Virus record (IMG/VR): IMGVR_UViG_3300027782_006229
Coordinates: 1-64,000 of that record
Length of the DNA stretch: 64,000 bases
Source: a virus
Reading direction: 5' to 3' (one strand)
Shown here: positions 1-64,000 of the stretch, piece after piece
How the letters are laid out: every line of letters begins with the position of its first letter
How positions within the stretch are numbered: the first letter of the stretch is position 1
Program-made: the position numbers and the translations under genes
The notes under the pieces: model-generated
Told to the model about the DNA's origin: nothing
The model's database searches: none
What the model saw: only the letters and a program-made list of their open reading frames with translations

Positions 1-1590
1 ATAGCTCGTTATACCATATAATGATTGTGGGTTAACCATTATGTTCATCCCGAAGTCAGTAACAACTAATTGTTTAGGTTTACCGTTATCATCTGTTTCA
101 GCTATTTCGAAATACATCTGGCAAATGTCTTCATACAATGCCATTAGAGCCCATATAGTTGCCATCACCTTATCATCATGACAACCATCTTTAGCAGCCC
201 ATGAACCGTTAGGGTATCTAGTGAAATCACGGAATTCTCTAATAGTTTCTACATCATTTAACTTAACACACTTAAGTTCTGATACCCAATACCTCATATT
301 AGTTACAGCTTTTCCTTTAGTGTTAGAATGACATATCATTCCGTTTTGTTGTTTACGGTTAGCTAATTGACCACCCCAGTTTACAAGACGTTCATAGGAA
401 AATCTGTTCCTTAAAGCATCAGCAACCTGTGCACCAACACCATTTCTTTCAACAAGAGCTAGTGGGTTACCCCATTGCCTCAATATTTCAGGTACTTTTG
501 TGGAAAAGTCGTAAGGTGATATCTTATTATTAGAATATACAGCCACCTGTTCAATATTAGTGAGATCAGTTAAATCGTATATGGTAATAATAGAGTAATC
601 TTTACCTATACCTTCAGCTGTATCAACACCAGCTGCATAAATTCGTTCAGGTAGTGGTGAAACAAAGATTCTATAACAACCATTTTCATATATTTCAACA
701 GGTTGTTTAACAGCTCTCATTAGCTTATCAAAATATTCATGATCAATAGCACCATCACCATGCTGAAGGAAAACACACTCATATTCTTGTAACCAAGCTT
801 CATAAGAACCTAAGTTTTCAATGGTTTTCTTTTTAAATGCTTCATTTCTATTAGGTGGTTCATCCCATTTAATTTCATCAAAACCGAATCCGTTATCACC
901 TTTTACTGCACCCATCCATAATTTATGAAACAGGTTACCTGTACCATTGGGTGTTGATGCAATTAATATTTTTGCTTTTTCAGCTGAGGAAATCGTAGGG
1001 TAAACGGACTTCCAAAAGTCTTCCATAAGACCAGGTTCAATGAAAGCAAGCTCATCAATGAATAATAAGGAAATAGCCATACCACGAGCAGCACTACCTG
1101 TTGTGGTTGAAATACTAATCTCAGATCCATTAGCTAATTTCATAGACGTCTTACCATATTCTTCAACACCTGGTTTTAACCAGTTTGGTAGTTCCTCATA
1201 TGCTAATCTAATACGTTTAAAGATTTCAATAGCTGTTGCTTCTTTGTTAGCTACAATAACAACACGTTTATCTGCTTCAAAACATGCATGATGTAACGCT
1301 TGGATTGTATAGAGGGTACTTTTACCACTTTGTCTTGGTGACAATAAAATGAAAAACCTGTTATCTCTCATCTTTCTCAACACTCGACGTTGATATGGTC
1401 TAAGAGGTATTTTCATTCTACCTTTATCTGGATGAACGATGAAAAAATACTCTTCTGCAAAGTGTAAAATATTTTGTGCACACTTTTTAATTTCCTTCAC
1501 CTTCAATGGTGTGTACTCAAACACAGCTCCAGCAGTAGGAAGCGAAGGGTTATTTAAGTAAGTCTGTTTCTTTTTTATTGGACCTGACAT
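1..1590 (-). CDS. terL: Terminase large subunit (TerL, T4 gp17-like), 3' end cut by window
   Basis: This is the ATPase-nuclease motor that packages DNA into the prohead. Translating from the ATG at 1590 gives 530 codons with no stop, so the gene continues past the left edge. Seen: Walker A SPRQSGKST with its lysine near residue 90, Walker B LLFIDE with D179, a nuclease motif GVDTAEG with D323, and a second acidic pair HDDK near residues 472-474. The order ATPase then RNase H-like nuclease is that of the T4 gp17 family, whose usual length of about 550-610 residues fits. It is divergent from the head gene at 1608, with only 17 nt between them. Confidence 0.95.
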   Translation of the reverse strand, partial: MSGPIKKKQTYLNNPSLPTAGAVFEYTPLKVKEIKKCAQNILHFAEEYFFIVHPDKGRMKIPLRPYQRRVLRKMRDNRFFILLSPRQSGKSTLYTIQALHHACFEADKRVVIVANKEATAIEIFKRIRLAYEELPNWLKPGVEEYGKTSMKLANGSEISISTTTGSAARGMAISLLFIDELAFIEPGLMEDFWKSVYPTISSAEKAKILIASTPNGTGNLFHKLWMGAVKGDNGFGFDEIKWDEPPNRNEAFKKKTIENLGSYEAWLQEYECVFLQHGDGAIDHEYFDKLMRAVKQPVEIYENGCYRIFVSPLPERIYAAGVDTAEGIGKDYSIITIYDLTDLTNIEQVAVYSNNKISPYDFSTKVPEILRQWGNPLALVERNGVGAQVADALRNRFSYERLVNWGGQLANRKQQNGMICHSNTKGKAVTNMRYWVSELKCVKLNDVETIREFRDFTRYPNGSWAAKDGCHDDKVMATIWALMALYEDICQMYFEIAETDDNGKPKQLVVTDFGMNIMVNPQSLYGITSY

Positions 1591-1593
1591 ATC

Positions 1594-1601
1594 TCTAAAT
1601 A
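1594..1601 (+). promoter_or_regulatory. Candidate late promoter for the 1608 gene
   Basis: TCTAAATA lies 6 nt before the ATG at 1608. It fits the gp55-type late box and spacing seen at many other genes here. Confidence 0.5.
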
Positions 1602-1607
1602 TTATAT

Positions 1608-1823
1608 ATGACCAATGCATTAGTATCGCGAGTGGTTGCAGTCTGTGAGGAATTTACAGATACCGTATTATATGATAACATACATAAGAGTATTATTGTC
1701 AATATACATAAGGAAAGATTTCCAACCTTGAGGAAAGAACTTAAAAAATACGGTTACAGGCTTGTACATATGTCAAAAATGATAGAAACAAACTCTTTCA
1801 CTTGTGTTTTTATTCGCTTTTGA
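1608..1823 (+). CDS. Small hypothetical protein, 71 aa
   Basis: No family is recognised. The product is 71 residues, mildly basic, with no predicted membrane segment. It is the first gene of a plus-strand head/neck cluster and is divergent from terL. A late-type box sits 6 nt before its ATG, and the next gene's late box overlaps its stop codon. Its position beside the terminase suggests a head or packaging role, but nothing in the sequence shows that. Confidence 0.6.
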   Translation: MTNALVSRVVAVCEEFTDTVLYDNIHKSIIVNIHKERFPTLRKELKKYGYRLVHMSKMIETNSFTCVFIRF

Positions 1824-1830
1824 CTAAATA
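1823..1830 (+). promoter_or_regulatory. Candidate late promoter for the 1837 gene
   Basis: ACTAAATA, overlapping the stop of the previous gene and ending 6 nt before the ATG at 1837. Confidence 0.5.
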
Positions 1831-1836
1831 AAATAT

Positions 1837-2718
1837 ATGTCAAAAAAATCTCTAATGAATTTAGGTATGATCTACAGTAATATACTCAATAACGTTAAAG
1901 TTGTTGAGGAAAAAAGTTTACCTAAAACCCGAGGTACTGGTGCTAAAGAACTTAATGATAAAGGCGCAGCTGATTTACAAGATGGAGGTCCAACAGAAAA
2001 GGGTGGATTTAAGCCAAGTGAGATTGATTCTAAAAAGCTTTCTGAAAAAGATATTGAAGAAAATGAATATGCAGGAAACACACTTACTGCAGAAGAAGAT
2101 GAAGAAATTCTTGGAAAATCATCACACCGAGCAATAAATAAGTTTATGAGCAAATCTATTTTTGATAAATTATATGAAAACGTAATGTCTGATTCCATGA
2201 TGGGAATGGATAACGAAGACGCCGAAACAATGGAACTTGATGCCCTTGGTATTGATAGTGACATGGGTGGTGAAGATATGGGTGGTGACGAAGACACAGT
2301 CACAATCACACTATCTAAAGACCTCGCTAAACAACTTCACGACGTACTTATGGGTGTGATTGGTGATGAAGGTGAAGGTGAAATGGAAGATATGGGTGAA
2401 GAAGATATGGGTGGTGACGAACTAGATTTCGAAGCTGAAACACCAGAAGAAGATGAAGAAGAAATGGGTCACTCTATTGTAAATGCTAAGAAGCCTAATA
2501 TGGGTGAAAAAGGCAACAATAAAGTCAACGTGAAACTTAAGCCAAGTGGTGGTTCAAGTGGTGGTGACGGCAAATATACCGATGAAGTAAATGGTAATGC
2601 TGGTGATCTTGGTCACGCTCTTGTAAATGCTAAGAAGCCTAATATGGGTGATAAAGGCAACAACAAGGTGAGTGGTCAAACAAAGACTGGTAAAGTTGGT
2701 AGCGACTTCTTCGCATAA
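1837..2718 (+). CDS. Acidic repeat-containing head-region protein, 293 aa
   Basis: No exact family is recognised. The protein is strongly acidic through its middle (runs rich in E, D, G and M at about residues 110-210). Near the C-terminus it has two copies of a roughly 20-residue unit built around VNAKKPNMG(E/D)KGNNKV, separated by a glycine-rich linker. An internal segment FDKLYENVM resembles the short peptides found at the N-termini of other proteins in this genome. The acidity and location next to terL suggest a prohead core or head-interior role; this is inference. A late box precedes it and a terminator follows it. Confidence 0.75.
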   Translation: MSKKSLMNLGMIYSNILNNVKVVEEKSLPKTRGTGAKELNDKGAADLQDGGPTEKGGFKPSEIDSKKLSEKDIEENEYAGNTLTAEEDEEILGKSSHRAINKFMSKSIFDKLYENVMSDSMMGMDNEDAETMELDALGIDSDMGGEDMGGDEDTVTITLSKDLAKQLHDVLMGVIGDEGEGEMEDMGEEDMGGDELDFEAETPEEDEEEMGHSIVNAKKPNMGEKGNNKVNVKLKPSGGSSGGDGKYTDEVNGNAGDLGHALVNAKKPNMGDKGNNKVSGQTKTGKVGSDFFA

Positions 2719-2745
2719 TATTTAAATAGAAGCTAATAATTGGGG

Positions 2746-2774
2746 AGCTCGGATGTTAATTCATCCGAGCTTTC
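2746..2774 (+). terminator. Rho-independent terminator after the 1837 gene
   Basis: A 10-bp stem (AGCTCGGATG paired with CATCCGAGCT) with a 6-nt loop is followed by TTTCT. It lies 28 nt after the stop of the acidic head protein and before the late box of the next gene. Confidence 0.75.
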
Positions 2775-2784
2775 TACTGTTTAT

Positions 2785-2792
2785 ATTAAATA
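2785..2792 (+). promoter_or_regulatory. Candidate late promoter that sets a GTG start at 2798
   Basis: ATTAAATA followed by exactly 5 nt and then GTG at 2798. This spacing is the reason for preferring the GTG over the ATG at 2753, which lies inside the terminator hairpin. Confidence 0.55.
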
Positions 2793-2797
2793 TTATT

Positions 2798-3124
2798 GTG
2801 ACTTCTTTTAAACAGTTCATGGGTCAACCCAAAAATTCCAAAACACTTCATATAACTGGTCGTAACCAAAGAATGAATCCTATGAACCCTAAGGTTGCTA
2901 AGGATAAAAAGATTAGCGGTCAAAGAAAGACTATTGAGGTTGAATCTTTATTCAAAGGCATGAATCCAAAGCCTTTTTTAACAGATGATAGAGCTTTTAC
3001 AGTAAGTAAAGAGTATGGTATTAATTTACCACAAGAGGGTGAGATGGTTAAAGTCAATTCAAACTCGGATATCTCAATGACAAAGGAAAACGGAAAATAC
3101 TATCTTACAAAATCTAATGAGTAA
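2798..3124 (+). CDS. Small head-region protein with capsid-targeting-like N-terminus, 108 aa
   Basis: The start is placed at the GTG at 2798 because a late box lies 5 nt before it and because it gives an N-terminus VTSFKQFMGQP, like MNTFKQFF and MITFKQHH in other proteins here. An upstream ATG at 2753 would put the first 15 codons in a terminator hairpin. The rest is basic and hydrophilic with no recognised domain. Its end overlaps the neck gene by 8 nt, so the two are translated from one transcript. Function unknown; a head-interior role is inferred from the N-terminus. Confidence 0.65.
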   Translation: MTSFKQFMGQPKNSKTLHITGRNQRMNPMNPKVAKDKKISGQRKTIEVESLFKGMNPKPFLTDDRAFTVSKEYGINLPQEGEMVKVNSNSDISMTKENGKYYLTKSNE

Positions 3125-3950
3125 TTGTCGTCCATTACAAAGCTGTGATATATTTGCTGGTTCTAACACAGCGGATTGTGAAATCTTTAACGCTAACAAT
3201 TTTCAAGGTGAGCAGATCATCTACGATAATGCTTTCAAAGACTTAATTAAGAATTTTGGTACAAACGTTAACTATTACGTTAATACATACAATGTATCTG
3301 CAACGGATAACTTTTATGGTGAGGACCCTACAAGACCATACTCAGCTCCACGAAATGTGAGAATGTATGTTGAGGTAGGAGCTAATGCAATCACTCTTAG
3401 AAAGTTTGGTTTCGTAAGTGATGAAGAATTTACAGGATATTTACATATCGATACGTTTACTTCATTATTCAGTTCACTTGCATATAGTACATTTGGTCAA
3501 AGAACTGAACCTAAATCTGGTGATGTTGTGGAATTAGTTGATTACTTCTGTCGACCAGGTGATAGAGGTCCAAGAATGTATGAAATCACTGAGAGAGTTG
3601 ATGAAGATATACCAGCAATCAACCCACTTTACGGTTCATATGTATATAAATTAAAAGGTAAACGTTTCGAATACTCATTCGAACCTGGTTTAACTGGTGA
3701 ATCTGGTAACAATCAAGTTTACGATAACACATTCTCTGGTATTGTTTCATCATCACCAGATTATTATGTATTGAGTCTCAATAATGAAGATGTGATATTA
3801 CATCTCAATGGTGATTTTGAACTTGCAATTGCAGAGATACAACAAACTATAGGTGTGAAATCATACCCAGGTAATGTAGATCAACTTAGTATTGACATGG
3901 TTTTTGACCAGGGTGTCAATAACACTGATATCTACGGAACTTACGGTTGA
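3117..3950 (+). CDS. Neck protein, T4 gp14-like, 277 aa
   Basis: The family of T4 gp14 forms the head-to-tail connector with gp13. Seen: a central block with FYGEDPTRPYSAPRNVRMYV, then EPKSGDVVELVDYF and a C-terminal segment GKRFEYSFEPGL. I recognise these as characteristic of the gp14 family in marine T4-like phages. Length (277) is close to T4 gp14 (256). The last 10 nt overlap the convergent methyltransferase gene. No gp13-like gene is visible between it and terL, so gp13 would have to lie elsewhere. Confidence 0.7.
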   Translation: MSNCRPLQSCDIFAGSNTADCEIFNANNFQGEQIIYDNAFKDLIKNFGTNVNYYVNTYNVSATDNFYGEDPTRPYSAPRNVRMYVEVGANAITLRKFGFVSDEEFTGYLHIDTFTSLFSSLAYSTFGQRTEPKSGDVVELVDYFCRPGDRGPRMYEITERVDEDIPAINPLYGSYVYKLKGKRFEYSFEPGLTGESGNNQVYDNTFSGIVSSSPDYYVLSLNNEDVILHLNGDFELAIAEIQQTIGVKSYPGNVDQLSIDMVFDQGVNNTDIYGTYG

Positions 3951-4669
3951 GCTAATGGTGTTAATTTAGACGCCATTACACACAGTCTTTTTCTTTCTGC
4001 AGATTTGAACAACACTTTGAAATGTTTGAACCCTAGAGCTTTGAGCATGTAAATCAATACTCGATCATCATTTGGTTTCCATGAAACACCTTCAATACCT
4101 GTTAGTCCATGTTCAAGTTCTTTGCTTTCAGTATTAAACACCAAGCATGGTTTATCACTTTGCACACTTGGATCATATGCTGTATTGATTGTGATAACAT
4201 CTGTTGTTAAATTGGCTACTTTGGCTAGATCTGCAAATGGAAATGCTAAGTGATAGAAAATACCATTAAAAAATGTAATATCAAATGGTTGTAATGTATC
4301 CAAAATCTTGAAATCAGCAACTTGAAAAGTTAGGTTATCAGTATTGTAAAGATTGATATTTTGCTTGAGCCAATTTGCTTGATTGATCCACAGGTCCCTC
4401 ACATCAAAGCCAAATCCACGCTTGATGCCCAACTTCTGACATTCAAACAAGTGTCCCCCTGCATTGCATGCTACATCCAACACAGTCTTATCTTTGATAG
4501 TATCACCAAAAATCCTTGTTAATGGTGCACTGATGTATTTTTGACTGCTGAACCCAGACTCACTGCCAATAAAGTATGGTTGTGTTAAATCACTTGTTTT
4601 TAGTGTTTCAGTAATTTGGACATCATGATGCCATTTACCCACTAGCTGTTCGTTATATGTCAGTTCCAT
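3941..4669 (-). CDS. SAM-dependent methyltransferase, 242 aa
   Basis: Class I methyltransferase fold. Seen: the SAM-binding motif VLDVACNAGG near residues 62-71, an acidic residue in FGFDVRD at the end of the next strand, and a later FFNGIFYHL segment. Overall it resembles small CmoB/UbiG-like enzymes; the substrate cannot be told. It is the third gene of a minus-strand block glycosyltransferase - sulfotransferase - methyltransferase and its start overlaps the sulfotransferase by 17 nt, so the three are probably co-translated. The context suggests modification of a sugar or a virion surface component. Confidence 0.85.
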   Translation of the reverse strand: MELTYNEQLVGKWHHDVQITETLKTSDLTQPYFIGSESGFSSQKYISAPLTRIFGDTIKDKTVLDVACNAGGHLFECQKLGIKRGFGFDVRDLWINQANWLKQNINLYNTDNLTFQVADFKILDTLQPFDITFFNGIFYHLAFPFADLAKVANLTTDVITINTAYDPSVQSDKPCLVFNTESKELEHGLTGIEGVSWKPNDDRVLIYMLKALGFKHFKVLFKSAERKRLCVMASKLTPLAQP

Positions 4670-5282
4670 AATTAAATTTTGTAAATATTTCTTTTTCTGT
4701 GTTGTATATAATACTCTTTGTTGTTGAGCTTATATTTTTTCTATCATAAACTTGGATATTTGTATGAGTTGGTGGCATCTTTACTTTACCATCTGCAAGA
4801 TCTTGCATACGTGTAACATTGTATGGTTCACCAATTTCATCAAGTATATTTATCAAATCTCTGTACAAATGTTCTGTTTTTCCAATTTTGGTGACTTTAT
4901 TGGTAGTTGGAAAATTAGCATCTTCACCCATGTATCTCTTCACTAACACTGTAAACTTACCAAGCCAGAATTGCCCGTAATCATCAATCCACTTATCAAA
5001 TGATTTGCTTTTCAGCTCATCACCACTGAACCTAGACAGTGGTTGCATTTTATTCCAGTGATACCATGAATGCCACCAAGTAATGGGGTTTCTAACAAAT
5101 GTAAAATTGATTCTATTGTCCTGTGGCATCTGTGATGCAAATAAGTGACCATGATGAGGTGTTGTGAATACTTGATCTTTATCCTTGATACACCCAACAT
5201 TCCACAAAATAGATTGTATTGATGTACCACCACACTTGGGTATGTGAATAAACTTACTGTTTTGTAAAATTGCGTTTGACAT
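4653..5282 (-). CDS. PAPS-dependent sulfotransferase family protein, 209 aa
   Basis: Members transfer sulfate from PAPS to a carbohydrate or protein acceptor. Seen: the 5'-phosphosulfate loop FIHIPKCGGTSIQS at residues 11-24 and the 3'-phosphate motif FTFVRNPITWWHSWYHW near residues 60-76. These are the two hallmark motifs of the family, in the right order and distance. At 209 residues it is short but complete. It sits between a GT8-like glycosyltransferase and a methyltransferase. An APS-kinase-like gene at 52.8 kb could supply the donor. Acceptor unknown. Confidence 0.88.
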   Translation of the reverse strand: MSNAILQNSKFIHIPKCGGTSIQSILWNVGCIKDKDQVFTTPHHGHLFASQMPQDNRINFTFVRNPITWWHSWYHWNKMQPLSRFSGDELKSKSFDKWIDDYGQFWLGKFTVLVKRYMGEDANFPTTNKVTKIGKTEHLYRDLINILDEIGEPYNVTRMQDLADGKVKMPPTHTNIQVYDRKNISSTTKSIIYNTEKEIFTKFNYGTDI

Positions 5283-5283
5283 A

Positions 5284-6519
5284 CTATATATTATTCACTA
5301 ACATATAATTATCAATGTGTTCAAGCTTAACTTTTGCATTTAAAGCAGGTCCAATGAAGTGGAGAATCATTTCAGCGCCAGTGGGCGGCTCCATGTTACC
5401 AAAACGCACAACACCTGTTTCAGTATTGCTTAAATTGCCAGTAGGAATGAGTTTTACTTTTTTATCAAACATCACTGAGTTAGTAAGAGCATTTGTACAA
5501 AAATAGTAGTTCATAAATGACTGCTCAAAGAAATATTCACCAGGCCAATTCTGCATAAACCAATTTACATTTTGAAAATGTAATTTCATTTTTGTGGAAT
5601 TTTTAAACAAAAATTGTCCAGCATTGAATGGCATCTGGTTGTTATCTGTTATAACAGTATAGTCAGCATCATTTATCATTGCAAATCCATGATAAAAGCT
5701 TGTTTTGTGAGTATCTAATTTAAGATTTTTATTGTATGCAGTGTAAATTTTGTTGTATTGTATGTTTAAACCAAATACTTCTGAAATATCACGTGTTATA
5801 ATTGTATCTGCATCCAAATACAATATTTTTTCATAGTTGTTTATGTTTTCAAAGTCAAATATTGTTGTTTTAACTGTTGATGCAGCAACACCATCAATTG
5901 GTGTAGATACTAGTTTGTAAGTTACTGCTCTATTGTTTGTACCCAATGCTGTTACAATTTTTTCTTTTGTTGATGCATCTGTAAACACCAAAATATCAAA
6001 GTTTGCAGCATTGCTTAAAGAGTTAATTGATTTGACTAATAGGTTAACATAATTAATGTCACCAAATACTACATAATACAGTAAATTTTTACCAGTACGA
6101 ATGTTTCGACTAGTTGTACTATTCTTAACAGTCAAAGCTTTGGTTCTCACTTGTTCTAACAACTGCCATTTAACTTGCTCTGTATCTTCATATGGAGTGT
6201 TGGTATTTTTACGCATCAATGTTCCGCGATTGTATTCAACACCTGACAATTTTTCAGTACGTGTTGATGCATATCTGCGTAAATCCTCTGCATTAACAGC
6301 TTTATTTTTACTAACAGATATGCTGCTAGTTTCTCCAGTTATAAACTCAATATCGAACGATAAATTTGTAGCTTTATGAAACTCATCGTCATGTAACCCA
6401 ACTGCACCCAAGGCTAATGTCTCTGGTGTGAGTGATACAGAATAGTTGTTAACATTCAAAGTAACTGCATGAATGCTTGATAAATTACTTGTGATTGATT
6501 TTGGAAGTAAAATTTTCAT
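5284..6519 (-). CDS. Glycosyltransferase, GT8-like C-terminal domain, 411 aa
   Basis: Residues about 135-400 form a GT-A glycosyltransferase like family GT8: LLYYVVFGDINYVNLLVKS at the domain start, then the metal-binding DxD in ILYLDADTII near residue 235, and a C-terminal HFIGP histidine motif. The first 130 residues have no recognised fold and are specific to this phage; they may anchor the enzyme or bind the target. The gene is 3 nt from a fibre-type repeat protein downstream and 2 nt from the sulfotransferase, so the block lies among fibre genes. Glycosylation of fibre or capsid proteins is a reasonable inference. Confidence 0.85.
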   Translation of the reverse strand: MKILLPKSITSNLSSIHAVTLNVNNYSVSLTPETLALGAVGLHDDEFHKATNLSFDIEFITGETSSISVSKNKAVNAEDLRRYASTRTEKLSGVEYNRGTLMRKNTNTPYEDTEQVKWQLLEQVRTKALTVKNSTTSRNIRTGKNLLYYVVFGDINYVNLLVKSINSLSNAANFDILVFTDASTKEKIVTALGTNNRAVTYKLVSTPIDGVAASTVKTTIFDFENINNYEKILYLDADTIITRDISEVFGLNIQYNKIYTAYNKNLKLDTHKTSFYHGFAMINDADYTVITDNNQMPFNAGQFLFKNSTKMKLHFQNVNWFMQNWPGEYFFEQSFMNYYFCTNALTNSVMFDKKVKLIPTGNLSNTETGVVRFGNMEPPTGAEMILHFIGPALNAKVKLEHIDNYMLVNNI

Positions 6520-6522
6520 ATA

Positions 6523-7659
6523 TTATGTTGGACAGCTGTTTATACTCTCAACTACACCGTTAATGTCAGTATTAAAGTATGTATTATAACCGTATCGGTA
6601 TAAAGACAATGCGGCTAGCCTACCTCCTAGACCATCATTACTATAAATAATAGTTCCAATACTAATAGATGTAGTTGTAGTATAAAAGTAGGTATTTAAC
6701 AAATCTGGTTGACCACAACCAGAAATATTATATGGCCATGAATACACACAAGCTGCAGTACTGGTGATTGCACCTGTATGTGCAGTATAAAGTATACCAG
6801 CGTAAGCAAATGTAACAAATCCCACCGGTACAGTAAGGTTACTGTCAGTATACACTGCGACACCATTTTGAAGTGTTGAATCTAACCACGCTGTGTAGTA
6901 AGTTGTTGGTGTGCCGCCATCCCTATAGCTATTACAATCAGCATATGTAACCCATGATCTATAACAAGGGTATAATGCTGTAACAGACCCAGCAGTCGCG
7001 TTATAGTTGTAATTACTCCGGACAAAATTACCATTATATTGAATAGTTAATCCTTCATCAGTATATATACTACCACCAGGGAATGGGGTGCTATCATCAC
7101 TCCAAACCGTTGTTCCACCTCCAGACTGATTACAATCACCATAAATTGTAAATTGGTAAGGACATGTAGCTAAACCAGATGCAGCTGAGACTAAACCATT
7201 ACCATCTGTTTGATATCTATAGTAAGTACTGGAACCATCATAATATACGAATAGTGTTTGATTAGCCCATGGTATTATCAATGCTGTATCTGAGTATATA
7301 GTACTAGTAGCTGTCGGTGTTGTTCCAACTTGCGTATATACAGTAGCGCTCGAAAGGAGTGTGCAATCGGTATATACTGTGTATGAACTGTAACAAATTG
7401 CTTTTGTGGTAATTAACCCAGAACCATTAGTTGTGTATGTATAATTTGAATATACAAATGACGTATTCGTAAGTGGTGTTGTTAATGCTGCAGTTGTATA
7501 TACAATGGTACTAGTACCAATATCTATAGGAAACCCAGAGTAAACGTAAATTGTGTATGGAGAACTACCACCACAATTGGGAGATACCGTATATGAATCA
7601 CTAGCAGGAAGGCTACCACGCTTTGAACTAGCTATTATACCAAAAACTACAGGAATCAT
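6523..7659 (-). CDS. Repeat-built appendage protein with paired-cysteine units, 378 aa
   Basis: No named family is certain. The protein consists of about five units of 65-75 residues. Each unit has a VYTD- or IYSD-type strand followed by a TTP- or VP-type turn, then a Y-rich strand, and ends with a cysteine pair such as C-x8-YTDC, C-x7-YGDC or C-x8-YADC. Similar VYTDxxLTxP repeats occur in surface and phage tail proteins, especially of Bacteroidetes. Lysines are almost absent and Y, T and S dominate, as in fibre shafts. It starts 2 nt before the end of the 7661 fibre gene and so belongs to the same transcript. Confidence 0.7.
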   Translation of the reverse strand: MIPVVFGIIASSKRGSLPASDSYTVSPNCGGSSPYTIYVYSGFPIDIGTSTIVYTTAALTTPLTNTSFVYSNYTYTTNGSGLITTKAICYSSYTVYTDCTLLSSATVYTQVGTTPTATSTIYSDTALIIPWANQTLFVYYDGSSTYYRYQTDGNGLVSAASGLATCPYQFTIYGDCNQSGGGTTVWSDDSTPFPGGSIYTDEGLTIQYNGNFVRSNYNYNATAGSVTALYPCYRSWVTYADCNSYRDGGTPTTYYTAWLDSTLQNGVAVYTDSNLTVPVGFVTFAYAGILYTAHTGAITSTAACVYSWPYNISGCGQPDLLNTYFYTTTTSISIGTIIYSNDGLGGRLAALSLYRYGYNTYFNTDINGVVESINSCPT

Positions 7660-7660
7660 G

Positions 7661-8239
7661 TTATTTTAAGTTACCAATCAAATACCAAGTGTTGGTATCT
7701 GTTTTAATTAATGTACCAGCAGCATAATTACCAGCAAGAGATAGTGAATTGTTAAAACTATTGATGGTTACACCAACACCTGCAGATAAAACAGTGTAGT
7801 TGCTGGCTGATTTATTACCTTGCACGACAACCAGTTGTGATCCTGTAGGAAATGCTACTGTATTATTACTTGGTACACCATAATATGTATTTGTACTGAA
7901 TGTATCTATGGTAGTTTTATTAGCATTTGCAAGCGTTAAACGGTAATTTGCAGCTGCTGTACTGCTAACAGATGTTACAAAAGTTGCAGCACTTACTGTA
8001 CCTGTAAATACAGACCAACTACCACTATTTGCTTGAACCGTACTGTAGACTGATGTATTATTTGCACTTTGAGAACTTACTATACTATAAATCGTTAGGG
8101 AACGCTCTAGACCACCAACACTAATTTGATTGAATGCACTGGTTCCCGATAAAACTGTACTAATGTTTAATAACAGACGATCAGTACTAGCAGCAGTAGT
8201 AGTAAGTTGAAGAGATGAAAAGTTTACAGGTGTTGACAT
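7661..8239 (-). CDS. Short tail-fibre protein, 192 aa
   Basis: The first 70 residues are closely similar to those of the repeat fibre at 8626-10146. Both begin with VNFSSLQ, then TTAASTDRLLL, then FNQISVG and ERSLT(I/V)YS. This shared module is probably the attachment domain. The remainder is β-rich and ends with a short strand-turn region typical of a fibre tip. It looks like a truncated or alternative fibre sharing the same docking site as its longer neighbour. Confidence 0.75.
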   Translation of the reverse strand: MSTPVNFSSLQLTTTAASTDRLLLNISTVLSGTSAFNQISVGGLERSLTIYSIVSSQSANNTSVYSTVQANSGSWSVFTGTVSAATFVTSVSSTAAANYRLTLANANKTTIDTFSTNTYYGVPSNNTVAFPTGSQLVVVQGNKSASNYTVLSAGVGVTINSFNNSLSLAGNYAAGTLIKTDTNTWYLIGNLK

Positions 8240-8258
8240 AGAGATAAATTAAAACAGA

Positions 8259-8600
8259 TTAAACTTCATTCAAAGTTACGGTACCATCTGCATGTATAGT
8301 AACAGGTTTATAGTAGTTAGCCATAATACCTGCAGTGCATCCTGGTTTAAGAGATTCAAGATAAGAACGAAGACCTTCTGAAATTACAAACAAATCTTTT
8401 GCATCAGTTCCAAGATATTCTAATGTTTCTTTGGCACCAAAAGCAACACCATTTTCATCTGTTTTTTCACTCCATAGCAACGACATACCAATTTCCCACC
8501 GTCTCAATAAATTATCAAAGCTGTTACGAGTGTAGTCAACTAATGCAGTTGCTGTTTGTTGTTTGATGTCAATTGCATGAGGTGGGTTTAAAATGTTCAT
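8259..8600 (-). CDS. Conserved phage protein among fibre genes, 113 aa
   Basis: A small soluble α-helical protein starting MNILNPPHAIDIKQQTA. Proteins with this N-PPHAID start occur beside fibre genes of several T4-like phages; their function is not known to me. A late box (TATAAATA on the minus strand, 8606-8613) ends 5 nt before the ATG. It lies between two fibres with a common N-terminal domain and may be a fibre assembly factor or a structural adaptor; this is inference from position only. Confidence 0.7.
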   Translation of the reverse strand: MNILNPPHAIDIKQQTATALVDYTRNSFDNLLRRWEIGMSLLWSEKTDENGVAFGAKETLEYLGTDAKDLFVISEGLRSYLESLKPGCTAGIMANYYKPVTIHADGTVTLNEV

Positions 8601-8605
8601 AATAC

Positions 8606-8613
8606 TATTTATA
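8606..8613 (-). promoter_or_regulatory. Late promoter TATAAATA for the 8259-8600 gene
   Basis: An exact T4 late consensus octamer on the minus strand, 5 nt before the ATG at 8600. Confidence 0.7.
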
Positions 8614-8625
8614 TGCTAAACTAGT

Positions 8626-10146
8626 TCATGCAGAATATTTCATTTCTATACCATCAACAACTGCGACCCATCTCCAATTTTCATTTGTAATTCCAGTAAC
8701 TGAAACATTTACAGCACCACCACCAACAGTTATAGTTGCGTCCGTATTAGTATTTCCTTCGTAGGGTGTTGTAATATCTACAACATTTACTGCAGATAAA
8801 GTACCACTTACATTTCTAAGTATTGCTCTTTTATTATATTCTGAAATTGTTGTTCCATCATCTTTAGAACCTATAATTTTGAAATTCAAAGAATATGTAT
8901 AACCACTTTGTAGGGTTATTGGTTGACTTGAACCATCGAGATATAGTTGTGTTGGTGAGTTAGTAGATAAAGTACTATTTCTTAAAGTGTATCTTACATA
9001 TTGTGCATCTCCACGTTCACCAAACATTCCAGATGCATGTGCATATTGACCATACAGCACACTATTGGATTGAAATCCAGACGCAACAGAAATGTATCCT
9101 GCTGCTCTACAGCTTAAGCCACCACCAACTGTTGCATAACTCCCCTCTACAATGTTATAAGCACCACCACCAATTGTTGCTAAAGGACCATTGGTCCTAT
9201 TGAAAAATCCACCACCAATTGTTGCATTAGCACCATCCGCGGTGTTGTAACCACCACCAGCAATTATTGAAGAATCACCATTTGCATTGTTTTGCTGACC
9301 ACCACCCACTGTTGCAGCATAATTAATTGCATAATTTACACCACCACCACCAATGGTTGCATACTGACCTGAAGCAATGTTACTTTGACCACCAGCAACA
9401 GTTGCATAAGTTCCAACAGTTGCTCTGTTATATTGACCACCACCAATTGTTGAATAGGATGCGGTTGCATCGTTATCAGTACCACCACCTACTGTTGATC
9501 TGGGACCTGCGTCGTTAAGTGTACCACCTGCAACAGTCCCTAATTCACCGGCAGTATTGCTAGAACCCCCACCTATTGCTCCATAATCACCACTTGCTCT
9601 GTTTCCATTCCCACCTGCAATCGTTGCAGCTATACCCGGTATTTCATTATATGCTCCACCACCAATTGTTGAATAATTTCCACTTGCAACTTGGGTTGTT
9701 GAATTTCTTAACTTTTGCCAATCTGTTGCATACTGACCTCGTTTATCACCTCCAGAGTTTTGATTATTTGGAATTTGTGCTAGGGTAGCACCAGTACCTT
9801 TAGCTCCTATCACAAAATCAACGTTAGTTACAGCTGAATTAATATTTAATGCATGTGCAGTGGTTACATCATTAGGTGAAGTGATGGAAGATACTTGTGT
9901 AAAAATGGTTAACGCATTATTCCACAATGCAGAACTAGCTCCGACAGTTGTATACGTACCTTGCCAGTTAGCACTCTGTGAGTTAACTGTACTATAAACA
10001 GTTAAAGAACGCTCTATATTACCAACACTAATTTGATTGAATCCAGAAGCTCCAGACAAAGCTGAACTATTTCTTAATAAAAGACGATCAGTACTAGCAG
10101 CAGTAGTAACAGGTTGGAGAGATGAAAAATTTACCGGAAATGACAT
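8626..10146 (-). CDS. Tail fibre with YadA-like head repeats, 506 aa
   Basis: Residues 1-70 are the docking module shared with the 7661 gene. Residues about 160-355 hold roughly 13 tandem units of 14 residues with the pattern x-A-T-(I/V)-G-G-G-x-x-N-x-A-x-G. This is the repeat style of trimeric autotransporter head domains (left-handed β-roll), so the shaft is probably a trimer. A C-terminal region of about 130 residues, starting after VRYTLRNS, is a β-rich tip and the likely receptor-binding part. A late box (10158-10165) lies 11 nt before the ATG. The host adhesion role is inferred from the fold and the position. Confidence 0.85.
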   Translation of the reverse strand: MSFPVNFSSLQPVTTAASTDRLLLRNSSALSGASGFNQISVGNIERSLTVYSTVNSQSANWQGTYTTVGASSALWNNALTIFTQVSSITSPNDVTTAHALNINSAVTNVDFVIGAKGTGATLAQIPNNQNSGGDKRGQYATDWQKLRNSTTQVASGNYSTIGGGAYNEIPGIAATIAGGNGNRASGDYGAIGGGSSNTAGELGTVAGGTLNDAGPRSTVGGGTDNDATASYSTIGGGQYNRATVGTYATVAGGQSNIASGQYATIGGGGVNYAINYAATVGGGQQNNANGDSSIIAGGGYNTADGANATIGGGFFNRTNGPLATIGGGAYNIVEGSYATVGGGLSCRAAGYISVASGFQSNSVLYGQYAHASGMFGERGDAQYVRYTLRNSTLSTNSPTQLYLDGSSQPITLQSGYTYSLNFKIIGSKDDGTTISEYNKRAILRNVSGTLSAVNVVDITTPYEGNTNTDATITVGGGAVNVSVTGITNENWRWVAVVDGIEMKYSA

Positions 10147-10157
10147 AGGTTTTCAAT

Positions 10158-10165
10158 TATTTATA
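10158..10165 (-). promoter_or_regulatory. Late promoter TATAAATA for the 8626-10146 fibre
   Basis: An exact consensus octamer on the minus strand, 11 nt before the ATG at 10146. This is one of the few late boxes that would leave a short 5' leader. Confidence 0.6.
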
Positions 10166-10208
10166 CTAAAAAGTAGATACAAGATAGGTTATGTATCGTT
10201 GATTAATG

Positions 10209-10216
10209 GATAAATA
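10209..10216 (+). promoter_or_regulatory. Late promoter GATAAATA for the 10222 gene
   Basis: The box ends 5 nt before a GTG start at 10222. It is back to back with the late box of the minus-strand fibre. Confidence 0.6.
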
Positions 10217-10221
10217 TAATT

Positions 10222-13200
10222 GTGAGTCTTCAAAAACATAGTTTCTCCGAGTTAACATCACCTTCTGCAAGATATTTAGATGAGTTTCTTAAATTTAACC
10301 AGTCTAAAAATAGCTTTGAGCAAGGGGTAACACTTAATTTTATTGATGCATTATCATCTGTGAATGATGTGAAGATAAACAACTATAGTAGTGTATATTT
10401 AACTACAGTACTACCTGACACTATAGTTTTTAGTACAGATCTATTAAAACCTGTATCGCAAAATATTGTAACATATTTTAGTATACTATCATCTACCGGT
10501 GAAATATTGTATCTCAACTTTTCAAATTTACAACCACTATCTGTAGCTAATAGTACAGAATTAGCCCCTACATATACAAATTCCTATTCCTTTACCCTAT
10601 CTAGTGATGAACTAAACACATCTAGTCTTTATTATCAGCTTGAGTTAATAAATGAAAATACATGCCGTATTAAACATACAAGAGCTCAACTAGATTTTTA
10701 TTTAGTGGGTGGTAATAGTACCCCGTATTCATCTCTGTTTTATTTTATAACATCACAAAACGTTGATGAACTACCACCGTTTTATAATTCATCCTTCATA
10801 GATGGTTTTGATTATGTACTAGATATTAGTGGTTTTATATACCTTACAAAGTGGGTAAAAGGTGATTATTACCTGGTAACAGCCAATAATGGTGTATTAG
10901 GATTAACCTTATTTACATCAAATACCATTATAAACGAAAATAACTGTTTGTTTAGAATTGCAATTACCGATACATCTATTTCTCCGAAGCTCAATTCATC
11001 TTGGGTGTCGTATAAACCTGATCAAATAAATAATCTTGTAGTTAACACTGCAAGAAGTGTTGTGGGTTTAAAGAATAATAGTATTTTACATTTTGAATAT
11101 GAAAATATAGATGATATTTCTGTTGTTGATGTAAATGCATTTAAACTCAAAAATGCATACACAAACAAATTTGTAACAAAAAGAGGTAACTGTTTAATAA
11201 ATTCATCATCAAACACACCTGTTCCATTTTTTAGAGAATACACTACAATTTGTACAGGTGGTAATCAGGAAGCTGGTTATAGGGATTTAGCTTTAAACTA
11301 TGTTTTTCATAATTATGACCTTAGATTTGAACCTGGCATTAGAACTGAATTCACAACACCATCATCAATGTACCCTTACGATCAAATAAACGTAAATGAT
11401 ACAAATTTTGCTACAGATGGAGCGTTTGGCTTCGATATACCTATTTTAAGCGATAGAATTACCACAAAAAATAGTTTGAACACAACAGATGTATATGGTA
11501 GTTACCTTACAACTTGGTTATCTGGTGGTATGTGGCTTGATAGGTATTATTTTCCTGATATTGTTACAAGACAAAATGCATTAAGTGGTATTGCATTGTA
11601 TAATCCAACGTTTAATAATGTTATCAGTCAGTTAGCTTATCAAAACGTTGATAAAATTAGAACGCAACAGTATTTTGATGTGGTTAGTGATCTTGCTTTT
11701 TATCCTAATGAATCATACTACTATGAGAGAGTGAGTGATTCTACGATAACATCATATGTTGATACAATTTCAAATTTAGTACAGAATGGGTTTGAAAATG
11801 TAACAAATAACAGTAGAATAACAACATTAGCTAATGTTGATACGTTAGTGTTAGATGCAAGTAATTATTCATCCATACCAATTGAAAGTATAAACAACAC
11901 TGGTTCTTTTACTGTTGTTTTCACCATTAATAATAATTTTACTGAAAAGTTTAGCTATGTAATGGGTAATCTCATCGAAGAAGGGTTTGGTATTTACAAT
12001 GATTCAGCTATTACACCATTACTTTACATAAGAAGTGGTAAAAATCTGAATGCATACAACACAGATACGTCACTTATTTACTCTTTAAGTTTTGATGATA
12101 TAGTATCTGGGGTCGTTGATCCGGCTGGTCTCGGTGATTATCATATCATCTCAGGTACTAGCGTTTATAACATTGCAACTGATGGTACAATCGTAGCTAA
12201 GGTGGATATAGCTGGTTTAACTGGGTATTTAGATTATTACCATGCTGGAGGACACATATATTTCCTAACATCGTCAGGATTAACTTTTATTGATTACAAT
12301 ACAACATCTAATCTTTATGTTACAGGTGGTATTACAGTTTTTGCATCAAATGAATCAGCACCAGTAGGTATATATGCGCACCAAGGTGTAGTTTATGGGT
12401 TTGAATCAACTCAACTTAAGAGGGATTCTAGAGGTTATCTATATGGTATATACACCGATGATATTATACTAAGGTATCAATTAGATGAACCTTTCGAAGA
12501 TTCTCTTTTATTTGCAAGATCCAATACTATAATAAAAGATATCAATATCGACAATGAAGATAACGTTTGGATGCTTCATAATGCATATGAACTTACCAAA
12601 GTTGATCAAAATCGTAGATTAATTGGTAATATGTCATTTTTAGATACACTTACATGTTATGATATCGACTTTGTGAATGAATATAAGAATGATGGTACAA
12701 ATTATTTTTATCCGGTAATATTAGCTACTGATGCTGATAAAAATGTATACACAATTAAGGATTTTGATTTTAATGTTAACACTAATACAACAACTCAGGC
12801 AATAAGTAGTGTTTATAATGGTGAAGAACAAGATACAACCGGTTATAATGAGTTTGTGGGTAGCTTAGATTATAAAAATCTTAACTTTGAGTTAAGATTG
12901 GTAAATATTTTTAACTACCTAGATAGACAATCAATTAAGTTTTCTATACCTACTAATAATCTTTCTAAATTTAGTAACACACTATGTTTTTCATATAGTA
13001 ATGATGGTAAAGCTTCATTATATTTAAATGGTGTTATTATTGATAGTGTGGATGTAGACCAGTATAAGTATATTGGTAACATATTTGTAAGAGATAACAT
13101 TGTTGTTGGTACTATTCCTTTCCATAACAACACAATCTTAGGTGATTTTTTAGGTATACCATCCTATGGTAAGCTCAATAACACCACAATTACTGATTTT

Positions 13201-13506
13201 AGACTCTATAATAGAGGTTTGAATGATACTGAGATAAAAGCTCTTTATTTGGATATTGGTGCTGCGGTGGGTTCACTAGCGACGTCGTTACCTTGTGGTC
13301 AACGTAATGATATTGAGGAAATACAGAGTATGTTTAAACTATCTCAACCGGTTTCTAAGTCTAATGTTATAGATGTTATTGTAAAAAATACAGGCATTGC
13401 AGATATTGTTTTGCAAAATGAGCTAGCTACTAGTATTGTACAGGAAATTAACAATACATTACCTGGTGATGTTACAGTTAGGGACATAAACTTCATTAAT
13501 TATTAA
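10222..13506 (+). CDS. Very large virion appendage protein with LamG-like domain, 1094 aa
   Basis: The start is GTG, supported by a late box exactly 5 nt upstream. The protein is rich in N, T, S and Y as structural fibres are. Residues about 860-1010 resemble a concanavalin/LamG-like jelly roll: a SLYLNGVIIDSV strand followed by the closing motif ITDFRLYNRGLNDTEIKALY, which is diagnostic of that family and usually binds carbohydrate. The last 80 residues form a separate small domain, possibly for attachment. The middle part has no recognised domain. It heads the plus-strand fibre operon, followed after 1 nt by the next gene. A baseplate or long-fibre component is inferred. Confidence 0.8.
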   Translation: MSLQKHSFSELTSPSARYLDEFLKFNQSKNSFEQGVTLNFIDALSSVNDVKINNYSSVYLTTVLPDTIVFSTDLLKPVSQNIVTYFSILSSTGEILYLNFSNLQPLSVANSTELAPTYTNSYSFTLSSDELNTSSLYYQLELINENTCRIKHTRAQLDFYLVGGNSTPYSSLFYFITSQNVDELPPFYNSSFIDGFDYVLDISGFIYLTKWVKGDYYLVTANNGVLGLTLFTSNTIINENNCLFRIAITDTSISPKLNSSWVSYKPDQINNLVVNTARSVVGLKNNSILHFEYENIDDISVVDVNAFKLKNAYTNKFVTKRGNCLINSSSNTPVPFFREYTTICTGGNQEAGYRDLALNYVFHNYDLRFEPGIRTEFTTPSSMYPYDQINVNDTNFATDGAFGFDIPILSDRITTKNSLNTTDVYGSYLTTWLSGGMWLDRYYFPDIVTRQNALSGIALYNPTFNNVISQLAYQNVDKIRTQQYFDVVSDLAFYPNESYYYERVSDSTITSYVDTISNLVQNGFENVTNNSRITTLANVDTLVLDASNYSSIPIESINNTGSFTVVFTINNNFTEKFSYVMGNLIEEGFGIYNDSAITPLLYIRSGKNLNAYNTDTSLIYSLSFDDIVSGVVDPAGLGDYHIISGTSVYNIATDGTIVAKVDIAGLTGYLDYYHAGGHIYFLTSSGLTFIDYNTTSNLYVTGGITVFASNESAPVGIYAHQGVVYGFESTQLKRDSRGYLYGIYTDDIILRYQLDEPFEDSLLFARSNTIIKDINIDNEDNVWMLHNAYELTKVDQNRRLIGNMSFLDTLTCYDIDFVNEYKNDGTNYFYPVILATDADKNVYTIKDFDFNVNTNTTTQAISSVYNGEEQDTTGYNEFVGSLDYKNLNFELRLVNIFNYLDRQSIKFSIPTNNLSKFSNTLCFSYSNDGKASLYLNGVIIDSVDVDQYKYIGNIFVRDNIVVGTIPFHNNTILGDFLGIPSYGKLNNTTITDFRLYNRGLNDTEIKALYLDIGAAVGSLATSLPCGQRNDIEEIQSMFKLSQPVSKSNVIDVIVKNTGIADIVLQNELATSIVQEINNTLPGDVTVRDINFINY

Positions 13507-13507
13507 T

Positions 13508-15331
13508 ATGGCAATAAATTTTAGCTCATTAAAGGTTGGATACACGGAAGGTGATGCATTTAATTACAATAATGCACCATACACTGGTTATTATACAGTT
13601 TTAAGTGGTACACCTTATAGAGGTAAACTAACAACAACAGATATTTTAAGTAATCAAGATAACTACACAAACAATGTATTGGTTTCTGATTACCTATTTG
13701 ATAGAACGTTAGTTGATACCATTTCTTTAGATTATACTATAGAAGATCTCACCATTCCAAATGGTGAATTTATCACAAGTGTTAACATAAACAAGTATTT
13801 TGAAAGGTTTCATCAAAATACTACCTACCTATACTCTAGATTGTTTATGTATGATAGTAATATACCTAGAAATGTTACTGCAGTTATTGGTGTTACTGGT
13901 ACTAACGATAGTTTAAGATTTTATACTGACCTAGATAACTTTACACCAGGGAGTTTTACTGCGAACTCCCAAGTTTCATCGTATAATTTTGGTAATATAG
14001 AGAGTATAGCTTATAAAGTGAATCCTGATACTGGTAATTTTGCTTTATTTACAGCTACATCGTCAAGTATAATTGCTCTTACAGGTAATATTGCAAATTT
14101 GACCCAAAATCCCACATCTGTTGGTATTTCATTATCAACTTCGTTAATTAACCAACAACCAGACGATTTATCATTTTTACAGATTGTTGATATGGAAATT
14201 ATTGGTGATTTCCTTTATGTGCTAGATAAAGATAGAAATAGTCTTGTAAAATATAACATATATAATTTCTATAGTGGTGATCAATCAACACCTGTACCTA
14301 AAGTAACTGTTGAAATAAAAAGTGGTGGTGGTAAATTTTTACCTTCATCGTTCAATTACCCAGATTTTATGACTACTACAGGTAGTAGTATTATTATATA
14401 CCAAAGTAATGATAGATTCTTTAAGCAATATGATACAAGCTTGAATTTAATTAACTTTGGTAGGGTATTTAGAAGACAAAATGAAGAGGTGATTAGTATT
14501 GGTTACAATAAAATCTTTAATTTGGTTGCATGTATTGTAAAAGTGAATGACGTTTATAGTTTTTATTATCTTGATAATACATTCAATATTGTTGAAAAAT
14601 ATAGTTTTGGTATTAACCTCACTCAGGGTGAATTTATTAAAAAACTAATGTTTAGTGAAAATGATTCAAATATTTTTTATATTACTACTAATAAATTCAT
14701 TTATAAAATGATGGTTAACCAACCTGATAAAATTGTAGGTATATTTTCAGATAAAAGGTTAAAAATAACTGATGATTCTTCAGGTGATTATTTAGGTACA
14801 ATACTTGTTGGTACATCTAACAACTACGATACTATTATTTTGGTTAAAAATAATAGATTTATGTTTTTAAATGAACCCAATACATTTACTGATGTGTTGA
14901 AAACAAAAGACTTTAGTAATTATCCAATAGAACAAATTAAACTGGATAAAGAAGAATATTTACAAGCTAATTATATCAATAAAGAGCTGTACAAACTTTT
15001 TGAAAATATAATAAGAATTAAAAATCAGGTAATTGGTTCATTTTACGGGGCGTATGAAATTACTAATCAACAACTTACATACGAAGATTCATTATACTCA
15101 CCATCTTTAGTGTTAAGAGGTATAAATTATTTTTTAAATTATGACTTTCTAAATATTACAAACGATAATGATTTTTTTATTCATGAAAATGAACCAATTA
15201 ATAATTTGGTGTTGAATAGATGTTTCACCAACCTATATAGATTACAAGAATCTATCCTTCTCTCTACTAAAATTGTTAACACCTCTCTAGTACCATACCT
15301 CACAACAGATAATGTATTGTATCTCAACTAA
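13508..15331 (+). CDS. Virion structural protein with propeller-like repeats, 607 aa
   Basis: It starts MAINFSSLKVGYTEGDAF, so the short NFSSL motif of the two minus-strand fibres recurs here. The central part (residues about 150-460) contains repeats of the type FLYVLDKDRNSLVKYN and YNKIFNLVACIVKVNDVYSFYYLD, which look like blades of an NHL- or YVTN-type β-propeller; the exact blade count is uncertain. The C-terminal 150 residues are more helical. It is 1 nt after the 1094-aa gene and probably co-assembles with it. Confidence 0.75.
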   Translation: MAINFSSLKVGYTEGDAFNYNNAPYTGYYTVLSGTPYRGKLTTTDILSNQDNYTNNVLVSDYLFDRTLVDTISLDYTIEDLTIPNGEFITSVNINKYFERFHQNTTYLYSRLFMYDSNIPRNVTAVIGVTGTNDSLRFYTDLDNFTPGSFTANSQVSSYNFGNIESIAYKVNPDTGNFALFTATSSSIIALTGNIANLTQNPTSVGISLSTSLINQQPDDLSFLQIVDMEIIGDFLYVLDKDRNSLVKYNIYNFYSGDQSTPVPKVTVEIKSGGGKFLPSSFNYPDFMTTTGSSIIIYQSNDRFFKQYDTSLNLINFGRVFRRQNEEVISIGYNKIFNLVACIVKVNDVYSFYYLDNTFNIVEKYSFGINLTQGEFIKKLMFSENDSNIFYITTNKFIYKMMVNQPDKIVGIFSDKRLKITDDSSGDYLGTILVGTSNNYDTIILVKNNRFMFLNEPNTFTDVLKTKDFSNYPIEQIKLDKEEYLQANYINKELYKLFENIIRIKNQVIGSFYGAYEITNQQLTYEDSLYSPSLVLRGINYFLNYDFLNITNDNDFFIHENEPINNLVLNRCFTNLYRLQESILLSTKIVNTSLVPYLTTDNVLYLN

Positions 15332-15335
15332 ACTA

Positions 15336-15343
15336 ACTAAATA
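15336..15343 (+). promoter_or_regulatory. Candidate late promoter ACTAAATA for the 15350 gene
   Basis: The box ends 6 nt before the ATG at 15350. Confidence 0.5.
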
Positions 15344-15349
15344 TTTAAA

Positions 15350-16024
15350 ATGGCTGATAAAATTGAAATTTTCGAAAACACTATAACTAAATTGTTATTT
15401 AGAAGAGGAACAGATAACGATAGGCTAGCGGTAACTCTTAGTTTGGGTGAACCTGGATTTACCACTGATACTAAAAGATTATTTGTTGGTGATGGTAGTA
15501 CTGCAGGTGGTATTGTAGCTGGGAACAAATATTTAGGTACAACTTTTGTACCAACTACAATATCAACAGCATTAACAGGTGATTTATGTTACGCGACGAA
15601 AAATAATTTTGATCAATATTTCACAACTTTTATTAAAACATCCAATACTAATGATTTAAGTAGTTGGACACCAGTTGTACCAGTAGCTTCTACCCCGAAA
15701 GCATGGGTGTGTTTTAATGGTTCTTCATCAACACCTGCAGTATCAACAACTATTTGGGCCTCACATAATATTAACCAGGTGGATGTGGTTAATCAAGGCG
15801 AATTTAAAATCTATTTTACAAATACCTTTGCAACTTCTACATATGCTGTTGCATTCAGTAATTCAGGTTCAAGATCTAATCTTAAACTCAAAACAGATAA
15901 TAACGCTGACGATGGTACAACAAATACCACTAAAACAACAACATCTGTAACTGTTATCAACACTAATTCATCAGGCACACTTACCGGTACTAGTAATGCT
16001 AGTGTGTTTATTTACGCACCATAA
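15350..16024 (+). CDS. Tail-fibre protein, 224 aa
   Basis: The N-terminus shows a classic fibre docking module: KLLFRRGTDNDRLAVTLSLGEPGFTTDTKRLFVGDGST in residues about 14-50, found in many phage fibres and in tropism-determinant-type proteins. The C-terminal 100 residues, with ISF-type strands ending in a glycine/serine-rich tip, match common fibre-tip repeats (INQVDVVNQGEFKIYFTNTF). Its stop shares bases with the next start (ATAATGG). A late box lies 6 nt upstream, so this and the next gene may be made separately from the larger upstream ones. Confidence 0.8.
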   Translation: MADKIEIFENTITKLLFRRGTDNDRLAVTLSLGEPGFTTDTKRLFVGDGSTAGGIVAGNKYLGTTFVPTTISTALTGDLCYATKNNFDQYFTTFIKTSNTNDLSSWTPVVPVASTPKAWVCFNGSSSTPAVSTTIWASHNINQVDVVNQGEFKIYFTNTFATSTYAVAFSNSGSRSNLKLKTDNNADDGTTNTTKTTTSVTVINTNSSGTLTGTSNASVFIYAP

Positions 16025-16833
16025 TGGGTAGAGTATCAAATATTTTAAATCCTGTAAGTAGTAACGCAAACTATGATATAGTTTGGTCATTTAAGTTCTT
16101 ACTATCAAGTGTAAGTGCTACACCGGCAGATCAAGGTGGTTTTGTAACATATCTCGTACCATCAACTGCTACTAATCCTAACACCTCACCACCTACATAC
16201 ACAGTAGGTGGTTCTGGATTATTTTTAGGCTACGATAATACACCACCAGGTGGTATTATAGATGCTGCTATTGGTATCGGGTTCGATACAATGGGATTGT
16301 TTGCTGTATCAGGCATTGATTCTCGTACATATGGAGTTAATATATCTGCTGCTAAAAGAAACTCTGTAACTATACGAGGAGGTTATAGCGCTTTTGAAAT
16401 GCTTTATAACGAAAGTCTTTCAGCTTTAAATACAAATTTTACTCTTTTAACAACAACAGAGAATTACCAATGGCTAAGATTTCGCTTAGGTAATATCGGT
16501 CAGACTCTTTATTTAGACTACAGACATAGAGACAATGATTCTTATTCGCAATTGTTAGAGTTACCAGTTAATTTACCAATTAATGATAACACCTTTTATA
16601 GTGTTGGTATTTCATACGCATACCCTCTTAGTTCTACTACGTACAGTGAACAATCTAATACTATCCTCAGAATTAAAAACTTTCAAGTTGAAGGTAGTAT
16701 AAGTGCGCCAGATACTTTCGTGTATAGTACAACTAGTATGTCTATTACAGCTCTTGAATTTGAGACAAACACCTCACCTATTACTGGTAATAGTATTCTC
16801 GCTGTACAAGATGAACATATATTCCTTACATAA
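16024..16833 (+). CDS. Fibre-associated structural protein, 269 aa
   Basis: No family is recognised. It is β-rich, low in charged residues and has S/T/N-rich composition like its neighbours. A glycine-rich stretch with TPPGGIIDAAIGIGFD lies near residue 90. Its ATG overlaps the stop of the 15350 fibre, so translation is coupled. The segment IRGGYSAFEML and the following region resemble a lectin-like sandwich in outline only. The position inside the fibre operon supports a virion role. Confidence 0.7.
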   Translation: MGRVSNILNPVSSNANYDIVWSFKFLLSSVSATPADQGGFVTYLVPSTATNPNTSPPTYTVGGSGLFLGYDNTPPGGIIDAAIGIGFDTMGLFAVSGIDSRTYGVNISAAKRNSVTIRGGYSAFEMLYNESLSALNTNFTLLTTTENYQWLRFRLGNIGQTLYLDYRHRDNDSYSQLLELPVNLPINDNTFYSVGISYAYPLSSTTYSEQSNTILRIKNFQVEGSISAPDTFVYSTTSMSITALEFETNTSPITGNSILAVQDEHIFLT

Positions 16834-16845
16834 ATAATATAAGCA

Positions 16846-19074
16846 ATGAGTACATATATAGTCCCAGGTACAAGACTTACCACTTTAACAGCTTTAAGTG
16901 TTCTTACAGATGCTGATTTGTTTTATGTGGTAGACACAACAACAAATACATCTCGTAAAACAACTTATGAATCTCTTACATCAAATGTACTTAGAGATTT
17001 AACTTCATTTTTCTTGAATTCAACTGGAGGTCGAGTTAATGGTCTGGTTACGCTACTATCTGGTGTTTCAGCTACAAATTTCTTCTATACAAGTGGTGAT
17101 GGTTTAGTTGTACCTTATGATAGATCAGACTTTTTATATTTGAGTTCAACTCAGACGGAGATGTCTAAAGCTGCATCACAACAATATGTTATATCTCAGC
17201 TAGCATCTGTTAGTGGTATAACTCAAACCTATTTATTTCAAAATTTTGTAGCTCTTTCTGGGTCTGTATTAACTGCAAATCTTTCAAGTTCAATTGTACC
17301 TACTACATCTAGTCAATATGTTAATTTAAAGTATATTACAGATAATTATGTACCAAAAACAGGTGGTGTGTTTACTGATTTTATTTCAGTACCACAACCA
17401 TCTGTTGGTGATCCAAGTGCAAGGGTTGCAACAGTTGGTTATGTTGAGAGTAGAATTGCTGCACAACCTGGTTCTAGATTGAATAACCTTTCTGCTTTTC
17501 CGATTAATAATCGCGACAACAAGCACAATAATAACGGTAGGGGTAATAGCGGTAATGGTGTTACTTTTATACGAGATAATGATAGTAAAGTAAGATCTTG
17601 TGGTCTATATAGTAACGTCAACTCAGGTGGTTATGGATTTTACCAAACACAACTTTATAGTTTTCCTCAACTGCCTATTGAATTTCAAATTAATAACGGT
17701 ACGGAGTTTGCTACAAAGGTACTCAATACTGGTCAATCTACTTTTATATTATCTAATTTAGGTTATGTATACACTGCAGGTGATAACACTGCAGGTCAAC
17801 TTGGTGTTGGTGGTATAACTAGAAGAAACACCTTTGTTAATATTACTTCTAGTATTACACCATCAACAACCGGTACTCAAATTACTGGATTGTTTATTAG
17901 TCAGGGTAATGACCAAACAACAACTAATAACTCTGTTTATTTATTGAGTGGTGGTCAGTTATGGGCATGGGGATCCAATAAAATAGGGCAACTTGGTGTT
18001 GGATCAACCACAAATGTTGCTGTTCCAGCACTTGTAAATTTAGTGAGCCCAGGTTCATCAATTGTTGGTCAATATTTAACTAAAATTGCAGCGTCTAACT
18101 CAGCTGCGTTAGGCTATGTATTAGCTATAGATAGTAATAAAATAGTGCATGTCGCTGGTTGGAATGCCGCTGGTCAATTAGGATTGAGTGCAGCTATAAA
18201 TGGTACGGGATCAGGTAGACGTACTGGTGCCTTTCCAACAAATACCACAACATTTAAAACATCTCAGTTGTGGACAATCTCTAGTGTTCAAGTTTCACCT
18301 CATCTACAAACTGTTCCATTACCGGTATTAATATCCCCTACAATAACTGCAGATGAAGTTTATACAGCTGGGTCAAATTCATACATACTTACTGGTGGTA
18401 GTGTATTGTCTTGTGGTAGAAATGGTACTGGGGCTTGTGGTCTTGGTAACACAACAAGCGCTCCAGGTATCTTAAGTCCAGCTACTACTAGACCTTATTG
18501 GCAAACAGTTATTAGTGATACATCAGGTGCACCCCTAACAGGTGTAGAATATTTAACTACTAGTGGTGATCCAGCTAATATAGGTATCGTAAGCGTTTGT
18601 GCTTATATATCATCTTTATCAACAATTAAAGTGTGGGGAAGCAACAGCAGTGGGCAGCTTGGTACTGGAAATAACGGAAATCAACTAGTTGCGACAACAC
18701 CATCTAGTGCTCCAACAGGCATTCTCAAAGCTAAAATGGTTGGTCAACAGCATAACACCACATTATTTGTTTTAGATAGTGCTGGTGACATATATGTTAC
18801 AGGTTATGTTGATGGTGGTTTAGATGGTCGTGGAGAAGGTAACATTAAAGTACAAAATACATTCCAGAAAGTAATTCGACCACAAGGTATTAAATATGTT
18901 GACTTCGAAGTGTTTTCATATGGTAATATGTCTCAATTTAAAACTGTATTAGCTCAATCACTTACCAATGAATTATATGCATGGGGTTACAATACATATA
19001 ATCAAGGTGGGTTTATTAATATACCAGCTACTAAAACAATTATCGATGTACCTATCAAGGTAAGTCTATTCTAA
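16846..19074 (+). CDS. Tail fibre with seven-bladed RCC1-like propeller, 742 aa
   Basis: Residues 1-60 contain a fibre docking motif (LTDADLFYVVDTTTNTSRKTTYESL). Residues about 60-220 form a shaft. From about 300 to 735 there are seven RCC1-type units, the clearest being DNTAGQLGVG, GSNKIGQLGVG, GWNAAGQLGLS, GRNGTGACGLG and GSNSSGQLGTG, each preceded by a YTAG-, WAWG- or YVTG-like strand. Known: RCC1 repeats make a seven-bladed β-propeller used for protein or ligand binding, commonly in eukaryotes but also in bacterial surface proteins. The fusion to a phage docking domain argues that the propeller is the receptor-binding head. A late-type box CATAAATA lies 9 nt before the ATG. Confidence 0.88.
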   Translation: MSTYIVPGTRLTTLTALSVLTDADLFYVVDTTTNTSRKTTYESLTSNVLRDLTSFFLNSTGGRVNGLVTLLSGVSATNFFYTSGDGLVVPYDRSDFLYLSSTQTEMSKAASQQYVISQLASVSGITQTYLFQNFVALSGSVLTANLSSSIVPTTSSQYVNLKYITDNYVPKTGGVFTDFISVPQPSVGDPSARVATVGYVESRIAAQPGSRLNNLSAFPINNRDNKHNNNGRGNSGNGVTFIRDNDSKVRSCGLYSNVNSGGYGFYQTQLYSFPQLPIEFQINNGTEFATKVLNTGQSTFILSNLGYVYTAGDNTAGQLGVGGITRRNTFVNITSSITPSTTGTQITGLFISQGNDQTTTNNSVYLLSGGQLWAWGSNKIGQLGVGSTTNVAVPALVNLVSPGSSIVGQYLTKIAASNSAALGYVLAIDSNKIVHVAGWNAAGQLGLSAAINGTGSGRRTGAFPTNTTTFKTSQLWTISSVQVSPHLQTVPLPVLISPTITADEVYTAGSNSYILTGGSVLSCGRNGTGACGLGNTTSAPGILSPATTRPYWQTVISDTSGAPLTGVEYLTTSGDPANIGIVSVCAYISSLSTIKVWGSNSSGQLGTGNNGNQLVATTPSSAPTGILKAKMVGQQHNTTLFVLDSAGDIYVTGYVDGGLDGRGEGNIKVQNTFQKVIRPQGIKYVDFEVFSYGNMSQFKTVLAQSLTNELYAWGYNTYNQGGFINIPATKTIIDVPIKVSLF

Positions 19075-19323
19075 TAGACCGTTCGTATATTCGTAAGTGA
19101 GATCGTGCTTCATCGAATGAAAGCGCTCGTTGATGTATTTTTGGAATGCAATCGGTTTTACCCAGTCGATATTTTCAATATCTACATCCATATCCTCACA
19201 TTTTTTATCAATATAGTCAATTGCTTCAACCAAACATAACCACCTTGCATACTGATCAATATGCATTTTTTCTTTACCTTTATTTGTATTAATTGAAATA
19301 TAAATGTTATTATCGTTTTTCAT
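19066..19323 (-). CDS. Small early protein of unknown function, 85 aa
   Basis: No family is recognised. The protein is acidic and probably α-helical. Its 3' end overlaps the convergent RCC1 fibre gene by 9 nt. An AGGAAA-N5-TATAAT promoter lies immediately upstream, with the -10 box ending 6 nt before the ATG, so the transcript should start on the ATG. This promoter class marks it as an early gene although it lies in a late region. Confidence 0.65.
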   Translation of the reverse strand: MKNDNNIYISINTNKGKEKMHIDQYARWLCLVEAIDYIDKKCEDMDVDIENIDWVKPIAFQKYINERFHSMKHDLTYEYTNGLLE

Positions 19324-19329
19324 AATATC

Positions 19330-19346
19330 ATTATAGTCAATTTCCT
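19330..19346 (-). promoter_or_regulatory. Early promoter AGGAAA-N5-TATAAT for the 19066 gene
   Basis: Minus strand: AGGAAA at 19346-19341, then TTGAC, then TATAAT at 19335-19330. Six nucleotides separate TATAAT from the ATG at 19323. Confidence 0.7.
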
Positions 19347-19355
19347 AACTACAAT

Positions 19356-19760
19356 CTATAGATTTGTGATAGTTAGTAGTGGATCTGTAGTTAAAGGTTT
19401 TGTGACGATAATAGGTGTAAATGTTACCTCTACTTTAATTTCTTGATTACATTTTTCACAAATAAAGTTGTTATCCTGATTAGGGTAGATTATTTCTTCG
19501 AATGTATTACTACCGCAAGGACATGGAAATGATACAGTATTACTTGAAATAATTTCAAGCCTTTCATTTAAAAGAAGTTCTTTCTTAATTGAATCATTAC
19601 GCAATGTAATGTCATTATAAAAATAATTACCAATTAATTGTATTAAAAAAGAAAATATAAATGCATGTAACCAACCACCAAATAATGGAGCAAGTGCATA
19701 TCCTAGAATACAACTAATAGTAACTGTAATCACCACACTTTGCAAAACTTGTTTAATCAT
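19356..19760 (-). CDS. Membrane protein with two TM helices and a zinc ribbon, 134 aa
   Basis: The start is put at the ATG at 19760 (MIKQVLQSVV); a TTG six codons upstream is also possible. Residues about 5-45 form two membrane helices with a short turn. The cytoplasmic part carries CPCG near residue 83 and CEKC about 25 residues later, a four-cysteine zinc ribbon. Proteins with this layout, two helices followed by (F/P)CPCG...C-x2-C, occur in other T4-like phages; I do not know a proven function. A holin-like or membrane-remodelling role is possible but unsupported. It overlaps nothing and lies 1 nt after the 19762 gene. Confidence 0.7.
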   Translation of the reverse strand: MIKQVLQSVVITVTISCILGYALAPLFGGWLHAFIFSFLIQLIGNYFYNDITLRNDSIKKELLLNERLEIISSNTVSFPCPCGSNTFEEIIYPNQDNNFICEKCNQEIKVEVTFTPIIVTKPLTTDPLLTITNL

Positions 19761-19761
19761 A

Positions 19762-20091
19762 TTATAATTTAAGATCAATAAGAGAATTATTCAACTCGAA
19801 TAATTCTTCTCTAATCCTAATTATCTGATCTATTTGATTATCAATACGCTTACCCTTTAAAAGTGGTATTTCCTTTACACCAGTTTCTAAAACTGACGCA
19901 ATATTATTAAGGGTGTTAACCATTTCTCCTATTTGAGAATAAATCTGTGTTAATTCATGAGGTAACTCTGGAGGAGCTTGAGCAGCTGCTTCTTGTTCGT
20001 TTTTAAGTAAGTCGTAAGCAGCTGAATAATCATCACCTAGCTTAGGTGGCTGAGCTCTTGCAACAGAGTATGGATCTCCTACATGTATCAT
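19762..20091 (-). CDS. Small coiled-coil late protein, 109 aa
   Basis: No family is recognised. An Ala/Pro-rich N-terminal part (residues 1-50) is followed by heptad-like helices (residues 50-109). A minus-strand TATAAATA (20098-20105) lies 6 nt before the ATG, so it is a late gene and probably virion- or lysis-related. It is co-transcribed with the downstream two-TM zinc-ribbon protein. Confidence 0.65.
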   Translation of the reverse strand: MIHVGDPYSVARAQPPKLGDDYSAAYDLLKNEQEAAAQAPPELPHELTQIYSQIGEMVNTLNNIASVLETGVKEIPLLKGKRIDNQIDQIIRIREELFELNNSLIDLKL

Positions 20092-20097
20092 TAAATA

Positions 20098-20105
20098 TAT
20101 TTATA
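20098..20105 (-). promoter_or_regulatory. Late promoter TATAAATA for the 19762-20091 gene
   Basis: An exact octamer 6 nt before the ATG at 20091, divergent from the late box of the 20125 gene. Confidence 0.65.
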
Positions 20106-20111
20106 ACAATC

Positions 20112-20119
20112 AATAAATA
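20112..20119 (+). promoter_or_regulatory. Late promoter AATAAATA for the 20125 gene
   Basis: The box ends 5 nt before the ATG at 20125. Confidence 0.6.
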
Positions 20120-20124
20120 ATAGT

Positions 20125-20544
20125 ATGAGTAGCTTTACAAAAAAATTCTTCACACTCCTCGAACAAGATGGACAAGAACAAATCCCAACCCCAGATCAAG
20201 AAGCAATGGCTTCAACATTAGATGCTGAAACAGATCCAGCATCTCTTGGAGCTGATATTAATTCCCAAGCTGCAACAGCTGTAGCACAACAGCAACAACA
20301 AATGATTGGTACAGTGCAGTCTTGGATTGCTAAGCTTGATGAGTTTGTTAAGTATCTTAACTCACCAACAGGTGAATCTATTCAGAATACCCTCAAGGAT
20401 GCTTTACCTGATACAATTCTTGATAAAATTCGTACAACTGAAACAAAGAAGATTGCTCGTTCAGCTATGGACCTTGCAGCTCTTTCACAGATTTTCCAAG
20501 GTTACCTAGCAACAGCAAGAGATCCGAAGTACAAAGGAGTATAA
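20125..20544 (+). CDS. Head-interior-type late protein with capsid-targeting-like N-terminus, 139 aa
   Basis: It begins MSSFTKKFFTLLEQDGQEQ, one of the set of late proteins here whose first 10-15 residues follow M-x-x-F-x-x-F-x-x-L-x-E. A Gln-rich linker follows (residues 45-60), then an α-helical body. T4 internal head proteins have a comparable N-terminal peptide that is cut off by the prohead protease after assembly. No catalytic motif is seen. A late box precedes it and a strong bidirectional terminator follows it. Confidence 0.7.
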   Translation: MSSFTKKFFTLLEQDGQEQIPTPDQEAMASTLDAETDPASLGADINSQAATAVAQQQQQMIGTVQSWIAKLDEFVKYLNSPTGESIQNTLKDALPDTILDKIRTTETKKIARSAMDLAALSQIFQGYLATARDPKYKGV

Positions 20545-20558
20545 TTTATAAATTAACG

Positions 20559-20595
20559 AAAAAAGCGAGTAGATTAGTTTCTACTCGCTTTTTTT
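20559..20595. terminator. Bidirectional rho-independent terminator
   Basis: A 9-bp stem (GCGAGTAGA paired with TCTACTCGC) is flanked by an A-run on the left and a T-run on the right. It sits between the convergent 20125 gene and the primase and serves both strands. Confidence 0.9.
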
Positions 20596-21614
20596 ATCTC
20601 TGCAAGTTTCACCATACCCATTAATCCGGTAAAACTATTTTCAATAATGAATTCAGGTGTAATTTCATTAAGACTATACTTCATAACAATGTCATTGAAG
20701 TCTTTTAATTTTTTACCATATTTTGCAGGCCAAATAAAAACGGTTTCACTTTTATCAAGTAATTTTTCAGTTTTAACTAATGATGTATTATCAATCCACT
20801 GAGAGTCTAGCACCCAAATACGAGTATAAAATTGAAAACGAGTAAGCTGTTGTTGTTGGGTCTCGGTAAATAGATGTTCTCCTTTCGAAATACCAGCAAC
20901 AGCTAACCCATTTTTAGTAAACATTGCATTAATTGGACCTTCAAACAGAAATATATAGTTAAGATCGTCTTTTACATTACTAATGCCATAAAGAGACTTA
21001 TCGCTCCCCATCTTAGACGTATATTTTGACTTAATATCATTACCACTCTGTATGACCGTTCGAGACTGATAGAAAATAATATCTCCATGTTCATTATAAA
21101 ATGGAATAACCAATCTATTTTTATGTACCTTATCTTTTAATGAAACATACAAAGCTTTGGGTTTGTTGATAGATTTATGAATTCGTCTTTCCTTGATAAG
21201 CTTGAGACATGCTCTAACAACCTCATTATCTTTATGAAAATTTACTTGAGTTTTATCAAATAGATTGATTGAATCAGTAGGCAATGTTGGTGCAACATAT
21301 TCTTTCTTTATTACCGCATCTTTGAAATCGTATACCTTTGAAGTATCGTACTTACTAGCTTCATCTAGAATTTGAGCATATGTAAGCCCTGATATTTTTT
21401 CAATCCACTTAAGTGGTAGTGAACTCCAACCACAATTATGACAGAATATATTATTATTCTTCGGAATGTAAAAACATCTGCGTTTTGAACCTAAAGATTT
21501 ACCTTCACGACAAATAGGACACCCGCATTGATAAGTTTTATTGTATTTGTTGCGTTTAGGCTGATACCCGTACGTATAAAATTTTTCAATGATGTATTCT
21601 TCAGGTAATATCAT
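20574..21614 (-). CDS. DNA primase, T4 gp61/DnaG type, 346 aa
   Basis: Makes RNA primers for lagging-strand synthesis with the gp41 helicase. Seen: an N-terminal zinc finger CGCPIC ... CHNC (residues about 29-61), and a Toprim motif FLFEGPINAMF near residue 225 with the later acidic motif WVLDSQW. The order of zinc finger and Toprim is that of phage primases; the length matches T4 gp61 (342). It overlaps the 5' nuclease gene by 4 nt and ends at a strong terminator, closing the replication operon. Confidence 0.92.
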   Translation of the reverse strand: MILPEEYIIEKFYTYGYQPKRNKYNKTYQCGCPICREGKSLGSKRRCFYIPKNNNIFCHNCGWSSLPLKWIEKISGLTYAQILDEASKYDTSKVYDFKDAVIKKEYVAPTLPTDSINLFDKTQVNFHKDNEVVRACLKLIKERRIHKSINKPKALYVSLKDKVHKNRLVIPFYNEHGDIIFYQSRTVIQSGNDIKSKYTSKMGSDKSLYGISNVKDDLNYIFLFEGPINAMFTKNGLAVAGISKGEHLFTETQQQQLTRFQFYTRIWVLDSQWIDNTSLVKTEKLLDKSETVFIWPAKYGKKLKDFNDIVMKYSLNEITPEFIIENSFTGLMGMVKLAEIKKASRN

Positions 21615-22477
21615 TTTAATAGTTTCACAATATAACTTTCATAGTCGTTACCAAAGCAAAAAATATCGTACCATCTATCTTGCTTCTTCAAAATAGAATC
21701 TAATTTAAGTTCTTCACAATACAACTTAAATTGTTTGAAATCATGATTTTGTGCAATATCTAATTGCTCTTTATACCATTCATGTTCATCTGCATGCATA
21801 GTATACTTGTCTAATCTAAAAAGACTATAGTTTCTTTTAAACTCTTCGCTTTGCTCAGCTGTAGTTGCATATTCACCATCAAAATATTTTTTAATTTTTT
21901 TCTTACCCATACCAGTTACACCAGGTACGTTATCAGACTTATCACCTCTAAAACATTTTTCAACGAGATAATGCTCTTTTGTAACTTTCATTATATCTAA
22001 AAAGTTATCAGCGGTAATTTCACACTTTTTAATAGGATCATATACAGTAACGTTAGCATTAATGCATTGACATAGGTCTTTATCAACAGTAACTATAACT
22101 TTCTTACCAGGGAGCTCTTTGCAAAGGTAAGCCATGCAGTCATCTGCTTCAAGACGTAACGGGAAGAAGTTTTTTACACCAAGACAGCTTAGTAAATGCT
22201 TAATATGCTCGTTTTTAGAGTGAACTTGAGCACTATATTCACGATCTCGATTACCTTTATAGTCAGCGAACATATCTTTACGTTCGTTTACACCATAATC
22301 CTTCTTTTCATCCCAGCAGCAGTAAATTTTATCAGGTTTAAACTTTTCTACATAGGTTTTAACTGAGTTAAGTACCATATATACATGGAGATAAGAGTCT
22401 TCACCTTTAACTTGGTTGTTAGCTACCCAGAAGCAACGATGCACAAGGTTATTTCCGTCTATAATAAGGGTCTTCAT
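21611..22477 (-). CDS. rnh: 5'-3' exonuclease / RNase H, T4 rnh-like, 288 aa
   Basis: FEN1-type nuclease that removes RNA primers. Seen: LIIDGNNLVHR at residues 4-14, EADDCMAYL near residue 110, VTVDKDLCQ near 128-136, and the helix-hairpin-helix GDKSDNVPGVTGMGKKK near 185. All expected metal-binding acidic residues are present. T4 RNase H is 305 aa. It has its own AGGAAA-class promoter with TATAAT 6 nt before the ATG, although it lies downstream of the DUF1501 gene, so it can be expressed early independently of the late DUF genes. Confidence 0.92.
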   Translation of the reverse strand: MKTLIIDGNNLVHRCFWVANNQVKGEDSYLHVYMVLNSVKTYVEKFKPDKIYCCWDEKKDYGVNERKDMFADYKGNRDREYSAQVHSKNEHIKHLLSCLGVKNFFPLRLEADDCMAYLCKELPGKKVIVTVDKDLCQCINANVTVYDPIKKCEITADNFLDIMKVTKEHYLVEKCFRGDKSDNVPGVTGMGKKKIKKYFDGEYATTAEQSEEFKRNYSLFRLDKYTMHADEHEWYKEQLDIAQNHDFKQFKLYCEELKLDSILKKQDRWYDIFCFGNDYESYIVKLLK

Positions 22478-22483
22478 AACCTT

Positions 22484-22500
22484 ATTATAGACGTTTTCCT
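22484..22500 (-). promoter_or_regulatory. Early promoter AGGAAA-N5-TATAAT for rnh
   Basis: Minus strand: AGGAAA 22500-22495, ACGTC, TATAAT 22489-22484; 6 nt to the ATG at 22477. It lies between the DUF1501 stop and rnh. Confidence 0.75.
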
Positions 22501-22507
22501 TATAAAA

Positions 22508-23743
22508 TCAAGCTAAAAGAGCTTGAACAGGTTTACCTTTATCTGCAACCTTGAATGGTCTGCCTTCTGGTGAGATTACAATTTGATCTACTGGTAATCC
22601 TGCTGCAGCTGCAATAGTAGCATTGAAGTCAGATGGGCTAACAATGTTTTCAACTGATTTCATACCTTTTTCATCAGATTTACCATATGCTTGACCACCT
22701 TTGATACCGGCACCAATGAGTACTCCAGAGAAAGCACCTGGATGGTGGTCTCTACCGTTATTAATGTTAATATTTGGTGTTCTACCAAAGTCTGTTGCAA
22801 TTACAATAAGGGTTTTATCATAAAGCCCAGATGCTTTAAGGTCTTCAATGAGAGCATTAACAGCTTGATCAAGAATCTTAAGTTTACCTTCAAGAGATTC
22901 AAAGTTATTAACGTGAGTATCCCAACCACCATCAGTAACTTCAATAAACTTACAATTACCTTGTTCAATTAAACGTTTTGCTAAGCAAACACCTTGACCA
23001 AAACGATTATTACCGTATTTGTCTCTGGTTACTTGATCTACCTTAGAAAGATCGAAGACATCAAGCTCATTTGAATTAAGAAGACGAATTGTTTGGTCAT
23101 AAAACTCAGCATATGACTTTTGAGCTGGGTTAACAATCTTATTAGCATCTTTTTCAAGCTTATCTAAGATTTCAATTCTCTTAGAAAACTCTGCTGCATT
23201 TTTAAGCTTAGTATTATCAAGACCTCTCATTGGATCTGCTATTGGAATAGGAGAATACTTTTTAGGCATCCAACCAGAACCAGGATGATCAGCACCACCG
23301 CCGATTAAAACGTTTTGAGGTACAACTTTTGGTTTATTATCCTCTGTATAATGACACATCCATGCTCCCATATTAGGGTGAACGATTGTACCAATCTTCT
23401 TGAATGATGTTTTTTGTAAATACTGTGCTGCAGCGTGATCACCTGTTGTAACCATCATAGAACGAACAACAGCCATCTTATCACCATGTTTTGCCATGAG
23501 AGGAAGGTGTTCTGAAATCTGATAACCAGCATTAGTGTTAATTGGATTGAATACACCCTTTACTTCTGCATGTGCTTTTGGATCAAATGTATCCAAATGG
23601 CTCATACCACCATTCATAAAGAGGTAAATGATATGTTCTGCTTTTTTACCTGCAGGAGCAGCTGCTACATGTGGTAGAACGGTTACACCTAAGCCTGCTG
23701 ATGCAAGATTAAGCACGAAATTACGTCTTGTTAAGTTATTCAT
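22508..23743 (-). CDS. DUF1501 family protein with Tat signal, 411 aa
   Basis: DUF1501 proteins belong to the alkaline-phosphatase-like superfamily and are abundant in Planctomycetes and Verrucomicrobia, nearly always next to DUF1549/DUF1553 genes; their substrate is not established. Seen: a twin-arginine signal (TRRNFVLN, residues 5-12, then a hydrophobic stretch to AAAPA), LFMNGGMSHLDTFDP near residues 41-55, GGWDTHVNN near 272, ATDFGRTPN near 317 and GRDHHPGAFSGVLIGAG near 330. The length is normal for the family, and the motifs look intact. It is 8 nt from the DUF1549 gene upstream and has a late box AATAAATA 9 nt before its ATG. A phage location is unexpected. Confidence 0.9.
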   Translation of the reverse strand: MNNLTRRNFVLNLASAGLGVTVLPHVAAAPAGKKAEHIIYLFMNGGMSHLDTFDPKAHAEVKGVFNPINTNAGYQISEHLPLMAKHGDKMAVVRSMMVTTGDHAAAQYLQKTSFKKIGTIVHPNMGAWMCHYTEDNKPKVVPQNVLIGGGADHPGSGWMPKKYSPIPIADPMRGLDNTKLKNAAEFSKRIEILDKLEKDANKIVNPAQKSYAEFYDQTIRLLNSNELDVFDLSKVDQVTRDKYGNNRFGQGVCLAKRLIEQGNCKFIEVTDGGWDTHVNNFESLEGKLKILDQAVNALIEDLKASGLYDKTLIVIATDFGRTPNININNGRDHHPGAFSGVLIGAGIKGGQAYGKSDEKGMKSVENIVSPSDFNATIAAAAGLPVDQIVISPEGRPFKVADKGKPVQALLA

Positions 23744-23751
23744 GGCTTTTA

Positions 23752-25539
23752 TTATTTATTGAATTTGAACTCCGAACTATTAACTAGTGCCCAGATGATG
23801 TCATCATCCTGAACACCAACAAACTTACTTTTTTCATCAATTGTTGGTTTTCTAACCAATATAGACTTAAAAATAACATCAATTGTATCAGCTGGTGATT
23901 TGCCTGTAAGTGTTTTTGCAAGATTTGTGTCTTTATTGATTGCAACTTCAGCTAATTGACCATTCATAAAAGAAATAACTTGTGTAACTGAACCTTCCTT
24001 TGAAGATGTATCAATTAATTCTCTATCACTACGACCAAGTTGTTCAAGAATCGTATTAACTGGATTGTTATCATTAACTTCAGACGCTCTCACTAGAGGG
24101 TAGTTACGATATTTTGGAGCTGTTTCATATTTTGAACGAATCACCTTTTGATATTCTTCATTTTTAGCTTTTAATTTATCAATTGCCAAATCTTCGATAC
24201 TATATCTCATTATTTTAACATATTCATCTTGGAAAGTTAACTTAAATGTTTCAGGCTTAGCAATAGCGATAGACATAACTGAATCCCACAATTGCTCTGC
24301 TGTTAAACGTTGTTTGACTGGTCCAATGAACACAAATTTATCTGTATTAGTATACATGCCGTCATAGAGTTCTCTTTGAAACAATGTTGTATTGTAAAGA
24401 ACATACAGGAATTGCTTAGTATCATAGTTAACGTCTACCATAATCTTAGCAAGAGTGTTCATAAGCTCACCATTAAGCTCTTTTTCATCGTGAATATTAT
24501 CATAGTTATCCATTATATGTTTACCAAACACCCATTTCCAGTAACGATTAGCAATGTTTTTAGTGAATGTTGGATGATTTGGGTTAACTAACCAGCTAAT
24601 AACATCCTTTCTCATATCAACCTTATTGTTAATTTCAGTCTTACCAGAAAGGACTGCAGGTATAACAACATCGCCTGGTTTTGCATCTTTATAATTGTAA
24701 TCATGAGGTAGTTTCAATACACGCTTTTCATCTACTTCAATATTAGATCTCATAGCATTAACAAAGTTGTTAATAGTATTGTTTAACCCACGGTTCTTTA
24801 TAGGATCAGCTTTAATTATAGCATCAATTTCTTCTCTCAAAGCTTTCTGACGAGCTGCTACCGCTGGATCTTTATCTTTACCACGACCTCTAAGTTCTAT
24901 CTGGGTAAACATAGCAGCCATCTTATAAAACTGCATTTGGGTGAAGTCTTGGAAAGGATCATCATGGCATTGTGCACAACCAATATCGGTTCCCATGAAT
25001 ACTTTACCTGTACCAATAAGGTTATCTAATGGCATTCCTAAATCACGATAGAAGTATCCTGTTGCTGGGTTATCATAATATGAACCTGTTGATGTTAACA
25101 GATCTGTAACAAACTTTGAATAAGATTTGTTAGCTGTGATTGAGTCTTTAACATAATCAATGTAAGGACCACCAGAAAAATTGTTAGTGGTGTTAATTCT
25201 ATCACGCAATCTTAATGATTCAGCCCAGAAGTTAAACATATGTGATGTATAACCTGGATGGTTCATAAGAAACTGTATTAAACCTCGTCTCTTATTAGGG
25301 TCTGTTGCTTTATTAAACAAGTCATACTCTTCATAGGTTGGATTTCTACCAATTATTGTAAGATACGCTCGTCGTAAAAATTTATCATCATCAATTTTAC
25401 CAAGTGGTATAACATTAGCTGCTACGTATTGTTTTTGTAACACAGAATCAATATTACTACTGTATGTGTTAAGTTGATCTAAAGTTGCACCAAATGATAG
25501 AGCGCAAACACTTACTAATATAGCTATAAGTTTTTTCAT
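23752..25539 (-). CDS. DUF1549/DUF1553 (PSCyt2-PSD1) exported protein, 595 aa
   Basis: Seen: a Sec signal peptide (MKKLIAILVSVCALSFGA), then the DUF1549 region starting DDKFLRRAYLTIIGRNPT and containing a c-type haem motif GCAQCHDDPFQDF near residues 186-198, then a DUF1553 region from RKDVISWLVNPNHP (about 325) through NRYWKWVFGKHI to the C-terminus. Known: this architecture is typical of planctomycete and verrucomicrobial genomes, paired with DUF1501. The host partner protein usually follows directly, exactly as here. The N-terminal domain is shorter than many host versions, which often carry an extra PSCyt1 domain. A late box ATTAAATA lies 13 nt before the ATG. Haem attachment would need host cytochrome maturation. 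Confidence 0.9.
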   Translation of the reverse strand: MKKLIAILVSVCALSFGATLDQLNTYSSNIDSVLQKQYVAANVIPLGKIDDDKFLRRAYLTIIGRNPTYEEYDLFNKATDPNKRRGLIQFLMNHPGYTSHMFNFWAESLRLRDRINTTNNFSGGPYIDYVKDSITANKSYSKFVTDLLTSTGSYYDNPATGYFYRDLGMPLDNLIGTGKVFMGTDIGCAQCHDDPFQDFTQMQFYKMAAMFTQIELRGRGKDKDPAVAARQKALREEIDAIIKADPIKNRGLNNTINNFVNAMRSNIEVDEKRVLKLPHDYNYKDAKPGDVVIPAVLSGKTEINNKVDMRKDVISWLVNPNHPTFTKNIANRYWKWVFGKHIMDNYDNIHDEKELNGELMNTLAKIMVDVNYDTKQFLYVLYNTTLFQRELYDGMYTNTDKFVFIGPVKQRLTAEQLWDSVMSIAIAKPETFKLTFQDEYVKIMRYSIEDLAIDKLKAKNEEYQKVIRSKYETAPKYRNYPLVRASEVNDNNPVNTILEQLGRSDRELIDTSSKEGSVTQVISFMNGQLAEVAINKDTNLAKTLTGKSPADTIDVIFKSILVRKPTIDEKSKFVGVQDDDIIWALVNSSEFKFNK

Positions 25540-25551
25540 AGTAGTCTTTTA

Positions 25552-25845
25552 TTATTTAATAACTTTATTTTTATTATAAAGATATTGTGATTTTAAAAGA
25601 CTATAAATGTTGTTAGGTAACTTTTCAACTTCTTCGAGTATTTTATTTTCAACACCGAAGAAAAACCTATCTTTAGGTACTTCTCTGTTTATATTTTTAG
25701 GAATAGAGATGAAATAAAAATTTTTATCATCCTTTTCCATGTAAACGAACATTTCACCTACATAATGCCCATTCTGAACAGCATATGGTATGCTTTTTTT
25801 AGGTTCAGGCTCTCGTTTAAAAATCATCCCCACCATATTTGTCAT
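25552..25845 (-). CDS. Small conserved-type phage protein, 97 aa
   Basis: No function is recognised. The protein is compact with a β-rich centre (GHYVGEMFVYMEKDDKNFYFISIP) and a helical C-terminus. Its start overlaps the upstream gene by 29 nt. Three in-frame ATGs are near the start; the first is used. It is the last replication-operon gene before the DUF1549 insert. Confidence 0.6.
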   Translation of the reverse strand: MTNMVGMIFKREPEPKKSIPYAVQNGHYVGEMFVYMEKDDKNFYFISIPKNINREVPKDRFFFGVENKILEEVEKLPNNIYSLLKSQYLYNKNKVIK

Positions 25846-26182
25846 TAAATTTACCCATTTGAATTGCGAAAAACTTCATTAGTAATGAATGTAATGCATC
25901 TGCATGTATGGGTGTATTACATTTTGTTAAAGCTATAGGTACACCTTCACTATTATACCCTAATAACATAAAACAATCAAGAAATTCACTTATTGTACAA
26001 ACAAGAGCATTATTAATATCTTCAACCCCTTTGTTTTTCTTTACTTCTTTCAGTTTGTTAGAAAGAATTTCATTTATTAGATTTTTAATATCTATATTCG
26101 ATTGCACCTTCTCAGTCTCATCTTGAGAAGGTGCTTTGGGAGTGATTTTTTTCCTTTTATATTTTTTAGGTTCATCACTCAT
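25817..26182 (-). CDS. Small protein of the replication operon, 121 aa
   Basis: The start is set at the ATG at 26182 (MSDEPKK) because a late-type box ATTAAATA (26188-26195) lies exactly 5 nt before it; an ATG two codons upstream overlaps the box. It has a basic N-terminal tail, then a helical domain with CTISEFLDCFMLLGY and ADALHSLLMKFF. It is a conserved-looking phage protein, but I cannot assign a function. Its place near gp45 and gp32, and a size like T4 gp33, make a late-transcription coactivator an idea worth testing; no specific gp33 motif is seen. Confidence 0.6.
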   Translation of the reverse strand: MSDEPKKYKRKKITPKAPSQDETEKVQSNIDIKNLINEILSNKLKEVKKNKGVEDINNALVCTISEFLDCFMLLGYNSEGVPIALTKCNTPIHADALHSLLMKFFAIQMGKFNDKYGGDDF

Positions 26183-26187
26183 AAACA

Positions 26188-26195
26188 TATTTAAT
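26188..26195 (-). promoter_or_regulatory. Candidate late promoter ATTAAATA inside the replication operon
   Basis: Overlaps the stop codon of the 26191 gene and ends 5 nt before the ATG at 26182. It could drive late expression of 25817, 25552 and the DUF genes downstream. Confidence 0.45.
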
Positions 26196-26544
26196 CCAGT
26201 TTATAAAACGGATTAGTTGTGTCATTTTGTGATATACCTTTTTCAAGCAAATATTCCACAATAACCTCAATAGAATGGGTTTTGATAAAGTAGTTACGAG
26301 GAAACCTCACCCCACCATCATCAATTTCAAACATAATTTCATTAAGTTTTTCTTTATTTTGATAACATGTAATAAACACAGATGTAACACCTGGATCCAC
26401 AAGAATAGTCCACTTACGTGGATCAGAAATCCCATATTTCTGGAATATTCTAAGAGTAATAAAACCACTATCTTTTAAACGCTTAATAAAATATCCTGAT
26501 GTTTTAAGCTTATTTTTGTCTTGGTATGTTAGTATGTGGTCCAT
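26191..26544 (-). CDS. Conserved T4-like phage protein, 117 aa
   Basis: Function unknown. The sequence resembles a small protein found beside gp45 in marine T4-like phages, with GYFIKRLKDSGF, RKWTILVDPGVTSVFITCYQNKE and RFPRNYFIKTHSIEVIVEYL as its conserved parts. It is separated by 1 nt from the clamp gene and is part of the same minus-strand operon. Confidence 0.7.
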   Translation of the reverse strand: MDHILTYQDKNKLKTSGYFIKRLKDSGFITLRIFQKYGISDPRKWTILVDPGVTSVFITCYQNKEKLNEIMFEIDDGGVRFPRNYFIKTHSIEVIVEYLLEKGISQNDTTNPFYKLD

Positions 26545-26545
26545 G

Positions 26546-27256
26546 TTATTGTGTGAGTGATGATAAAATATATCTTAATTTAAGCGGCCCTTGATCAATA
26601 TCAAATATAAGTACCCCATACTTATTATTGATCGATACACTTACATTATCTGAATTAATAAGTTTAAAGTTATCAAAGTTAATAGGTATATTTTTAAGTT
26701 CATTACCAACTATATTTTTACCTACTTGCAATTGAAATGAATCTGTATTATGTCTAGCTTTATCTGTAAGCTCACACTTTACCATACCATCTTCAAGATA
26801 AAAATAAATTTTATTAGTTTCGGTAGTAAAAGTAGAAGCTTTATTAATTTTACTAAAATCCTCTTTTACCAACTCAAAAGTAAAGTCGGTATCAAAGGAC
26901 ATAATCTTTTCAGGTTTAACTGAAGGGGGTGCAATGAAATCATCTTCAAAAAGGTGATATTTAAATTTAATTTCTGGGGATTTATACTCCAGGTTATTTT
27001 GATTAACCTGGAGTTCAATTTCATCACTATTAATACAGTCTAAAACTCGATTAAGTTTTTTTAAGTCCGGTATACATAAGGATCTTTCGGATTCATTCGA
27101 ATGGTTTAGAATCGCGTAAAGGATCAACGTATTGTCCGTCGACGTTACTATCGACGATATTTTCTCCTTCTCCACTTTCACTATACACTGATCGTTTATC
27201 TTCGCTAGAGACTCTAGAAACTTTTCGATTTGTTGCTTTTTTAACTTTAACTTCAT
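26546..27256 (-). CDS. Sliding clamp, T4 gp45-like, 236 aa
   Basis: The trimeric clamp tethers the DNA polymerase and, in T4, also activates late promoters with gp33 and gp55. Seen: an N-terminal domain KQQIEKFLESLAKINDQCIV and a characteristic IYFYLEDGMVKCELTDKARHNTDSF segment near residues 150-175. The length matches gp45 (228). Its first 164 nt overlap the upstream 27093 gene in another frame, which is unusual. Both a replication and a late-transcription role are expected from T4. Confidence 0.85.
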   Translation of the reverse strand: MKLKLKKQQIEKFLESLAKINDQCIVKVEKEKISSIVTSTDNTLILYAILNHSNESERSLCIPDLKKLNRVLDCINSDEIELQVNQNNLEYKSPEIKFKYHLFEDDFIAPPSVKPEKIMSFDTDFTFELVKEDFSKINKASTFTTETNKIYFYLEDGMVKCELTDKARHNTDSFQLQVGKNIVGNELKNIPINFDNFKLINSDNVSVSINNKYGVLIFDIDQGPLKLRYILSSLTQ

Positions 27257-27614
27257 ATTGTGTGAATAATTCTACTAACTTACCAAGATTGCTTTCAATA
27301 CCTTTTAATATAGAAACAATATCTGAATTATCAACTAGTTGAATAGGTCTAGATTCTTGTGGGTGTTGAATAACATGTGGTAAATTAACAGTATTTGGTG
27401 GTAGTTGAGGTGGTGGAGCAAATTGAGGTTGTGGTGGTGGAGGTGGCTGAGCATTTCTCAACGTACTCTCAAACAACTGCTTAACCTGCTCACTTTGAGG
27501 TCTCAAATGAGCTGATTGACCAACTAAATTTTGATCAATTTTTCTAGCCTCACCATAAACGCTACCCATTAAATTGAGTAGCATTTTTTGTTGTTCAATT
27601 GCGTCTGGGTTCAT
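27093..27614 (-). CDS. Proline-rich hypothetical protein overlapping gp45, 173 aa
   Basis: No family is recognised. Residues 1-55 are helical, residues 55-90 are a Pro/Gln-rich linker with a run of prolines, residues about 95-120 can form a coiled coil (IVSILKGIESNLGKLVELF), and the tail is charged and rich in S, E and R. The last 54 codons are read in a different frame from the gp45 start region. The start ATG overlaps the stop of gp32. The whole reading frame is open for 173 codons in a known operon position, which supports it being real. Confidence 0.6.
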   Translation of the reverse strand: MNPDAIEQQKMLLNLMGSVYGEARKIDQNLVGQSAHLRPQSEQVKQLFESTLRNAQPPPPPQPQFAPPPQLPPNTVNLPHVIQHPQESRPIQLVDNSDIVSILKGIESNLGKLVELFTQYEVKVKKATNRKVSRVSSEDKRSVYSESGEGENIVDSNVDGQYVDPLRDSKPFE

Positions 27615-28462
27615 AGATCTTTAAGAAGTTCATCGATATCAGCATCTTCAATACTAGAAGAATTAACTGATGGTTGCTTAACCTTATTACTAAGCTCTGC
27701 AATCGCTTCATCTGCTTCAGGTAATGAAGTTGTAGTTTCACGGTCTTCAGCGGTCTTACAATAAAAATGCTCATCAAGCATTTGCTTAAGCTCATCTTCA
27801 GTCTTAACCCGGAATACATTTTCAAGGTCATGTGTAGACTCAAGAACTTCATCTTGCTTGGATTCACTCAAACCAAGATCTTTACCCACAGAAGTAAATC
27901 GTGAAGAAGTATATACTGGATAGTCACCTTGCTTTTCAACCTTAATCTTGAAGTTAACACCTTCTTTAGATAGATCAAAAACTCGCATACCGAACTCTTC
28001 AGCTTCATCACCACTAATAGCGCTATTGATAATATTACCAAGCTGTTTACCATAACGAAGAATTTTTACTTTGCCGTTATTTTCTGGCTTAGACGGATCA
28101 TCAATTACATAAACATTAGTAAGCCATTGTTCGGCACGACGAATAGTTTTCATTTTCTCTTTTTCTTCTTCAGTACCGGTACGAAGAACTTTATATCTTT
28201 CTTCAGCAATAGGATCACGTTCACCGAATGTAGTAGGTGAAATAGCACTTACATACTTACCAGTAGCAAGAGAATTCCAACCATGCGTAAAATGATGAAA
28301 AAGAGACTGCTTTGGATTTTTTGTATTAGGTAGAAGCCTTACTGTATAGGTATTACCAGGTTTAAGTTGCATAATATCTTGCAAACTTCCTTGCTTATTA
28401 TCTTGCGAAGTTAAAGCTTCTTTAATGGAATCGAACATTGACGTTAGGTTATATTTACTCAT
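27611..28462 (-). CDS. Single-stranded DNA-binding protein, T4 gp32-like, 283 aa
   Basis: Coats ssDNA and coordinates replication and recombination. Seen: a central OB-fold region starting LKPGNTYTVRLLPN, with FHHFTHGWNS, EQWLTNVYVIDDPSKPENNGKVKILRYGKQL and a C-terminal acidic tail ending IEDADIDELLKDL, which matches the protein-protein tail of gp32. The CxxC zinc knuckle of T4 gp32 is not visible, so this version probably lacks the zinc site. It lies between gp45 and the 28474 gene. Confidence 0.88.
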   Translation of the reverse strand: MSKYNLTSMFDSIKEALTSQDNKQGSLQDIMQLKPGNTYTVRLLPNTKNPKQSLFHHFTHGWNSLATGKYVSAISPTTFGERDPIAEERYKVLRTGTEEEKEKMKTIRRAEQWLTNVYVIDDPSKPENNGKVKILRYGKQLGNIINSAISGDEAEEFGMRVFDLSKEGVNFKIKVEKQGDYPVYTSSRFTSVGKDLGLSESKQDEVLESTHDLENVFRVKTEDELKQMLDEHFYCKTAEDRETTTSLPEADEAIAELSNKVKQPSVNSSSIEDADIDELLKDL

Positions 28463-28473
28463 AGTATATCTTA

Positions 28474-29163
28474 TTATAAATTAGGTTTTGATAAATTCAA
28501 CAGTTTTTTTTCAATTATTTTTAATCCTTCTCTAATTACTATTTTAAGTCTTTGAGATGCAATAAATCTATTTCGGGTTTTGTAAAATAGATCGTAAAAA
28601 TCTTTACAATAAAAGTCTAATAACTCTGGTTCTACACTCTTAATTTGTTTTTCCACATCTAACCCATGTAATATATAGAAATTAATTAAATGGGATTTGA
28701 GGTTAATTAAAAATAACGGTACGGGTGGTTGTGATGTCTTGTACTGTGATAGAGTTATACTATTTTGCAAACACTGATTGTATATATTTTTAAGAGCATC
28801 TTTACAATCTTGAATAGTTAGCTCATTATCTGGGTCTTGAGTTTCTTTTTTTCTCATATATTGAGAATAAGCAATAATTGCCTTTCTCATATGATAAAAA
28901 CTCAAATCAAAATATTCTTCTTTTGAATAAATTTCATATGGTGCCCAGAAAAAGTCATTACATGAAATTGTCTGGTTTGTATTAAAAAATACACCGAGTT
29001 TTTTTAGACTGATATAAATTTCATCTGATATATCAGTAAAATTTTGTCTTAATCTGAATGGTTTGTTTTTAGCTTTTTTGGATGCAATTAAGAATGCATT
29101 ATAAATTCTCTTTTCATCTTCTGTGATATCATTTTTTGAGAGAATTGATGTATTTTGTGACAT
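28474..29163 (-). CDS. Replication-operon protein of unknown function, 229 aa
   Basis: It is an α-helical, basic protein with no recognised motif. It sits directly upstream of gp32 and downstream of the helicase cluster. T4 has the helicase loader gp59 (217 aa, all α) next to gene 32, so a gp59-like role is suggested by position, size and helical content. I cannot see gp59 sequence motifs. The start overlaps the preceding gene by 35 nt. Confidence 0.65.
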   Translation of the reverse strand: MSQNTSILSKNDITEDEKRIYNAFLIASKKAKNKPFRLRQNFTDISDEIYISLKKLGVFFNTNQTISCNDFFWAPYEIYSKEEYFDLSFYHMRKAIIAYSQYMRKKETQDPDNELTIQDCKDALKNIYNQCLQNSITLSQYKTSQPPVPLFLINLKSHLINFYILHGLDVEKQIKSVEPELLDFYCKDFYDLFYKTRNRFIASQRLKIVIREGLKIIEKKLLNLSKPNL

Positions 29164-29416
29164 ATTTTGACTTTGTAATTGTATTATCGTAATCTATAAA
29201 CATTTTAACTATTTCAAAGTCAGAATCAACGTCTAAAATTCTCTTTAATATGTTTTTCAATTTTATATCTTTAAGAATCAATAGAAATACGTTTTGAAAA
29301 GAAAGTTTTTTACCAACTAGAAGTGTACAAAATGTACAAAAAGATAATAAAGAGTGCTCTGTTTCATCTTCAACCAAAAAGTGGGCTGGATTATAGTTTT
29401 TGTTTGTAATTAACAT
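29129..29416 (-). CDS. Small replication-operon protein, 95 aa
   Basis: No family is recognised. It is hydrophobic-rich but without a clear membrane segment, and its centre contains CTFC. It overlaps genes on both sides (7 nt and 35 nt), which points to translational coupling between helicase and SSB genes. Confidence 0.55.
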   Translation of the reverse strand: MLITNKNYNPAHFLVEDETEHSLLSFCTFCTLLVGKKLSFQNVFLLILKDIKLKNILKRILDVDSDFEIVKMFIDYDNTITKSKYVTKYINSLKK

Positions 29417-29736
29417 GGCTTGAAATGTTTGGTTAGACCTAAAAATTCTTTAGTGAATGAGAAAATATGGCCTGAGCCTTTATTAAACACCTTTTTGTTA
29501 AAATCATTGATGTTAACATCAGAAATTTCACTCTTATACACAACAACCTCTTTGTTTTTAGTGTTAACAACTAGTAAAACATCGCAGTTAAACTTCTTTT
29601 GGCATAATTTAATAAATTCAGGTGTTACAACACCAGTATCAAAAAAACTTACAAACATTTTACCGTTGAGTTTTAGTTGAAAAAACTGTGTTGTTTTGAA
29701 TTTTTCTTTAAGGTAATCTATAAAGCTTTGGTTCAC
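29410..29736 (-). CDS. Small hypothetical protein with GTG start, 108 aa
   Basis: The start is GTG at 29736, supported by a late-type box TCTAAATA (29742-29749) exactly 5 nt upstream. It is a β-α protein with a VSFFDTGVVTPEF segment; no family is recognised. It follows the gp41 helicase gene after 28 nt. Confidence 0.6.
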   Translation of the reverse strand: MNQSFIDYLKEKFKTTQFFQLKLNGKMFVSFFDTGVVTPEFIKLCQKKFNCDVLLVVNTKNKEVVVYKSEISDVNINDFNKKVFNKGSGHIFSFTKEFLGLTKHFKPC

Positions 29737-29741
29737 CTCAT

Positions 29742-29749
29742 TATTTAGA
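29742..29749 (-). promoter_or_regulatory. Candidate late promoter TCTAAATA for the 29410 gene
   Basis: Five nucleotides before a GTG start; between the helicase stop and the next gene. Confidence 0.45.
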
Positions 29750-29764
29750 GGTTACTCCAAATAA

Positions 29765-31084
29765 TCAACTCGCAAACATACTCAATGAACTTAACATTTC
29801 ACTTTCCATACCACCTGTTTGGCCATCTGCTTCTGAAATAGTTAAAGTTGAATAATCTATTTTCATTGATGTAGTTGTTCCACGTGCTCCAAATCGGTTT
29901 TTCATCATACCCATTTTAATAATCTCTAGTTCTCTATCTTCATCATTCTGGAAGATAGAAACAATAACATCTGCAGTAGCTGCAAGACCGATAGACTCAC
30001 TAATAGTATTAAGATCAGGGTTAGAAACATCAAATCCTGAACGATTAAGCTGGGTTGCACTAATAACAGGACAGCTAAAGATGTATGACATAGCACGAAC
30101 CTGCTCAGTTACATGTTTAATACGTTCATAACTGTTATTACCCATTGGAGAATGTAGTAGATTCAAGTAATCTAACACAATAGCATCAATTTTAATACCT
30201 TTATCTTCAATTTTTTTAATGAAAGCTTGAATCTGCCTTGGAGTCATTGTTGCAGGAGGAAATTCTTTGATAAGAATCTTACCACCTGGCTTATTTTTCT
30301 TAATATCTTCAATGGCTGCTTTAAGAGATCCAGTCTCTAAATGAAGAGTCTTCATTGGAATCTTACTTACATTAGTACAAATACGTTTCGCATACAATAT
30401 TTCAGGCATTTCTAACGTAATTAACAGTACAGTTTTATTCTGATCTGCTATATTAGCTGCAATATTGCCGAGAAAAATAGATTTACCAATATTAGTCTCA
30501 CCTGCAAAGACATATAAAGCTCGACCATCTCTCATAAAGCCCCCACCAATATAATCATCCAACCAAGGCCATGTACTTGGAATAGTTTCCTGTACATCCT
30601 GGATTTGCTTGATTACATTATCAATATCTGCATACAAGTCTAATCCAACATCAGTCTGCAAAGATATATTACAGCTTTTTTCAAATTTATCAAGAATTGC
30701 AGAGGTATCAGCCTTATTACTTGAAATATCAGCAGCAACCTCAAGTAAAGTACTAAAAACAGCCTTCTCTTTTAAAAATTGCTCGGTATTTTCATACAAT
30801 TCATCTTCGTTGAAGCTTTTATCAAGGCTTTGAAAGCTGGTAAGCACGTTTTTAAATGATGATCTACTTACTTCATCACCACAATACTGCTTTATTTCCG
30901 TTAAATTAGGTAATTCATTGCGAACATCATAAAATCCTTTGATAATCTCAAATATTTTTTTATTATCTCTGTTTTTAAAATAATCTGATTTGGTGTAATC
31001 AATAGTAGTTGCAAGATATCGTTTATCTGTACAGCATTTATACAAAAAGATATTCTCAAAAAAGTCCAAGTCTAATTTTAACAT
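29765..31084 (-). CDS. Replicative DNA helicase, T4 gp41/DnaB type, 439 aa
   Basis: Hexameric 5'-3' helicase working with the primase. Seen: Walker A VFAGETNIGKSIFLGN near residues 190-206, LLITLEMPEILYAKRI (helicase motif 1a), KIDAIVLDYLNLL near residue 315 (Walker B) and SATQLNRSGF near 345 (motif H3/H4). T4 gp41 is 475 aa. It is the first gene of the minus-strand replication operon, divergent from the second DUF1501 gene. A TATAAT lies only 3 nt before the ATG. Confidence 0.93.
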   Translation of the reverse strand: MLKLDLDFFENIFLYKCCTDKRYLATTIDYTKSDYFKNRDNKKIFEIIKGFYDVRNELPNLTEIKQYCGDEVSRSSFKNVLTSFQSLDKSFNEDELYENTEQFLKEKAVFSTLLEVAADISSNKADTSAILDKFEKSCNISLQTDVGLDLYADIDNVIKQIQDVQETIPSTWPWLDDYIGGGFMRDGRALYVFAGETNIGKSIFLGNIAANIADQNKTVLLITLEMPEILYAKRICTNVSKIPMKTLHLETGSLKAAIEDIKKNKPGGKILIKEFPPATMTPRQIQAFIKKIEDKGIKIDAIVLDYLNLLHSPMGNNSYERIKHVTEQVRAMSYIFSCPVISATQLNRSGFDVSNPDLNTISESIGLAATADVIVSIFQNDEDRELEIIKMGMMKNRFGARGTTTSMKIDYSTLTISEADGQTGGMESEMLSSLSMFAS

Positions 31085-31149
31085 TACATTATAATAGTAG
31101 CTAGATATAGTATATCAAGATGGTAATTGTGGTATATTTTTTAAACAGT

Positions 31150-31157
31150 ATTAAATA
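31150..31157 (+). promoter_or_regulatory. Late promoter ATTAAATA for the second DUF1501 gene
   Basis: The box ends 5 nt before the ATG at 31163. Confidence 0.55.
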
Positions 31158-31162
31158 ACCAT

Positions 31163-32419
31163 ATGAATAGACGTGAATTTATACGAGTTGGTGCTGCTGG
31201 TTCGATGTTATTGCCTGATTTTTTAAGAGCTCAATCACAAAACAAAGCAAAAGCAACATCAGTTGTACAGATTTATTTGCCAGGTGGTATGAGTCATCAA
31301 GATTCATGGGATTACAAGCCATTTGCACCATCTGAATATAGAGGACCATTTGATCCAATTAAAACAAAAATTGACGATGTGACTTTTGGGTCACTTCTTA
31401 AAGAAACTGCTAAGATTAGTGATAATTTAACTGTTATCCGTTCAATGACACATGGCGAAGCTGCTCATGAGCGTGGAACACATAATATGTTGACTGGTTA
31501 TAAGCCATCACCAGCACTAAGCTACCCATCTTTTGGTAGTGTTATTAGTCATGAATTAGGAAATCGCAACAATTTACCAGCATACGTTCTTGTTCCAAAC
31601 CAATTTGCACCAGAAAATGGTACAGGTTATCTATCAACAAAATATGGAGCATTTTCTCTAGGTTCTAACCCAGAAGATCCAGGATTTGCTGTTAAAGATC
31701 TCAATTCACCTGCAGGTATTAATGATAAAGCATTTGATAGACGTCGTAACCTACTTGGTGCTGTTGATGAACACTTTAAAACCCGTGAATCTAATGTAGA
31801 TGCTGTTAAAGCAATGGATTCGTTTTATAATGATGCATATGCAATGATGTCGTCAACACAAGCACGTGAAGCGTTTGAGTTATCAAAAGAACCAGATGTG
31901 GTAAAAGATGCATATGGTCGTAATGCAGCTGGGCAACGGCTGTTATTATCTCGTAGATTGATTGAAGCTGGTGTAAGAATGGTTACAGTAACGTATGGTT
32001 CATGGGATCACCACTCAAATCTTAAAGGATCATATGAGCAAAACATGATTAACTTTGATAGAGCCTTTGCTGCATTCATTACAGACCTTAAACAACGTGG
32101 TTTACTTAGCTCTACACTGGTAATGGTAACATCTGAATTTGGTAGAACACCAAAAATTAACGCAACTAATGGTAGAGATCATTGGCCAAGAGTATTTTCA
32201 ACAGTACTAGCAGGTGGTGGTGTCAAATCCGGATATGCTTATGGTACATCCGATGCTTTAGCTTCAGAACCAGATAATAATCCAGTAACTCCTGGTCAAC
32301 TAGCTGCTACAATGTATAGTTTAATAGGTGTTTCACCAAGAAAGAAGCTAATGACACCAGATTTAAGACCGATTGAAGTCGTTTATAACGATTCACCAAT
32401 TGAAGATATCTTAGTTTGA
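31163..32419 (+). CDS. Second DUF1501 family protein with Tat signal, 418 aa
   Basis: Seen: a short twin-arginine signal (NRREFIRVGAAG, residues 2-13), IYLPGGMSHQDSWDYKP near residues 36-52, a central RNAAGQRLLLSRRLIEAGVRMVTV, then TYGSWDHHSNL near 278, TSEFGRTPKIN near 322 and GRDHWPRVFSTVLAGGG near 336. These are the conserved DUF1501 blocks. It is clearly a diverged paralogue, not a recent copy, of the 22508 gene. It stands alone, without a DUF1549 partner, and carries a late box 5 nt before its ATG. Likely a Tat-exported protein made late in infection. Confidence 0.9.
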   Translation: MNRREFIRVGAAGSMLLPDFLRAQSQNKAKATSVVQIYLPGGMSHQDSWDYKPFAPSEYRGPFDPIKTKIDDVTFGSLLKETAKISDNLTVIRSMTHGEAAHERGTHNMLTGYKPSPALSYPSFGSVISHELGNRNNLPAYVLVPNQFAPENGTGYLSTKYGAFSLGSNPEDPGFAVKDLNSPAGINDKAFDRRRNLLGAVDEHFKTRESNVDAVKAMDSFYNDAYAMMSSTQAREAFELSKEPDVVKDAYGRNAAGQRLLLSRRLIEAGVRMVTVTYGSWDHHSNLKGSYEQNMINFDRAFAAFITDLKQRGLLSSTLVMVTSEFGRTPKINATNGRDHWPRVFSTVLAGGGVKSGYAYGTSDALASEPDNNPVTPGQLAATMYSLIGVSPRKKLMTPDLRPIEVVYNDSPIEDILV

Positions 32420-33055
32420 CCACTTATTCAAGAACCATTCTTGACCATTATTCCACTCATCTGTAAATTCTTTCAATCCAGGTGACGCATGAGTGATAGT
32501 TATATCACCTACACCGATTTTAAAGCCAGCTTTATGGCAAGCCATTGAAAAGTCTAGGTCATAAAAGTGAAACCCAGCAGGATTTGTTTCATCAAACCTT
32601 ACTTTTTGTAATACTTCTGTTTTAACAGCCATAAACACACCATCAATTAGTATAACACGATCAGGATAACTACCAAAACTGGTCATAAACTTGGTACCTG
32701 TAGGTTCACATAGATGAGCTACAGCTCCTCTATGATGTTTTCTATTACTCATTAGATGCCATAATGCTGGTTTCTGTAATTTTGCTTCTCTTGTTCCTGC
32801 TAGCCCTACAACATCAAAGTTTGTTCCAAGATTATAGAGTTGCCTTTCAATTGCTTCAGGTGCTTCTATAATAACATCATCATGTACGAATACAATCCAG
32901 TCTGATAATATAAAATCGTCAATAGCATCATTATAGACAATAGGTAAAGGGTCTGTATTGTTTGCTGCCCAAGATACATCATATATATCTTTTGTGCTGC
33001 GATATAGTAAAGTTGATTTTGGATCACCTTTGGTTGCTGATACGAATTTTATCAT
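32411..33055 (-). CDS. Glycosyltransferase, GT2-like (GT-A), 214 aa
   Basis: Seen: a start KFVSATKGDP, the acidic metal motif IVFVHDDVII near residues 52-61, ILIDGVFMAVK near 130 and a C-terminal YDLDFSMACHKAGF plus HASPG. These are the usual elements of small GT2-like enzymes that use a nucleotide sugar. It overlaps the glutamine amidotransferase by 4 nt and the convergent DUF1501 gene by 9 nt. The sugar and acceptor are not determinable. Confidence 0.85.
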   Translation of the reverse strand: MIKFVSATKGDPKSTLLYRSTKDIYDVSWAANNTDPLPIVYNDAIDDFILSDWIVFVHDDVIIEAPEAIERQLYNLGTNFDVVGLAGTREAKLQKPALWHLMSNRKHHRGAVAHLCEPTGTKFMTSFGSYPDRVILIDGVFMAVKTEVLQKVRFDETNPAGFHFYDLDFSMACHKAGFKIGVGDITITHASPGLKEFTDEWNNGQEWFLNKWSN

Positions 33056-33753
33056 ATAATTAAGAATGGGGAGTTAGGTTTGAATTTACCAACTTCTTTA
33101 AATTTATACTCTTTTGTAAGTTTAACAACCTTTCCTTCAGGTAATTCAACCCAACCCTTTCCTTTAATAGACGAATAACTACCATTATCATTAATATAGA
33201 GGGTACTACCTTGTCTTACTAGGTAGACGTTAAGGGATGTAGTGTTAACAATACAGAGAGCAAACGTCCCATTAAGTCTCTCGCATATCGTTTCAATTAT
33301 TTTAACTTCATCAGTAGAAGAAGATCGAGATTTATTACCTTTGAGCTCATTCCATTTTTCTTGAATCATACACACAATAACAGATGTATCTACAGGATTT
33401 TCATTCCAATTACAATATTGTTCATTCAAACTTTCATGATTTGTTAAAACACCATTATGAAACACAAGCCAATCTTCTTGCTCAAATGGATGTGATGTAT
33501 CATAGTTATATTTTCTTACTGAAGATGTTGGAGCTTGTACATGCCCCATATAGTAAGCATGGTTTTTAGGTTTGAGCTTTTGCTTTTCGAAGTTAATATA
33601 ACCTTCCTGCTTTAAAATACTTACATCGTCAACATTACCAGCTGGTGCTTTCATCAGCGTTAGTAATGACGATGCAAAGTTTCCACGAGCTTTATTAGCT
33701 TCATATAAAACTTCAAACATTGATTGATCGGCTGAACCGAATATAGAACACAT
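33052..33753 (-). CDS. Class II glutamine amidotransferase, 233 aa
   Basis: Ntn-type amidotransferase that releases ammonia from glutamine. Seen: the catalytic cysteine as residue 2 (MCSIFGS), GHVQAPTSS near 70 and FHNGVLTNHESL near 97, and TSVIVCMIQEKW near 120. A synthetase domain is absent, so it would act with a partner. In other phages a fused amidotransferase-QueC makes an amidated 7-deazaguanine base; here QueC is encoded close by as a separate gene. Alternatively it serves sugar amination with the adjoining GT2 gene. Confidence 0.88.
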   Translation of the reverse strand: MCSIFGSADQSMFEVLYEANKARGNFASSLLTLMKAPAGNVDDVSILKQEGYINFEKQKLKPKNHAYYMGHVQAPTSSVRKYNYDTSHPFEQEDWLVFHNGVLTNHESLNEQYCNWNENPVDTSVIVCMIQEKWNELKGNKSRSSSTDEVKIIETICERLNGTFALCIVNTTSLNVYLVRQGSTLYINDNGSYSSIKGKGWVELPEGKVVKLTKEYKFKEVGKFKPNSPFLII

Positions 33754-33788
33754 AATATATTAAATATAGACGTTAATACACAAAAAAC

Positions 33789-33796
33789 AATAAATA
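33789..33796 (+). promoter_or_regulatory. Late promoter AATAAATA for the 33802 gene
   Basis: The box ends 5 nt before the ATG at 33802. Confidence 0.6.
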
Positions 33797-33801
33797 ATTT
33801 T

Positions 33802-34854
33802 ATGAATTTTAATTCTCTCGTTACCAAACTAGAAATCCTTGAAGAAGCTAAAACTGGCCGCTTTGAAAAGCTCTTCCAAACAGGCTACCTTAAAAAAGCT
33901 ATTGAAGATAAAAAACTTGGTACAGCAAGACCGTTAATGTTTGAATTTATTATTAACTTTTTGAAAGAGAAGGGTGTAGTACCAGATGAAACATATTTTA
34001 AAGGTTCACGCGCTGCTGCTGACGCAGGTGAATTTATTAAAAATCTTATTGATACAGGTTTACTTAAAGATGAAATTGCTGATGAATTCAACGAGTATAT
34101 AAAAACTAATTTAGGTGACTGGATTGGACTTAAAGTGAGATCTTTACGTGAACGCGGTAAAGGACAAAATCGTGGTAAAACATTCGGATCTGCTGAAGAA
34201 TTTAACGCATTTAAAAATGTTAAAACCAAAGAAGAAATGGATGCTGAAAAGCAAGCTGCAAAAGATAAAAAACAAGCTGCAGCTGACGATACATCACCGA
34301 TAGCCCCTTATGAGTTTACCGATTATTTAGTTAATATAGTATCTAAGGTACCTCTAGATATTAAACTAGTAGCTAGAATTTTAACAGCTGCAAGTAATGG
34401 TAAATCAGTTAATGTGGATGATACTAGCACACCTACTAATATTGATATATCTTTAGATCCTGAATCAGCAATTGTAGATAAGGTTAAAAAGAACGGTGCA
34501 GATGCAACAGCTGACTCACTTTTAAAAGTATTGCCGAAATATTTAAAAGTTGATGCTGAAGATATGGAAATTTTTATAAGCTCACCACATACAATGGATA
34601 TTGAATCTGAGTTTGAATCTAAAAAACCAAAAACTAAAGCTCAACGAACTGGTGTTGATTTACAAGGTTATGGAATGGGTACTATTGCTCCAGATGACTC
34701 TGAGAGACGTCTTGCAAACCCATTTGAAGATGAGGAAGTCCTTGTTCAAAATGAAAACCACAAACCAAAAGTGACATTCATTTCAACCAAGGACCGTTTT
34801 AAGCCAGCAAATTCCTGGCAACAAGCTGCTAGAGCGGAGATGTTTTACAAATAA
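33802..34854 (+). CDS. Late head-interior-type protein, 350 aa
   Basis: It begins MNFNSLVTKLEILEEAKTG, a variant of the short capsid-targeting-like peptide found on other late genes here. The body is α-helical and charged, with an Ala/Lys/Gln-rich coiled segment near residues 140-165 and no recognised domain. It stands alone on the plus strand among early genes, with its own late box, and its 3' end overlaps queC by 10 nt. Packaging into the head is inferred only from the N-terminus and promoter type. Confidence 0.65.
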   Translation: MNFNSLVTKLEILEEAKTGRFEKLFQTGYLKKAIEDKKLGTARPLMFEFIINFLKEKGVVPDETYFKGSRAAADAGEFIKNLIDTGLLKDEIADEFNEYIKTNLGDWIGLKVRSLRERGKGQNRGKTFGSAEEFNAFKNVKTKEEMDAEKQAAKDKKQAAADDTSPIAPYEFTDYLVNIVSKVPLDIKLVARILTAASNGKSVNVDDTSTPTNIDISLDPESAIVDKVKKNGADATADSLLKVLPKYLKVDAEDMEIFISSPHTMDIESEFESKKPKTKAQRTGVDLQGYGMGTIAPDDSERRLANPFEDEEVLVQNENHKPKVTFISTKDRFKPANSWQQAARAEMFYK

Positions 34855-35582
34855 GTCTCATAAGGGATTTTTTTGCAGTTATGCTTAACCCATACAGACG
34901 ATAAGTCTTGTTTATATTCGATTGGATCAATATAACCTGCTGAAACAAATCCAGCTAACCTTAAACTACTAGAAGGTGAATAAGCATCTGCTTTATCTTC
35001 ACCTGCATAGCAAGTCCAAGTATCGCTAAACTTCACACCAAGTCTAATACCCTCTTCAATAATCTCTTTTTTAGACATTGTAATTAGAGGAGCTTCAACT
35101 TTAATGCGATGCTCTCGATTTAAGTCAGCAACTGCATTGATTGCATCTAGAAACTCAGGGCTTCCATCCCAATAACCTGCTAATGAATCAACTTGAGCTG
35201 CTCCATACCAAACTGTGCTCGCTCCAACTCCTTCTGCATATGATAGAAGGTAAGTAATAAAAAGCATATTACGGAATGCAACGTAGCTTTTCGGTTGAGC
35301 CTCACCTCTCATCTCTCTAACGTCTGGTGTATCAATATCTAGATTAGTTAGAGAAGAAGTTGGTGCTAATACATCTAGTGGTGTATTAATAATTTTCATT
35401 TTGATAATTTTCTTATGACCTACACGGCGTATAAGTTGTTTATGAGCGCAATCTAGTTCTTTTTTATGTCTTTGACCATAATCAAAAAATAAACAATAAA
35501 TTTCATCAAACTGTTCAATCGCTTTTTGAAGTAGGACAGAAGAATCCATACCACCAGAGAATGCTAATACTATTTTCGACAT
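34845..35582 (-). CDS. queC: QueC-like 7-cyano-7-deazaguanine synthase lacking the zinc-site cysteines, 245 aa
   Basis: QueC converts 7-carboxy-7-deazaguanine to preQ0 using ATP and ammonia. Seen: the PP-loop FSGGMDSS at residues 8-15, YGQRHKKEL near 35, and the C-terminal block TWTCYAGE followed by LRLAGF. Normal QueC has four zinc cysteines (C...CGxCxxC). Here only C191 remains; the CGxCxxC part reads AYSPSSS (residues 200-206). The rest of the fold is intact, so this may be a zinc-free variant. It is 2 nt from a thioredoxin gene and close to a separate glutamine amidotransferase. Confidence 0.85.
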   Translation of the reverse strand: MSKIVLAFSGGMDSSVLLQKAIEQFDEIYCLFFDYGQRHKKELDCAHKQLIRRVGHKKIIKMKIINTPLDVLAPTSSLTNLDIDTPDVREMRGEAQPKSYVAFRNMLFITYLLSYAEGVGASTVWYGAAQVDSLAGYWDGSPEFLDAINAVADLNREHRIKVEAPLITMSKKEIIEEGIRLGVKFSDTWTCYAGEDKADAYSPSSSLRLAGFVSAGYIDPIEYKQDLSSVWVKHNCKKIPYETYL

Positions 35583-35584
35583 AT

Positions 35585-35854
35585 TTAAATTGTAGCTTCG
35601 TCTAAGAGATTTTCAAGATATACAATACCTTTCATCCCAGAAAAACGTGAAACTTCTTTTTCGTTTTTAACAAATACACAAGTCGGTACAGCATTAATGT
35701 TGTAATTTTTAACTAATTGTTCATGTTCTTCGATGTTGATGTGCTCAACATCGCAATTATGATGTTTTTGTTTAAACTGCTCAATGATTGGTTTAAACAT
35801 TTTACAAGGTCCACAATAACTAGCAGTAAAGTATAACAATTTAATTTCATTCAT
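35585..35854 (-). CDS. Thioredoxin-like protein, 89 aa
   Basis: Seen: the redox motif YCGPC at residues 13-17 and the cis-proline motif AVPTCVF near 56-62. The length of 89 is short for thioredoxin (about 105) but in line with phage thioredoxin/glutaredoxin proteins. It can serve ribonucleotide reductase or another disulfide-dependent enzyme; neither is visible in the window. It lies in one transcription unit with queC. Confidence 0.88.
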   Translation of the reverse strand: MNEIKLLYFTASYCGPCKMFKPIIEQFKQKHHNCDVEHINIEEHEQLVKNYNINAVPTCVFVKNEKEVSRFSGMKGIVYLENLLDEATI

Positions 35855-35855
35855 A

Positions 35856-36545
35856 TTACAAATATAATATATTGTTGGTTGTTTTCAACTTATAAGGTGA
35901 AAGTGAAAAATACCGACATGCATCAGCTATACAATTAAAAATTTTACCATCTATTGATATTTTTTTTGCATTTGAATTATTACTACCACTATTACTACCT
36001 CGTTCTTTAGCTGTAGCAGCAGCTTTAGCTGCACCTTGTTTATATTCTTCTTTGGTCCTTGTCGCTTTTTTTCTTTTGTTTATTTCTTCTAAATAATTTT
36101 CACCGTAAATTTCTTTATAGGTTTTACCTTTCTTTGCATTTGGGTTATTACTATAGAATTCTAATAAACCATCAGAAATCTTTTTTCTATTTTCAGGACG
36201 CTTTGATGGGTTATTTTCACCTCTTTGTGATTCATATATAGCATCTAATAGCTTTTTATCTATTATAGAGTTTTTAGCTAAAAGCTTTGCGGATCTTAAA
36301 TTTGATATAAACTCATATGAACCCTCATCAAAACATTTTGCCATTAATAAGTGTGCTTGTACGTGGTCTTCAACAGACAGCTCGACTGTAGCTTCGGATA
36401 AATTACAGTCGAGCTTAAGAAATCGTGGATAGATATGATGTGTATGTAATACTAAATTAGAGTTGTAAATTTTTGTTTTGCAATTTTTTATGAACTGTAA
36501 ATATTTTTGATATTCTATAACCCACAATAAATTAGTTTTATTCAT
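35856..36545 (-). CDS. HNH homing-type endonuclease with NUMOD DNA-binding modules, 229 aa
   Basis: Free-standing homing endonuclease. Seen: an HNH region LHTHHIYPRFLKLDCN ... VELSVEDHVQAHLLMAKCF (residues about 28-70), a NUMOD3-like GENNPSKRPENRKKIS near 112, and a C-terminal NUMOD1-like helix-turn-helix ISIDGKIFNCIADACRYF. The ATG at 36545 is chosen rather than one 42 nt upstream because TATAAATA lies exactly 5 nt before it and the upstream ATG is next to a hairpin. It follows uvsX, a typical insertion site for such elements. Confidence 0.85.
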   Translation of the reverse strand: MNKTNLLWVIEYQKYLQFIKNCKTKIYNSNLVLHTHHIYPRFLKLDCNLSEATVELSVEDHVQAHLLMAKCFDEGSYEFISNLRSAKLLAKNSIIDKKLLDAIYESQRGENNPSKRPENRKKISDGLLEFYSNNPNAKKGKTYKEIYGENYLEEINKRKKATRTKEEYKQGAAKAAATAKERGSNSGSNNSNAKKISIDGKIFNCIADACRYFSLSPYKLKTTNNILYL

Positions 36546-36550
36546 ACAAC

Positions 36551-36581
36551 TATTTATAGCGTCGTGGTGTGTTTCACCACG
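36551..36581 (-). promoter_or_regulatory. Late promoter TATAAATA and upstream 7-bp stem-loop controlling the HNH gene
   Basis: Minus strand: TATAAATA at 36558-36551, 5 nt before the ATG at 36545. Just upstream, 36563-36581 forms a perfect stem CGTGGTG/CACCACG with a 5-nt loop. The stem has no T-run. It could hinder translation of early read-through RNA, as hairpins do in T4 homing endonuclease genes. Confidence 0.65.
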
Positions 36582-36607
36582 GAGCACTAAAATATAGCAT
36601 TTTGATA

Positions 36608-37735
36608 CTATTCATCTTTATCTCCTTCTAGTTCGTCAATTTCGTCGATTTCATCTGGTACATCAGCTTCGACTTCATTACCATTACTATACAACCAATT
36701 TTTAGTAATTTCTTCTTGTAATTTAGGTAAGATATCCTCTTCCCACAGCTTAGCATTTTTACGCCAATTTTTATAATACCCAAGCTTGGTACCACTTGGT
36801 AATGCATATGTTGCACCATTTTGAATAACGGCTCCCATACCAACAGCTAAGTCAAGAAGACCGTAATACTTGTCTAAACCTGATGAGAATGACAAATACA
36901 TCTCACCCTCGAGATACTGCTTTACAAAACGATTCTTACGTGTGAGAGCACGAATAATAACACCAGAATAATTTTTCTGACCAGCAACCATATTACTATC
37001 AAATGTCTTACCTCCATCGTCTTTCATAGGTTTACGAGCTAGTTGAACAGATACAGACGGTAAATAAATTACAGACTTACCACCAGGCATATTCTTCTCG
37101 AGAGACGGAAACATTGCAGATGGATCATCATACACATGATTAGTACAAAGAATGGTTGTCTTAGTAAGAGCACCCATATTATTGCATGTCTTAAGAAGTG
37201 ATTTCATAGCACGAGCAGCACTACCCATATCAGCGGAAGTACTTTCTTTTTCCATTCGATTCATTTCCATCTGTGACTGTAGATTACCTAGAGAGTCAAT
37301 CGCAATGATGAATTTACCTTCAAGCTTCTTTTCTTTTACAGTTGTAAGAAATTTAAAGATTGTGTTACGAGTTTCTTCAATTGTTGTTGAAGGGATGTAT
37401 TTCACTTTTGAAATATCAAGACCAAGACGTTCAGCACCTACAGGATCAATCGAATTTTCTGTATCAAATATAAGTACCGTCTTACCCATCTTTTGCGCAT
37501 TCGCTAGAATTTTTTGCACAAATAAACTCTTACCTGTCATTGATTCACCTGCAAGTAATGTTACACGACCTACTGGTATACCACCATCAAACTTACCTGA
37601 AATTAACGCATTCAATACGTAGCTTCCGGTATCAATCCAACCATCAACCAAACTAAGGGAATTTTTATCCAAATATGTAGCATAGGGATTGATTTCATCT
37701 ATACTATCTAAAGCAGCTTTTAATTCTTTATCCAT
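36608..37735 (-). CDS. uvsX: UvsX recombinase (RecA family), 375 aa
   Basis: Strand-exchange protein of phage recombination-dependent replication. Seen: Walker A LLAGESMTGKSLFVQK near residues 44-60, VLIFDTENSIDP near 83, the Walker B FIIAIDSLGNLQSQ near 143, and NMPGGKSVIYLPS near 220. The C-terminal tail is acidic (EIDEIDELEGDKDE). T4 UvsX is 391 aa. TATAAT lies 6 nt before its ATG, giving an apparent leaderless early transcript, and the preceding gene ends at a strong terminator. Confidence 0.95.
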   Translation of the reverse strand: MDKELKAALDSIDEINPYATYLDKNSLSLVDGWIDTGSYVLNALISGKFDGGIPVGRVTLLAGESMTGKSLFVQKILANAQKMGKTVLIFDTENSIDPVGAERLGLDISKVKYIPSTTIEETRNTIFKFLTTVKEKKLEGKFIIAIDSLGNLQSQMEMNRMEKESTSADMGSAARAMKSLLKTCNNMGALTKTTILCTNHVYDDPSAMFPSLEKNMPGGKSVIYLPSVSVQLARKPMKDDGGKTFDSNMVAGQKNYSGVIIRALTRKNRFVKQYLEGEMYLSFSSGLDKYYGLLDLAVGMGAVIQNGATYALPSGTKLGYYKNWRKNAKLWEEDILPKLQEEITKNWLYSNGNEVEADVPDEIDEIDELEGDKDE

Positions 37736-37741
37736 AAGTCT

Positions 37742-37747
37742 ATTATA
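37742..37747 (-). promoter_or_regulatory. -10 box TATAAT placed 6 nt before uvsX
   Basis: Minus-strand TATAAT followed by AGACTT and then the ATG at 37735. No AGGAAA is present at the expected distance, so this is the simpler early type. Confidence 0.5.
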
Positions 37748-37770
37748 ATCTATATTTTACATTTATCCAC

Positions 37771-37805
37771 AAAAAACCCCTCTGAGATAATTATCTCAGA
37801 GGGGT
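37771..37805 (-). terminator. Strong rho-independent terminator after the 37820 gene
   Basis: A near-perfect palindrome of 28 nt (CCCCTCTGAGATAA and its complement) is followed on the minus strand by TTTTTTG. It separates the 37820 gene and polymerase from uvsX. Confidence 0.93.
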
Positions 37806-37819
37806 GATATAATTTTTAA

Positions 37820-38161
37820 TTAATCGTCAAACAACTTGATAACCTGTGGGTCCGCTGTCGGTTGAATGATTGGTGATGGATTAGCAATAGCCAAGTATTG
37901 GTTAAGCAACCTATCATCAAGTTCAACGTCGCTATACGAAATTGTTGATTTGGTATAGTGCCATACATTTGTGTCTTTTTCCTTTACAAACTCACCAAAG
38001 AACAATGGAATAGTTTGAACTTGAAGCTGACCTGTCTGGCTTGGTTGTACATGAATAATTACAGGTGTCTTAAGAGACAAAACCGTATCAGTTTCTGATA
38101 CAACTTTACCAATAATAAACCTACCAACGTTGTCGATAATAACTTTAATGTTTTCGCTCAT
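37820..38161 (-). CDS. Conserved phage protein with Sm-like β-barrel pattern, 113 aa
   Basis: The N-terminal half (IKVIIDNVGRFIIGKVVSETDTVLSLKTPVIIHVQP) has the alternating strand pattern of an Sm/LSm-type small barrel. The C-terminus is proline-rich and ends acidic (IKLFDD), as in proteins that bind replication partners. Similar short proteins occur in marine T4-like phages, but I know no proven function. It is 30 nt downstream of the DNA polymerase and ends at a terminator. Confidence 0.7.
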   Translation of the reverse strand: MSENIKVIIDNVGRFIIGKVVSETDTVLSLKTPVIIHVQPSQTGQLQVQTIPLFFGEFVKEKDTNVWHYTKSTISYSDVELDDRLLNQYLAIANPSPIIQPTADPQVIKLFDD

Positions 38162-38191
38162 ATGTATATTATGAATTATAATTGTGATATA

Positions 38192-40768
38192 TCAACCAAA
38201 TAAATCAAATAATTCTGTTTGTACGTTATCTTTAGGTTTACGAATTCTCCAATTTACAGCTTCATAAAATCTTTCAATTGCTTGAAAGAGAATTTTCTCA
38301 AACATTTTATCATAGTCAATTTTGAAAAACTGATGAAACTCTTCAGGGAATTCATTCTTAAATGCAACAGATTCTAACATATATTTATTAGGAGTTTCAA
38401 CATACAAATATCTCACTTTATCACCTGATGAAAGAGTCTCATATTTGTTATCGAGGTTAAACTTTTCAAGAAGTAAATTATAGTAATAACTCGATTTCAC
38501 ATGTAATGGCATACCTTTTGCAGTTTGAAATTCATTACACTGCGCAGAATATTTTTCATATCCTTTTAGACCCATTACAAACGCAACATCTTGAATAGAA
38601 AGACTTTTGAAAATATCATACGTTTCATTCAATACTTTATTAGTTTCTATCTGCGATTTCGATAACATCATCGTTTCAATAATCTTTTTAGCATAGGGTT
38701 TAATCGCATTAGGCATAGTCGTACGTACTACTTCCACTCCAGTATACTTAAATTTATTACAAGGGATACCTTCATCATCTAACACATGTAATACATAACG
38801 TTTTTTCTGCAAAAATATTCCAACATCACCAATACTTTCACGTTTAAATACAAACCGACAATCTTTTGAATTAAGGTTCTTTTTACCCCAAATCTTAATT
38901 TTTTCATTTAAGAAATTTTCAATATTTTGCACTTGCTCATGAGTTTCTTTAGTAATACTACCATCCTTATCAAGGAACTGGATTTTATTGTCTTTAAAGA
39001 GAGACTTAATGGATACATAAGAAGAATCTGTATCATTATATATGATAGCTTCTTCTAGTTCATTCTTAGTAATACCACTGACGGTATTTTCGAGATATTC
39101 TCTAATGAGGATATTAGACTCTTTAATTACTGCTTGACCAGTTAAGGTTACAGAAGATGCAATATCATCATCACCAATAGGAGCTTGCTTGTTACCAAAA
39201 TAACCATAACAAGAGTTAATCAAAACCTTCACACACATCTGATGTGCATTAAGTTTAGCAACCATATCAGATACTCGTCTATATTCAGTAGTACCTTTTT
39301 TAAGTTTACTCAATTCAACTTTATATATTTGAAGTTCTTTCTTAATTTCAACACGTTTATTATAAAAGTGATCTACAAATAAAGGAACAATACCTTTAAA
39401 CTTCTGCGTAAACAAAAAGTTTGCTTTAGTAATTGCAAGATCTTCTGCTTTAATTAATTCAGCAAATTTAGCTTTAGTTAAATTAAAAGTTTTACCACTT
39501 ACATGCCTAATTATGTAATTATCATCGTCAACTTTTTCAAACTTACCTACTTTAGTTTCAGGTGATAAGTTAAGTGAAATCATAACGTTCGGATATAGTG
39601 AATTTGCGTCAAAAGAGATTATGTTTTCTTGAAAACCACCTTTAGGTTCTGCAACATATGCACCAGGATTTACACTATCAGGATCATTACGAATAAACGT
39701 TGATATAACCTTACCTAGCTCACGTGCTTTGATACACAATGCACCATTGATAACTGAAAGGGTACCCATTGCTTGCTCAAAGGTACAAAGACCAGCATAT
39801 GATAACATTCTTAATAAATTAACATATTGCAACTTCTCTTCTAGACGAACAACAATATTAACGTCCTGAATATTATAATCAATAAATGTATCCCAATCAG
39901 TATCAGTTAATTGAGCAATGGACATACCATTTAAGTTTACCTTTTTCTCACCAAGTTCAATTTCACCAATATTATCTAGTTTATAACTATCACGTTCTTT
40001 AAAACAAAAACGTTTGTAAATATCCAAATAATCAAGAATAGCCATACCATCGATATAATATCGGCGTTGCTGCCTACCAAACTTACCAATAATATCCCGA
40101 TAATGAACTCTACCAAGAGGTGAAAGTTCTTTAGTATATTCTTCACCTAAAATACGAGTACATCTATTAATGATATATGGAATATCAAAAAACTCGGAGT
40201 TCCACCCAGACATAATATCAGGGTAATCTTTCTTTAGGTACTCAATAAAATTAATAAACAACTCTCTCTCATTTTTACAATGAGTGTATTTTACAGTCTT
40301 GTTACTACCATTATATGGCTTGATACCAAACGTATGGAATTCTTTACTTAAACTATCATAACAAGTGATTACAGTTACTTCATGAGTAGGGTCTTCTGGA
40401 TTCGGAAAAGAATCAACAGAATAAGTTTCAATATCTAAAAAGCAGATCTTAATCGGATGCTGAGTAAATTCTGGCTTTTCATTTTCACGCCAAAATGTAT
40501 CAAGTAAGTATTGCTGAGCGGGTGGTATATTTTCAAACACCCTTCTAATACCACTATCTCTTAAAAATTTACTACGCTCATATGAGTTACGAAAATATTT
40601 CTTCTTGAGTTTAGTATTATAAATTGATACACTTTCACCTTTAGGGTCTTCTAAGTACAAATAAGGATCATGCGATACAGTATACTGCACACGATTACCA
40701 TCTTTATCCCACGCAAATAGCTCTACGGATCGATTATTATTATTGTAAAAACAGTTTCTATAAGACAT
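38192..40768 (-). CDS. DNA polymerase, family B, T4 gp43-like, 858 aa
   Basis: Replicative polymerase with proofreading. Seen: exonuclease motifs CFLDIETYS at residues 109-117, SGWNSEFFDIPYI near 188-200 and DYNIQDVNIVVRLEEKL near 290; polymerase motifs SFDANSLYPNVM near 390, KVLINSCYGYFGN near 520 and YNDTDSSYVS near 576-585. The length is close to T4 gp43 (898). All catalytic aspartates are visible, so both activities should be intact. No intein or intron is seen. Its C-terminus ends QTELFDLFG, probably the clamp-binding peptide. Confidence 0.96.
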   Translation of the reverse strand: MSYRNCFYNNNNRSVELFAWDKDGNRVQYTVSHDPYLYLEDPKGESVSIYNTKLKKKYFRNSYERSKFLRDSGIRRVFENIPPAQQYLLDTFWRENEKPEFTQHPIKICFLDIETYSVDSFPNPEDPTHEVTVITCYDSLSKEFHTFGIKPYNGSNKTVKYTHCKNERELFINFIEYLKKDYPDIMSGWNSEFFDIPYIINRCTRILGEEYTKELSPLGRVHYRDIIGKFGRQQRRYYIDGMAILDYLDIYKRFCFKERDSYKLDNIGEIELGEKKVNLNGMSIAQLTDTDWDTFIDYNIQDVNIVVRLEEKLQYVNLLRMLSYAGLCTFEQAMGTLSVINGALCIKARELGKVISTFIRNDPDSVNPGAYVAEPKGGFQENIISFDANSLYPNVMISLNLSPETKVGKFEKVDDDNYIIRHVSGKTFNLTKAKFAELIKAEDLAITKANFLFTQKFKGIVPLFVDHFYNKRVEIKKELQIYKVELSKLKKGTTEYRRVSDMVAKLNAHQMCVKVLINSCYGYFGNKQAPIGDDDIASSVTLTGQAVIKESNILIREYLENTVSGITKNELEEAIIYNDTDSSYVSIKSLFKDNKIQFLDKDGSITKETHEQVQNIENFLNEKIKIWGKKNLNSKDCRFVFKRESIGDVGIFLQKKRYVLHVLDDEGIPCNKFKYTGVEVVRTTMPNAIKPYAKKIIETMMLSKSQIETNKVLNETYDIFKSLSIQDVAFVMGLKGYEKYSAQCNEFQTAKGMPLHVKSSYYYNLLLEKFNLDNKYETLSSGDKVRYLYVETPNKYMLESVAFKNEFPEEFHQFFKIDYDKMFEKILFQAIERFYEAVNWRIRKPKDNVQTELFDLFG

Positions 40769-40786
40769 TTCGTCTTATTATATGAA

Positions 40787-41986
40787 CTAATTCCATTTCT
40801 TCAAGTATTTTCTTTCAGGTGAATTATATGGTGTAGTATATGCTTCATAAATACACCCAATATTTTCTTGCTTTTCAAGAATGCGTTGTTCACCAACCTG
40901 TCTCATCTCCATAGACATCTTACGATATTTTGGTTTATTTTTAAGAGTGGCTGCAATAAGTTCTTTAAGTTGCTCACCTGTTTTAAATTTGAGTGGTGCA
41001 TCCTTATATGTGACCATATCTTGACAGATAACTGGTATACCAAATAGACATGCTTCAATAAATTTAATATCTGATTTGGATCTGTTGAAATGGTTATCTT
41101 GCAACGGAGCAATCATCAAATTAATATCTAGTTCAAAAATTTTCTTTGGATATTGATAAAGGGTCTGCCATGGGTGGAATTCAATCTCACCAGATTCAAT
41201 ATATGGCTTCAAAGGTGGTGGGAATGAACCCATAAACACCCATTGATATTTTGTTCTTGTATCAATAACTGCTTTGATTACATGTTCAAAGTCATCTTTA
41301 CCACCTACTTTATTATCTACATCATAATGTGCACCTGATCCTGTATATAGAATGCGTGGTTTTTTGTGGTTTTTATCTAGTGAATTACAAACCTTTGAAT
41401 GGTTGAAGAAATAACCCATCCAGAAAAATGGAGGGAAGTTAGGAATGACTGTAATTTCTTGTTTACCTGTCTTCTCCCTATACAAATCTCTCATGTAATC
41501 ACATGTTACAGTAACTTCATCAGCCATGTTAATAATATCAATGCAGTTTTGTCTTACTTCATCATTATCAAAAGCAAATTTAAACTTATTATAATCTGGA
41601 ATATCTTCTCTGAAAACTACATCATCAACTTCGTAAATAATTTTAAAACCACACTGCTTTTGAATTGATTTTAGGTATTCAATAAATCGTTTTTGATCTG
41701 TTGTAGCTTGTCTTTGAATTTTAATTGCTGTAACACCTTCATACCACTTTGGTTCAAATACCATACAAGTATTAGATTGTGAAATCATCGCACCATTACC
41801 GTTTAAAATTTGTTCTGGCCAAATAACCCTCCAGTGACCACAACCACTATAATCAGCAAGATAATTGATAACACGTGGTAAAGAAAGTTCACGTGGTGCT
41901 ATATTTTCCCTCGGTGGTGTGGGTGGTTGAGCTAATTTAGCACCTTGAACTGGAATAAATGGTGATACAAACGGTGATGGAAACAT
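40787..41986 (-). CDS. Glycosyltransferase, GT-B fold (GT4-like), 399 aa
   Basis: Seen: NYLADYSGCGHWRVIWP near residues 40-56 (an acceptor-domain segment common to phage enzymes), IIYEVDDVVF near 115, NMADEVTVTCDYMRDLY near 150, PRILYTGSGAHYDVD near 208 at the start of the nucleotide-binding domain, and the C-terminal SDIKFIEACLFGIPVI near 308-323, which is the conserved E-x7-E-type donor site. Many T4-like phages use such enzymes to modify DNA or surface structures; the target is unknown. It lies between polymerase and gp46, in an early region. Confidence 0.88.
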   Translation of the reverse strand: MFPSPFVSPFIPVQGAKLAQPPTPPRENIAPRELSLPRVINYLADYSGCGHWRVIWPEQILNGNGAMISQSNTCMVFEPKWYEGVTAIKIQRQATTDQKRFIEYLKSIQKQCGFKIIYEVDDVVFREDIPDYNKFKFAFDNDEVRQNCIDIINMADEVTVTCDYMRDLYREKTGKQEITVIPNFPPFFWMGYFFNHSKVCNSLDKNHKKPRILYTGSGAHYDVDNKVGGKDDFEHVIKAVIDTRTKYQWVFMGSFPPPLKPYIESGEIEFHPWQTLYQYPKKIFELDINLMIAPLQDNHFNRSKSDIKFIEACLFGIPVICQDMVTYKDAPLKFKTGEQLKELIAATLKNKPKYRKMSMEMRQVGEQRILEKQENIGCIYEAYTTPYNSPERKYLKKWN

Positions 41987-42000
41987 ATCATAAATTTATG

Positions 42001-43806
42001 TCAGATATCTTTAAACTCAACCCTATTAGTAATACCATTTTCTTTTTCTAAGAAAATGACTTCACCTGTTACAGATTTAAGTGATTCAAGTCTATGTGAT
42101 ATGATATAGATACATTCATCAAATTGATCTGAACGTTCTTTAAGTAAATCACTTATAAGTTCAATACCCTTTTCATCGAATGACGAATCAAATAGTTCAT
42201 CATAAAATGCAATATTGTATTGTACCCCACCTTGCATTCTTCTTAAATCTGAAAACGTAAATAAGCATGCTAAGTCTACACTCTTGCGTTCAGCACCTGA
42301 AAAATTAAAGTATGAACAGATTTTATTCTTATCATTAACTAACTCCTCTTCGAAAAATTCATTAAAATAACAAATTGCATTACTATCTAATTTCTTGAGA
42401 TAATAAAGCAATCGGCTATTAAGAAGTTCAAGCAATTTATTTACAATATAAGATTTAACACCTTCTTCACTGATGACATATTTTACAACATCAAGCATTT
42501 GAATTTGCTGCTTCTTTTGAATAATAGTTTGATCTAATTCACTTAAACGTTTTTCAGTATCTTCAATAATACCATCAAACTCAGTTGATGTACCAGTAAC
42601 CTGATTTATATCATCAATTAGTGATTCTTGCCATTTTTTGATCTGTTGAATCTTTTCTAAAATATTTTTTTCTTCTTGATTGAGAAGTTTATTTTTTGCA
42701 ATTTTACCTTCTTCATCTTTCAATTTTTTATTAACAGCATCTTTCTTTTGCTGTATTGAAATAATTTCATCCTTTGTTGCTTTGAGTAATTTAGTTAGAT
42801 TATCGATTTCGATCTCAATCTTAACCTTTTCTTCTTTAATATATTTTGCGTCGTGATCTTTAATTGATCTTAAACATACAGGACACTCTTCTTGATCCGT
42901 ACCGATCTTTTCATACGTGCTTTTTAAAGTTTTAATTCTAGTTGTATATTCACCAACTAATAAATTTTTATCGGTAATTACACTTTCACATTTTTTAATA
43001 CCAGTTTGTAGTTTACTAATATTTTCTTGTATTATACTACTATCCCAAAAAACCATTCCAGCAAGTTTAGCGTCAAGTTTACCCCATGTATCATCATTTT
43101 CTTGTTGACGTTGTAAATAAACTTGATGTTTTTGGGTACGGTGATCTAAAATTTTCTGTCTTTGTTTTTTATAATCAAAAGTAGATCTGTTAACTTCAGA
43201 AAATTTTGCTTGTTCAAGATCATACTCCTTTGATATGTTGTTATATTCACCACGTAACTCAGAGATCATCTGACTAAACACTTCCAAGCCAAAAATATCT
43301 TCAATAAACTTGCGCTTTTCTACTTTATTTTTAGCCATGAAAGGTATTGCATTATTAACTGTCATAATAACACAATTCTGAAATAAAGAAGGGGTAGCAC
43401 TTAGAGTATCACAAATATACTTGTTTGTATTTGATATAGTATCTCTAGTTGCATCTTCACCATCTTTATAGATATATACCTTTGATGGGTTAAGTTTACG
43501 TATAAGCTTATACGTATTAGTCTCTTTAGGGGTAACTACATCGCATTCAATTTCAATTGTAGTTGTACCACCTGTAATATTGTTAACAATAAGATCCTTT
43601 TTAATTTCACGCAAAGGATCTCCAAAAATACCAAAGTACAAAGCATCAGCAACAGTAGATTTACCGATAGCATTTCTACGATCAGGTTTATCTTTATTGA
43701 TACCGGTAACTAGATTGATACCCTTTTTAAAATCGATACATACAGGATTATTACCAACTGAGAGATAGTTTTGAATTTTAAGACTTTTAAATATTACTTT
43801 TTTCAT
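42001..43806 (-). CDS. Recombination nuclease subunit gp46 (SbcC/Rad50 type), 601 aa
   Basis: The ATPase partner of gp47. Seen: Walker A RRNAIGKSTVADAL near residues 44-57, a coiled-coil centre interrupted by a zinc hook CPVC near 309, and a C-terminal ABC signature region SGAERKSVDLACLFTFSDL followed by FYDELFDSSFDEKG (Walker B). The start is set at the ATG at 43806, which overlaps the gp47 stop as ATGA; a GTG four codons upstream also exists. The length is near T4 gp46 (560). Confidence 0.93.
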   Translation of the reverse strand: MKKVIFKSLKIQNYLSVGNNPVCIDFKKGINLVTGINKDKPDRRNAIGKSTVADALYFGIFGDPLREIKKDLIVNNITGGTTTIEIECDVVTPKETNTYKLIRKLNPSKVYIYKDGEDATRDTISNTNKYICDTLSATPSLFQNCVIMTVNNAIPFMAKNKVEKRKFIEDIFGLEVFSQMISELRGEYNNISKEYDLEQAKFSEVNRSTFDYKKQRQKILDHRTQKHQVYLQRQQENDDTWGKLDAKLAGMVFWDSSIIQENISKLQTGIKKCESVITDKNLLVGEYTTRIKTLKSTYEKIGTDQEECPVCLRSIKDHDAKYIKEEKVKIEIEIDNLTKLLKATKDEIISIQQKKDAVNKKLKDEEGKIAKNKLLNQEEKNILEKIQQIKKWQESLIDDINQVTGTSTEFDGIIEDTEKRLSELDQTIIQKKQQIQMLDVVKYVISEEGVKSYIVNKLLELLNSRLLYYLKKLDSNAICYFNEFFEEELVNDKNKICSYFNFSGAERKSVDLACLFTFSDLRRMQGGVQYNIAFYDELFDSSFDEKGIELISDLLKERSDQFDECIYIISHRLESLKSVTGEVIFLEKENGITNRVEFKDI

Positions 43807-44858
43807 ACTGTAGTGCACTTACCATAAAGGTTAAGAGTATAATCTAATATAAATTTTTTATCTTCAATATCCAGTAAATTAATAAATTCTTCAATTGCAT
43901 TAGGTATATTAATACTATCAGATAAAGCATCCGATAAGAACGTATCTTTTGTGATTAGTTTGTTGTAATCAAAATCATACTCCACAGTAAAACTTGCTGG
44001 TTTAAGTTGTAGTAGTTTACTATGCAAAAAATCCATATCTTCAGAACTAATATTTTTATCAACCTTTAGTTTTACAAAATTACTATTGAAGGTAGTTCTA
44101 ATATAGTTATCAATAGTACCAGCATTAACCATTTCACTCAAAGATAGTTTTTTATATTTTGGTGAAATGTTATTATGAATAAACTGTAACTCGGTAGTTT
44201 CAATATTAAGGATGTAATAACCTTTATCGTTACCACAATCACCGAAATCCATCTCAAAAGGATTACCTGTATAAAGGATATTACCTGCTCCAAAATTGCG
44301 TTCATGTCTTGTATGAAAGTGACCTGAAATAATAAGATTAAACTTACGTAATAAATCACTAGCTTTCATACCTTCATCGCAATCTTTCATTGAATTCATT
44401 TTAAAAGATTCAATTTCGAGATGTCCGAATAATATATCACCGTTAGGTACATCATTTACAGAAAACCCCCAAGGTAAAAATGCTAATGTTTTATCAAAAC
44501 GTTCTAAGACGAATGGTTTGTCAATAACATTTACATTTTCTTTACCTTTCACAATATTAAGTGAATGTACATCAGTTCGATGCTTAAAATACATATCATG
44601 GTTACCAGTTATTACAGTGAGATTAAACTCACTCAATAATTTAAACACTTCAGCTGATACTGTTAATGTATCAACAGAAATTTCACTTCTATTATGATAC
44701 CAATCACCACAAAATATAATATCTTTGATATTATTACGTTTTAAATCTTCAACGAACCAACGACACCAATTTAATGCAATATCATGCCATTGGTTAGAAT
44801 TACCATGAACACCTAAATGAAGATCTGAAAAGATTGCTACTCTTGGCTTATTGATCAT
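43803..44858 (-). CDS. Recombination nuclease subunit gp47 (SbcD/Mre11 type), 351 aa
   Basis: Metallophosphoesterase nuclease. Seen: FSDLHLGVHG near residues 9-18, IIFCGDWYHNRSE near 47-59, VITGNHDMYFKHR near 87-99, and a later GHFHTRH near 176-182; these are the five metal-binding motifs of the family in order. T4 gp47 is 339 aa. The ATG at 44858 is used, since longer starts run into the end of gp55. It overlaps gp46 (4 nt) and gp55 (11 nt), forming a coupled late-sigma/recombination unit. Confidence 0.94.
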   Translation of the reverse strand: MINKPRVAIFSDLHLGVHGNSNQWHDIALNWCRWFVEDLKRNNIKDIIFCGDWYHNRSEISVDTLTVSAEVFKLLSEFNLTVITGNHDMYFKHRTDVHSLNIVKGKENVNVIDKPFVLERFDKTLAFLPWGFSVNDVPNGDILFGHLEIESFKMNSMKDCDEGMKASDLLRKFNLIISGHFHTRHERNFGAGNILYTGNPFEMDFGDCGNDKGYYILNIETTELQFIHNNISPKYKKLSLSEMVNAGTIDNYIRTTFNSNFVKLKVDKNISSEDMDFLHSKLLQLKPASFTVEYDFDYNKLITKDTFLSDALSDSINIPNAIEEFINLLDIEDKKFILDYTLNLYGKCTTV

Positions 44859-45306
44859 TTTCGTTATAATAAGAATCCATATCGTCGTTATCATTTTCAG
44901 GTTTTACATATATGTAACTCGACATTTCTGGATCAGTCATCATAGATTCATACACTTGAGACTTGTAATTAGTGATAGTTTGATGATGTTTCTGCTCTTT
45001 CTTAATCCTATTAATGAAAGCATGAAATGCAATAGTGGTAAAATACGAGAAAGGGTTAGAACCAGACGCAAAATTATACTTTTTATTCTTTACAGCACTG
45101 TACATCTTGATGAGAGCATCACCTATCATGTCATCCTTATAGGTATAATTGATAAAATTGGGTAAATAGCTAAGGCCTGTTGCAATTTTCTTGATATACA
45201 CACCTAATATCTCTGTCATTACATCAGAGTCGTAATACTTTTGAAGTTCTCTTTTGAAATCATCAGAGTTTACGTAGTGTTCTTTCTTTTCTTTTTTGGA
45301 ACTCAT
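44848..45306 (-). CDS. Late-transcription sigma factor, T4 gp55-like, 152 aa
   Basis: gp55 directs host RNA polymerase to TATAAATA late promoters. Seen: the region-2-like segment DDMIGDALIKMYSAVKNKKYNFASGSNPFSYFTTIAFHAFINRIKKEQK (residues about 59-105; shown here only as landmarks DDMIGDALIKM and FSYFTTIAFHAFINRIKKE). The length is short against T4 gp55 (185). Its presence supports the late boxes found in front of many genes of the window. A TATATT lies 5 nt before the ATG. Confidence 0.9.
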   Translation of the reverse strand: MSSKKEKKEHYVNSDDFKRELQKYYDSDVMTEILGVYIKKIATGLSYLPNFINYTYKDDMIGDALIKMYSAVKNKKYNFASGSNPFSYFTTIAFHAFINRIKKEQKHHQTITNYKSQVYESMMTDPEMSSYIYVKPENDNDDMDSYYNENDQ

Positions 45307-45335
45307 AGCTTAATATACGATAGGTTTATAATAAA

Positions 45336-46751
45336 TCAAGGTTCTCTAATATTTTTTTCAACAAACTGTATTTTTTCTCGTTGATAAATGTCTTTTCTTG
45401 CATCTCCATGGTCAGAACCATAACGAAGGTTGTCAATTAAATCAAAAATATACAATTTATTCTTGGAAGGGTGTAGTCGCAAGCCACGACCAATGGACTG
45501 AACTGTACGAATGAAGGCTTTACCACCGGCCGCAAACATGATCATGTGTAAATTCTTGATATTTACACCTGTTGAAAAGATAGAACTGAGGGCTATACAC
45601 ACAACATCATCATGTTTTTCAATGATTTCCTTAATTCTTTCCCGTTCCCCCACCTCAACTTTCCCTTGAATAAAGAAAACCTTTTTGGAAATACCTTGGA
45701 ATTTTTCCATTAGAATTTCCCCATGCCGAATATGGTTGATGAGAATGAGGATATTTTTAGGAAATTTGGTTGCAATTTCCTTAATTGTGTTGTTCCTAAA
45801 TTCTGATTCGTAAAGGAAATCTAGTTCCGCACGATAATTCATTTTAGGAACAGGCTTGTAATGTAAGTTTACACACTTAACATCCACGTTTGTAAGGAAA
45901 TTTTCCTGTCTTAAATCATAAGAATTCTTTTCAAATATGACTGGACCAAGTTTTCCAAGTACAGACCACCTATCTCCACTCTTATCAGGTAATGTTCCTG
46001 TAAAACCATACTTGTGTGGTGTTTTGATCTTGGAAATAATCTTTCCTGTAACTTCTGCCTTTCCTTTATGACACTCATCAACGATCAACAGATCTACATG
46101 TTCCAGCCACTTGTTTTCCTCAAATTTACTTTGTAAAATACCAAGATTGACTACAAACACGTTAGATGTTAAATCAGGTAAATGTTTTCCTGTCCATTTA
46201 GTTGTTTTGAAAGAAATACCATATGATAGGAAATCATTGTATGTTTGAGTAACTAAACCAAGATCAGGTACAACTACAAGACATTTAAACGTGTTTTTAT
46301 TAGGGGAATTTAAGTAATAATTTTCTACTAAAGTTGCAGTCGTTATGGTTTTACCTGCACCTGTTCCCATTAAGCATATACCACGACCATACTTTAAAGC
46401 TAGTTTAACTGCATCTTCCTGATACTCTCTTAGGGTGTTACCATCAGCTTTTAAATTGTTATAGAACTTTGAATCGTACTGTTTACCTAGATAATCTGAT
46501 AATTCTTTCGTGATGCAAGATTCAGGTGCAATAATATTACACTCATGAAGATATTTGTTTATCTCCCAAAATAACCCCATCTCACATTGACCGGTGGGTG
46601 TAATATAATACTTACGACTAGGCATGAATCTATTCTTTCTTTTCATAAAAGAATGACCTTCATACGGACAACTAAAATGTTCTCTTACCTGATTGAATAA
46701 ACTAGTTTCACATTGAAAAATAAGCTTATGACCTTTAATATCAAATTTCAT
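45336..46751 (-). CDS. uvsW: UvsW-type RNA-DNA helicase (SF2), 471 aa
   Basis: Removes R-loops and drives branch migration, shifting T4 from origin- to recombination-dependent replication. Seen: an N-terminal region with YYITPTGQCEMG, Walker A LMGTGAGKTITTA near residues 127-139, LLIVDECHKGKAE near 221-233, YGFTGTLPD near 250 and the C-terminal motif VQSIGRGLRLHPSK near 425. T4 UvsW is 503 aa. The gene overlaps uvsY by 4 nt; the two form a recombination unit upstream of gp55. Confidence 0.92.
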   Translation of the reverse strand: MKFDIKGHKLIFQCETSLFNQVREHFSCPYEGHSFMKRKNRFMPSRKYYITPTGQCEMGLFWEINKYLHECNIIAPESCITKELSDYLGKQYDSKFYNNLKADGNTLREYQEDAVKLALKYGRGICLMGTGAGKTITTATLVENYYLNSPNKNTFKCLVVVPDLGLVTQTYNDFLSYGISFKTTKWTGKHLPDLTSNVFVVNLGILQSKFEENKWLEHVDLLIVDECHKGKAEVTGKIISKIKTPHKYGFTGTLPDKSGDRWSVLGKLGPVIFEKNSYDLRQENFLTNVDVKCVNLHYKPVPKMNYRAELDFLYESEFRNNTIKEIATKFPKNILILINHIRHGEILMEKFQGISKKVFFIQGKVEVGERERIKEIIEKHDDVVCIALSSIFSTGVNIKNLHMIMFAAGGKAFIRTVQSIGRGLRLHPSKNKLYIFDLIDNLRYGSDHGDARKDIYQREKIQFVEKNIREP

Positions 46752-47143
46752 AATGTTTCGAGTTTATTGAGGTCAATAATATTTTTTACTTCCCAGTGCA
46801 TACTTGCAAGTATTTTTTCAACCTTTTCGAGGTATTCAATGACGTTGGAAAGATCACGCTTTTGTTCTTTAATTGATGCCATTTCTTCTTGCTCATCAAT
46901 AAGTGCATTAACAGCTTTATCAGTAAGATGTACTGGTGCTTGCTCCTTTACTTTAACGGAAAGTTTTTTAGTTAACTTTTTTTCCTTTTCAATTAGATTT
47001 TGGAGATCACGTTTTGCTTCAATAAGTCTTGCTACCCAAAAGTGTTTACGAGCTGGTAGTCTTAGTTGAGTTTCTTTAATATTAAAATCATTTAACGCGA
47101 GGTCTTGCTCAACCTCTTTTATATATTTACTTAATAGACTCAT
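46748..47143 (-). CDS. uvsY: Recombination mediator UvsY-like, 131 aa
   Basis: UvsY loads UvsX onto gp32-coated DNA. The protein is helical, highly charged (KEKKLTKKLSVKVKEQ) and 131 residues long (T4 UvsY 137), directly next to uvsW as in T4. No single residue motif proves the identity; position, size and the charged helical pattern do. TATAAT lies 5 nt before its ATG, giving a leaderless early layout. Confidence 0.75.
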   Translation of the reverse strand: MSLLSKYIKEVEQDLALNDFNIKETQLRLPARKHFWVARLIEAKRDLQNLIEKEKKLTKKLSVKVKEQAPVHLTDKAVNALIDEQEEMASIKEQKRDLSNVIEYLEKVEKILASMHWEVKNIIDLNKLETL

Positions 47144-47150
47144 ATCTAAT

Positions 47151-47158
47151 TATAAATA
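47151..47158 (+). promoter_or_regulatory. Late promoter TATAAATA for the 47-53 kb late block
   Basis: An exact octamer 11 nt before the ATG at 47170, divergent from uvsY. Confidence 0.65.
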
Positions 47159-47169
47159 CTAATATCGAA

Positions 47170-47415
47170 ATGTCAACTTTCAAAAATATTTTTTTATCCC
47201 TTATAGAAGAAGATAATGTAGCTGGAGGAGCTAGCTCTGTCTTCGGTGGTGCAGTTGATAAAGACGGTGGTATCTATAATCCTAATGAAGGTAGATATAC
47301 ATCAAATGATTCTATCTATGCACCAGGTGATGCTAGAGTGCCTAAAGCTTTGAGTGGAGTACAACGCAGAAGTGGTATAAGTAAGAAGAGACGCAAAAAG
47401 CGTAAAACTAAATGA
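47170..47415 (+). CDS. Small basic late protein with capsid-targeting-like N-terminus, 81 aa
   Basis: It starts MSTFKNIFLSLIEEDNVAGG, the clearest of the shared N-terminal peptides, with two acidic residues where T4 proheads are cut (after E). The C-terminus is very basic (SKKRRKKRKTK), suited to bind packaged DNA. The middle is Gly/Tyr-rich. It heads the plus-strand late block and its stop overlaps the next start by 4 nt. A DNA-bound internal head protein is inferred. Confidence 0.7.
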   Translation: MSTFKNIFLSLIEEDNVAGGASSVFGGAVDKDGGIYNPNEGRYTSNDSIYAPGDARVPKALSGVQRRSGISKKRRKKRKTK

Positions 47416-47828
47416 CAGACTTAGGACATTGGACATGCGATATACATATACCTGAAACTCCATATGGGTTTGTGTATAAAATAACGAATCTAGTTGATGG
47501 TAAATGTTATATAGGTAAAAAGCAAATGATATCTGTAAAAAAGATGCCACCTCTTAAAGGTAAGAAAAATAAGCGTCATAAAGAGGTAGAAACAGATTGG
47601 CGTGCATATACAGGCTCTTCAAATGATTTAAATGCTGATATTAGTAAACATAGTAAAGATAATTTTAAATTTCAAATAGTACGTTTTTGTACCAGCAAGT
47701 GGGAGTTATCATATTATGAAACTAAAGCTCAGTTTGAGGCTGATGTTCTTGTATCAGAAAAATTTTATAATGGAATTATAAATTGTCGTATTGGAAAAGC
47801 GCCGAAGAGTCATATAATAGATAAATGA
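47412..47828 (+). CDS. GIY-YIG nuclease domain protein, 138 aa
   Basis: Seen: GFVYKITNLVDGKCYIGKK (residues about 18-36), the G-x-Y ... Y-I-G core of the family, followed by WRAYTGSS and a later conserved glutamate in SYYETKAQFE. Only the catalytic domain is present; no NUMOD or zinc module follows, so it resembles the small GIY-YIG proteins of T4-like phages rather than a long homing enzyme. It overlaps neighbours by 4 nt at each end and is embedded in the late block. Confidence 0.85.
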   Translation: MTDLGHWTCDIHIPETPYGFVYKITNLVDGKCYIGKKQMISVKKMPPLKGKKNKRHKEVETDWRAYTGSSNDLNADISKHSKDNFKFQIVRFCTSKWELSYYETKAQFEADVLVSEKFYNGIINCRIGKAPKSHIIDK

Positions 47829-48358
47829 TTCAGGTATATAATAGGTGTGGTGTACATATTATCGATTTTTTATCTTTTATCGATAAACATTGCTGTAAAA
47901 AATATCTTAATACATTGAATATATATGATTTGCAAAATGACATAACTAACAAAGATGTGCAAAAGCTTTTCTACCATTCAATAATAGAGAGTGTAATAGA
48001 TTATTATCTAAAAATAAAAATATTAGATACAAAAGTTTTTTACGTGGATAAACTTAAGCTTGCAAGTTGCTGCCTTATCGGTGATAATGACGTTAAAATA
48101 TTTTTGAAGTTTTTTATTAAGTTTATAAAGGATATCAAAAATAAACTCAATATTAATATTGTTAGCGATATACATTCATTTAAAACATATTATGAAATAT
48201 TGGATACTGACGCATATCTTGTTGAAAATCTTAATAGTGCAATAAAGAGTAAAAATATTAAATCAGAAAAAGTATATATATTTTTAGAAAAGTGTGGATT
48301 AAAAAAGCTTTCAGAAATATATAAAGAGGATGTGAAGGTTAAATTCTGGTTGAAATAA
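47825..48358 (+). CDS. Hypothetical protein, 177 aa
   Basis: No family is recognised. It is α-helical, Lys/Ile-rich and basic, with no membrane segment. It overlaps the GIY-YIG gene by 4 nt. The late box of the next gene overlaps its end. Confidence 0.6.
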   Translation: MIQVYNRCGVHIIDFLSFIDKHCCKKYLNTLNIYDLQNDITNKDVQKLFYHSIIESVIDYYLKIKILDTKVFYVDKLKLASCCLIGDNDVKIFLKFFIKFIKDIKNKLNINIVSDIHSFKTYYEILDTDAYLVENLNSAIKSKNIKSEKVYIFLEKCGLKKLSEIYKEDVKVKFWLK

Positions 48359-48364
48359 TAAATA
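48357..48364 (+). promoter_or_regulatory. Late promoter AATAAATA for the 48370 gene
   Basis: The box ends 5 nt before the ATG at 48370. Confidence 0.6.
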
Positions 48365-48369
48365 ATTTC

Positions 48370-48738
48370 ATGTCGAAGTTTTTAAAGCTGCTAGAAATGA
48401 ATAACCCAACTGATGGATTTAAAGATCCTAACGATACAGTTGTTAATTCTATTAAAAAATTATGTGATGCACTAAAAATACCATATGAGGTTGCAGCAGA
48501 TGGTTTATTAATTTTAAATAAACGTGATCGTAAAGCTAATGAAGAAGAAGCAGAAGATTTTACTGCAGATGGTGCAGCAAGAACAACTAGTGCATTAGGA
48601 GCCCTTCTTAGTATACCAGATCAAAAAACTGGAATTTTTGGTCAGAATAAATCAGCTAAAAAAATAAACGATGCAAAGCAGAAAATTGCTGATGGTATTT
48701 CAACATGGGCAGATAAATGGATCTCTAGTTTAAGATAA
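48370..48738 (+). CDS. Late protein with capsid-targeting-like N-terminus, 122 aa
   Basis: It begins MSKFLKLLEMNNPTDGF. The remaining sequence is helical and Ala-rich with a basic central stretch (LNKRDRKANEEEAED). No domain is recognised. Head-interior location is inferred from the N-terminal peptide, the late promoter and its neighbours. Confidence 0.65.
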   Translation: MSKFLKLLEMNNPTDGFKDPNDTVVNSIKKLCDALKIPYEVAADGLLILNKRDRKANEEEAEDFTADGAARTTSALGALLSIPDQKTGIFGQNKSAKKINDAKQKIADGISTWADKWISSLR

Positions 48739-48745
48739 AAATATT

Positions 48746-49129
48746 ATGAAAAAGACCCTTAAAATTTTTGAACAAGCATATTCTCTTTTAGAAGCTGCAC
48801 CATTCCCAGAAGCTGAAGCAGCTGCTCCTACAGATCTAACACAAGCTGATCCAACAATGGCAACGGAACCACAAGCTCCTGAACAACAAGAAGTTTTAAA
48901 ACTTACTTCTCAGGGTGAAGTGAATATGATTAAAAAACTTATAACATTATTACAAACTGTTGTAACATCTGAACCAGATGAGTCTACAAGATCAATGATT
49001 GTAAATTTTGATATTGACTCCATTGATGAAGGTAATGCAAGAGATATGCTTAAAAAGTTTGAAACTACGTTAGTGTCAAATAAATCTGATTACGAAACAG
49101 CAGAAATTGATAATAAATATGGAATATAA
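48746..49129 (+). CDS. Late protein, Ala/Pro/Glu-rich N-terminal half, 127 aa
   Basis: The start MKKTLKIFEQAYSLLEAAPFPEAEA is a variant of the shared short peptide followed by an acidic A/P-rich linker (residues 15-50). The C-terminal half is helical. No family is recognised. Its stop overlaps the next gene by 11 nt. Confidence 0.6.
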   Translation: MKKTLKIFEQAYSLLEAAPFPEAEAAAPTDLTQADPTMATEPQAPEQQEVLKLTSQGEVNMIKKLITLLQTVVTSEPDESTRSMIVNFDIDSIDEGNARDMLKKFETTLVSNKSDYETAEIDNKYGI

Positions 49130-50162
49130 TTTAACAAAACTTTACGAACAGGTGTACAATGGTAAACATACACCTATTGTAAGATTAGATGAAATTTATA
49201 ATAAATCGATTATAAATTCTAAGTTAAAACCACCTGCATCGAAAGCGCAAATAGCTGCTAAAATATCAGCTATAGATAAAACTGTTACAGTTAAAGCAGG
49301 TAAGGATATTCGTTTACAACCGGTTGTTGGTGAATATAGTACCGAGAAGTTATATGATATATTAAAATTAGCTAACTTACAGGTAGTGGATGTTAAAAAA
49401 CCAGGTACACCTGGGAGTACATCTAGTCAATTAGTAACATACATAGTAAAAGATGAAAATGGTAATGAATATCCAATAGTAATAGGTAAAGGTAAAGGAT
49501 TTGGTACTAGAGCTGAAGATTCTGTAATTGCTAGTTTAGCCGAACAAATTGATAGTTTAATAGCTAGAAGCGATAAAGATAATATAATAGTCAACATTAA
49601 TGGATATAAACAGAAAGTAGATGGTGTTGCGAGTACACCAGGTACACCAAAGAGTGACTTTTCACTAACATATAAAGGTAAACCTGTGTTATATATATCC
49701 CATAAAGACGGTAAGTCTGCAAAAGATTATCAACAGTACGGTGGTACATCATGCCAATCTGGAGAAAACATATGCAATGATGATGAGGTTAAAAAGTTTG
49801 TATCTAAGCTTAAAGAGCTATATCCAAATGGTATGACACCTAAGAGTTCAGTATATATGAAAATAAAAAATCCTGATCTCAAAAAATTTGCTATTTTTGG
49901 TACAAATGCTAATGAAGCATTTGGTATTAATAATGTTAATGCTGTATATCAAGGTGATTTAAAGTTAGTGGAAATTGGTAAAAATGAATTCGAAATACAG
50001 TCTAAACACCATATATATCCTGATGAATTACCTAGTGGTGATTATGAACCAGTATTGTATGCAAGATACAGTGGTAGTCGTGGTGGTAATCATGGTATAA
50101 AAGACTTACGATCTATGATTGCACCAATTGCAAAAATATCACCAGCTACGAAAAAAATATAA
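49119..50162 (+). CDS. Putative PD-(D/E)XK-like nuclease with capsid-targeting-like N-terminus, 347 aa
   Basis: The ATG at 49119 (MEYNLTKLYEQVYNGKH) is chosen; an upstream TTG would add four codons. Residues about 180-215 read SDFSLTYKGKPVLYISHKDGKSAKDYQQYGG, which fits the restriction-nuclease core D ... (I/V)xHKD with a following FQQWGG-like motif seen in other phage proteins (landmarks: SDFSLTYKGKPVLYIS, HKDGK). The assignment is tentative. The N-terminus suggests packaging in the head and delivery with the DNA. Confidence 0.55.
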   Translation: MEYNLTKLYEQVYNGKHTPIVRLDEIYNKSIINSKLKPPASKAQIAAKISAIDKTVTVKAGKDIRLQPVVGEYSTEKLYDILKLANLQVVDVKKPGTPGSTSSQLVTYIVKDENGNEYPIVIGKGKGFGTRAEDSVIASLAEQIDSLIARSDKDNIIVNINGYKQKVDGVASTPGTPKSDFSLTYKGKPVLYISHKDGKSAKDYQQYGGTSCQSGENICNDDEVKKFVSKLKELYPNGMTPKSSVYMKIKNPDLKKFAIFGTNANEAFGINNVNAVYQGDLKLVEIGKNEFEIQSKHHIYPDELPSGDYEPVLYARYSGSRGGNHGIKDLRSMIAPIAKISPATKKI

Positions 50163-50164
50163 TC

Positions 50165-51448
50165 ATGATTACATTTAAACAACATCACAATTTATTGTTA
50201 GAGTTCTTCGAAGAGGTCGAAGGCGCTGTAAAACATATCGACCACCTAGAAGAAAACATTATCAATAAGGGTGAAGACGGTGTTATGGAAGCTCTTGAAT
50301 ATATCGATAAAGCTATTGAATATTTTGTTAGTGAAACAGACTATAAAATAAGTACCAAGTTCGATGGTTCACCAGCTATTGTAGCAGGTAAAGATCCAAA
50401 AGGTAAATTTTTCGTTGCTAGTAAATCTGCATTTGCAAAAAATCCAAAGATTAATTATACAGTTGAAGATATTGATGTTAATCATAGTTCAAGTCCAGGT
50501 TTAGCTGAAAAACTTAAACTAGCTTTACAGTACTTACCATCTCTCAACCTTAAAGGTATATATCAAATGGATTATATGTTTGATGATCAAATCAAGCAGA
50601 TGGAAAAACCAAATACAATTGATGGTGTTACTAACTACAATAATTTTATAGCTTTCAAGCCTAATACTATCAAATATGCTGTTTCTCCAGATAGTCCGTA
50701 TGGTAGAGATATTCAAAACGCTAAGATTGGTGTTGCAATCCATATTGAATATGAAGTTGTTGGTGGTATTTTAAAGGTTAAAAAATATACCACTTCACCA
50801 TCTGAATTTTCTCGTTCGAATAGTGTATTTGTATTCAATGTTTTAATTGACAAACAAGCTAATCCAAATCAACGGATCATGGGTATGCTTTTAAAAGATG
50901 TTGATAATAAGAAAGCTCAAATTCAAAAAGTTCTTAATCAGATTGATTTTCAAGGCATTCAAAAGTATGCAATGGAATTAAAAGCATACATTAACTCTGA
51001 AATTCGTACAGGTAAGTTTTTAGATAATACAAATATTTCTTCGCAGCAGTTTGTTAATTATATTGCTAGTAGATATCAAAAAGAAATTAATGCATTGAAA
51101 AGTGAAGCAGGTAAAACTAGAAAACAAGCACAACTACAGGCTACAACAAATGAACTTAAAGGTTTACGCAAGTCTATTAAGTTGGTTTTTGATGTTACTA
51201 AAACAATCGCGATGCTTAAAAATAATCTTGTTAAAATCTTTAATGAGATGACTAAAAATTCATCACTTGGTACATATTTAGATGCAGGTCCTAATGCATG
51301 GAAAACAACACAACCAGAAGGATTTGCTGTTTCCAGAACAAAGGGTGGTCCAGATATTACAAAATTTGTAGATCGAAAAGAATTTTCAGCAGCTAACTTC
51401 CAATCTGGTAGACCTGGAGCTCAGGTTATACCACCAACCCAACAATGA
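50165..51448 (+). CDS. Ligase-like nucleotidyltransferase-fold protein, 427 aa
   Basis: It begins MITFKQHHNLLLEFFEEVEGA (shared peptide). Residues about 58-85 read TKFDGSPAIVAG with FFVASKSAF following, resembling the K-x-D-G motif I and later strands of ATP-dependent ligases; a family with KWDGAPA is found in many T4-like phages. Ligase motifs III and IV are not evident, so activity is uncertain. It lies 2 nt after the nuclease-like gene and overlaps the next by 4 nt. Confidence 0.65.
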   Translation: MITFKQHHNLLLEFFEEVEGAVKHIDHLEENIINKGEDGVMEALEYIDKAIEYFVSETDYKISTKFDGSPAIVAGKDPKGKFFVASKSAFAKNPKINYTVEDIDVNHSSSPGLAEKLKLALQYLPSLNLKGIYQMDYMFDDQIKQMEKPNTIDGVTNYNNFIAFKPNTIKYAVSPDSPYGRDIQNAKIGVAIHIEYEVVGGILKVKKYTTSPSEFSRSNSVFVFNVLIDKQANPNQRIMGMLLKDVDNKKAQIQKVLNQIDFQGIQKYAMELKAYINSEIRTGKFLDNTNISSQQFVNYIASRYQKEINALKSEAGKTRKQAQLQATTNELKGLRKSIKLVFDVTKTIAMLKNNLVKIFNEMTKNSSLGTYLDAGPNAWKTTQPEGFAVSRTKGGPDITKFVDRKEFSAANFQSGRPGAQVIPPTQQ

Positions 51449-52047
51449 ATACATTTAAACAATTCTTTTTAGAGCAAACAGATAAAACCGCTGTTATAGC
51501 ATATGGTCGCTATAACCCACCTACTGTTGGTCACGAGAAGCTTATTAATAAACTAGCTGATGTAACAAAGAGTGTTAACGGTGATGGATTTCTGGTACCG
51601 TCACATACACAAAACAACAAAAAGGACCCACTATCTTTTAAAGAGAAAGAAGAAATCCTAAAGTATATGACACCACCAAATATTCAAATTTTGGAATCTG
51701 GTGCTAATTTAATTTCTGTGCTAAAAGATTTGCAAGATAAAGGGTATACGAACGTGGTACATATTGCTGGTAGTGATCGAATTCCAGAGTTTGAAGGTTT
51801 GGTTGCTAAATATAACGGTAAACCTGATTCAAAAGGTAATATTCCTTTTCAATTTAAAGATTATAAGTTTGAATCAGCAGGTGAAAGAGACCCAGATTCT
51901 GAGGGAGTTGAAGGTATGAGTGCTTCAAAGCTCAGAAAAGCTGCTCTCGATAATGATATAGATCTTTTCAAGCAGGGTATGTCTCGTATGATACCGAGTA
52001 TTTTAGTAAATAAAACTTATAATGCAATAAGAGAACGTATTAAATAA
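51445..52047 (+). CDS. Cytidylyl/adenylyltransferase (HIGH-type), NMNAT-like, 200 aa
   Basis: After a shared N-terminal peptide (MNTFKQFFLEQ) comes AYGRYNPPTVGHEKLINKL (residues about 19-37), the (H/T)xGH nucleotide-binding signature of NMN/nicotinate adenylyltransferases, and near residue 157 SASKLRKAA, equivalent to the ISSTxxR motif. The catalytic core appears complete. Known: phages encode NMNAT-like enzymes for NAD salvage. The N-terminal peptide suggests that this copy may be carried in the virion. Confidence 0.82.
   Translation: MNTFKQFFLEQTDKTAVIAYGRYNPPTVGHEKLINKLADVTKSVNGDGFLVPSHTQNNKKDPLSFKEKEEILKYMTPPNIQILESGANLISVLKDLQDKGYTNVVHIAGSDRIPEFEGLVAKYNGKPDSKGNIPFQFKDYKFESAGERDPDSEGVEGMSASKLRKAALDNDIDLFKQGMSRMIPSILVNKTYNAIRERIK
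52039..52046 (+). promoter_or_regulatory. Candidate late promoter ATTAAATA for the 52052 gene
   Basis: The box ends 5 nt before the ATG at 52052 and overlaps the stop of the 51445 gene. Confidence 0.5.
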
Positions 52048-52051
52048 CTAT

Positions 52052-52390
52052 ATGGATAAAAAGGATAAAATTTCTATTGCTGCTTTATATGAAAATGCTA
52101 TTTTTATAACAAGGGCATCTAATCTATCACCAGAAACCCATATGCCTGGTATGGCTAGTGATTCAGAAGGTCACAACGTGGATGAAAGTGATCCTAGTGA
52201 GATTCATATGGCAAAAGCTGATCTTAAAAAGCTTGCAGAGTATTCTCAAAAGCTTTACGATATGGTAGACCAAACAGATGGGCTTGAAGGTTGGGTAGCT
52301 TCTAAAATTACTAAAGCATCTGATTATATCTCTTCTGTGTATCATTGGTTAGATTATGAACACCAAAATAAAGGATGCGGCTGCGAATAA
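52052..52390 (+). CDS. Conserved T4-like phage protein, 112 aa
   Basis: The sequence has an N-terminal peptide with AALYEN, a Ser/Asp-rich linker and a C-terminal helical domain KKLAEYSQKLYDMVD ... EGWVASKITKASDYISSVYHWLDYE ending in CGCE (landmarks shortened). I recognise the WVxSKITKAxDYxSSVYHxLDYE pattern as common in T4-like phages; its function is unknown to me. Virion localisation is plausible. Confidence 0.7.
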   Translation: MDKKDKISIAALYENAIFITRASNLSPETHMPGMASDSEGHNVDESDPSEIHMAKADLKKLAEYSQKLYDMVDQTDGLEGWVASKITKASDYISSVYHWLDYEHQNKGCGCE

Positions 52391-52391
52391 T

Positions 52392-52832
52392 ATGATTAAT
52401 TTCAAAAAATATTTTAACGAAAAAACGGTAATTGGTTTAATTGAAACCATTTACATTAATGATATCGGTGAAGTACAAGCTAAAGTTGATAGTGGTAACG
52501 GTGCTTTTAACGTATTGCATGGTGATAATGTATCTGTTAAAGATGACACAGTTACGTTTAATACAATTAATGGTAGAACCATCACCAAACCAATTGCAAA
52601 TCATATTAAGATTAACGTCGGTGCAGGTAACTTCGAAGAAAGACCAGTTGTTGAGTTTGATATAAAAATTGGAGATAGAGAATTTGATAATGTAAAATTC
52701 TCTATTGGTAATAGAGCTAGTAATGAATACCCTGTACTCATTGGTAAAGACTTTATTAGAGATGAATTAGATGCTCTAATAGATGTAGACGCTAAAAATA
52801 TTTTTGATAACAATATCGAAGTAGACTATTGA
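52392..52832 (+). CDS. RimB/retropepsin-like aspartic protease, 146 aa
   Basis: The start MINFKKYFNEKTVIG at 52392 is selected, 1 nt after the previous stop. Seen: AKVDSGNGAFNVLHG near residues 34-48 (the D-(S/T)-G active site), then EERPVVEFDIKIG and NEYPVLIGKDFI, which match the pattern of the ATP-dependent zinc protease/RimB family (retropepsin fold). Such small proteases act as dimers. The shared N-terminal peptide raises the idea of a packaged protease. It lies with other packaged-type enzymes. Confidence 0.75.
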   Translation: MINFKKYFNEKTVIGLIETIYINDIGEVQAKVDSGNGAFNVLHGDNVSVKDDTVTFNTINGRTITKPIANHIKINVGAGNFEERPVVEFDIKIGDREFDNVKFSIGNRASNEYPVLIGKDFIRDELDALIDVDAKNIFDNNIEVDY

Positions 52833-52835
52833 GTT

Positions 52836-53279
52836 TTGAAAATTTTAATTTGTGGTCGTAGTGGAAGTGGTAAAAGTTTTTTTACCAAATATTTGAGAGA
52901 GCATATTGAGTTCTCTCACTTTAACGGTGATTTCATTAGAGAATTAACTCGTAACACTGATTTTACTATTACCGGTCGAACCCGTCAAGCTTTTTGTATG
53001 AAGCTTTTAGCTGATAATTGTGGTGATAAAGTTGTTGTTTGTGACTTTATTTGTCCTACAAAAGAATTACGAAAAATATTTACACCAGATATTATAGTGT
53101 ATTGCGTTCATCCTGGGTCAGGAAAATATGCAGATACAGATTTATTATTCCAGGAAGTTGCTTCATCTGAAGCAACAAATGTTTTCCGTTTTGAAAGGGG
53201 TTATGAAGAAAATTTAGTAAAAGAGATACTTAAACTTTGCATTAACAATGATAGTTTAAGTATCTCTGAGCAGCTTTAG
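52836..53279 (+). CDS. P-loop kinase, adenylylsulfate (APS) kinase-like, 147 aa
   Basis: The start is TTG at 52836. Seen: Walker A CGRSGSGKSFFTKYL near residues 6-20, FNGDFIRELTRNTDF near 33-47 (CysC has DGDxVRxxLxxDLGF here) and VCDFICPTKELRKIF near 69-83 (CysC: VSFISPFRxxR). The order and spacing follow APS kinase, but at 147 residues the C-terminal lid is short. Product would be PAPS, the donor for the sulfotransferase at 4.7 kb. A different small-molecule kinase remains possible. Confidence 0.65.
   Translation: MKILICGRSGSGKSFFTKYLREHIEFSHFNGDFIRELTRNTDFTITGRTRQAFCMKLLADNCGDKVVVCDFICPTKELRKIFTPDIIVYCVHPGSGKYADTDLLFQEVASSEATNVFRFERGYEENLVKEILKLCINNDSLSISEQL
53222..53267. other. 15-bp perfect hairpin in overlapping convergent gene ends
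   Basis: AGAGATACTTAAACT at 53222 pairs with its perfect complement at 53253-53267 across a 16-nt loop. It lies in coding sequence of both the kinase (plus) and the small basic gene (minus). There is no T-run. It may act as a terminator or RNA-decay block for both transcripts. Confidence 0.7.
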
Positions 53280-53436
53280 CTGTATTGTTACCTTTGTTCT
53301 TCTGTTTAGATTTTAACGCTCTCGCTTTAGAACAAGTCATCTTACCTTTTGTCTGTCTCTTTAGTATACCTGGTCTAACAGGATCGTGAACGCTCTTCTT
53401 TTCGGTAATATTGAAGTATTCAGCAAAGGTAATCAT
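53242..53436 (-). CDS. Small very basic late protein with capsid-targeting-like N-terminus, 64 aa
   Basis: It begins MITFAEYFNITEKK, followed by a lysine-rich body (SKARALKSKQKNKGNNTAKAAQRYLNYHC). The start at 53436 is fixed by a late-type box ATTAAATA exactly 5 nt upstream; a longer frame would run through a tRNA gene. Resembles DNA-binding internal head proteins in size, charge and N-terminus. The 3' end overlaps the convergent APS-kinase-like gene by 38 nt. Confidence 0.72.
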   Translation of the reverse strand: MITFAEYFNITEKKSVHDPVRPGILKRQTKGKMTCSKARALKSKQKNKGNNTAKAAQRYLNYHC

Positions 53437-53441
53437 ACCTT

Positions 53442-53449
53442 TATTTAAT
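53442..53449 (-). promoter_or_regulatory. Late promoter ATTAAATA for the 53242 gene
   Basis: Five nucleotides before the ATG at 53436, between that gene and a tRNA. Confidence 0.55.
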
Positions 53450-53454
53450 CTAAA

Positions 53455-53550
53455 TGGTACTCCAGGCCGGGATCGAACCGACAACCGCGGCCTAATCTGG
53501 GCCATACGAAAGGTATAAGCTTTCCGCTCTGCCAATTGAGCTACTGGAGT
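53455..53550 (-). tRNA. tRNA, anticodon TAT (Ile, AUA) by geometry, with a 25-nt variable region
   Basis: 96 nt including encoded CCA. The acceptor stem ACTCCAG/CTGGAGT, D-arm, a 5-bp anticodon stem GAAAG/CTTTC with loop CTTATAC, and a normal TTCGATC T-loop are present. An extra GGCC-CAGATTA-GGCC hairpin occupies the variable region, which is unusual for Ile. Confidence 0.7.
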
Positions 53551-53588
53551 GTTATTAAATTTAATGTCTTTATTTTACAGATCAACTA

Positions 53589-54182
53589 TTAGTTTTTTAA
53601 ATCTTCAAAATCGTTGTAAATATGCTGGTATGTTTGTCCAGCTTCCTCAGTTTGAGGTGTAAAATATTCTGATGTTATAGCTGTATTTTTAGCTTTTTCT
53701 CCAGCAGCATTAATCTGATCATTAAAATCGTCAATTTGATCACGATTAGGATTTCTTAAACTAGATAGTTCATGATCTAGTTGATCGAGCAATGATGTAT
53801 CACCATTACGTCTTGCTTCCATTTTCTGTCTCATTAATGAATGACGTTTTTTATTAAACTCAGGTTCCGCATGCAACTCATTCATTTTAGCTCTTAACGG
53901 TTGTGTTACTGGCCACATGATGTTTTGATGGAAAAACAAACTTAATGTTTGTAGTAGCTTTGATAATTTTTTATCACGATGTTCACCAGATGGTCCTATT
54001 CCATGTTTATTCATCGTATATAAAGATAGATAAGACACTTTATCAGCGAATTCTTTTAAAGTCATCGGTTTACCAGTTCTAGTGTCGGTGGTAATCGATT
54101 GCAAAAACTCTTCAATTGTATTGAAGTTTGGTTCTGCAAGTTCGTAACTCTCGTTAAAATAAAATTGACTAAATGTTATCAT
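53589..54182 (-). CDS. Late protein with capsid-targeting-like N-terminus, 197 aa
   Basis: It starts MITFSQFYFNESYELAEPNF, again the shared peptide. The remainder is α-helical and hydrophilic (residues 85-150 rich in R, K, E), with no recognised domain. A late-type AATAAATA (54189-54196) is 6 nt before the ATG. Confidence 0.65.
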   Translation of the reverse strand: MITFSQFYFNESYELAEPNFNTIEEFLQSITTDTRTGKPMTLKEFADKVSYLSLYTMNKHGIGPSGEHRDKKLSKLLQTLSLFFHQNIMWPVTQPLRAKMNELHAEPEFNKKRHSLMRQKMEARRNGDTSLLDQLDHELSSLRNPNRDQIDDFNDQINAAGEKAKNTAITSEYFTPQTEEAGQTYQHIYNDFEDLKN

Positions 54183-54188
54183 CTATGT

Positions 54189-54196
54189 TATTTATT
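54189..54196 (-). promoter_or_regulatory. Late promoter AATAAATA for the 53589 gene
   Basis: Minus strand, 6 nt before the ATG at 54182. Confidence 0.55.
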
Positions 54197-54239
54197 TAAT
54201 GCAGGGGTTTTACGTGATTAACCTGCAACCACTTTTAAC

Positions 54240-55256
54240 TTACTTATTGTAAATATCAAGTAAGTTAAACTTGAGATTTGGTCCATTAGTAAAGATTTCA
54301 CCAGCAGATTTATTCAAGCGCATTGCAGTATCATTACCAATAACACTACGTTCATGACTTGCAAGATTGGTAGCAAGGTTGAATACATCATATAGATTTT
54401 CATCTGTATAAATAAACTTCTGACGTTTTGCGCTAAAGTTATCAACTGAATGACCAGCGTTATGGAAGTCAGCAACAATACTTGAATATTGAGGCATAAA
54501 ACGTTCACGAGATTCTTTATTAAGTTGACTTGCAACACAATTGACTTCATATAGAGAGGCTCGAGCATTTCGTAGAGCATCAACGCGAGGTTTAACACTG
54601 CTAATTATACTATCGTTATTAGCGAATTTCAAAAATTGCTTACCGATATTCTTACTAACAGCTGCCACACGATATGCAAGTTGCTCACGAGTAGTCATAC
54701 CATTTGTGCACATAAGACGCAAAAAGTAATTTGCAAATTGCTGACTTGCGTGACCAATAATAGAGGTTGCTCCGAACTTCCAAAGATCACCGAGGCCGCA
54801 ATTAATATCATCACCACCAACAGTATGCACTTCTACATTACACGTTTCGCTATTCCATTCGATACGTTGCAGGTTGTGATTAATATTTTCGTCAATAGTA
54901 TTGAAGAGCTCATCAAGACGTTCATCAAAATTGAGTTGAGTATTTTCTTTTACGTTAGAATTAACTAGCGTATTAACGTTATTATTGTGATCAACAATAC
55001 AGGTAAACTGCTTATTTTTATCAATAGTATTCAATGCGGTACGAATTGAATCCCAATTTTCTGCTGGCTTTGCAAAAATCTCTTTTGAAAGATTTGTACG
55101 AATACCGATTGCATCCATAATTCGCCTGGTATTGGTCGTTGAGTACTTATCAGCGATAATAAGTCGATTATGCTCACATGTAATATGCTGAGTATTAAAA
55201 GGTACGATTGTGTGTTGCTTTACTTTGTCTTTTACTTGTTCTAATGTATTTGTCAT
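54240..55256 (-). CDS. DUF932-like conserved phage protein, 338 aa
   Basis: The central region FANYFLRLMCTNGMTTREQLAYR (landmark LRLMCTNGMTT near residue 188) resembles the DUF932 family widespread in phages and plasmids; function is unproven, often linked to DNA-related processes. It has an AGGAAA-class promoter 35 nt upstream, leaving a short leader, unlike the other early genes. A stem-loop (TGCAGG/CCTGCA, 54200-54226) lies downstream of its stop. Confidence 0.65.
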   Translation of the reverse strand: MTNTLEQVKDKVKQHTIVPFNTQHITCEHNRLIIADKYSTTNTRRIMDAIGIRTNLSKEIFAKPAENWDSIRTALNTIDKNKQFTCIVDHNNNVNTLVNSNVKENTQLNFDERLDELFNTIDENINHNLQRIEWNSETCNVEVHTVGGDDINCGLGDLWKFGATSIIGHASQQFANYFLRLMCTNGMTTREQLAYRVAAVSKNIGKQFLKFANNDSIISSVKPRVDALRNARASLYEVNCVASQLNKESRERFMPQYSSIVADFHNAGHSVDNFSAKRQKFIYTDENLYDVFNLATNLASHERSVIGNDTAMRLNKSAGEIFTNGPNLKFNLLDIYNK

Positions 55257-55290
55257 ATATTTTGTAGTAATTGTTTTGTTACTTACTACT

Positions 55291-55307
55291 ATTATAATGT
55301 ATTTCCT
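55291..55307 (-). promoter_or_regulatory. Early promoter AGGAAA-N5-TATAAT for the 54240 gene
   Basis: Minus strand: AGGAAA 55307-55302, TACAT, TATAAT 55296-55291. The ATG is 34 nt further on. Confidence 0.7.
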
Positions 55308-55349
55308 TTAGAGTTCCACTATTGTTTTAAATTTTGATCTAACACCAAA

Positions 55350-55357
55350 CATAAATA
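55350..55357 (+). promoter_or_regulatory. Late promoter CATAAATA for two tiny membrane proteins
   Basis: The box ends 5 nt before the ATG at 55363. Confidence 0.55.
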
Positions 55358-55362
55358 ATGAT

Positions 55363-55449
55363 ATGAATGTCCTTGAAATATTAGAAATGTTTTTAGGACT
55401 TTTTTGCATTACTGCAATCTTCATCGCTATAGCAAAAGTTTTGCCTTAG
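55363..55449 (+). CDS. Tiny single-TM protein, 28 aa
   Basis: Translation of 55363-55449: MNVLEILEMFLGLFCITAIF followed by IAIAKVLP. After a short acidic start nearly the whole chain is one membrane helix. It is supported by a late box with the exact 5-nt spacing seen elsewhere. A second tiny TM gene follows 17 nt later. It could be a small holin-, antiholin- or membrane-regulator-like peptide; no homology is claimed. Confidence 0.6.
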   Translation: MNVLEILEMFLGLFCITAIFIAIAKVLP

Positions 55450-55466
55450 CTTGAACTGCAGTCCTT

Positions 55467-55547
55467 ATGGACTATTTATTTATAATTTTAGGAATTTTTG
55501 GCATTGCGTTGGGCTTGTACCTCATTGCAACAGCCAACCATCAATGA
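55467..55547 (+). CDS. Tiny single-TM protein, 26 aa
   Basis: Translation: MDYLFIILGIFGIALGLYLI then ATANHQ. It is a single hydrophobic helix with a short polar tail. It lies 17 nt after the 28-aa TM gene and its last 7 nt overlap the convergent 55541 gene. No box of its own is seen, so it probably shares the late transcript. Confidence 0.55.
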   Translation: MDYLFIILGIFGIALGLYLIATANHQ

Positions 55548-56323
55548 TGTTGTTGCACCTGTTCATACAGTGCAATTAAATTTTTCATGTCAGTGGTGTG
55601 ATGATCAACTGCAAGTTTGTATCCGTGCTGTTCAGAACCACCCTGCGGCGCACCTCCAAGATAATCTGCTGGAGAGTATTCAATGCTGTTAGCATATGCT
55701 TTTTCTTTTTTCTTTTCACCCATTTCACTCTTGACAACCTTGATTGCATCGTTGATAACTGAATCAATAGTGCTTATTATTTCTCGATCACCGTGAAATA
55801 ACCCTTTATCTATCATTTTTTCAGCAGGGTACAATACTCTTGGTTCACCCATTGCGTTTTTAAAATAAATGTCACCGGCTGAATGATATTTAGGATCTTT
55901 TAAAAACTCCATGGCTTTGTCTAGAGGGTGCTGCACAAATTGTTCGACATCTTCTGGTGTAAAATTTTTATTACTTGGAAATTTATCTAATAGTGTTTCT
56001 TGTACATAATCTGCAAATGTATCCCCATCTTTTGCAACATAATTCACAATTGCTTTTGCTAATTCATCATTTATTTTGATTGAACTCAATTGTTGATTTG
56101 CTTTTTGTGCAAATATTTTTGCGTTATCACTAGTGGTAATAGTCGAAAAAATATTATACCAATCGCCTTTTTTAAATCTACCAATGTTGATTGTAGCACC
56201 TTTTAATCCGCTGCCAACAGATGAAAGTCTTTTTGCTGCAGGTAAAGCTTGTATTGGTTTAGCAAAAGAAGCTATCAATGTACCAATCATTTTTTTGAGA
56301 ATATTTCTGCGTGAATCCATCAT
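55541..56323 (-). CDS. Late protein with twin-arginine-like signal, 260 aa
   Basis: The N-terminus MMDSRRNILKKMIGTLIASF fits the Tat pattern (S-R-R-N-I-L-K, then a hydrophobic stretch and ALPAA). The mature part has no recognised domain; it is mixed α/β and ends in a His-rich tail (VDHHTTDM, QQHH). TATAAATA lies exactly 5 nt before the ATG, so it is late. Together with the two DUF1501 proteins this is the third late product with a Tat-like signal. Alternatively the start may be a head-targeting peptide. Confidence 0.65.
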   Translation of the reverse strand: MMDSRRNILKKMIGTLIASFAKPIQALPAAKRLSSVGSGLKGATINIGRFKKGDWYNIFSTITTSDNAKIFAQKANQQLSSIKINDELAKAIVNYVAKDGDTFADYVQETLLDKFPSNKNFTPEDVEQFVQHPLDKAMEFLKDPKYHSAGDIYFKNAMGEPRVLYPAEKMIDKGLFHGDREIISTIDSVINDAIKVVKSEMGEKKKEKAYANSIEYSPADYLGGAPQGGSEQHGYKLAVDHHTTDMKNLIALYEQVQQHH

Positions 56324-56328
56324 GCATA

Positions 56329-56336
56329 TATTTATA
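56329..56336 (-). promoter_or_regulatory. Late promoter TATAAATA for the 55541 gene
   Basis: An exact octamer, 5 nt before the ATG at 56323. Confidence 0.65.
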
Positions 56337-56390
56337 TAAAAATTTGTTAGATTTTAAATTTATAAATACCTCATTGCAACTGCCAGATGA

Positions 56391-56633
56391 TCATATATCG
56401 AAGAACCCTTCAGCTTTAAGATATTTTTCAACTTTCATAAAGAAATTAATGTCTTGCAATGAGGGGTAATCCACATACTCTTTAGAAATATCACTGCCCT
56501 CAAAATCTAAGGATGCAATGTATTGTAATGTTAGATTTAAATTTGCTCTACATTTTCGTCCATGAAAATCAAATACTATGTTTCTTCGTAAACACTTGTT
56601 GAGCATTTGTTGTAATGTTTCTTCTTCTTTCAT
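56391..56633 (-). CDS. Small protein placed 9 nt after a tRNA, 80 aa
   Basis: The start MKEEETLQQML at 56633 is used; a longer frame runs into tRNA-Leu. No family is recognised. It has a basic centre (RRNIVFDFHGRKCRAN) and a hydrophilic helical rest. The ATG is 9 nt from the CCA end of tRNA-Leu(TAA), so tRNA 3' processing would leave a near-leaderless mRNA. Confidence 0.6.
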   Translation of the reverse strand: MKEEETLQQMLNKCLRRNIVFDFHGRKCRANLNLTLQYIASLDFEGSDISKEYVDYPSLQDINFFMKVEKYLKAEGFFDI

Positions 56634-56642
56634 GTAGTAAAT

Positions 56643-56719
56643 TGGTACCCTGAGTCGGATTCGAACCGACAACACACGGATCTTAAATCCGATGCATCTA
56701 CCAATTGTGCTACCAGGGC
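56643..56719 (-). tRNA. tRNA-Leu(TAA), class I shape
   Basis: 77 nt with CCA. Loop TTTAAGA gives TAA. The variable region is only 5 nt, although Leu tRNAs normally have a long variable arm. Canonical T-loop TTCGAAT. Confidence 0.8.
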
Positions 56720-56727
56720 ATTGAAAG

Positions 56728-56802
56728 TGGTTCTCTTGGATGGTAATGCTCCATCTTAGATCGCTTCACAGGCGATGACATTACTTTTATGATACGAAGA
56801 GA
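56728..56802 (-). tRNA. tRNA-His(GTG) with altered T-loop
   Basis: 75 nt with CCA. The anticodon arm ATCGC-CTGTGAA-GCGAT is clean. The T-arm GATGG-AGCATTA-CCATC has loop AGCATTA rather than TTCRANY, and the D-loop has AGTA and no GG. No G at position -1 is encoded. Confidence 0.7.
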
Positions 56803-56811
56803 TTTTGAAAG

Positions 56812-56886
56812 TGGTACCTGGTGCGGGAATCGAACCCACATAAAGGCTTTAGAAGAGCCTTGTCCTATCCGTTGAACGAACCAGGC
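56812..56886 (-). tRNA. tRNA-Arg(TCT)
   Basis: 75 nt with CCA. Acceptor GCCTGGT/ACCAGGT; loop CTTCTAA; T-loop TTCGATT. Confidence 0.9.
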
Positions 56887-56894
56887 ATTTAAAT

Positions 56895-56969
56895 TGGAGC
56901 GCAATCAGGGAATCAAACCCTGCTAAGCGATTTTGCAGACCGCCACCTACATCAGCTGGCTCATTGCGC
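56895..56969 (-). tRNA. tRNA-Cys(GCA)
   Basis: 75 nt with CCA. Perfect acceptor GCGCAAT/ATTGCGC; loop CTGCAAA; discriminator T as expected for Cys. Confidence 0.9.
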
Positions 56970-57329
56970 ATTTGAAAATTGTTGACACTCTATTGAGTAG
57001 CTAATTCAACGAGTGCCTCAGAAACCATTCAATGAGCTTGTGCAAGCGCACCCAGTCAGACGTGAATCTGAACAGCCAAAGTGCCAGGAACAGCAACGAA
57101 ACTGACAGTTAGTTGAATATTTCTGAATATCGATAGCCGGTGAGGTATCCAAGAGTATCTGGTCTATCTACAGATCCCTCTCTGCCCATTCTCCGTTTGT
57201 AATATACACTTCATAATGCTTCCGTCCAGTATTATCATACTTTGCATTGCAATGCATTTCAGGTCTTACCCGGCCCCTCACATTATTTTCTCATTACACG
57301 CAACCTGCGTCTTTCCTTACTATCAAAAT
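56970..57329. other. 360-nt gap in the tRNA array, structured, function unknown
   Basis: No complete tRNA is found. It contains small hairpins (GCTTG-TG-CAAGC near 57035; TCAGA-CGTGAA-TCTGA near 57055; palindrome GCATTGCAATGC near 57243) and a possible 29-codon ORF (57168-57257). A small non-coding RNA or remnants of tRNAs are possible. Confidence 0.4.
57168..57257 (-). CDS. Possible 29-aa ORF in the tRNA-array gap
   Basis: Translation starts MHCNAKYDNTGRKHYEVYIT and ends NGEWAERDL. The composition is protein-like (charged, Y-rich) rather than random, but there is no promoter box or coupling to support it. Confidence 0.3.
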   Translation of the reverse strand: MHCNAKYDNTGRKHYEVYITNGEWAERDL

Positions 57330-57404
57330 TGGTGGAGCGTAAGGGATTCGAACCCTTTCTTCAACCGTGCAAGGATCATGTGCTACCATTATCACTAACG
57401 CCCC
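57330..57404 (-). tRNA. tRNA-Ala(TGC)
   Basis: 75 nt with CCA. Acceptor GGGGCGT/ACGCTCC; loop CTTGCAC; anticodon stem contains three G-T pairs. Confidence 0.85.
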
Positions 57405-57410
57405 ATAAAA

Positions 57411-57485
57411 TGGTACCCGAAGTAGGATTCAAACCTACAACAATCCGCGTGTAAGGCGGGCGCTCTATCGTTGAGCTATTCGGGC
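57411..57485 (-). tRNA. tRNA-Val(TAC)
   Basis: 75 nt with CCA. Acceptor GCCCGAA/TTCGGGT; loop CTTACAC; T-loop TTTGAAT. Confidence 0.9.
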
Positions 57486-57492
57486 AATTTAC

Positions 57493-57690
57493 CTACTCTG
57501 AAACTTTTGTCTCTTTACGAGCATTTTTCTCTGCTGTAATTTCATTACGACGAGCTTTAGCTAGTACGATAATCTCTTGTAGACGCTTTCGTGCGTTTGT
57601 ACTTGCAGATGATTTACCGTTGATGAATTTTTCATCATCAATTGCAAAAGCTTCAGTTAGTTCTTTAAGTTGGTCATATGTTTTTGTCAT
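57493..57690 (-). CDS. Histone H1-like Hc1 family protein, 65 aa
   Basis: Hc1-type proteins bind and condense DNA in Chlamydiae and occur in Bacteroidetes and other PVC bacteria. Seen: YDQLKELTEAFAIDDEKF then SSASTNARKRLQEIIVLAKA, which parallels the Hc1 N-terminal pattern L ... DxEKF..G.K...TRARK.LQEIK.LA. The lysine-rich C-terminal tail of full Hc1 is nearly absent. It has its own AGGAAA-class promoter with TATAAT 5 nt before the ATG, within the tRNA array, so it is expressed early. It may act on host DNA; that is inference. Confidence 0.75.
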   Translation of the reverse strand: MTKTYDQLKELTEAFAIDDEKFINGKSSASTNARKRLQEIIVLAKARRNEITAEKNARKETKVSE

Positions 57691-57695
57691 ACTTT

Positions 57696-57712
57696 ATTAT
57701 AATATCTTTCCT
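57696..57712 (-). promoter_or_regulatory. Early promoter AGGAAA-N5-TATAAT for the Hc1-like gene
   Basis: Minus strand: AGGAAA 57712-57707, GATAT, TATAAT 57701-57696; 5 nt to the ATG at 57690. Confidence 0.75.
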
Positions 57713-57732
57713 ATCTGAATCAACTATTAAAT

Positions 57733-57807
57733 TGGCTCCCCAGGTACGGTTCGAACGTACGACATGACGGTTAACAGCCGTCCGCTCTACCACTGAGCTA
57801 CTGGGGA
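57733..57807 (-). tRNA. tRNA-Asn(GTT)
   Basis: 75 nt with CCA. Acceptor TCCCCAG/CTGGGGA; arm GACGG-CTGTTAA-CCGTC; discriminator G. Confidence 0.92.
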
Positions 57808-58145
57808 TTTTTATCTGCAACAATATATATTCTGTCTAATTGTTGTTCAACTAAAATTTTGTTTAAATCTTCTCTGTATATTTTACACAATGCAAAAACT
57901 CTATCGAGCATTCTATTTGCATTGGTAATCATCTTATGTGACTCAAAGCTGTAGATGCAATCATGAACTCGATGCATTCTAATACACCCAAATTCAGTTG
58001 CCTCGTTATCGAGTTTTTCAAAAAGTTCTTCAATTGATTTAATATGACCCCAATCTAGAGAATAAGGAATTCCTGTAAACTTACACTGATGCTCAACTAT
58101 CTCTTTGATTTTACTTTTATTGATAACGAAGATTGGTTGTTTCAT
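57798..58145 (-). CDS. Hypothetical protein directly behind tRNA-Met, 115 aa
   Basis: No family is recognised. It is an α/β protein with many histidines and cysteines (MHRVHDCIYSFESHKM). Its ATG lies 5 nt after the CCA of tRNA-Met and its last 10 nt overlap the 5' end of tRNA-Asn. Cutting out the tRNAs would trim both ends of its mRNA; the overlap means one transcript cannot yield both an intact tRNA-Asn and an intact coding sequence. Confidence 0.6.
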   Translation of the reverse strand: MKQPIFVINKSKIKEIVEHQCKFTGIPYSLDWGHIKSIEELFEKLDNEATEFGCIRMHRVHDCIYSFESHKMITNANRMLDRVFALCKIYREDLNKILVEQQLDRIYIVADKNPQ

Positions 58146-58150
58146 AAAAT

Positions 58151-58224
58151 TGGATGCAGGTCGGGAATCGCACCGCGCTCTATGGGTTATGAGCCCAGAA
58201 TGGTCACTAGACCACTTACCTGCA
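58151..58224 (-). tRNA. tRNA-Met(CAT) or Ile(CAT), copy 1
   Basis: 74 nt with CCA. Acceptor TGCAGGT/ACCTGCA; loop CTCATAA. The T-loop reads TGCGATT, with G at position 55 as in the altered group. Lysidine-modified Ile cannot be excluded. Confidence 0.82.
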
Positions 58225-58233
58225 ATTTGAAAT

Positions 58234-58311
58234 TGGCAGAGCTGATGGGTGCTGCCCCCACTCTATATCTCGCTCGACAGGCGAGTGTCAATGCTGTTTG
58301 ACTTCAGCTCT
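58234..58311 (-). tRNA. tRNA-Asp(GTC) with altered T-loop
   Basis: 78 nt with CCA. Acceptor AGAGCTG/CAGCTCT; arm CTCGC-CTGTCGA-GCGAG; discriminator G as expected. The T-loop is GGCAGCA, the D-loop is AACAGCAT without GG. Confidence 0.75.
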
Positions 58312-58320
58312 ATTTGAAAT

Positions 58321-58397
58321 TGGTAACGGCGACGGGGATCGAACCCGCGGTCTTCACGTTGAAAGCGTGACGATTTAACCAACTAATCTACACCGTC
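58321..58397 (-). tRNA. tRNA-Glu(TTC)
   Basis: 77 nt with CCA. Acceptor GACGGTG/CGCCGTT; arm CACG-CTTTCAA-CGTG; T-loop TTCGATC. Confidence 0.9.
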
Positions 58398-58418
58398 ATT
58401 TAAATTAATTACTCTTTT

Positions 58419-58435
58419 ATTATAACTTATTTCCT
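58419..58435 (-). promoter_or_regulatory. Early promoter AGGAAA-N5-TATAAT inside the tRNA array
   Basis: Minus strand: AGGAAA 58435-58430, TAAGT, TATAAT 58424-58419. It can transcribe tRNA-Glu and the tRNAs downstream of it. Confidence 0.75.
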
Positions 58436-58443
58436 TTTGAAAT

Positions 58444-58520
58444 TGGTCATCCCAGAGGTAGTTGCAACCTCACCATACCGGATTAAAAGTCCGGTGCCGG
58501 TCTACTGTGGCTTTAGGATG
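58444..58520 (-). tRNA. tRNA-Lys(TTT) with altered T-loop
   Basis: 77 nt with CCA. Acceptor CATCCTA/TGGGATG; arm CCGGA-CTTTTAA-TCCGG; T-arm GAGGT-TGCAACT-ACCTC; D-loop with AGTA and no GG. Confidence 0.8.
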
Positions 58521-58529
58521 TTTTGAAAT

Positions 58530-58603
58530 TGGTGCCTCTAGCTGGAATCGAACCAGCGTTTATCGCGTATGAAACGATCATTCTACCATTGAATTATAGA
58601 GGC
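58530..58603 (-). tRNA. tRNA-Met(CAT) or Ile(CAT), copy 2
   Basis: 74 nt with CCA. Acceptor GCCTCTA/TAGAGGC; loop TTCATAC; normal T-loop TTCGATT. Different from copy 1, so one of the two may be a lysidine-type Ile tRNA. Confidence 0.85.
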
Positions 58604-58612
58604 TTTTGAAAT

Positions 58613-58687
58613 TGGCAGCTCCCCCAAGACTCGAACTTGGACTAAAAGATTCAAAATCTTCTGTGCTAACCATTACACTAAGGAGCC
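58613..58687 (-). tRNA. tRNA-Gln(TTG)
   Basis: 75 nt with CCA. Acceptor GGCTCCT/GGGAGCT; loop TTTTGAA; T-loop TTCGAGT. Confidence 0.88.
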
Positions 58688-58696
58688 ATTTGAAAT

Positions 58697-58773
58697 TGGT
58701 ACCCGTAGAGGGATTCGAACCCCCAACATTATGATCCTAAATCATATGCATCTACCAGTTGTGCTATACGGGC
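58697..58773 (-). tRNA. tRNA-Leu(TAG), class I shape
   Basis: 77 nt with CCA. Loop TTTAGGA. The body is very similar to tRNA-Leu(TAA) at 56643 and also lacks the long variable arm. Confidence 0.8.
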
Positions 58774-58782
58774 ATTTGAAAT

Positions 58783-58859
58783 TGGTACTCTCGGAGGTAG
58801 TTGCAACCTCATCATATCCGGTTAAGAGCCGGGTGCCGATCTACTGTAGCATCGAGAGT
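58783..58859 (-). tRNA. tRNA-Lys(CTT) with altered T-loop
   Basis: 77 nt with CCA. Perfect acceptor ACTCTCG/CGAGAGT; loop CTCTTAA; T-arm GAGGT-TGCAACT-ACCTC identical to tRNA-Lys(TTT). Confidence 0.8.
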
Positions 58860-58867
58860 ATTTGAAA

Positions 58868-58942
58868 TGGTGGCGCATCAGGCTTTTCACCCTTCCTCTG
58901 GCACCAGTGTGGCCAGCGTGCTTTACCTTACACTATTGCGCG
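58868..58942 (-). other. tRNA-like element, anticodon not resolved
   Basis: It has a D-arm with AAGG, an encoded ACCA end and the usual spacers on both sides, but the acceptor has mismatches and the middle stem CTGGC/GCCAG encloses a 9-nt loop. It is either a degenerate tRNA or an unusual one. Confidence 0.45.
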
Positions 58943-58946
58943 GAAA

Positions 58947-59021
58947 TGGTACCTCATAGAAGATTCGAACTCCTACTTTTTCGTTCGTAGCGAAACGTGC
59001 TTTCCATTACACTAACGAGGC
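58947..59021 (-). tRNA. tRNA-Arg(ACG)
   Basis: 75 nt with CCA. Acceptor GCCTCGT/ATGAGGT; arm TTTCG-CTACGAA-CGAAA. Confidence 0.85.
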
Positions 59022-59029
59022 ATTTAAAA

Positions 59030-59105
59030 TGGCACCCGGTGTGGGAATCGAACCCACCCACTCAGATTTGGAGTCTAAGTCGCCAGCCTTGGAACATTAC
59101 CGGAT
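59030..59105 (-). tRNA. tRNA-Trp(CCA)
   Basis: 76 nt with CCA. Acceptor ATCCGGT/ACCGGGT; arm TTAGA-CTCCAAA-TCTGA; discriminator G as expected for Trp. Confidence 0.88.
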
Positions 59106-59111
59106 ATAAAT

Positions 59112-59185
59112 TGGTCCTTCTGGCAGGAATTGAACCTGCGTCGCTGCCTTATCAAGACAGAGCTAAACCACTCAGCTACAGAAGG
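59112..59185 (-). tRNA. tRNA-Ile(GAT)
   Basis: 74 nt with CCA. Acceptor CCTTCTG/CAGAAGG; arm CTGTC-TTGATAA-GGCAG; T-loop TTCAATT. Confidence 0.9.
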
Positions 59186-59193
59186 TTTGAAAT

Positions 59194-59268
59194 TTGCACC
59201 CCTAGTTGGATTTGCACCAACGTCTATGGTTTATCGGTCCATTGCTAAAGCTGCTCAGCTACAGGGGC
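59194..59268 (-). tRNA. Unusual tRNA, apparent anticodon GAT, altered T-loop
   Basis: 75 nt. Acceptor GCCCCTG/TAGGGGT is sound, but the 3' end is CAA instead of CCA, position 33 is C, and the T-loop is TGCAAAT. It is either a degenerate Ile tRNA or a member of the altered group. Confidence 0.6.
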
Positions 59269-59278
59269 ATTTGAAATT

Positions 59279-59355
59279 GTAGGATGGTTGCGAGGTTTTA
59301 CCCGAAACGCCTCACCATCAGTCTTTCGGCCACACACTAGCATTGCTGCTCTACA
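59279..59355 (-). other. Structured RNA or degenerate tRNA
   Basis: It lies between two tRNAs with the standard spacer. Nested stems GATGG/CCATC and GAGG/CCTC and a CCGAAA/TTTCGG pairing are seen, but no tRNA cloverleaf or CCA end. Confidence 0.35.
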
Positions 59356-59359
59356 AAAA

Positions 59360-59453
59360 TGGAGGAGAGCTGCGGTCCTGCCCCGCACACCTCTTTTTAG
59401 GAAGTGCGTGATGTTTAGCAAACATCCCTAGCGCCTTGTCTAGTTAACTCTCC
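59360..59453 (-). tRNA. tRNA-Ser(GCT), class II, altered T-loop
   Basis: 94 nt with CCA. Acceptor GGAGAGT/GCTCTCC; arm GATGT-TTGCTAA-ACATC; long variable arm CGCAC/GTGTG; T-loop GGCAGGA. Confidence 0.82.
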
Positions 59454-59544
59454 ATATGGGCCGGTCTTTGGTAAGTTTTCGCTATGCGAAGGTTTCTTTC
59501 TAAGTGCCTTTTTATCGGGTATGCTCCGGGCCGATCTTATAAAC
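59454..59544. other. 91-nt non-coding gap
   Basis: It contains a hairpin TTCGC-TAT-GCGAA and a direct repeat GGGCCG(G/A)TCTT (59459 and 59529). No tRNA or ORF is recognised. Confidence 0.35.
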
Positions 59545-59621
59545 TGGTCAGGATAGCGAGATTTGAACTCGCGCTTCTAGATCCCAAATCTAGTGTGCTA
59601 CCAGGCTACAACTATATCCTG
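59545..59621 (-). tRNA. tRNA-Pro(TGG), copy 1
   Basis: 77 nt with CCA. Acceptor CAGGATA/TATCCTG; arm CTAGA-TTTGGGA-TCTAG. Confidence 0.9.
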
Positions 59622-59726
59622 TTGAAAATTAATTAGGCTGATGTGCTTATTCCGCTATCTATGCATCAATAATCAATATCTGGCTCCCACACACATCATA
59701 AATGGCCATTGACCTGCCGCCTAAAT
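59622..59726. other. 105-nt gap with tRNA-like acceptor stem
   Basis: On the minus strand TGATGTG and CACATCA form a perfect 7-bp stem closed by GCCT, where a tRNA would have GCCA. No clear anticodon or T-arm is inside. Possibly a decayed tRNA. Confidence 0.3.
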
Positions 59727-59803
59727 TGGTCAGGATAGTTGGATTCGAACCAACGACCACTCACTTCCAAGGCGAGTGCGCTACCAGACTGCGCTATATC
59801 CTG
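59727..59803 (-). tRNA. tRNA-Pro(TGG), copy 2
   Basis: 77 nt with CCA. The acceptor is the same as copy 1; arm CTCGC-CTTGGAA-GTGAG differs. This looks like an old duplication. Confidence 0.9.
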
Positions 59804-59810
59804 TTGAAAT

Positions 59811-59885
59811 TGGTGCGGTGTGAGGGAATCGAACCCTCTCCTTCTGATTGGAAGTCAGGTGTGCAGCCATTAACATTTACACCGC
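59811..59885 (-). tRNA. tRNA-Gly(TCC)
   Basis: 75 nt with CCA. Acceptor GCGGTGT/ACACCGC; arm CTGA-CTTCCAA-TCAG. Confidence 0.92.
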
Positions 59886-59894
59886 TTTTGAAAT

Positions 59895-59978
59895 TGGAGC
59901 TGGATGTGAGATTCGAACTCACGAAGCTATCGCAATGGTTTACAAAACCATCCCCTTTGGCCACTTGGGTAATCCAGC
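59895..59978 (-). tRNA. tRNA-Thr(TGT) with class II-like body
   Basis: 84 nt with CCA. Acceptor GCTGGAT/ATCCAGC; arm ATGGT-TTTGTAA-ACCAT gives TGT. The D-arm and a 12-nt variable arm resemble tRNA-Tyr, so it may descend from one. Confidence 0.75.
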
Positions 59979-59986
59979 ATAAAAAT

Positions 59987-60060
59987 TGGAGCGTTATATG
60001 GGATTCGAGCCCATTCAATAACCTTGGCAAGGTCATATGCAGCCATCACATCCATAACGC
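59987..60060 (-). tRNA. tRNA-Gly(GCC)
   Basis: 74 nt with CCA. Acceptor GCGTTAT/ATAACGC; arm TGACC-TTGCCAA-GGTTA. Confidence 0.9.
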
Positions 60061-60061
60061 A

Positions 60062-60153
60062 TGGAGGAAGAAGTGAGATTCGAACTCACGGAGGTTTTTA
60101 GGCCTCAACGCATTTCAAGTGCGCCGCCTTAAACCAGGCTCAGCCATTCTTCC
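60062..60153 (-). tRNA. tRNA-Ser(TGA), class II
   Basis: 92 nt with CCA. Acceptor GGAAGAA/TTCTTCC; loop CTTGAAA; long variable arm; normal T-loop. Confidence 0.92.
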
Positions 60154-60159
60154 ATAAAT

Positions 60160-60231
60160 TGGACGGTGTTTTCTTTTACTTCAGATCACCGAAAGTCTGA
60201 ACTTCAGAGGTCGGGTAGAAGCCGACATAAA
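60160..60231 (-). other. 72-nt structured element between two tRNAs
   Basis: It has a TCCA at the 3' side and two clear stems (GTCGG/CCGAC with 7-nt loop; TTCAGA/TCTGAA with 10-nt loop), but not a full cloverleaf. Confidence 0.35.
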
Positions 60232-60319
60232 TGGTGGGGTAGGTTGGATTCGAACCAACTCAGCCGCAGAGGCTACAGATTTACAGTCTGTCCTGACTCT
60301 CCAACTTCAGCGCTACCCC
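60232..60319 (-). tRNA. tRNA-Tyr(GTA), class II
   Basis: 88 nt with CCA. Acceptor GGGGTAG/CTACCCC; arm ACAGA-CTGTAAA-TCTGT; 15-nt variable arm. Confidence 0.93.
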
Positions 60320-60324
60320 ATAAA

Positions 60325-60400
60325 TGGTCCCTGTGTAAGGAATCGAACCTTACCGTCTCACTCTTCAGGCGAGCGCAATCTCCAGATTTGCTTCACAGGG
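60325..60400 (-). tRNA. tRNA-Phe(GAA)
   Basis: 76 nt with CCA. Acceptor CCCTGTG/CACAGGG; arm CTCGC-CTGAAGA-GTGAG. First tRNA of the main array in the direction of transcription. Confidence 0.9.
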
Positions 60401-60573
60401 TTAAAATAGATAGTTTTTGGTGGCTACACCAGGCAACTTCACGATATCGTTACAAACCCATATGCTATTTTTCTTTATTATTAATCACTGTAGACTTTCA
60501 TCTCCGTCGCATTCTGCGAGCTCTTGGGCTATTTTGGTTATCCCTCGTCGTGAACCTTATTTATTATTCTAAT
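60401..60573 (-). other. Leader of the tRNA array
   Basis: About 170 nt between the array promoter and tRNA-Phe. It contains a hairpin TGGTG-TAG-CCACCA and a CGATATCG palindrome. No ORF or tRNA is recognised. Confidence 0.4.
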
Positions 60574-60590
60574 ATTATAATCTATTTCCT
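60574..60590 (-). promoter_or_regulatory. Early promoter AGGAAA-N5-TATAAT at the head of the tRNA array
   Basis: Minus strand: AGGAAA 60590-60585, TAGAT, TATAAT 60579-60574. It points to tRNA-Phe and the rest of the array. Confidence 0.75.
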
Positions 60591-60615
60591 TTATCTCAAC
60601 TATCTTTTTTAATTA

Positions 60616-60714
60616 TTATCTTAAAATCGATTGAGGCATCGGAATAGACCAATCATATCCCTCGCAACCTTTACTAAAGGCGCGCTGTTTGAGATATGTT
60701 AGATTTTGGTTCAT
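60616..60714 (-). CDS. Tiny protein with late promoter, 32 aa
   Basis: Translation starts MNQNLTYLKQRAFSKGCEGY and ends DWSIPMPQSILR. TATAAATA (60729-60722) lies 7 nt before the ATG, within a TCTGA/TCAGA stem. The composition is protein-like and soluble. No family is recognised. Confidence 0.5.
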   Translation of the reverse strand: MNQNLTYLKQRAFSKGCEGYDWSIPMPQSILR

Positions 60715-60828
60715 CTGAAATTATTTATATCAGACGGCCTAATTATCCACATCAAAAATGCACTTTTTAGTAAATTTGTGAAGTTGTATTAAATTAATTG
60801 TATTACTACTTTCATTCTTTACACCTTT

Positions 60829-60845
60829 ATTATAACGACTTTCCT
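60829..60845 (-). promoter_or_regulatory. Early promoter AGGAAA-N5-TATAAT upstream of the tRNA region
   Basis: Minus strand: AGGAAA 60845-60840, GTCGT, TATAAT 60834-60829. It overlaps the stop of the 60845 gene and points toward the array. No ORF begins within 6 nt. Confidence 0.65.
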
Positions 60846-61387
60846 TATGATATTTTCTGATACCAACAAGGTTGTTTTCTCTTTGTCCAAGTTGCAAAAT
60901 CTTTATCGTGTATAATATATTGCTTATATTGATCAATAACAGATAGCTTATCAAAACCTTTAGTTTGACGGCATTTACTATCCTTACTAATTGCAACCGT
61001 AAATGGTGTTAAACCACGTTGCTCAACAATAGTATGATTTCGATTTTGATCACACCATTTTAAAAATATTGAACTAAAATGTTCTGGGCTACCAACCCAT
61101 CTAAAATTACGTTCATCAACCATCGCAAGAGCATGGTCAAGTAACCACTCAAAATTTGCTTGAGATTCAATCGTCCAAAGAGTACATTGATGCTTTGCAT
61201 AACCTTTACCTCTACGACGTACTGACCCAGCTTTAGTTCTAGGACATGTCTCATGAGACAACGAGTCCTGCGAAAATGCGTTTTGAAGCATAATGCAGGA
61301 CTCAATAATCATTTTAGATCTTGCATGTTGATCGCAAAGATTGATTGCAGATACAACAGGATCTTTATCAGTTACAAAAATATTCAT
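60845..61387 (-). CDS. Phage protein of the MNIFVTDxDP type, function unknown, 180 aa
   Basis: The N-terminus MNIFVTDKDPVVSAINLCDQ followed by H-A-R-S-K-M-I-I-E-S is a pattern I recognise from many phages (CDxxxxxKMxxES). Conserved parts also include KHQCTLWTIESQANFEWL and a C-terminal PCWYQKIS. No function is established to my knowledge. It lies upstream of the tRNAs and next to folE, and has an AGGAAA-class promoter with TATAAT 6 nt before the ATG. A link to base modification is only positional. Confidence 0.75.
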   Translation of the reverse strand: MNIFVTDKDPVVSAINLCDQHARSKMIIESCIMLQNAFSQDSLSHETCPRTKAGSVRRRGKGYAKHQCTLWTIESQANFEWLLDHALAMVDERNFRWVGSPEHFSSIFLKWCDQNRNHTIVEQRGLTPFTVAISKDSKCRQTKGFDKLSVIDQYKQYIIHDKDFATWTKRKQPCWYQKIS

Positions 61388-61393
61388 AACTGA

Positions 61394-61410
61394 ATTATAT
61401 TTTATTTCCT
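61394..61410 (-). promoter_or_regulatory. Early promoter AGGAAA-N5-TATAAT for the 60845 gene
   Basis: Minus strand: AGGAAA 61410-61405, TAAAA, TATAAT 61399-61394; 6 nt to the ATG at 61387. Confidence 0.75.
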
Positions 61411-62020
61411 AAACCAAAGATCTACTACCTTGAGCAAATTCAATAAATTTATAAAATTCATTTCTACTATTATCACCCGTCTCATGGAATGAACCAGACA
61501 TACGAGCTGTACGCATAGTTGAATTTTGTTTAATACCTCTCAAAGAACAACAAGTATGATTTGCTTCAACCATAATTGCAACACCTTTATTATTAATACA
61601 TAAATCACTAATATATTTGTGAATACTCATCGTTAAATTTTCTTGTACAGAAGGTCTGCGTGAAAAATAATCAACAATACGATTTAGTTTAGATAAACCA
61701 ATTACTTTACCATCTGGATCTGGTAGATAAGCTACGTGAGCATATCCAAAGAAAGGTAAGTTATGATGTGCACACATACTCACAACAGGTATATTAGTTT
61801 GACATACCATACCATCATATTGACCATCATTAGTAAATGCAGTAATTTTAGGTTCATCCATAAAGCAACCTGCTGCTAGATCGTTAACCCATGCTTTAGT
61901 AACTCGACGAGGTGTATCTTCCATATGCGGATGATTTTGCCAATCGAAGCCAAGTGCACTTAGAAATTGACCGTAAGCTTGCTCTGCTTGTTTAATATCA
62001 TATTTTTGACTCATATTCAC
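61409..62020 (-). CDS. folE: GTP cyclohydrolase I, 203 aa
   Basis: Converts GTP to dihydroneopterin triphosphate, the first step to 7-deazaguanine bases and folate. Seen: a zinc-binding SMCAHHNLPFFGYAHVAY (landmark CAHHNLPF near residues 77-84), IGLSKLNRIVDYFSRRPSVQE near 100-120 and a C-terminal NHTCCSLRGI near 150-160. The catalytic cysteines and histidines of the family are visible. The length is typical (about 200). It lies with queD and queE across a divergent intergenic region. Confidence 0.95.
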   Translation of the reverse strand: MNMSQKYDIKQAEQAYGQFLSALGFDWQNHPHMEDTPRRVTKAWVNDLAAGCFMDEPKITAFTNDGQYDGMVCQTNIPVVSMCAHHNLPFFGYAHVAYLPDPDGKVIGLSKLNRIVDYFSRRPSVQENLTMSIHKYISDLCINNKGVAIMVEANHTCCSLRGIKQNSTMRTARMSGSFHETGDNSRNEFYKFIEFAQGSRSLV

Positions 62021-62168
62021 TATATTATGGCTTATTAATTACAATATTCAAGATAAAAATAATAAAAAAATAGTCAGTTGATTTTTGATCTCATACCATA
62101 TTAAATAAAGTCATAACATCTAATAAAAAAAAAGTTGAAAAGATAAAAATACCAGCTATAATAAATGT
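62021..62168. other. Divergent intergenic region folE-queD
   Basis: 148 nt, very AT-rich. It carries TATAAT at 62157-62162, 6 nt before the queD ATG, and an A-run near 62120. No ORF is seen. Confidence 0.5.
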
Positions 62169-62843
62169 ATGAGTAGCAGTATATATTCTTCAACAAAATT
62201 AATTAGTCTTGGTTCTTGTGCATTCCGTCAGTGGAGAGCAACACATAGTCATTGTTCAAAAATTCATGGTTATGAATTAAAAGCAAAGTTTAATTTCGCA
62301 GGTCCATTTTTAGATGGTCGTAATTGGATTATTGACTTTGGTGAACTTGATGAGATTAAAAATACATTAAATGGTATCTTTGATCATACTCTTTGTGTAG
62401 CAGCAGATGATCCTCATCTAGAAGATTTTAAAGCCCTTAATGAAAAAGGTATTGTTGATCTTCGTATTTTCGAAAGAGGTGTTGGTGCTGAAAGAGTTGC
62501 TGAAATTTGCTTCGAAGTTGCAACTAATTATTTAAAATCAAAATATGGTGAACTACGTTGGGTTGAAAAAGTTGAAGTATTTGAACATGATAGAAACTCA
62601 GCAATTTATTCTAATCCTCGTTATGTAGATAATTCAATTTTTACACCAACTACAGAAGATGCTGAAGCTATTGTAAAAACATATCTTGAAAATGAAGCTA
62701 AAAAAGCACAGCAACATGTAGAACAACAGGTAGCTGAAGTAGAAAAAGAACAGGTAGCTACAGAAAGTAATGCAGCTCCAGTAGGTAAGCGAGCAACTAG
62801 TGGTAATTACTCAGGATTATTTGCTGGAACGAGGTGGGGATGA
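62169..62843 (+). CDS. queD: 6-carboxytetrahydropterin synthase QueD with C-terminal extension, 224 aa
   Basis: Second step of the 7-deazaguanine pathway. Seen: FRQWRATHSHCSKIHGY (residues 19-35) with catalytic C29, IIDFGELDEIK near 58-68 and FDHTLCVAADDPH near 75-87. Bacterial QueD has H-G-H as zinc ligands; here it is H-G-Y, a variant I recall from other phages. Residues about 175-224 are a Gln/Glu/Ala-rich extension ending in SGLFAGTRWG, absent from normal QueD (about 120-150 aa). TATAAT lies 6 nt before the ATG. The 3' end overlaps phoH by 37 nt. Confidence 0.9.
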   Translation: MSSSIYSSTKLISLGSCAFRQWRATHSHCSKIHGYELKAKFNFAGPFLDGRNWIIDFGELDEIKNTLNGIFDHTLCVAADDPHLEDFKALNEKGIVDLRIFERGVGAERVAEICFEVATNYLKSKYGELRWVEKVEVFEHDRNSAIYSNPRYVDNSIFTPTTEDAEAIVKTYLENEAKKAQQHVEQQVAEVEKEQVATESNAAPVGKRATSGNYSGLFAGTRWG

Positions 62844-63583
62844 TATTTAGGTATACCTTCTAATACTTTAACAATATGTTTTAGTATTTCAGAACGTACA
62901 ATTTCGTTTATACCAAACTTTAAGCAATAGATCTCATTATCTTTACTAAATGGTGTATTGAATGCGTTGAGCACATCTCTAAATCCAGAATTTCTAATAT
63001 CTGTTTGAAATGTGTCACCAACGATTACGTACTTGGATTTATGTCCAAATCTAGTAAGAATGGTAGTTAGTTCTTCTTTACTTAAATTTTGTGATTCATC
63101 AACGATTACAAGAGATCGATTAAAGGTAAGACCACGACAATAGTTAACAGGTATACCTTTAATCATCTCACTTTTATAGAGGTTATCAGCTGTAGATTTG
63201 CTGCTAATTTCTGTAATTTTTTCAATTAGTGGCATTGACCACGGTAAAAATTTATCATTTACTTCACCAGGAAGTGATCCCATCTGCTTTGATGCAGATT
63301 CTACAATTGATCTGATATAAAAAATTTGATCAATATAATGTTCTTTTAAAAGATGTAAACCAGCTAAGACAGCAATATATGTCTTAGCTGTACCTGCAGG
63401 TCCGTCTACAAATACCATTTTCGTTTTATTTGTCTGTAATAACTGCAAAAACTCTTTATGTTTATCATTAAACTGGAACGGTGTTTTTATCTCATAATTT
63501 AGTACAGCATTTTTATTAATGTTTTCATAAATTTCTGCAACTAACTCAGGATTTTCATCCCGACGTCGAGGTTTTTTGGTCAT
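62807..63583 (-). CDS. phoH: PhoH-like P-loop ATPase, 258 aa
   Basis: Seen: Walker A FVDGPAGTAKTYIAVLAGLH near residues 57-76 (landmark GPAGTAKT), MGSLPGEVNDKFLPW near 104, LVIVDESQNLSKEE near 158 (Walker B), and VIVGDTFQTD near 184. It is a frequent gene in marine phages, named after a phosphate-starvation protein; the exact role is unsettled (an RNA helicase-like or nuclease-linked ATPase has been proposed). The N-terminal PIN domain of PhoH2 is absent. Confidence 0.93.
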   Translation of the reverse strand: MTKKPRRRDENPELVAEIYENINKNAVLNYEIKTPFQFNDKHKEFLQLLQTNKTKMVFVDGPAGTAKTYIAVLAGLHLLKEHYIDQIFYIRSIVESASKQMGSLPGEVNDKFLPWSMPLIEKITEISSKSTADNLYKSEMIKGIPVNYCRGLTFNRSLVIVDESQNLSKEELTTILTRFGHKSKYVIVGDTFQTDIRNSGFRDVLNAFNTPFSKDNEIYCLKFGINEIVRSEILKHIVKVLEGIPKYHPHLVPANNPE

Positions 63584-63637
63584 ACAAATATTTAGAGTAT
63601 TTTACAGTAAAAATGTTGAGTTTTTGAAAGTGTCAAT

Positions 63638-63643
63638 TATAAT
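63638..63643 (+). promoter_or_regulatory. -10 box TATAAT 6 nt before queE
   Basis: TATAAT followed by ATAAAT and the ATG at 63650; it is overlapped by a TATAAATA-like sequence. Confidence 0.5.
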
Positions 63644-63649
63644 ATAAAT

Positions 63650-64000
63650 ATGGATTTAGAAAACGAAACTATATTTTTATCTGACGATAAATTGTTTTAT
63701 ACTTTAGAGGGAGAAGGTGAATACATTGGGCAGCCTTCTGTGTTTATGAGAATGTCGATGTGTAACTTAACTTGCAAAGGTTTTGCATCAGAAAGCTCAC
63801 CTCATGGTTGTGATTCATATGTCTCATGGTCAGTAAAAAATAAAATGTCATTCAAAGATATTTGGGAAGAATTTTTTGTTAATCAAAATTTTGCAGATAG
63901 ACTTAGGAATGGTGCAATTTTAAAATTAACTGGAGGTGAACCTCTTATTCAAGAAAAACAATTAATTAAATTTGTTGAGTACTTAGTAGAAAAACTCGGT
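63650..64000 (+). CDS. queE: 7-carboxy-7-deazaguanine synthase QueE, 5' part, cut by window
   Basis: Radical-SAM enzyme, third step of the pathway. 117 codons are present. Seen: YTLEGEGEYIGQPSVFMRMS (residues about 18-37), then MCNLTCKGF and, after an insertion, GCDSYVSW. The third cluster cysteine is thus separated by 13 residues from the second, unlike the compact CxxxCxxC of most bacterial QueE; similar spacing occurs in other T4-like phages as I recall. KLTGGEPLIQ near residue 97 is the SAM-binding GGEP motif. Confidence 0.92.
   Translation, partial: MDLENETIFLSDDKLFYTLEGEGEYIGQPSVFMRMSMCNLTCKGFASESSPHGCDSYVSWSVKNKMSFKDIWEEFFVNQNFADRLRNGAILKLTGGEPLIQEKQLIKFVEYLVEKLG

Follow-up and report, generated by a model that had tools for sequence, protein, structure and literature searches.

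DUF1501 proteins, and proteins that combine the PSCyt2 (DUF1549) and PSD1 (DUF1553) domains, are known from PVC bacteria, where they are without known function (PMC5615132; PMC2754498), and some PSCyt genes include modules for carbohydrate binding (PMC5615132). In some other bacteria the partner of DUF1501 is DUF1800, and the two lie next to chitin synthases (PMC5122149). Late promoters of marine T4-like phages follow the motif NATAAATA (PMC2984593). Here, we analyse a 64-kb stretch (the window) out of an 84,841-base IMG/VR virus record, in which a PSCyt2-PSD1 gene and a DUF1501 gene lie side by side. The pair is a host-derived auxiliary module in T4-like phages; in the literature searched no phage DUF1501 or PSCyt2-PSD1 was described, except for a weak CDD match in a 61-aa ZC03 protein.

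Results

The window encodes gp32-, clamp-, helicase- and primase-like proteins, the replication genes of a T4-type phage. Within it, PSCyt2-PSD1 lies upstream of the first DUF1501 gene (DUF1501a), with 8 bp between the two ORFs (table 1). The flanks are T4-type: genes for a gp45-like clamp and a gp32-like protein on one side, and for an RNase H-like exonuclease (rnh, with a TATAAT about 10 nt before it) and a primase on the other. An initial annotation of this DNA had described both ORFs as full length, and ORF positions and Pfam searches agree; the motifs that it listed (the TRRNF twin arginine, GGMSHLDTFDP, DFGRTP and CAQCH) are all present. A second DUF1501 gene, DUF1501b, had been missed. 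DUF1501a and DUF1501b score 326.7 and 364.3 bits against a Pfam gathering cut-off of 27, both over model positions 1-390 (full length); the PSCyt2/DUF1549 and PSD1/DUF1553 domains of the partner reach 120.7 bits (cut-off 29.8) and 88.2 bits (cut-off 28.5). The twin-arginine motif, from which a putative Tat-type signal is read, is nearly invariant over 104 viral and cellular DUF1501 rows. The columns H103, D275, H277, E/D318, R321, D332 and H333 are likewise nearly invariant in cellular DUF1501 and retained in viral copies; together with G45, these family-wide residues are present in both DUF1501 copies of the window.

Elsewhere the window holds 23 tRNA genes (53455-60400), most of them in a dense array, with GC up to 0.45, above the rest of the window. 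Two proteins (34845-35582 and 61409-62020) read by eye like QueC and GTP cyclohydrolase I of the 7-deazaguanine pathway, and a protein in the fibre region (8626-10146) has many degenerate ATIGGG/AxVAGG repeats that, by eye, resemble trimeric autotransporter head repeats.

Table 1. Features of the gene pair and of the second DUF1501 gene, in window coordinates
Feature	Position	Strand	Evidence and remarks
DUF1501a protein, 411 aa	22508..23743	-	Pfam PF07394, E 3.1e-97; Tat-type N-terminus; alkaline-phosphatase-superfamily-like; conserved residues kept
R331-D332-H333 of DUF1501a	22745..22753	-	Candidate catalytic or metal residues, from conservation
D318-F-G-R-T-P of DUF1501a	22775..22792	-	Aligns with sulfatase Asp-His/Asn metal motif (profile alignment, PDB sulfatase sequences); conserved
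D275-x-H277 of DUF1501a	22913..22921	-	Candidate metal ligands; D275 invariant, H277 in 44/44 viral and 57/60 cellular sequences
GGMSHLDTFDP motif of DUF1501a, residues 45-55	23579..23611	-	Sequence and alignments
Tat-type twin-arginine signal of DUF1501a, TRRNF..AAA	23657..23743	-	Read from the sequence; R6 and R7 hardly vary among viral and cellular rows
Late-promoter-like box AATAAATA	23753..23760	-	17 nt before DUF1501a; overlaps PSCyt2-PSD1 stop codon; fits consensus NATAAATA
PSCyt2-PSD1 (DUF1549+DUF1553) protein, 595 aa	23752..25539	-	PF07583, E 1.1e-34; PF07587, E 7.6e-25; Sec-type signal; CxxCH
CAQCH of PSCyt2-PSD1, residues 188-192	24964..24978	-	Putative c-type haem motif; invariant in 12/12 aligned viral sequences
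DUF1501b protein, 418 aa	31163..32419	+	PF07394, E 1.1e-108; Tat-type N-terminus; divergent from DUF1501a

A search of other viral contigs, as proposed with the initial annotation, found the two genes, again in this order, on about 30 more (contigs are given L numbers below). In scans of viral contigs DUF1501a was found at 25 loci, PSCyt2-PSD1 at 19 and DUF1501b at no fewer than 80; a profile scan lifted the PSCyt2-PSD1 loci to 38. Where a locus is long enough for both genes, PSCyt2-PSD1 in nearly all cases immediately precedes DUF1501 and shares its strand; the records with the pair include contigs of 184, 197 and 225 kb. A chimeric assembly of host DNA, the objection foreseen with the initial annotation, is excluded by independent viral contigs of the same arrangement, the near-identical L003, L040 and L046 and the related 184-kb L005. 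Neither gene of the pair has a match in INPHARED, a phage collection of which 2,615 records match the window's DNA polymerase; no full-length DUF1501 was found in it, and DUF1501b gave one partial match there, covering 29%, in an unannotated 6.9-kb faecal record. PHROGs gave no family match for DUF1501a, PSCyt2-PSD1 or DUF1501b. The initial picture of a viral, predictedly exported pair of PVC type, with intact motifs and late-type signals and absent from annotated phages, is thereby upheld.

The best cellular relatives of DUF1501a, at 45-46% identity, belong to Verrucomicrobiota and some planctomycetes. Most of the PVC genomes recovered have PSCyt2-PSD1 directly upstream of DUF1501, in the order and strand of the phage genes; therefore, what the phage has is a copied cellular operon. 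In the DUF1501a tree the viral sequences group in one clade (support 99), as do the viral PSCyt2-PSD1 sequences in theirs (99), and the deepest branches follow each other alike in both trees (L024, L027, rest). L058, nested with Opitutia in both trees, represents a separate, independent capture of the pair. Thus, the trees show one old capture from Verrucomicrobiota-like bacteria, with co-inheritance since, plus the separate event in L058. What suggests PVC hosts for these phages is the ancestry of the genes, together with a few passengers of PVC type, among which an EF-hand protein of L024 and a pseudopilin of L085 (see below) are counted.

DUF1501b has a different history. Its closest cellular relatives are from Pirellulales (about 56-59% identity in the Pirellulales genome search and tree). 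A single viral origin was rejected (AU p 8.5e-6, tree test), and DUF1501b, as its tree indicates, entered phages several times from Pirellulales-like donors. The family as a whole entered phages repeatedly, with Pirellulales among the apparent donors, and capture of the pair was not a lone event but one among several for DUF1501. Viruses have 1-4 DUF1501 copies, against 10-79 per PVC genome (four genomes searched). In L119 (7811-17313), L089, L097, L120 and others, up to four paralogues per contig lie within 6-10 kb, with small exported proteins and repetitive, fibre-like genes in between. L085 encodes a planctomycete-type DUF1559 (SBP_bac_10) pseudopilin with an N-methylation motif (7239-8219; E 4.6e-50).

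Against close relatives, the dN/dS of the pair is 0.01-0.15, in the same range as the helicase, clamp and gp32 genes, where only low-dS comparisons were trusted, gene-level dS being saturated in many others. Compared with L004, the pair is 91-95% identical in DNA and the flanking genes 60-84%, and sliding identity rises from about 0.67 to above 0.9 only between about 25,400 and 22,400. Since the rise is confined to the pair, the pair was exchanged as a block; this block corresponds to L004 positions 5796-8827 and to 22400-25450 of the window. These comparisons of aligned genes show a pair under purifying selection that moved between diverged phages as one recombining block. Decaying passengers were rejected on dN/dS and intact frames.

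The genomic setting of the pair varies. It lies in replication clusters in the window, L005 and L009 and beside the capsid cluster in L006 and, by gene sizes, in L011, L012, L014 and L020; in L006, as in look-alike contigs, portal, protease, scaffold and capsid genes follow it (Gp20, portal, E 1e-97; Gp23, major capsid, E 2e-91). The replication-operon setting first described is thus true of the window's own lineage and not of other phages, where the pair sits elsewhere, and for this reason the replication context is incidental. Peptidoglycan hydrolase genes occur within 2 kb of the pair in six contigs, encoding Amidase_2 (L017, L024, L248 and L254), Amidase_2 with lysozyme (L252) or NlpC/P60 (L027), whereas the nearest one detected is 59-70 kb away in L005 (window's lineage) and L006. 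With both far-hydrolase lineages included, the combined p for proximity is about 0.0004-0.003, in a post hoc test that was devised after the pattern had been seen and in which lineages D and E may share ancestry. Neighbours of the pair are also enriched in signal/TM-like proteins by a crude rule (61/327 vs 30/339, p 2.7e-4). This recurrent proximity to hydrolases, together with the exported neighbours, lends support to the envelope or lysis direction of the initial annotation. A holin-like gene precedes DUF1501b in L006, L011 and L013 (sub-threshold holin matches; phrog_126, best E 1e-4, and Pfam sub-threshold). Its product is a conserved membrane protein of 109-112 aa, encoded directly upstream of DUF1501b (L006:5464-5799, L011:4576-4914 and L013:4410-4739).

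In the window phage, NATAAATA is linked to gene starts (12 of 71 genes vs 0.67 expected, p 8e-13). The box before DUF1501a also encodes the C-terminus of the upstream gene (F-N-K-stop); taken alone it is weak evidence, because the coding constraint of the PSCyt2-PSD1 end could yield it. Late boxes had initially been claimed before both genes. The match before DUF1501a is exact, but before PSCyt2-PSD1 the window has only the degenerate ATTAAATA; an exact NATAAATA stands there in 7 of 15 relatives (L013, L014, L019, L020, L248, L252 and L254). The strict T4 box TATAAATA is absent before the pair, and the wider NATAAATA revealed the real motif. Late timing of the pair's expression is supported by these predicted boxes, and late timing in vivo would be expected.

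The structure model of DUF1501 is of low confidence (pLDDT 56). Its best Foldseek matches in the PDB are LtaS-type phosphoglycerol transferases and sulfatases, at a TM score of about 0.36, with LtaS-type 2w8d on top (E 1.6e-4, a weak match), and no nucleophile is assignable in it. Sulfatase (20.4 bits, cut-off 25) and Phosphodiest (17.7 bits, cut-off 23) both remain below the Pfam cut-offs in DUF1501. With a weak superfamily match of such a model and with sub-threshold family scores, the active alkaline-phosphatase-like enzyme of the initial annotation is better called putative, as are the haem binding and the release of phosphate or sulfate that it suggested. We know of no catalytic activity for any DUF1501. 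In our preferred reading, DUF1501 would probably be a hydrolase of alkaline-phosphatase fold, and its partner the CxxCH protein. The PSCyt2-PSD1 model (pLDDT 75) gave no PDB fold match at E <= 0.001, only weak phycobilisome-linker matches. In L058 (4900-7044) and L027 (8191-9996) the N-terminal part of PSCyt2 is weakly similar to phycobilisome linker and DUF4214 domains (E 2.8e-6 and 0.0012).

Discussion

Taken together, the boxes, the neighbourhoods, the fold matches and the D318 motif favour an exported, late, envelope-acting hydrolase module. We give a probability of roughly 40% to the reading in which T4-like phages that infect PVC bacteria have in the pair an exported envelope module of host origin, made late and aiding lysis or surface clearing. 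An ancestor acquired both genes, PSCyt2-PSD1 and after it DUF1501, as one intact unit from a Verrucomicrobiota-like host; purifying selection has preserved the unit, which was shuffled among phages as one block, and these phages gained further DUF1501 paralogues from planctomycetes. Made mainly in the late phase, DUF1501 would be exported folded via Tat and PSCyt2-PSD1 via Sec. Outside the cytoplasm DUF1501 may act as an enzyme of the alkaline-phosphatase superfamily, a hydrolase or transferase that depends on metal, partnered by PSCyt2-PSD1 with its putative haem, on phospho- or sulfo-esters of a host envelope or capsule polymer. The outcome would be easier release of particles at the endolysin/holin step, or a cleared surface to which progeny do not adhere; these two seem the likeliest benefits of the pair. 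A more specific version, possible but doubtful, is a widespread and new lysis-accessory envelope-exit system, where a Tat-exported DUF1501 and its Sec-exported CxxCH partner would disrupt or remove an envelope layer that is found only in PVC bacteria. If true, it would be the first functional handle on the DUF1501 and PSCyt2-PSD1 families, massively duplicated in PVC bacteria.

Other roles can be proposed for the same data. Host nutrient genes are common in T4-like phages, and an exported pair that frees phosphate or sulfate from periplasmic organic esters for viral DNA and protein synthesis, comparable to cyanophage phosphate-stress genes, would suit the weak alkaline-phosphatase-superfamily affinity of DUF1501 and the place of the pair among replication genes in the window. 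Yet the pair has a late-type box, is not in an early cluster and elsewhere stands beside structural or lysis genes; a simple phosphatase needs no two-protein unit with a CxxCH partner, and the many copies already present in PVC hosts also make nutrient scavenging unlikely. Being exported, with a signal/TM-rich neighbourhood, the proteins might instead change the host surface and so block adsorption of sibling phages, and the repeated, independent capture of different paralogues is what varying receptors would lead one to expect. Superinfection exclusion genes, however, are typically early and small, and with a late-type box at DUF1501 in the window we find such a role rather unlikely.

The late boxes, and the DUF1501 paralogues of L119 among genes with repetitive, fibre-like sequences, would also agree with enzymes built into the tail or baseplate and acting at entry. 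We consider this improbable, given that Tat and Sec signals are conserved, which implies that the infected cell exports the proteins, that the supposed fibre genes are without family match and that the conserved gene order copies a cellular operon. Finally, the tens of copies in PVC genomes make chance capture easy, but host genes acquired in this way and carried as non-adaptive passengers are hard to reconcile with such low dN/dS, with one old, deeply diverged clade (identity about 50%) whose frames are intact, or with exchange as a unit; this explanation is already largely refuted and deserves very little credit.

The exported envelope module, the reading that we prefer, would have implications beyond the window. 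A large group of uncultured T4-like viruses carries the pair and probably acts with it on the envelope of the host in the late phase. Planctomycete and verrucomicrobial genomes have tens of copies of DUF1501 and PSCyt2-PSD1, whose function is not known; a phage in which a single pair, minimal and streamlined, is maintained by strong selection narrows the function problem to two proteins and hints at the site. The pair can serve, too, as a marker for the phages of PVC bacteria, few of which are in culture.

Among known systems, the PSCyt2-PSD1 and DUF1501 operons of PVC bacteria resemble the phage pair in domains, gene order, strand, conserved residues and export. Nonetheless, PSCyt2-PSD1 of the window-clade phages is shorter (577-615 aa vs about 710-750 aa) and lacks the N-terminal PSCyt1 domain present in some relatives; the phage pair has a late phage-type box, and a virus has a few DUF1501 genes where a host genome has tens. 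The DUF1501/DUF1800 pair of other bacteria shares with it a DUF1501 protein with a partner, the Tat motif and export, but the phage partner is a DUF1549/DUF1553 protein. DUF1501 differs from the alkaline phosphatase superfamily (sulfatases, LtaS-type transferases) in having no assigned nucleophile and sub-threshold Sulfatase and Phosphodiest scores, on a low-confidence model, and is linked to it by the weak structural match and a local profile alignment at the Asp motif. Unlike the auxiliary genes of T4-like cyanophages, the pair has different hosts and constitutes an exported two-protein module of unknown function; like them, it consists of host genes kept under selection and has NATAAATA late boxes (PMC2984593).
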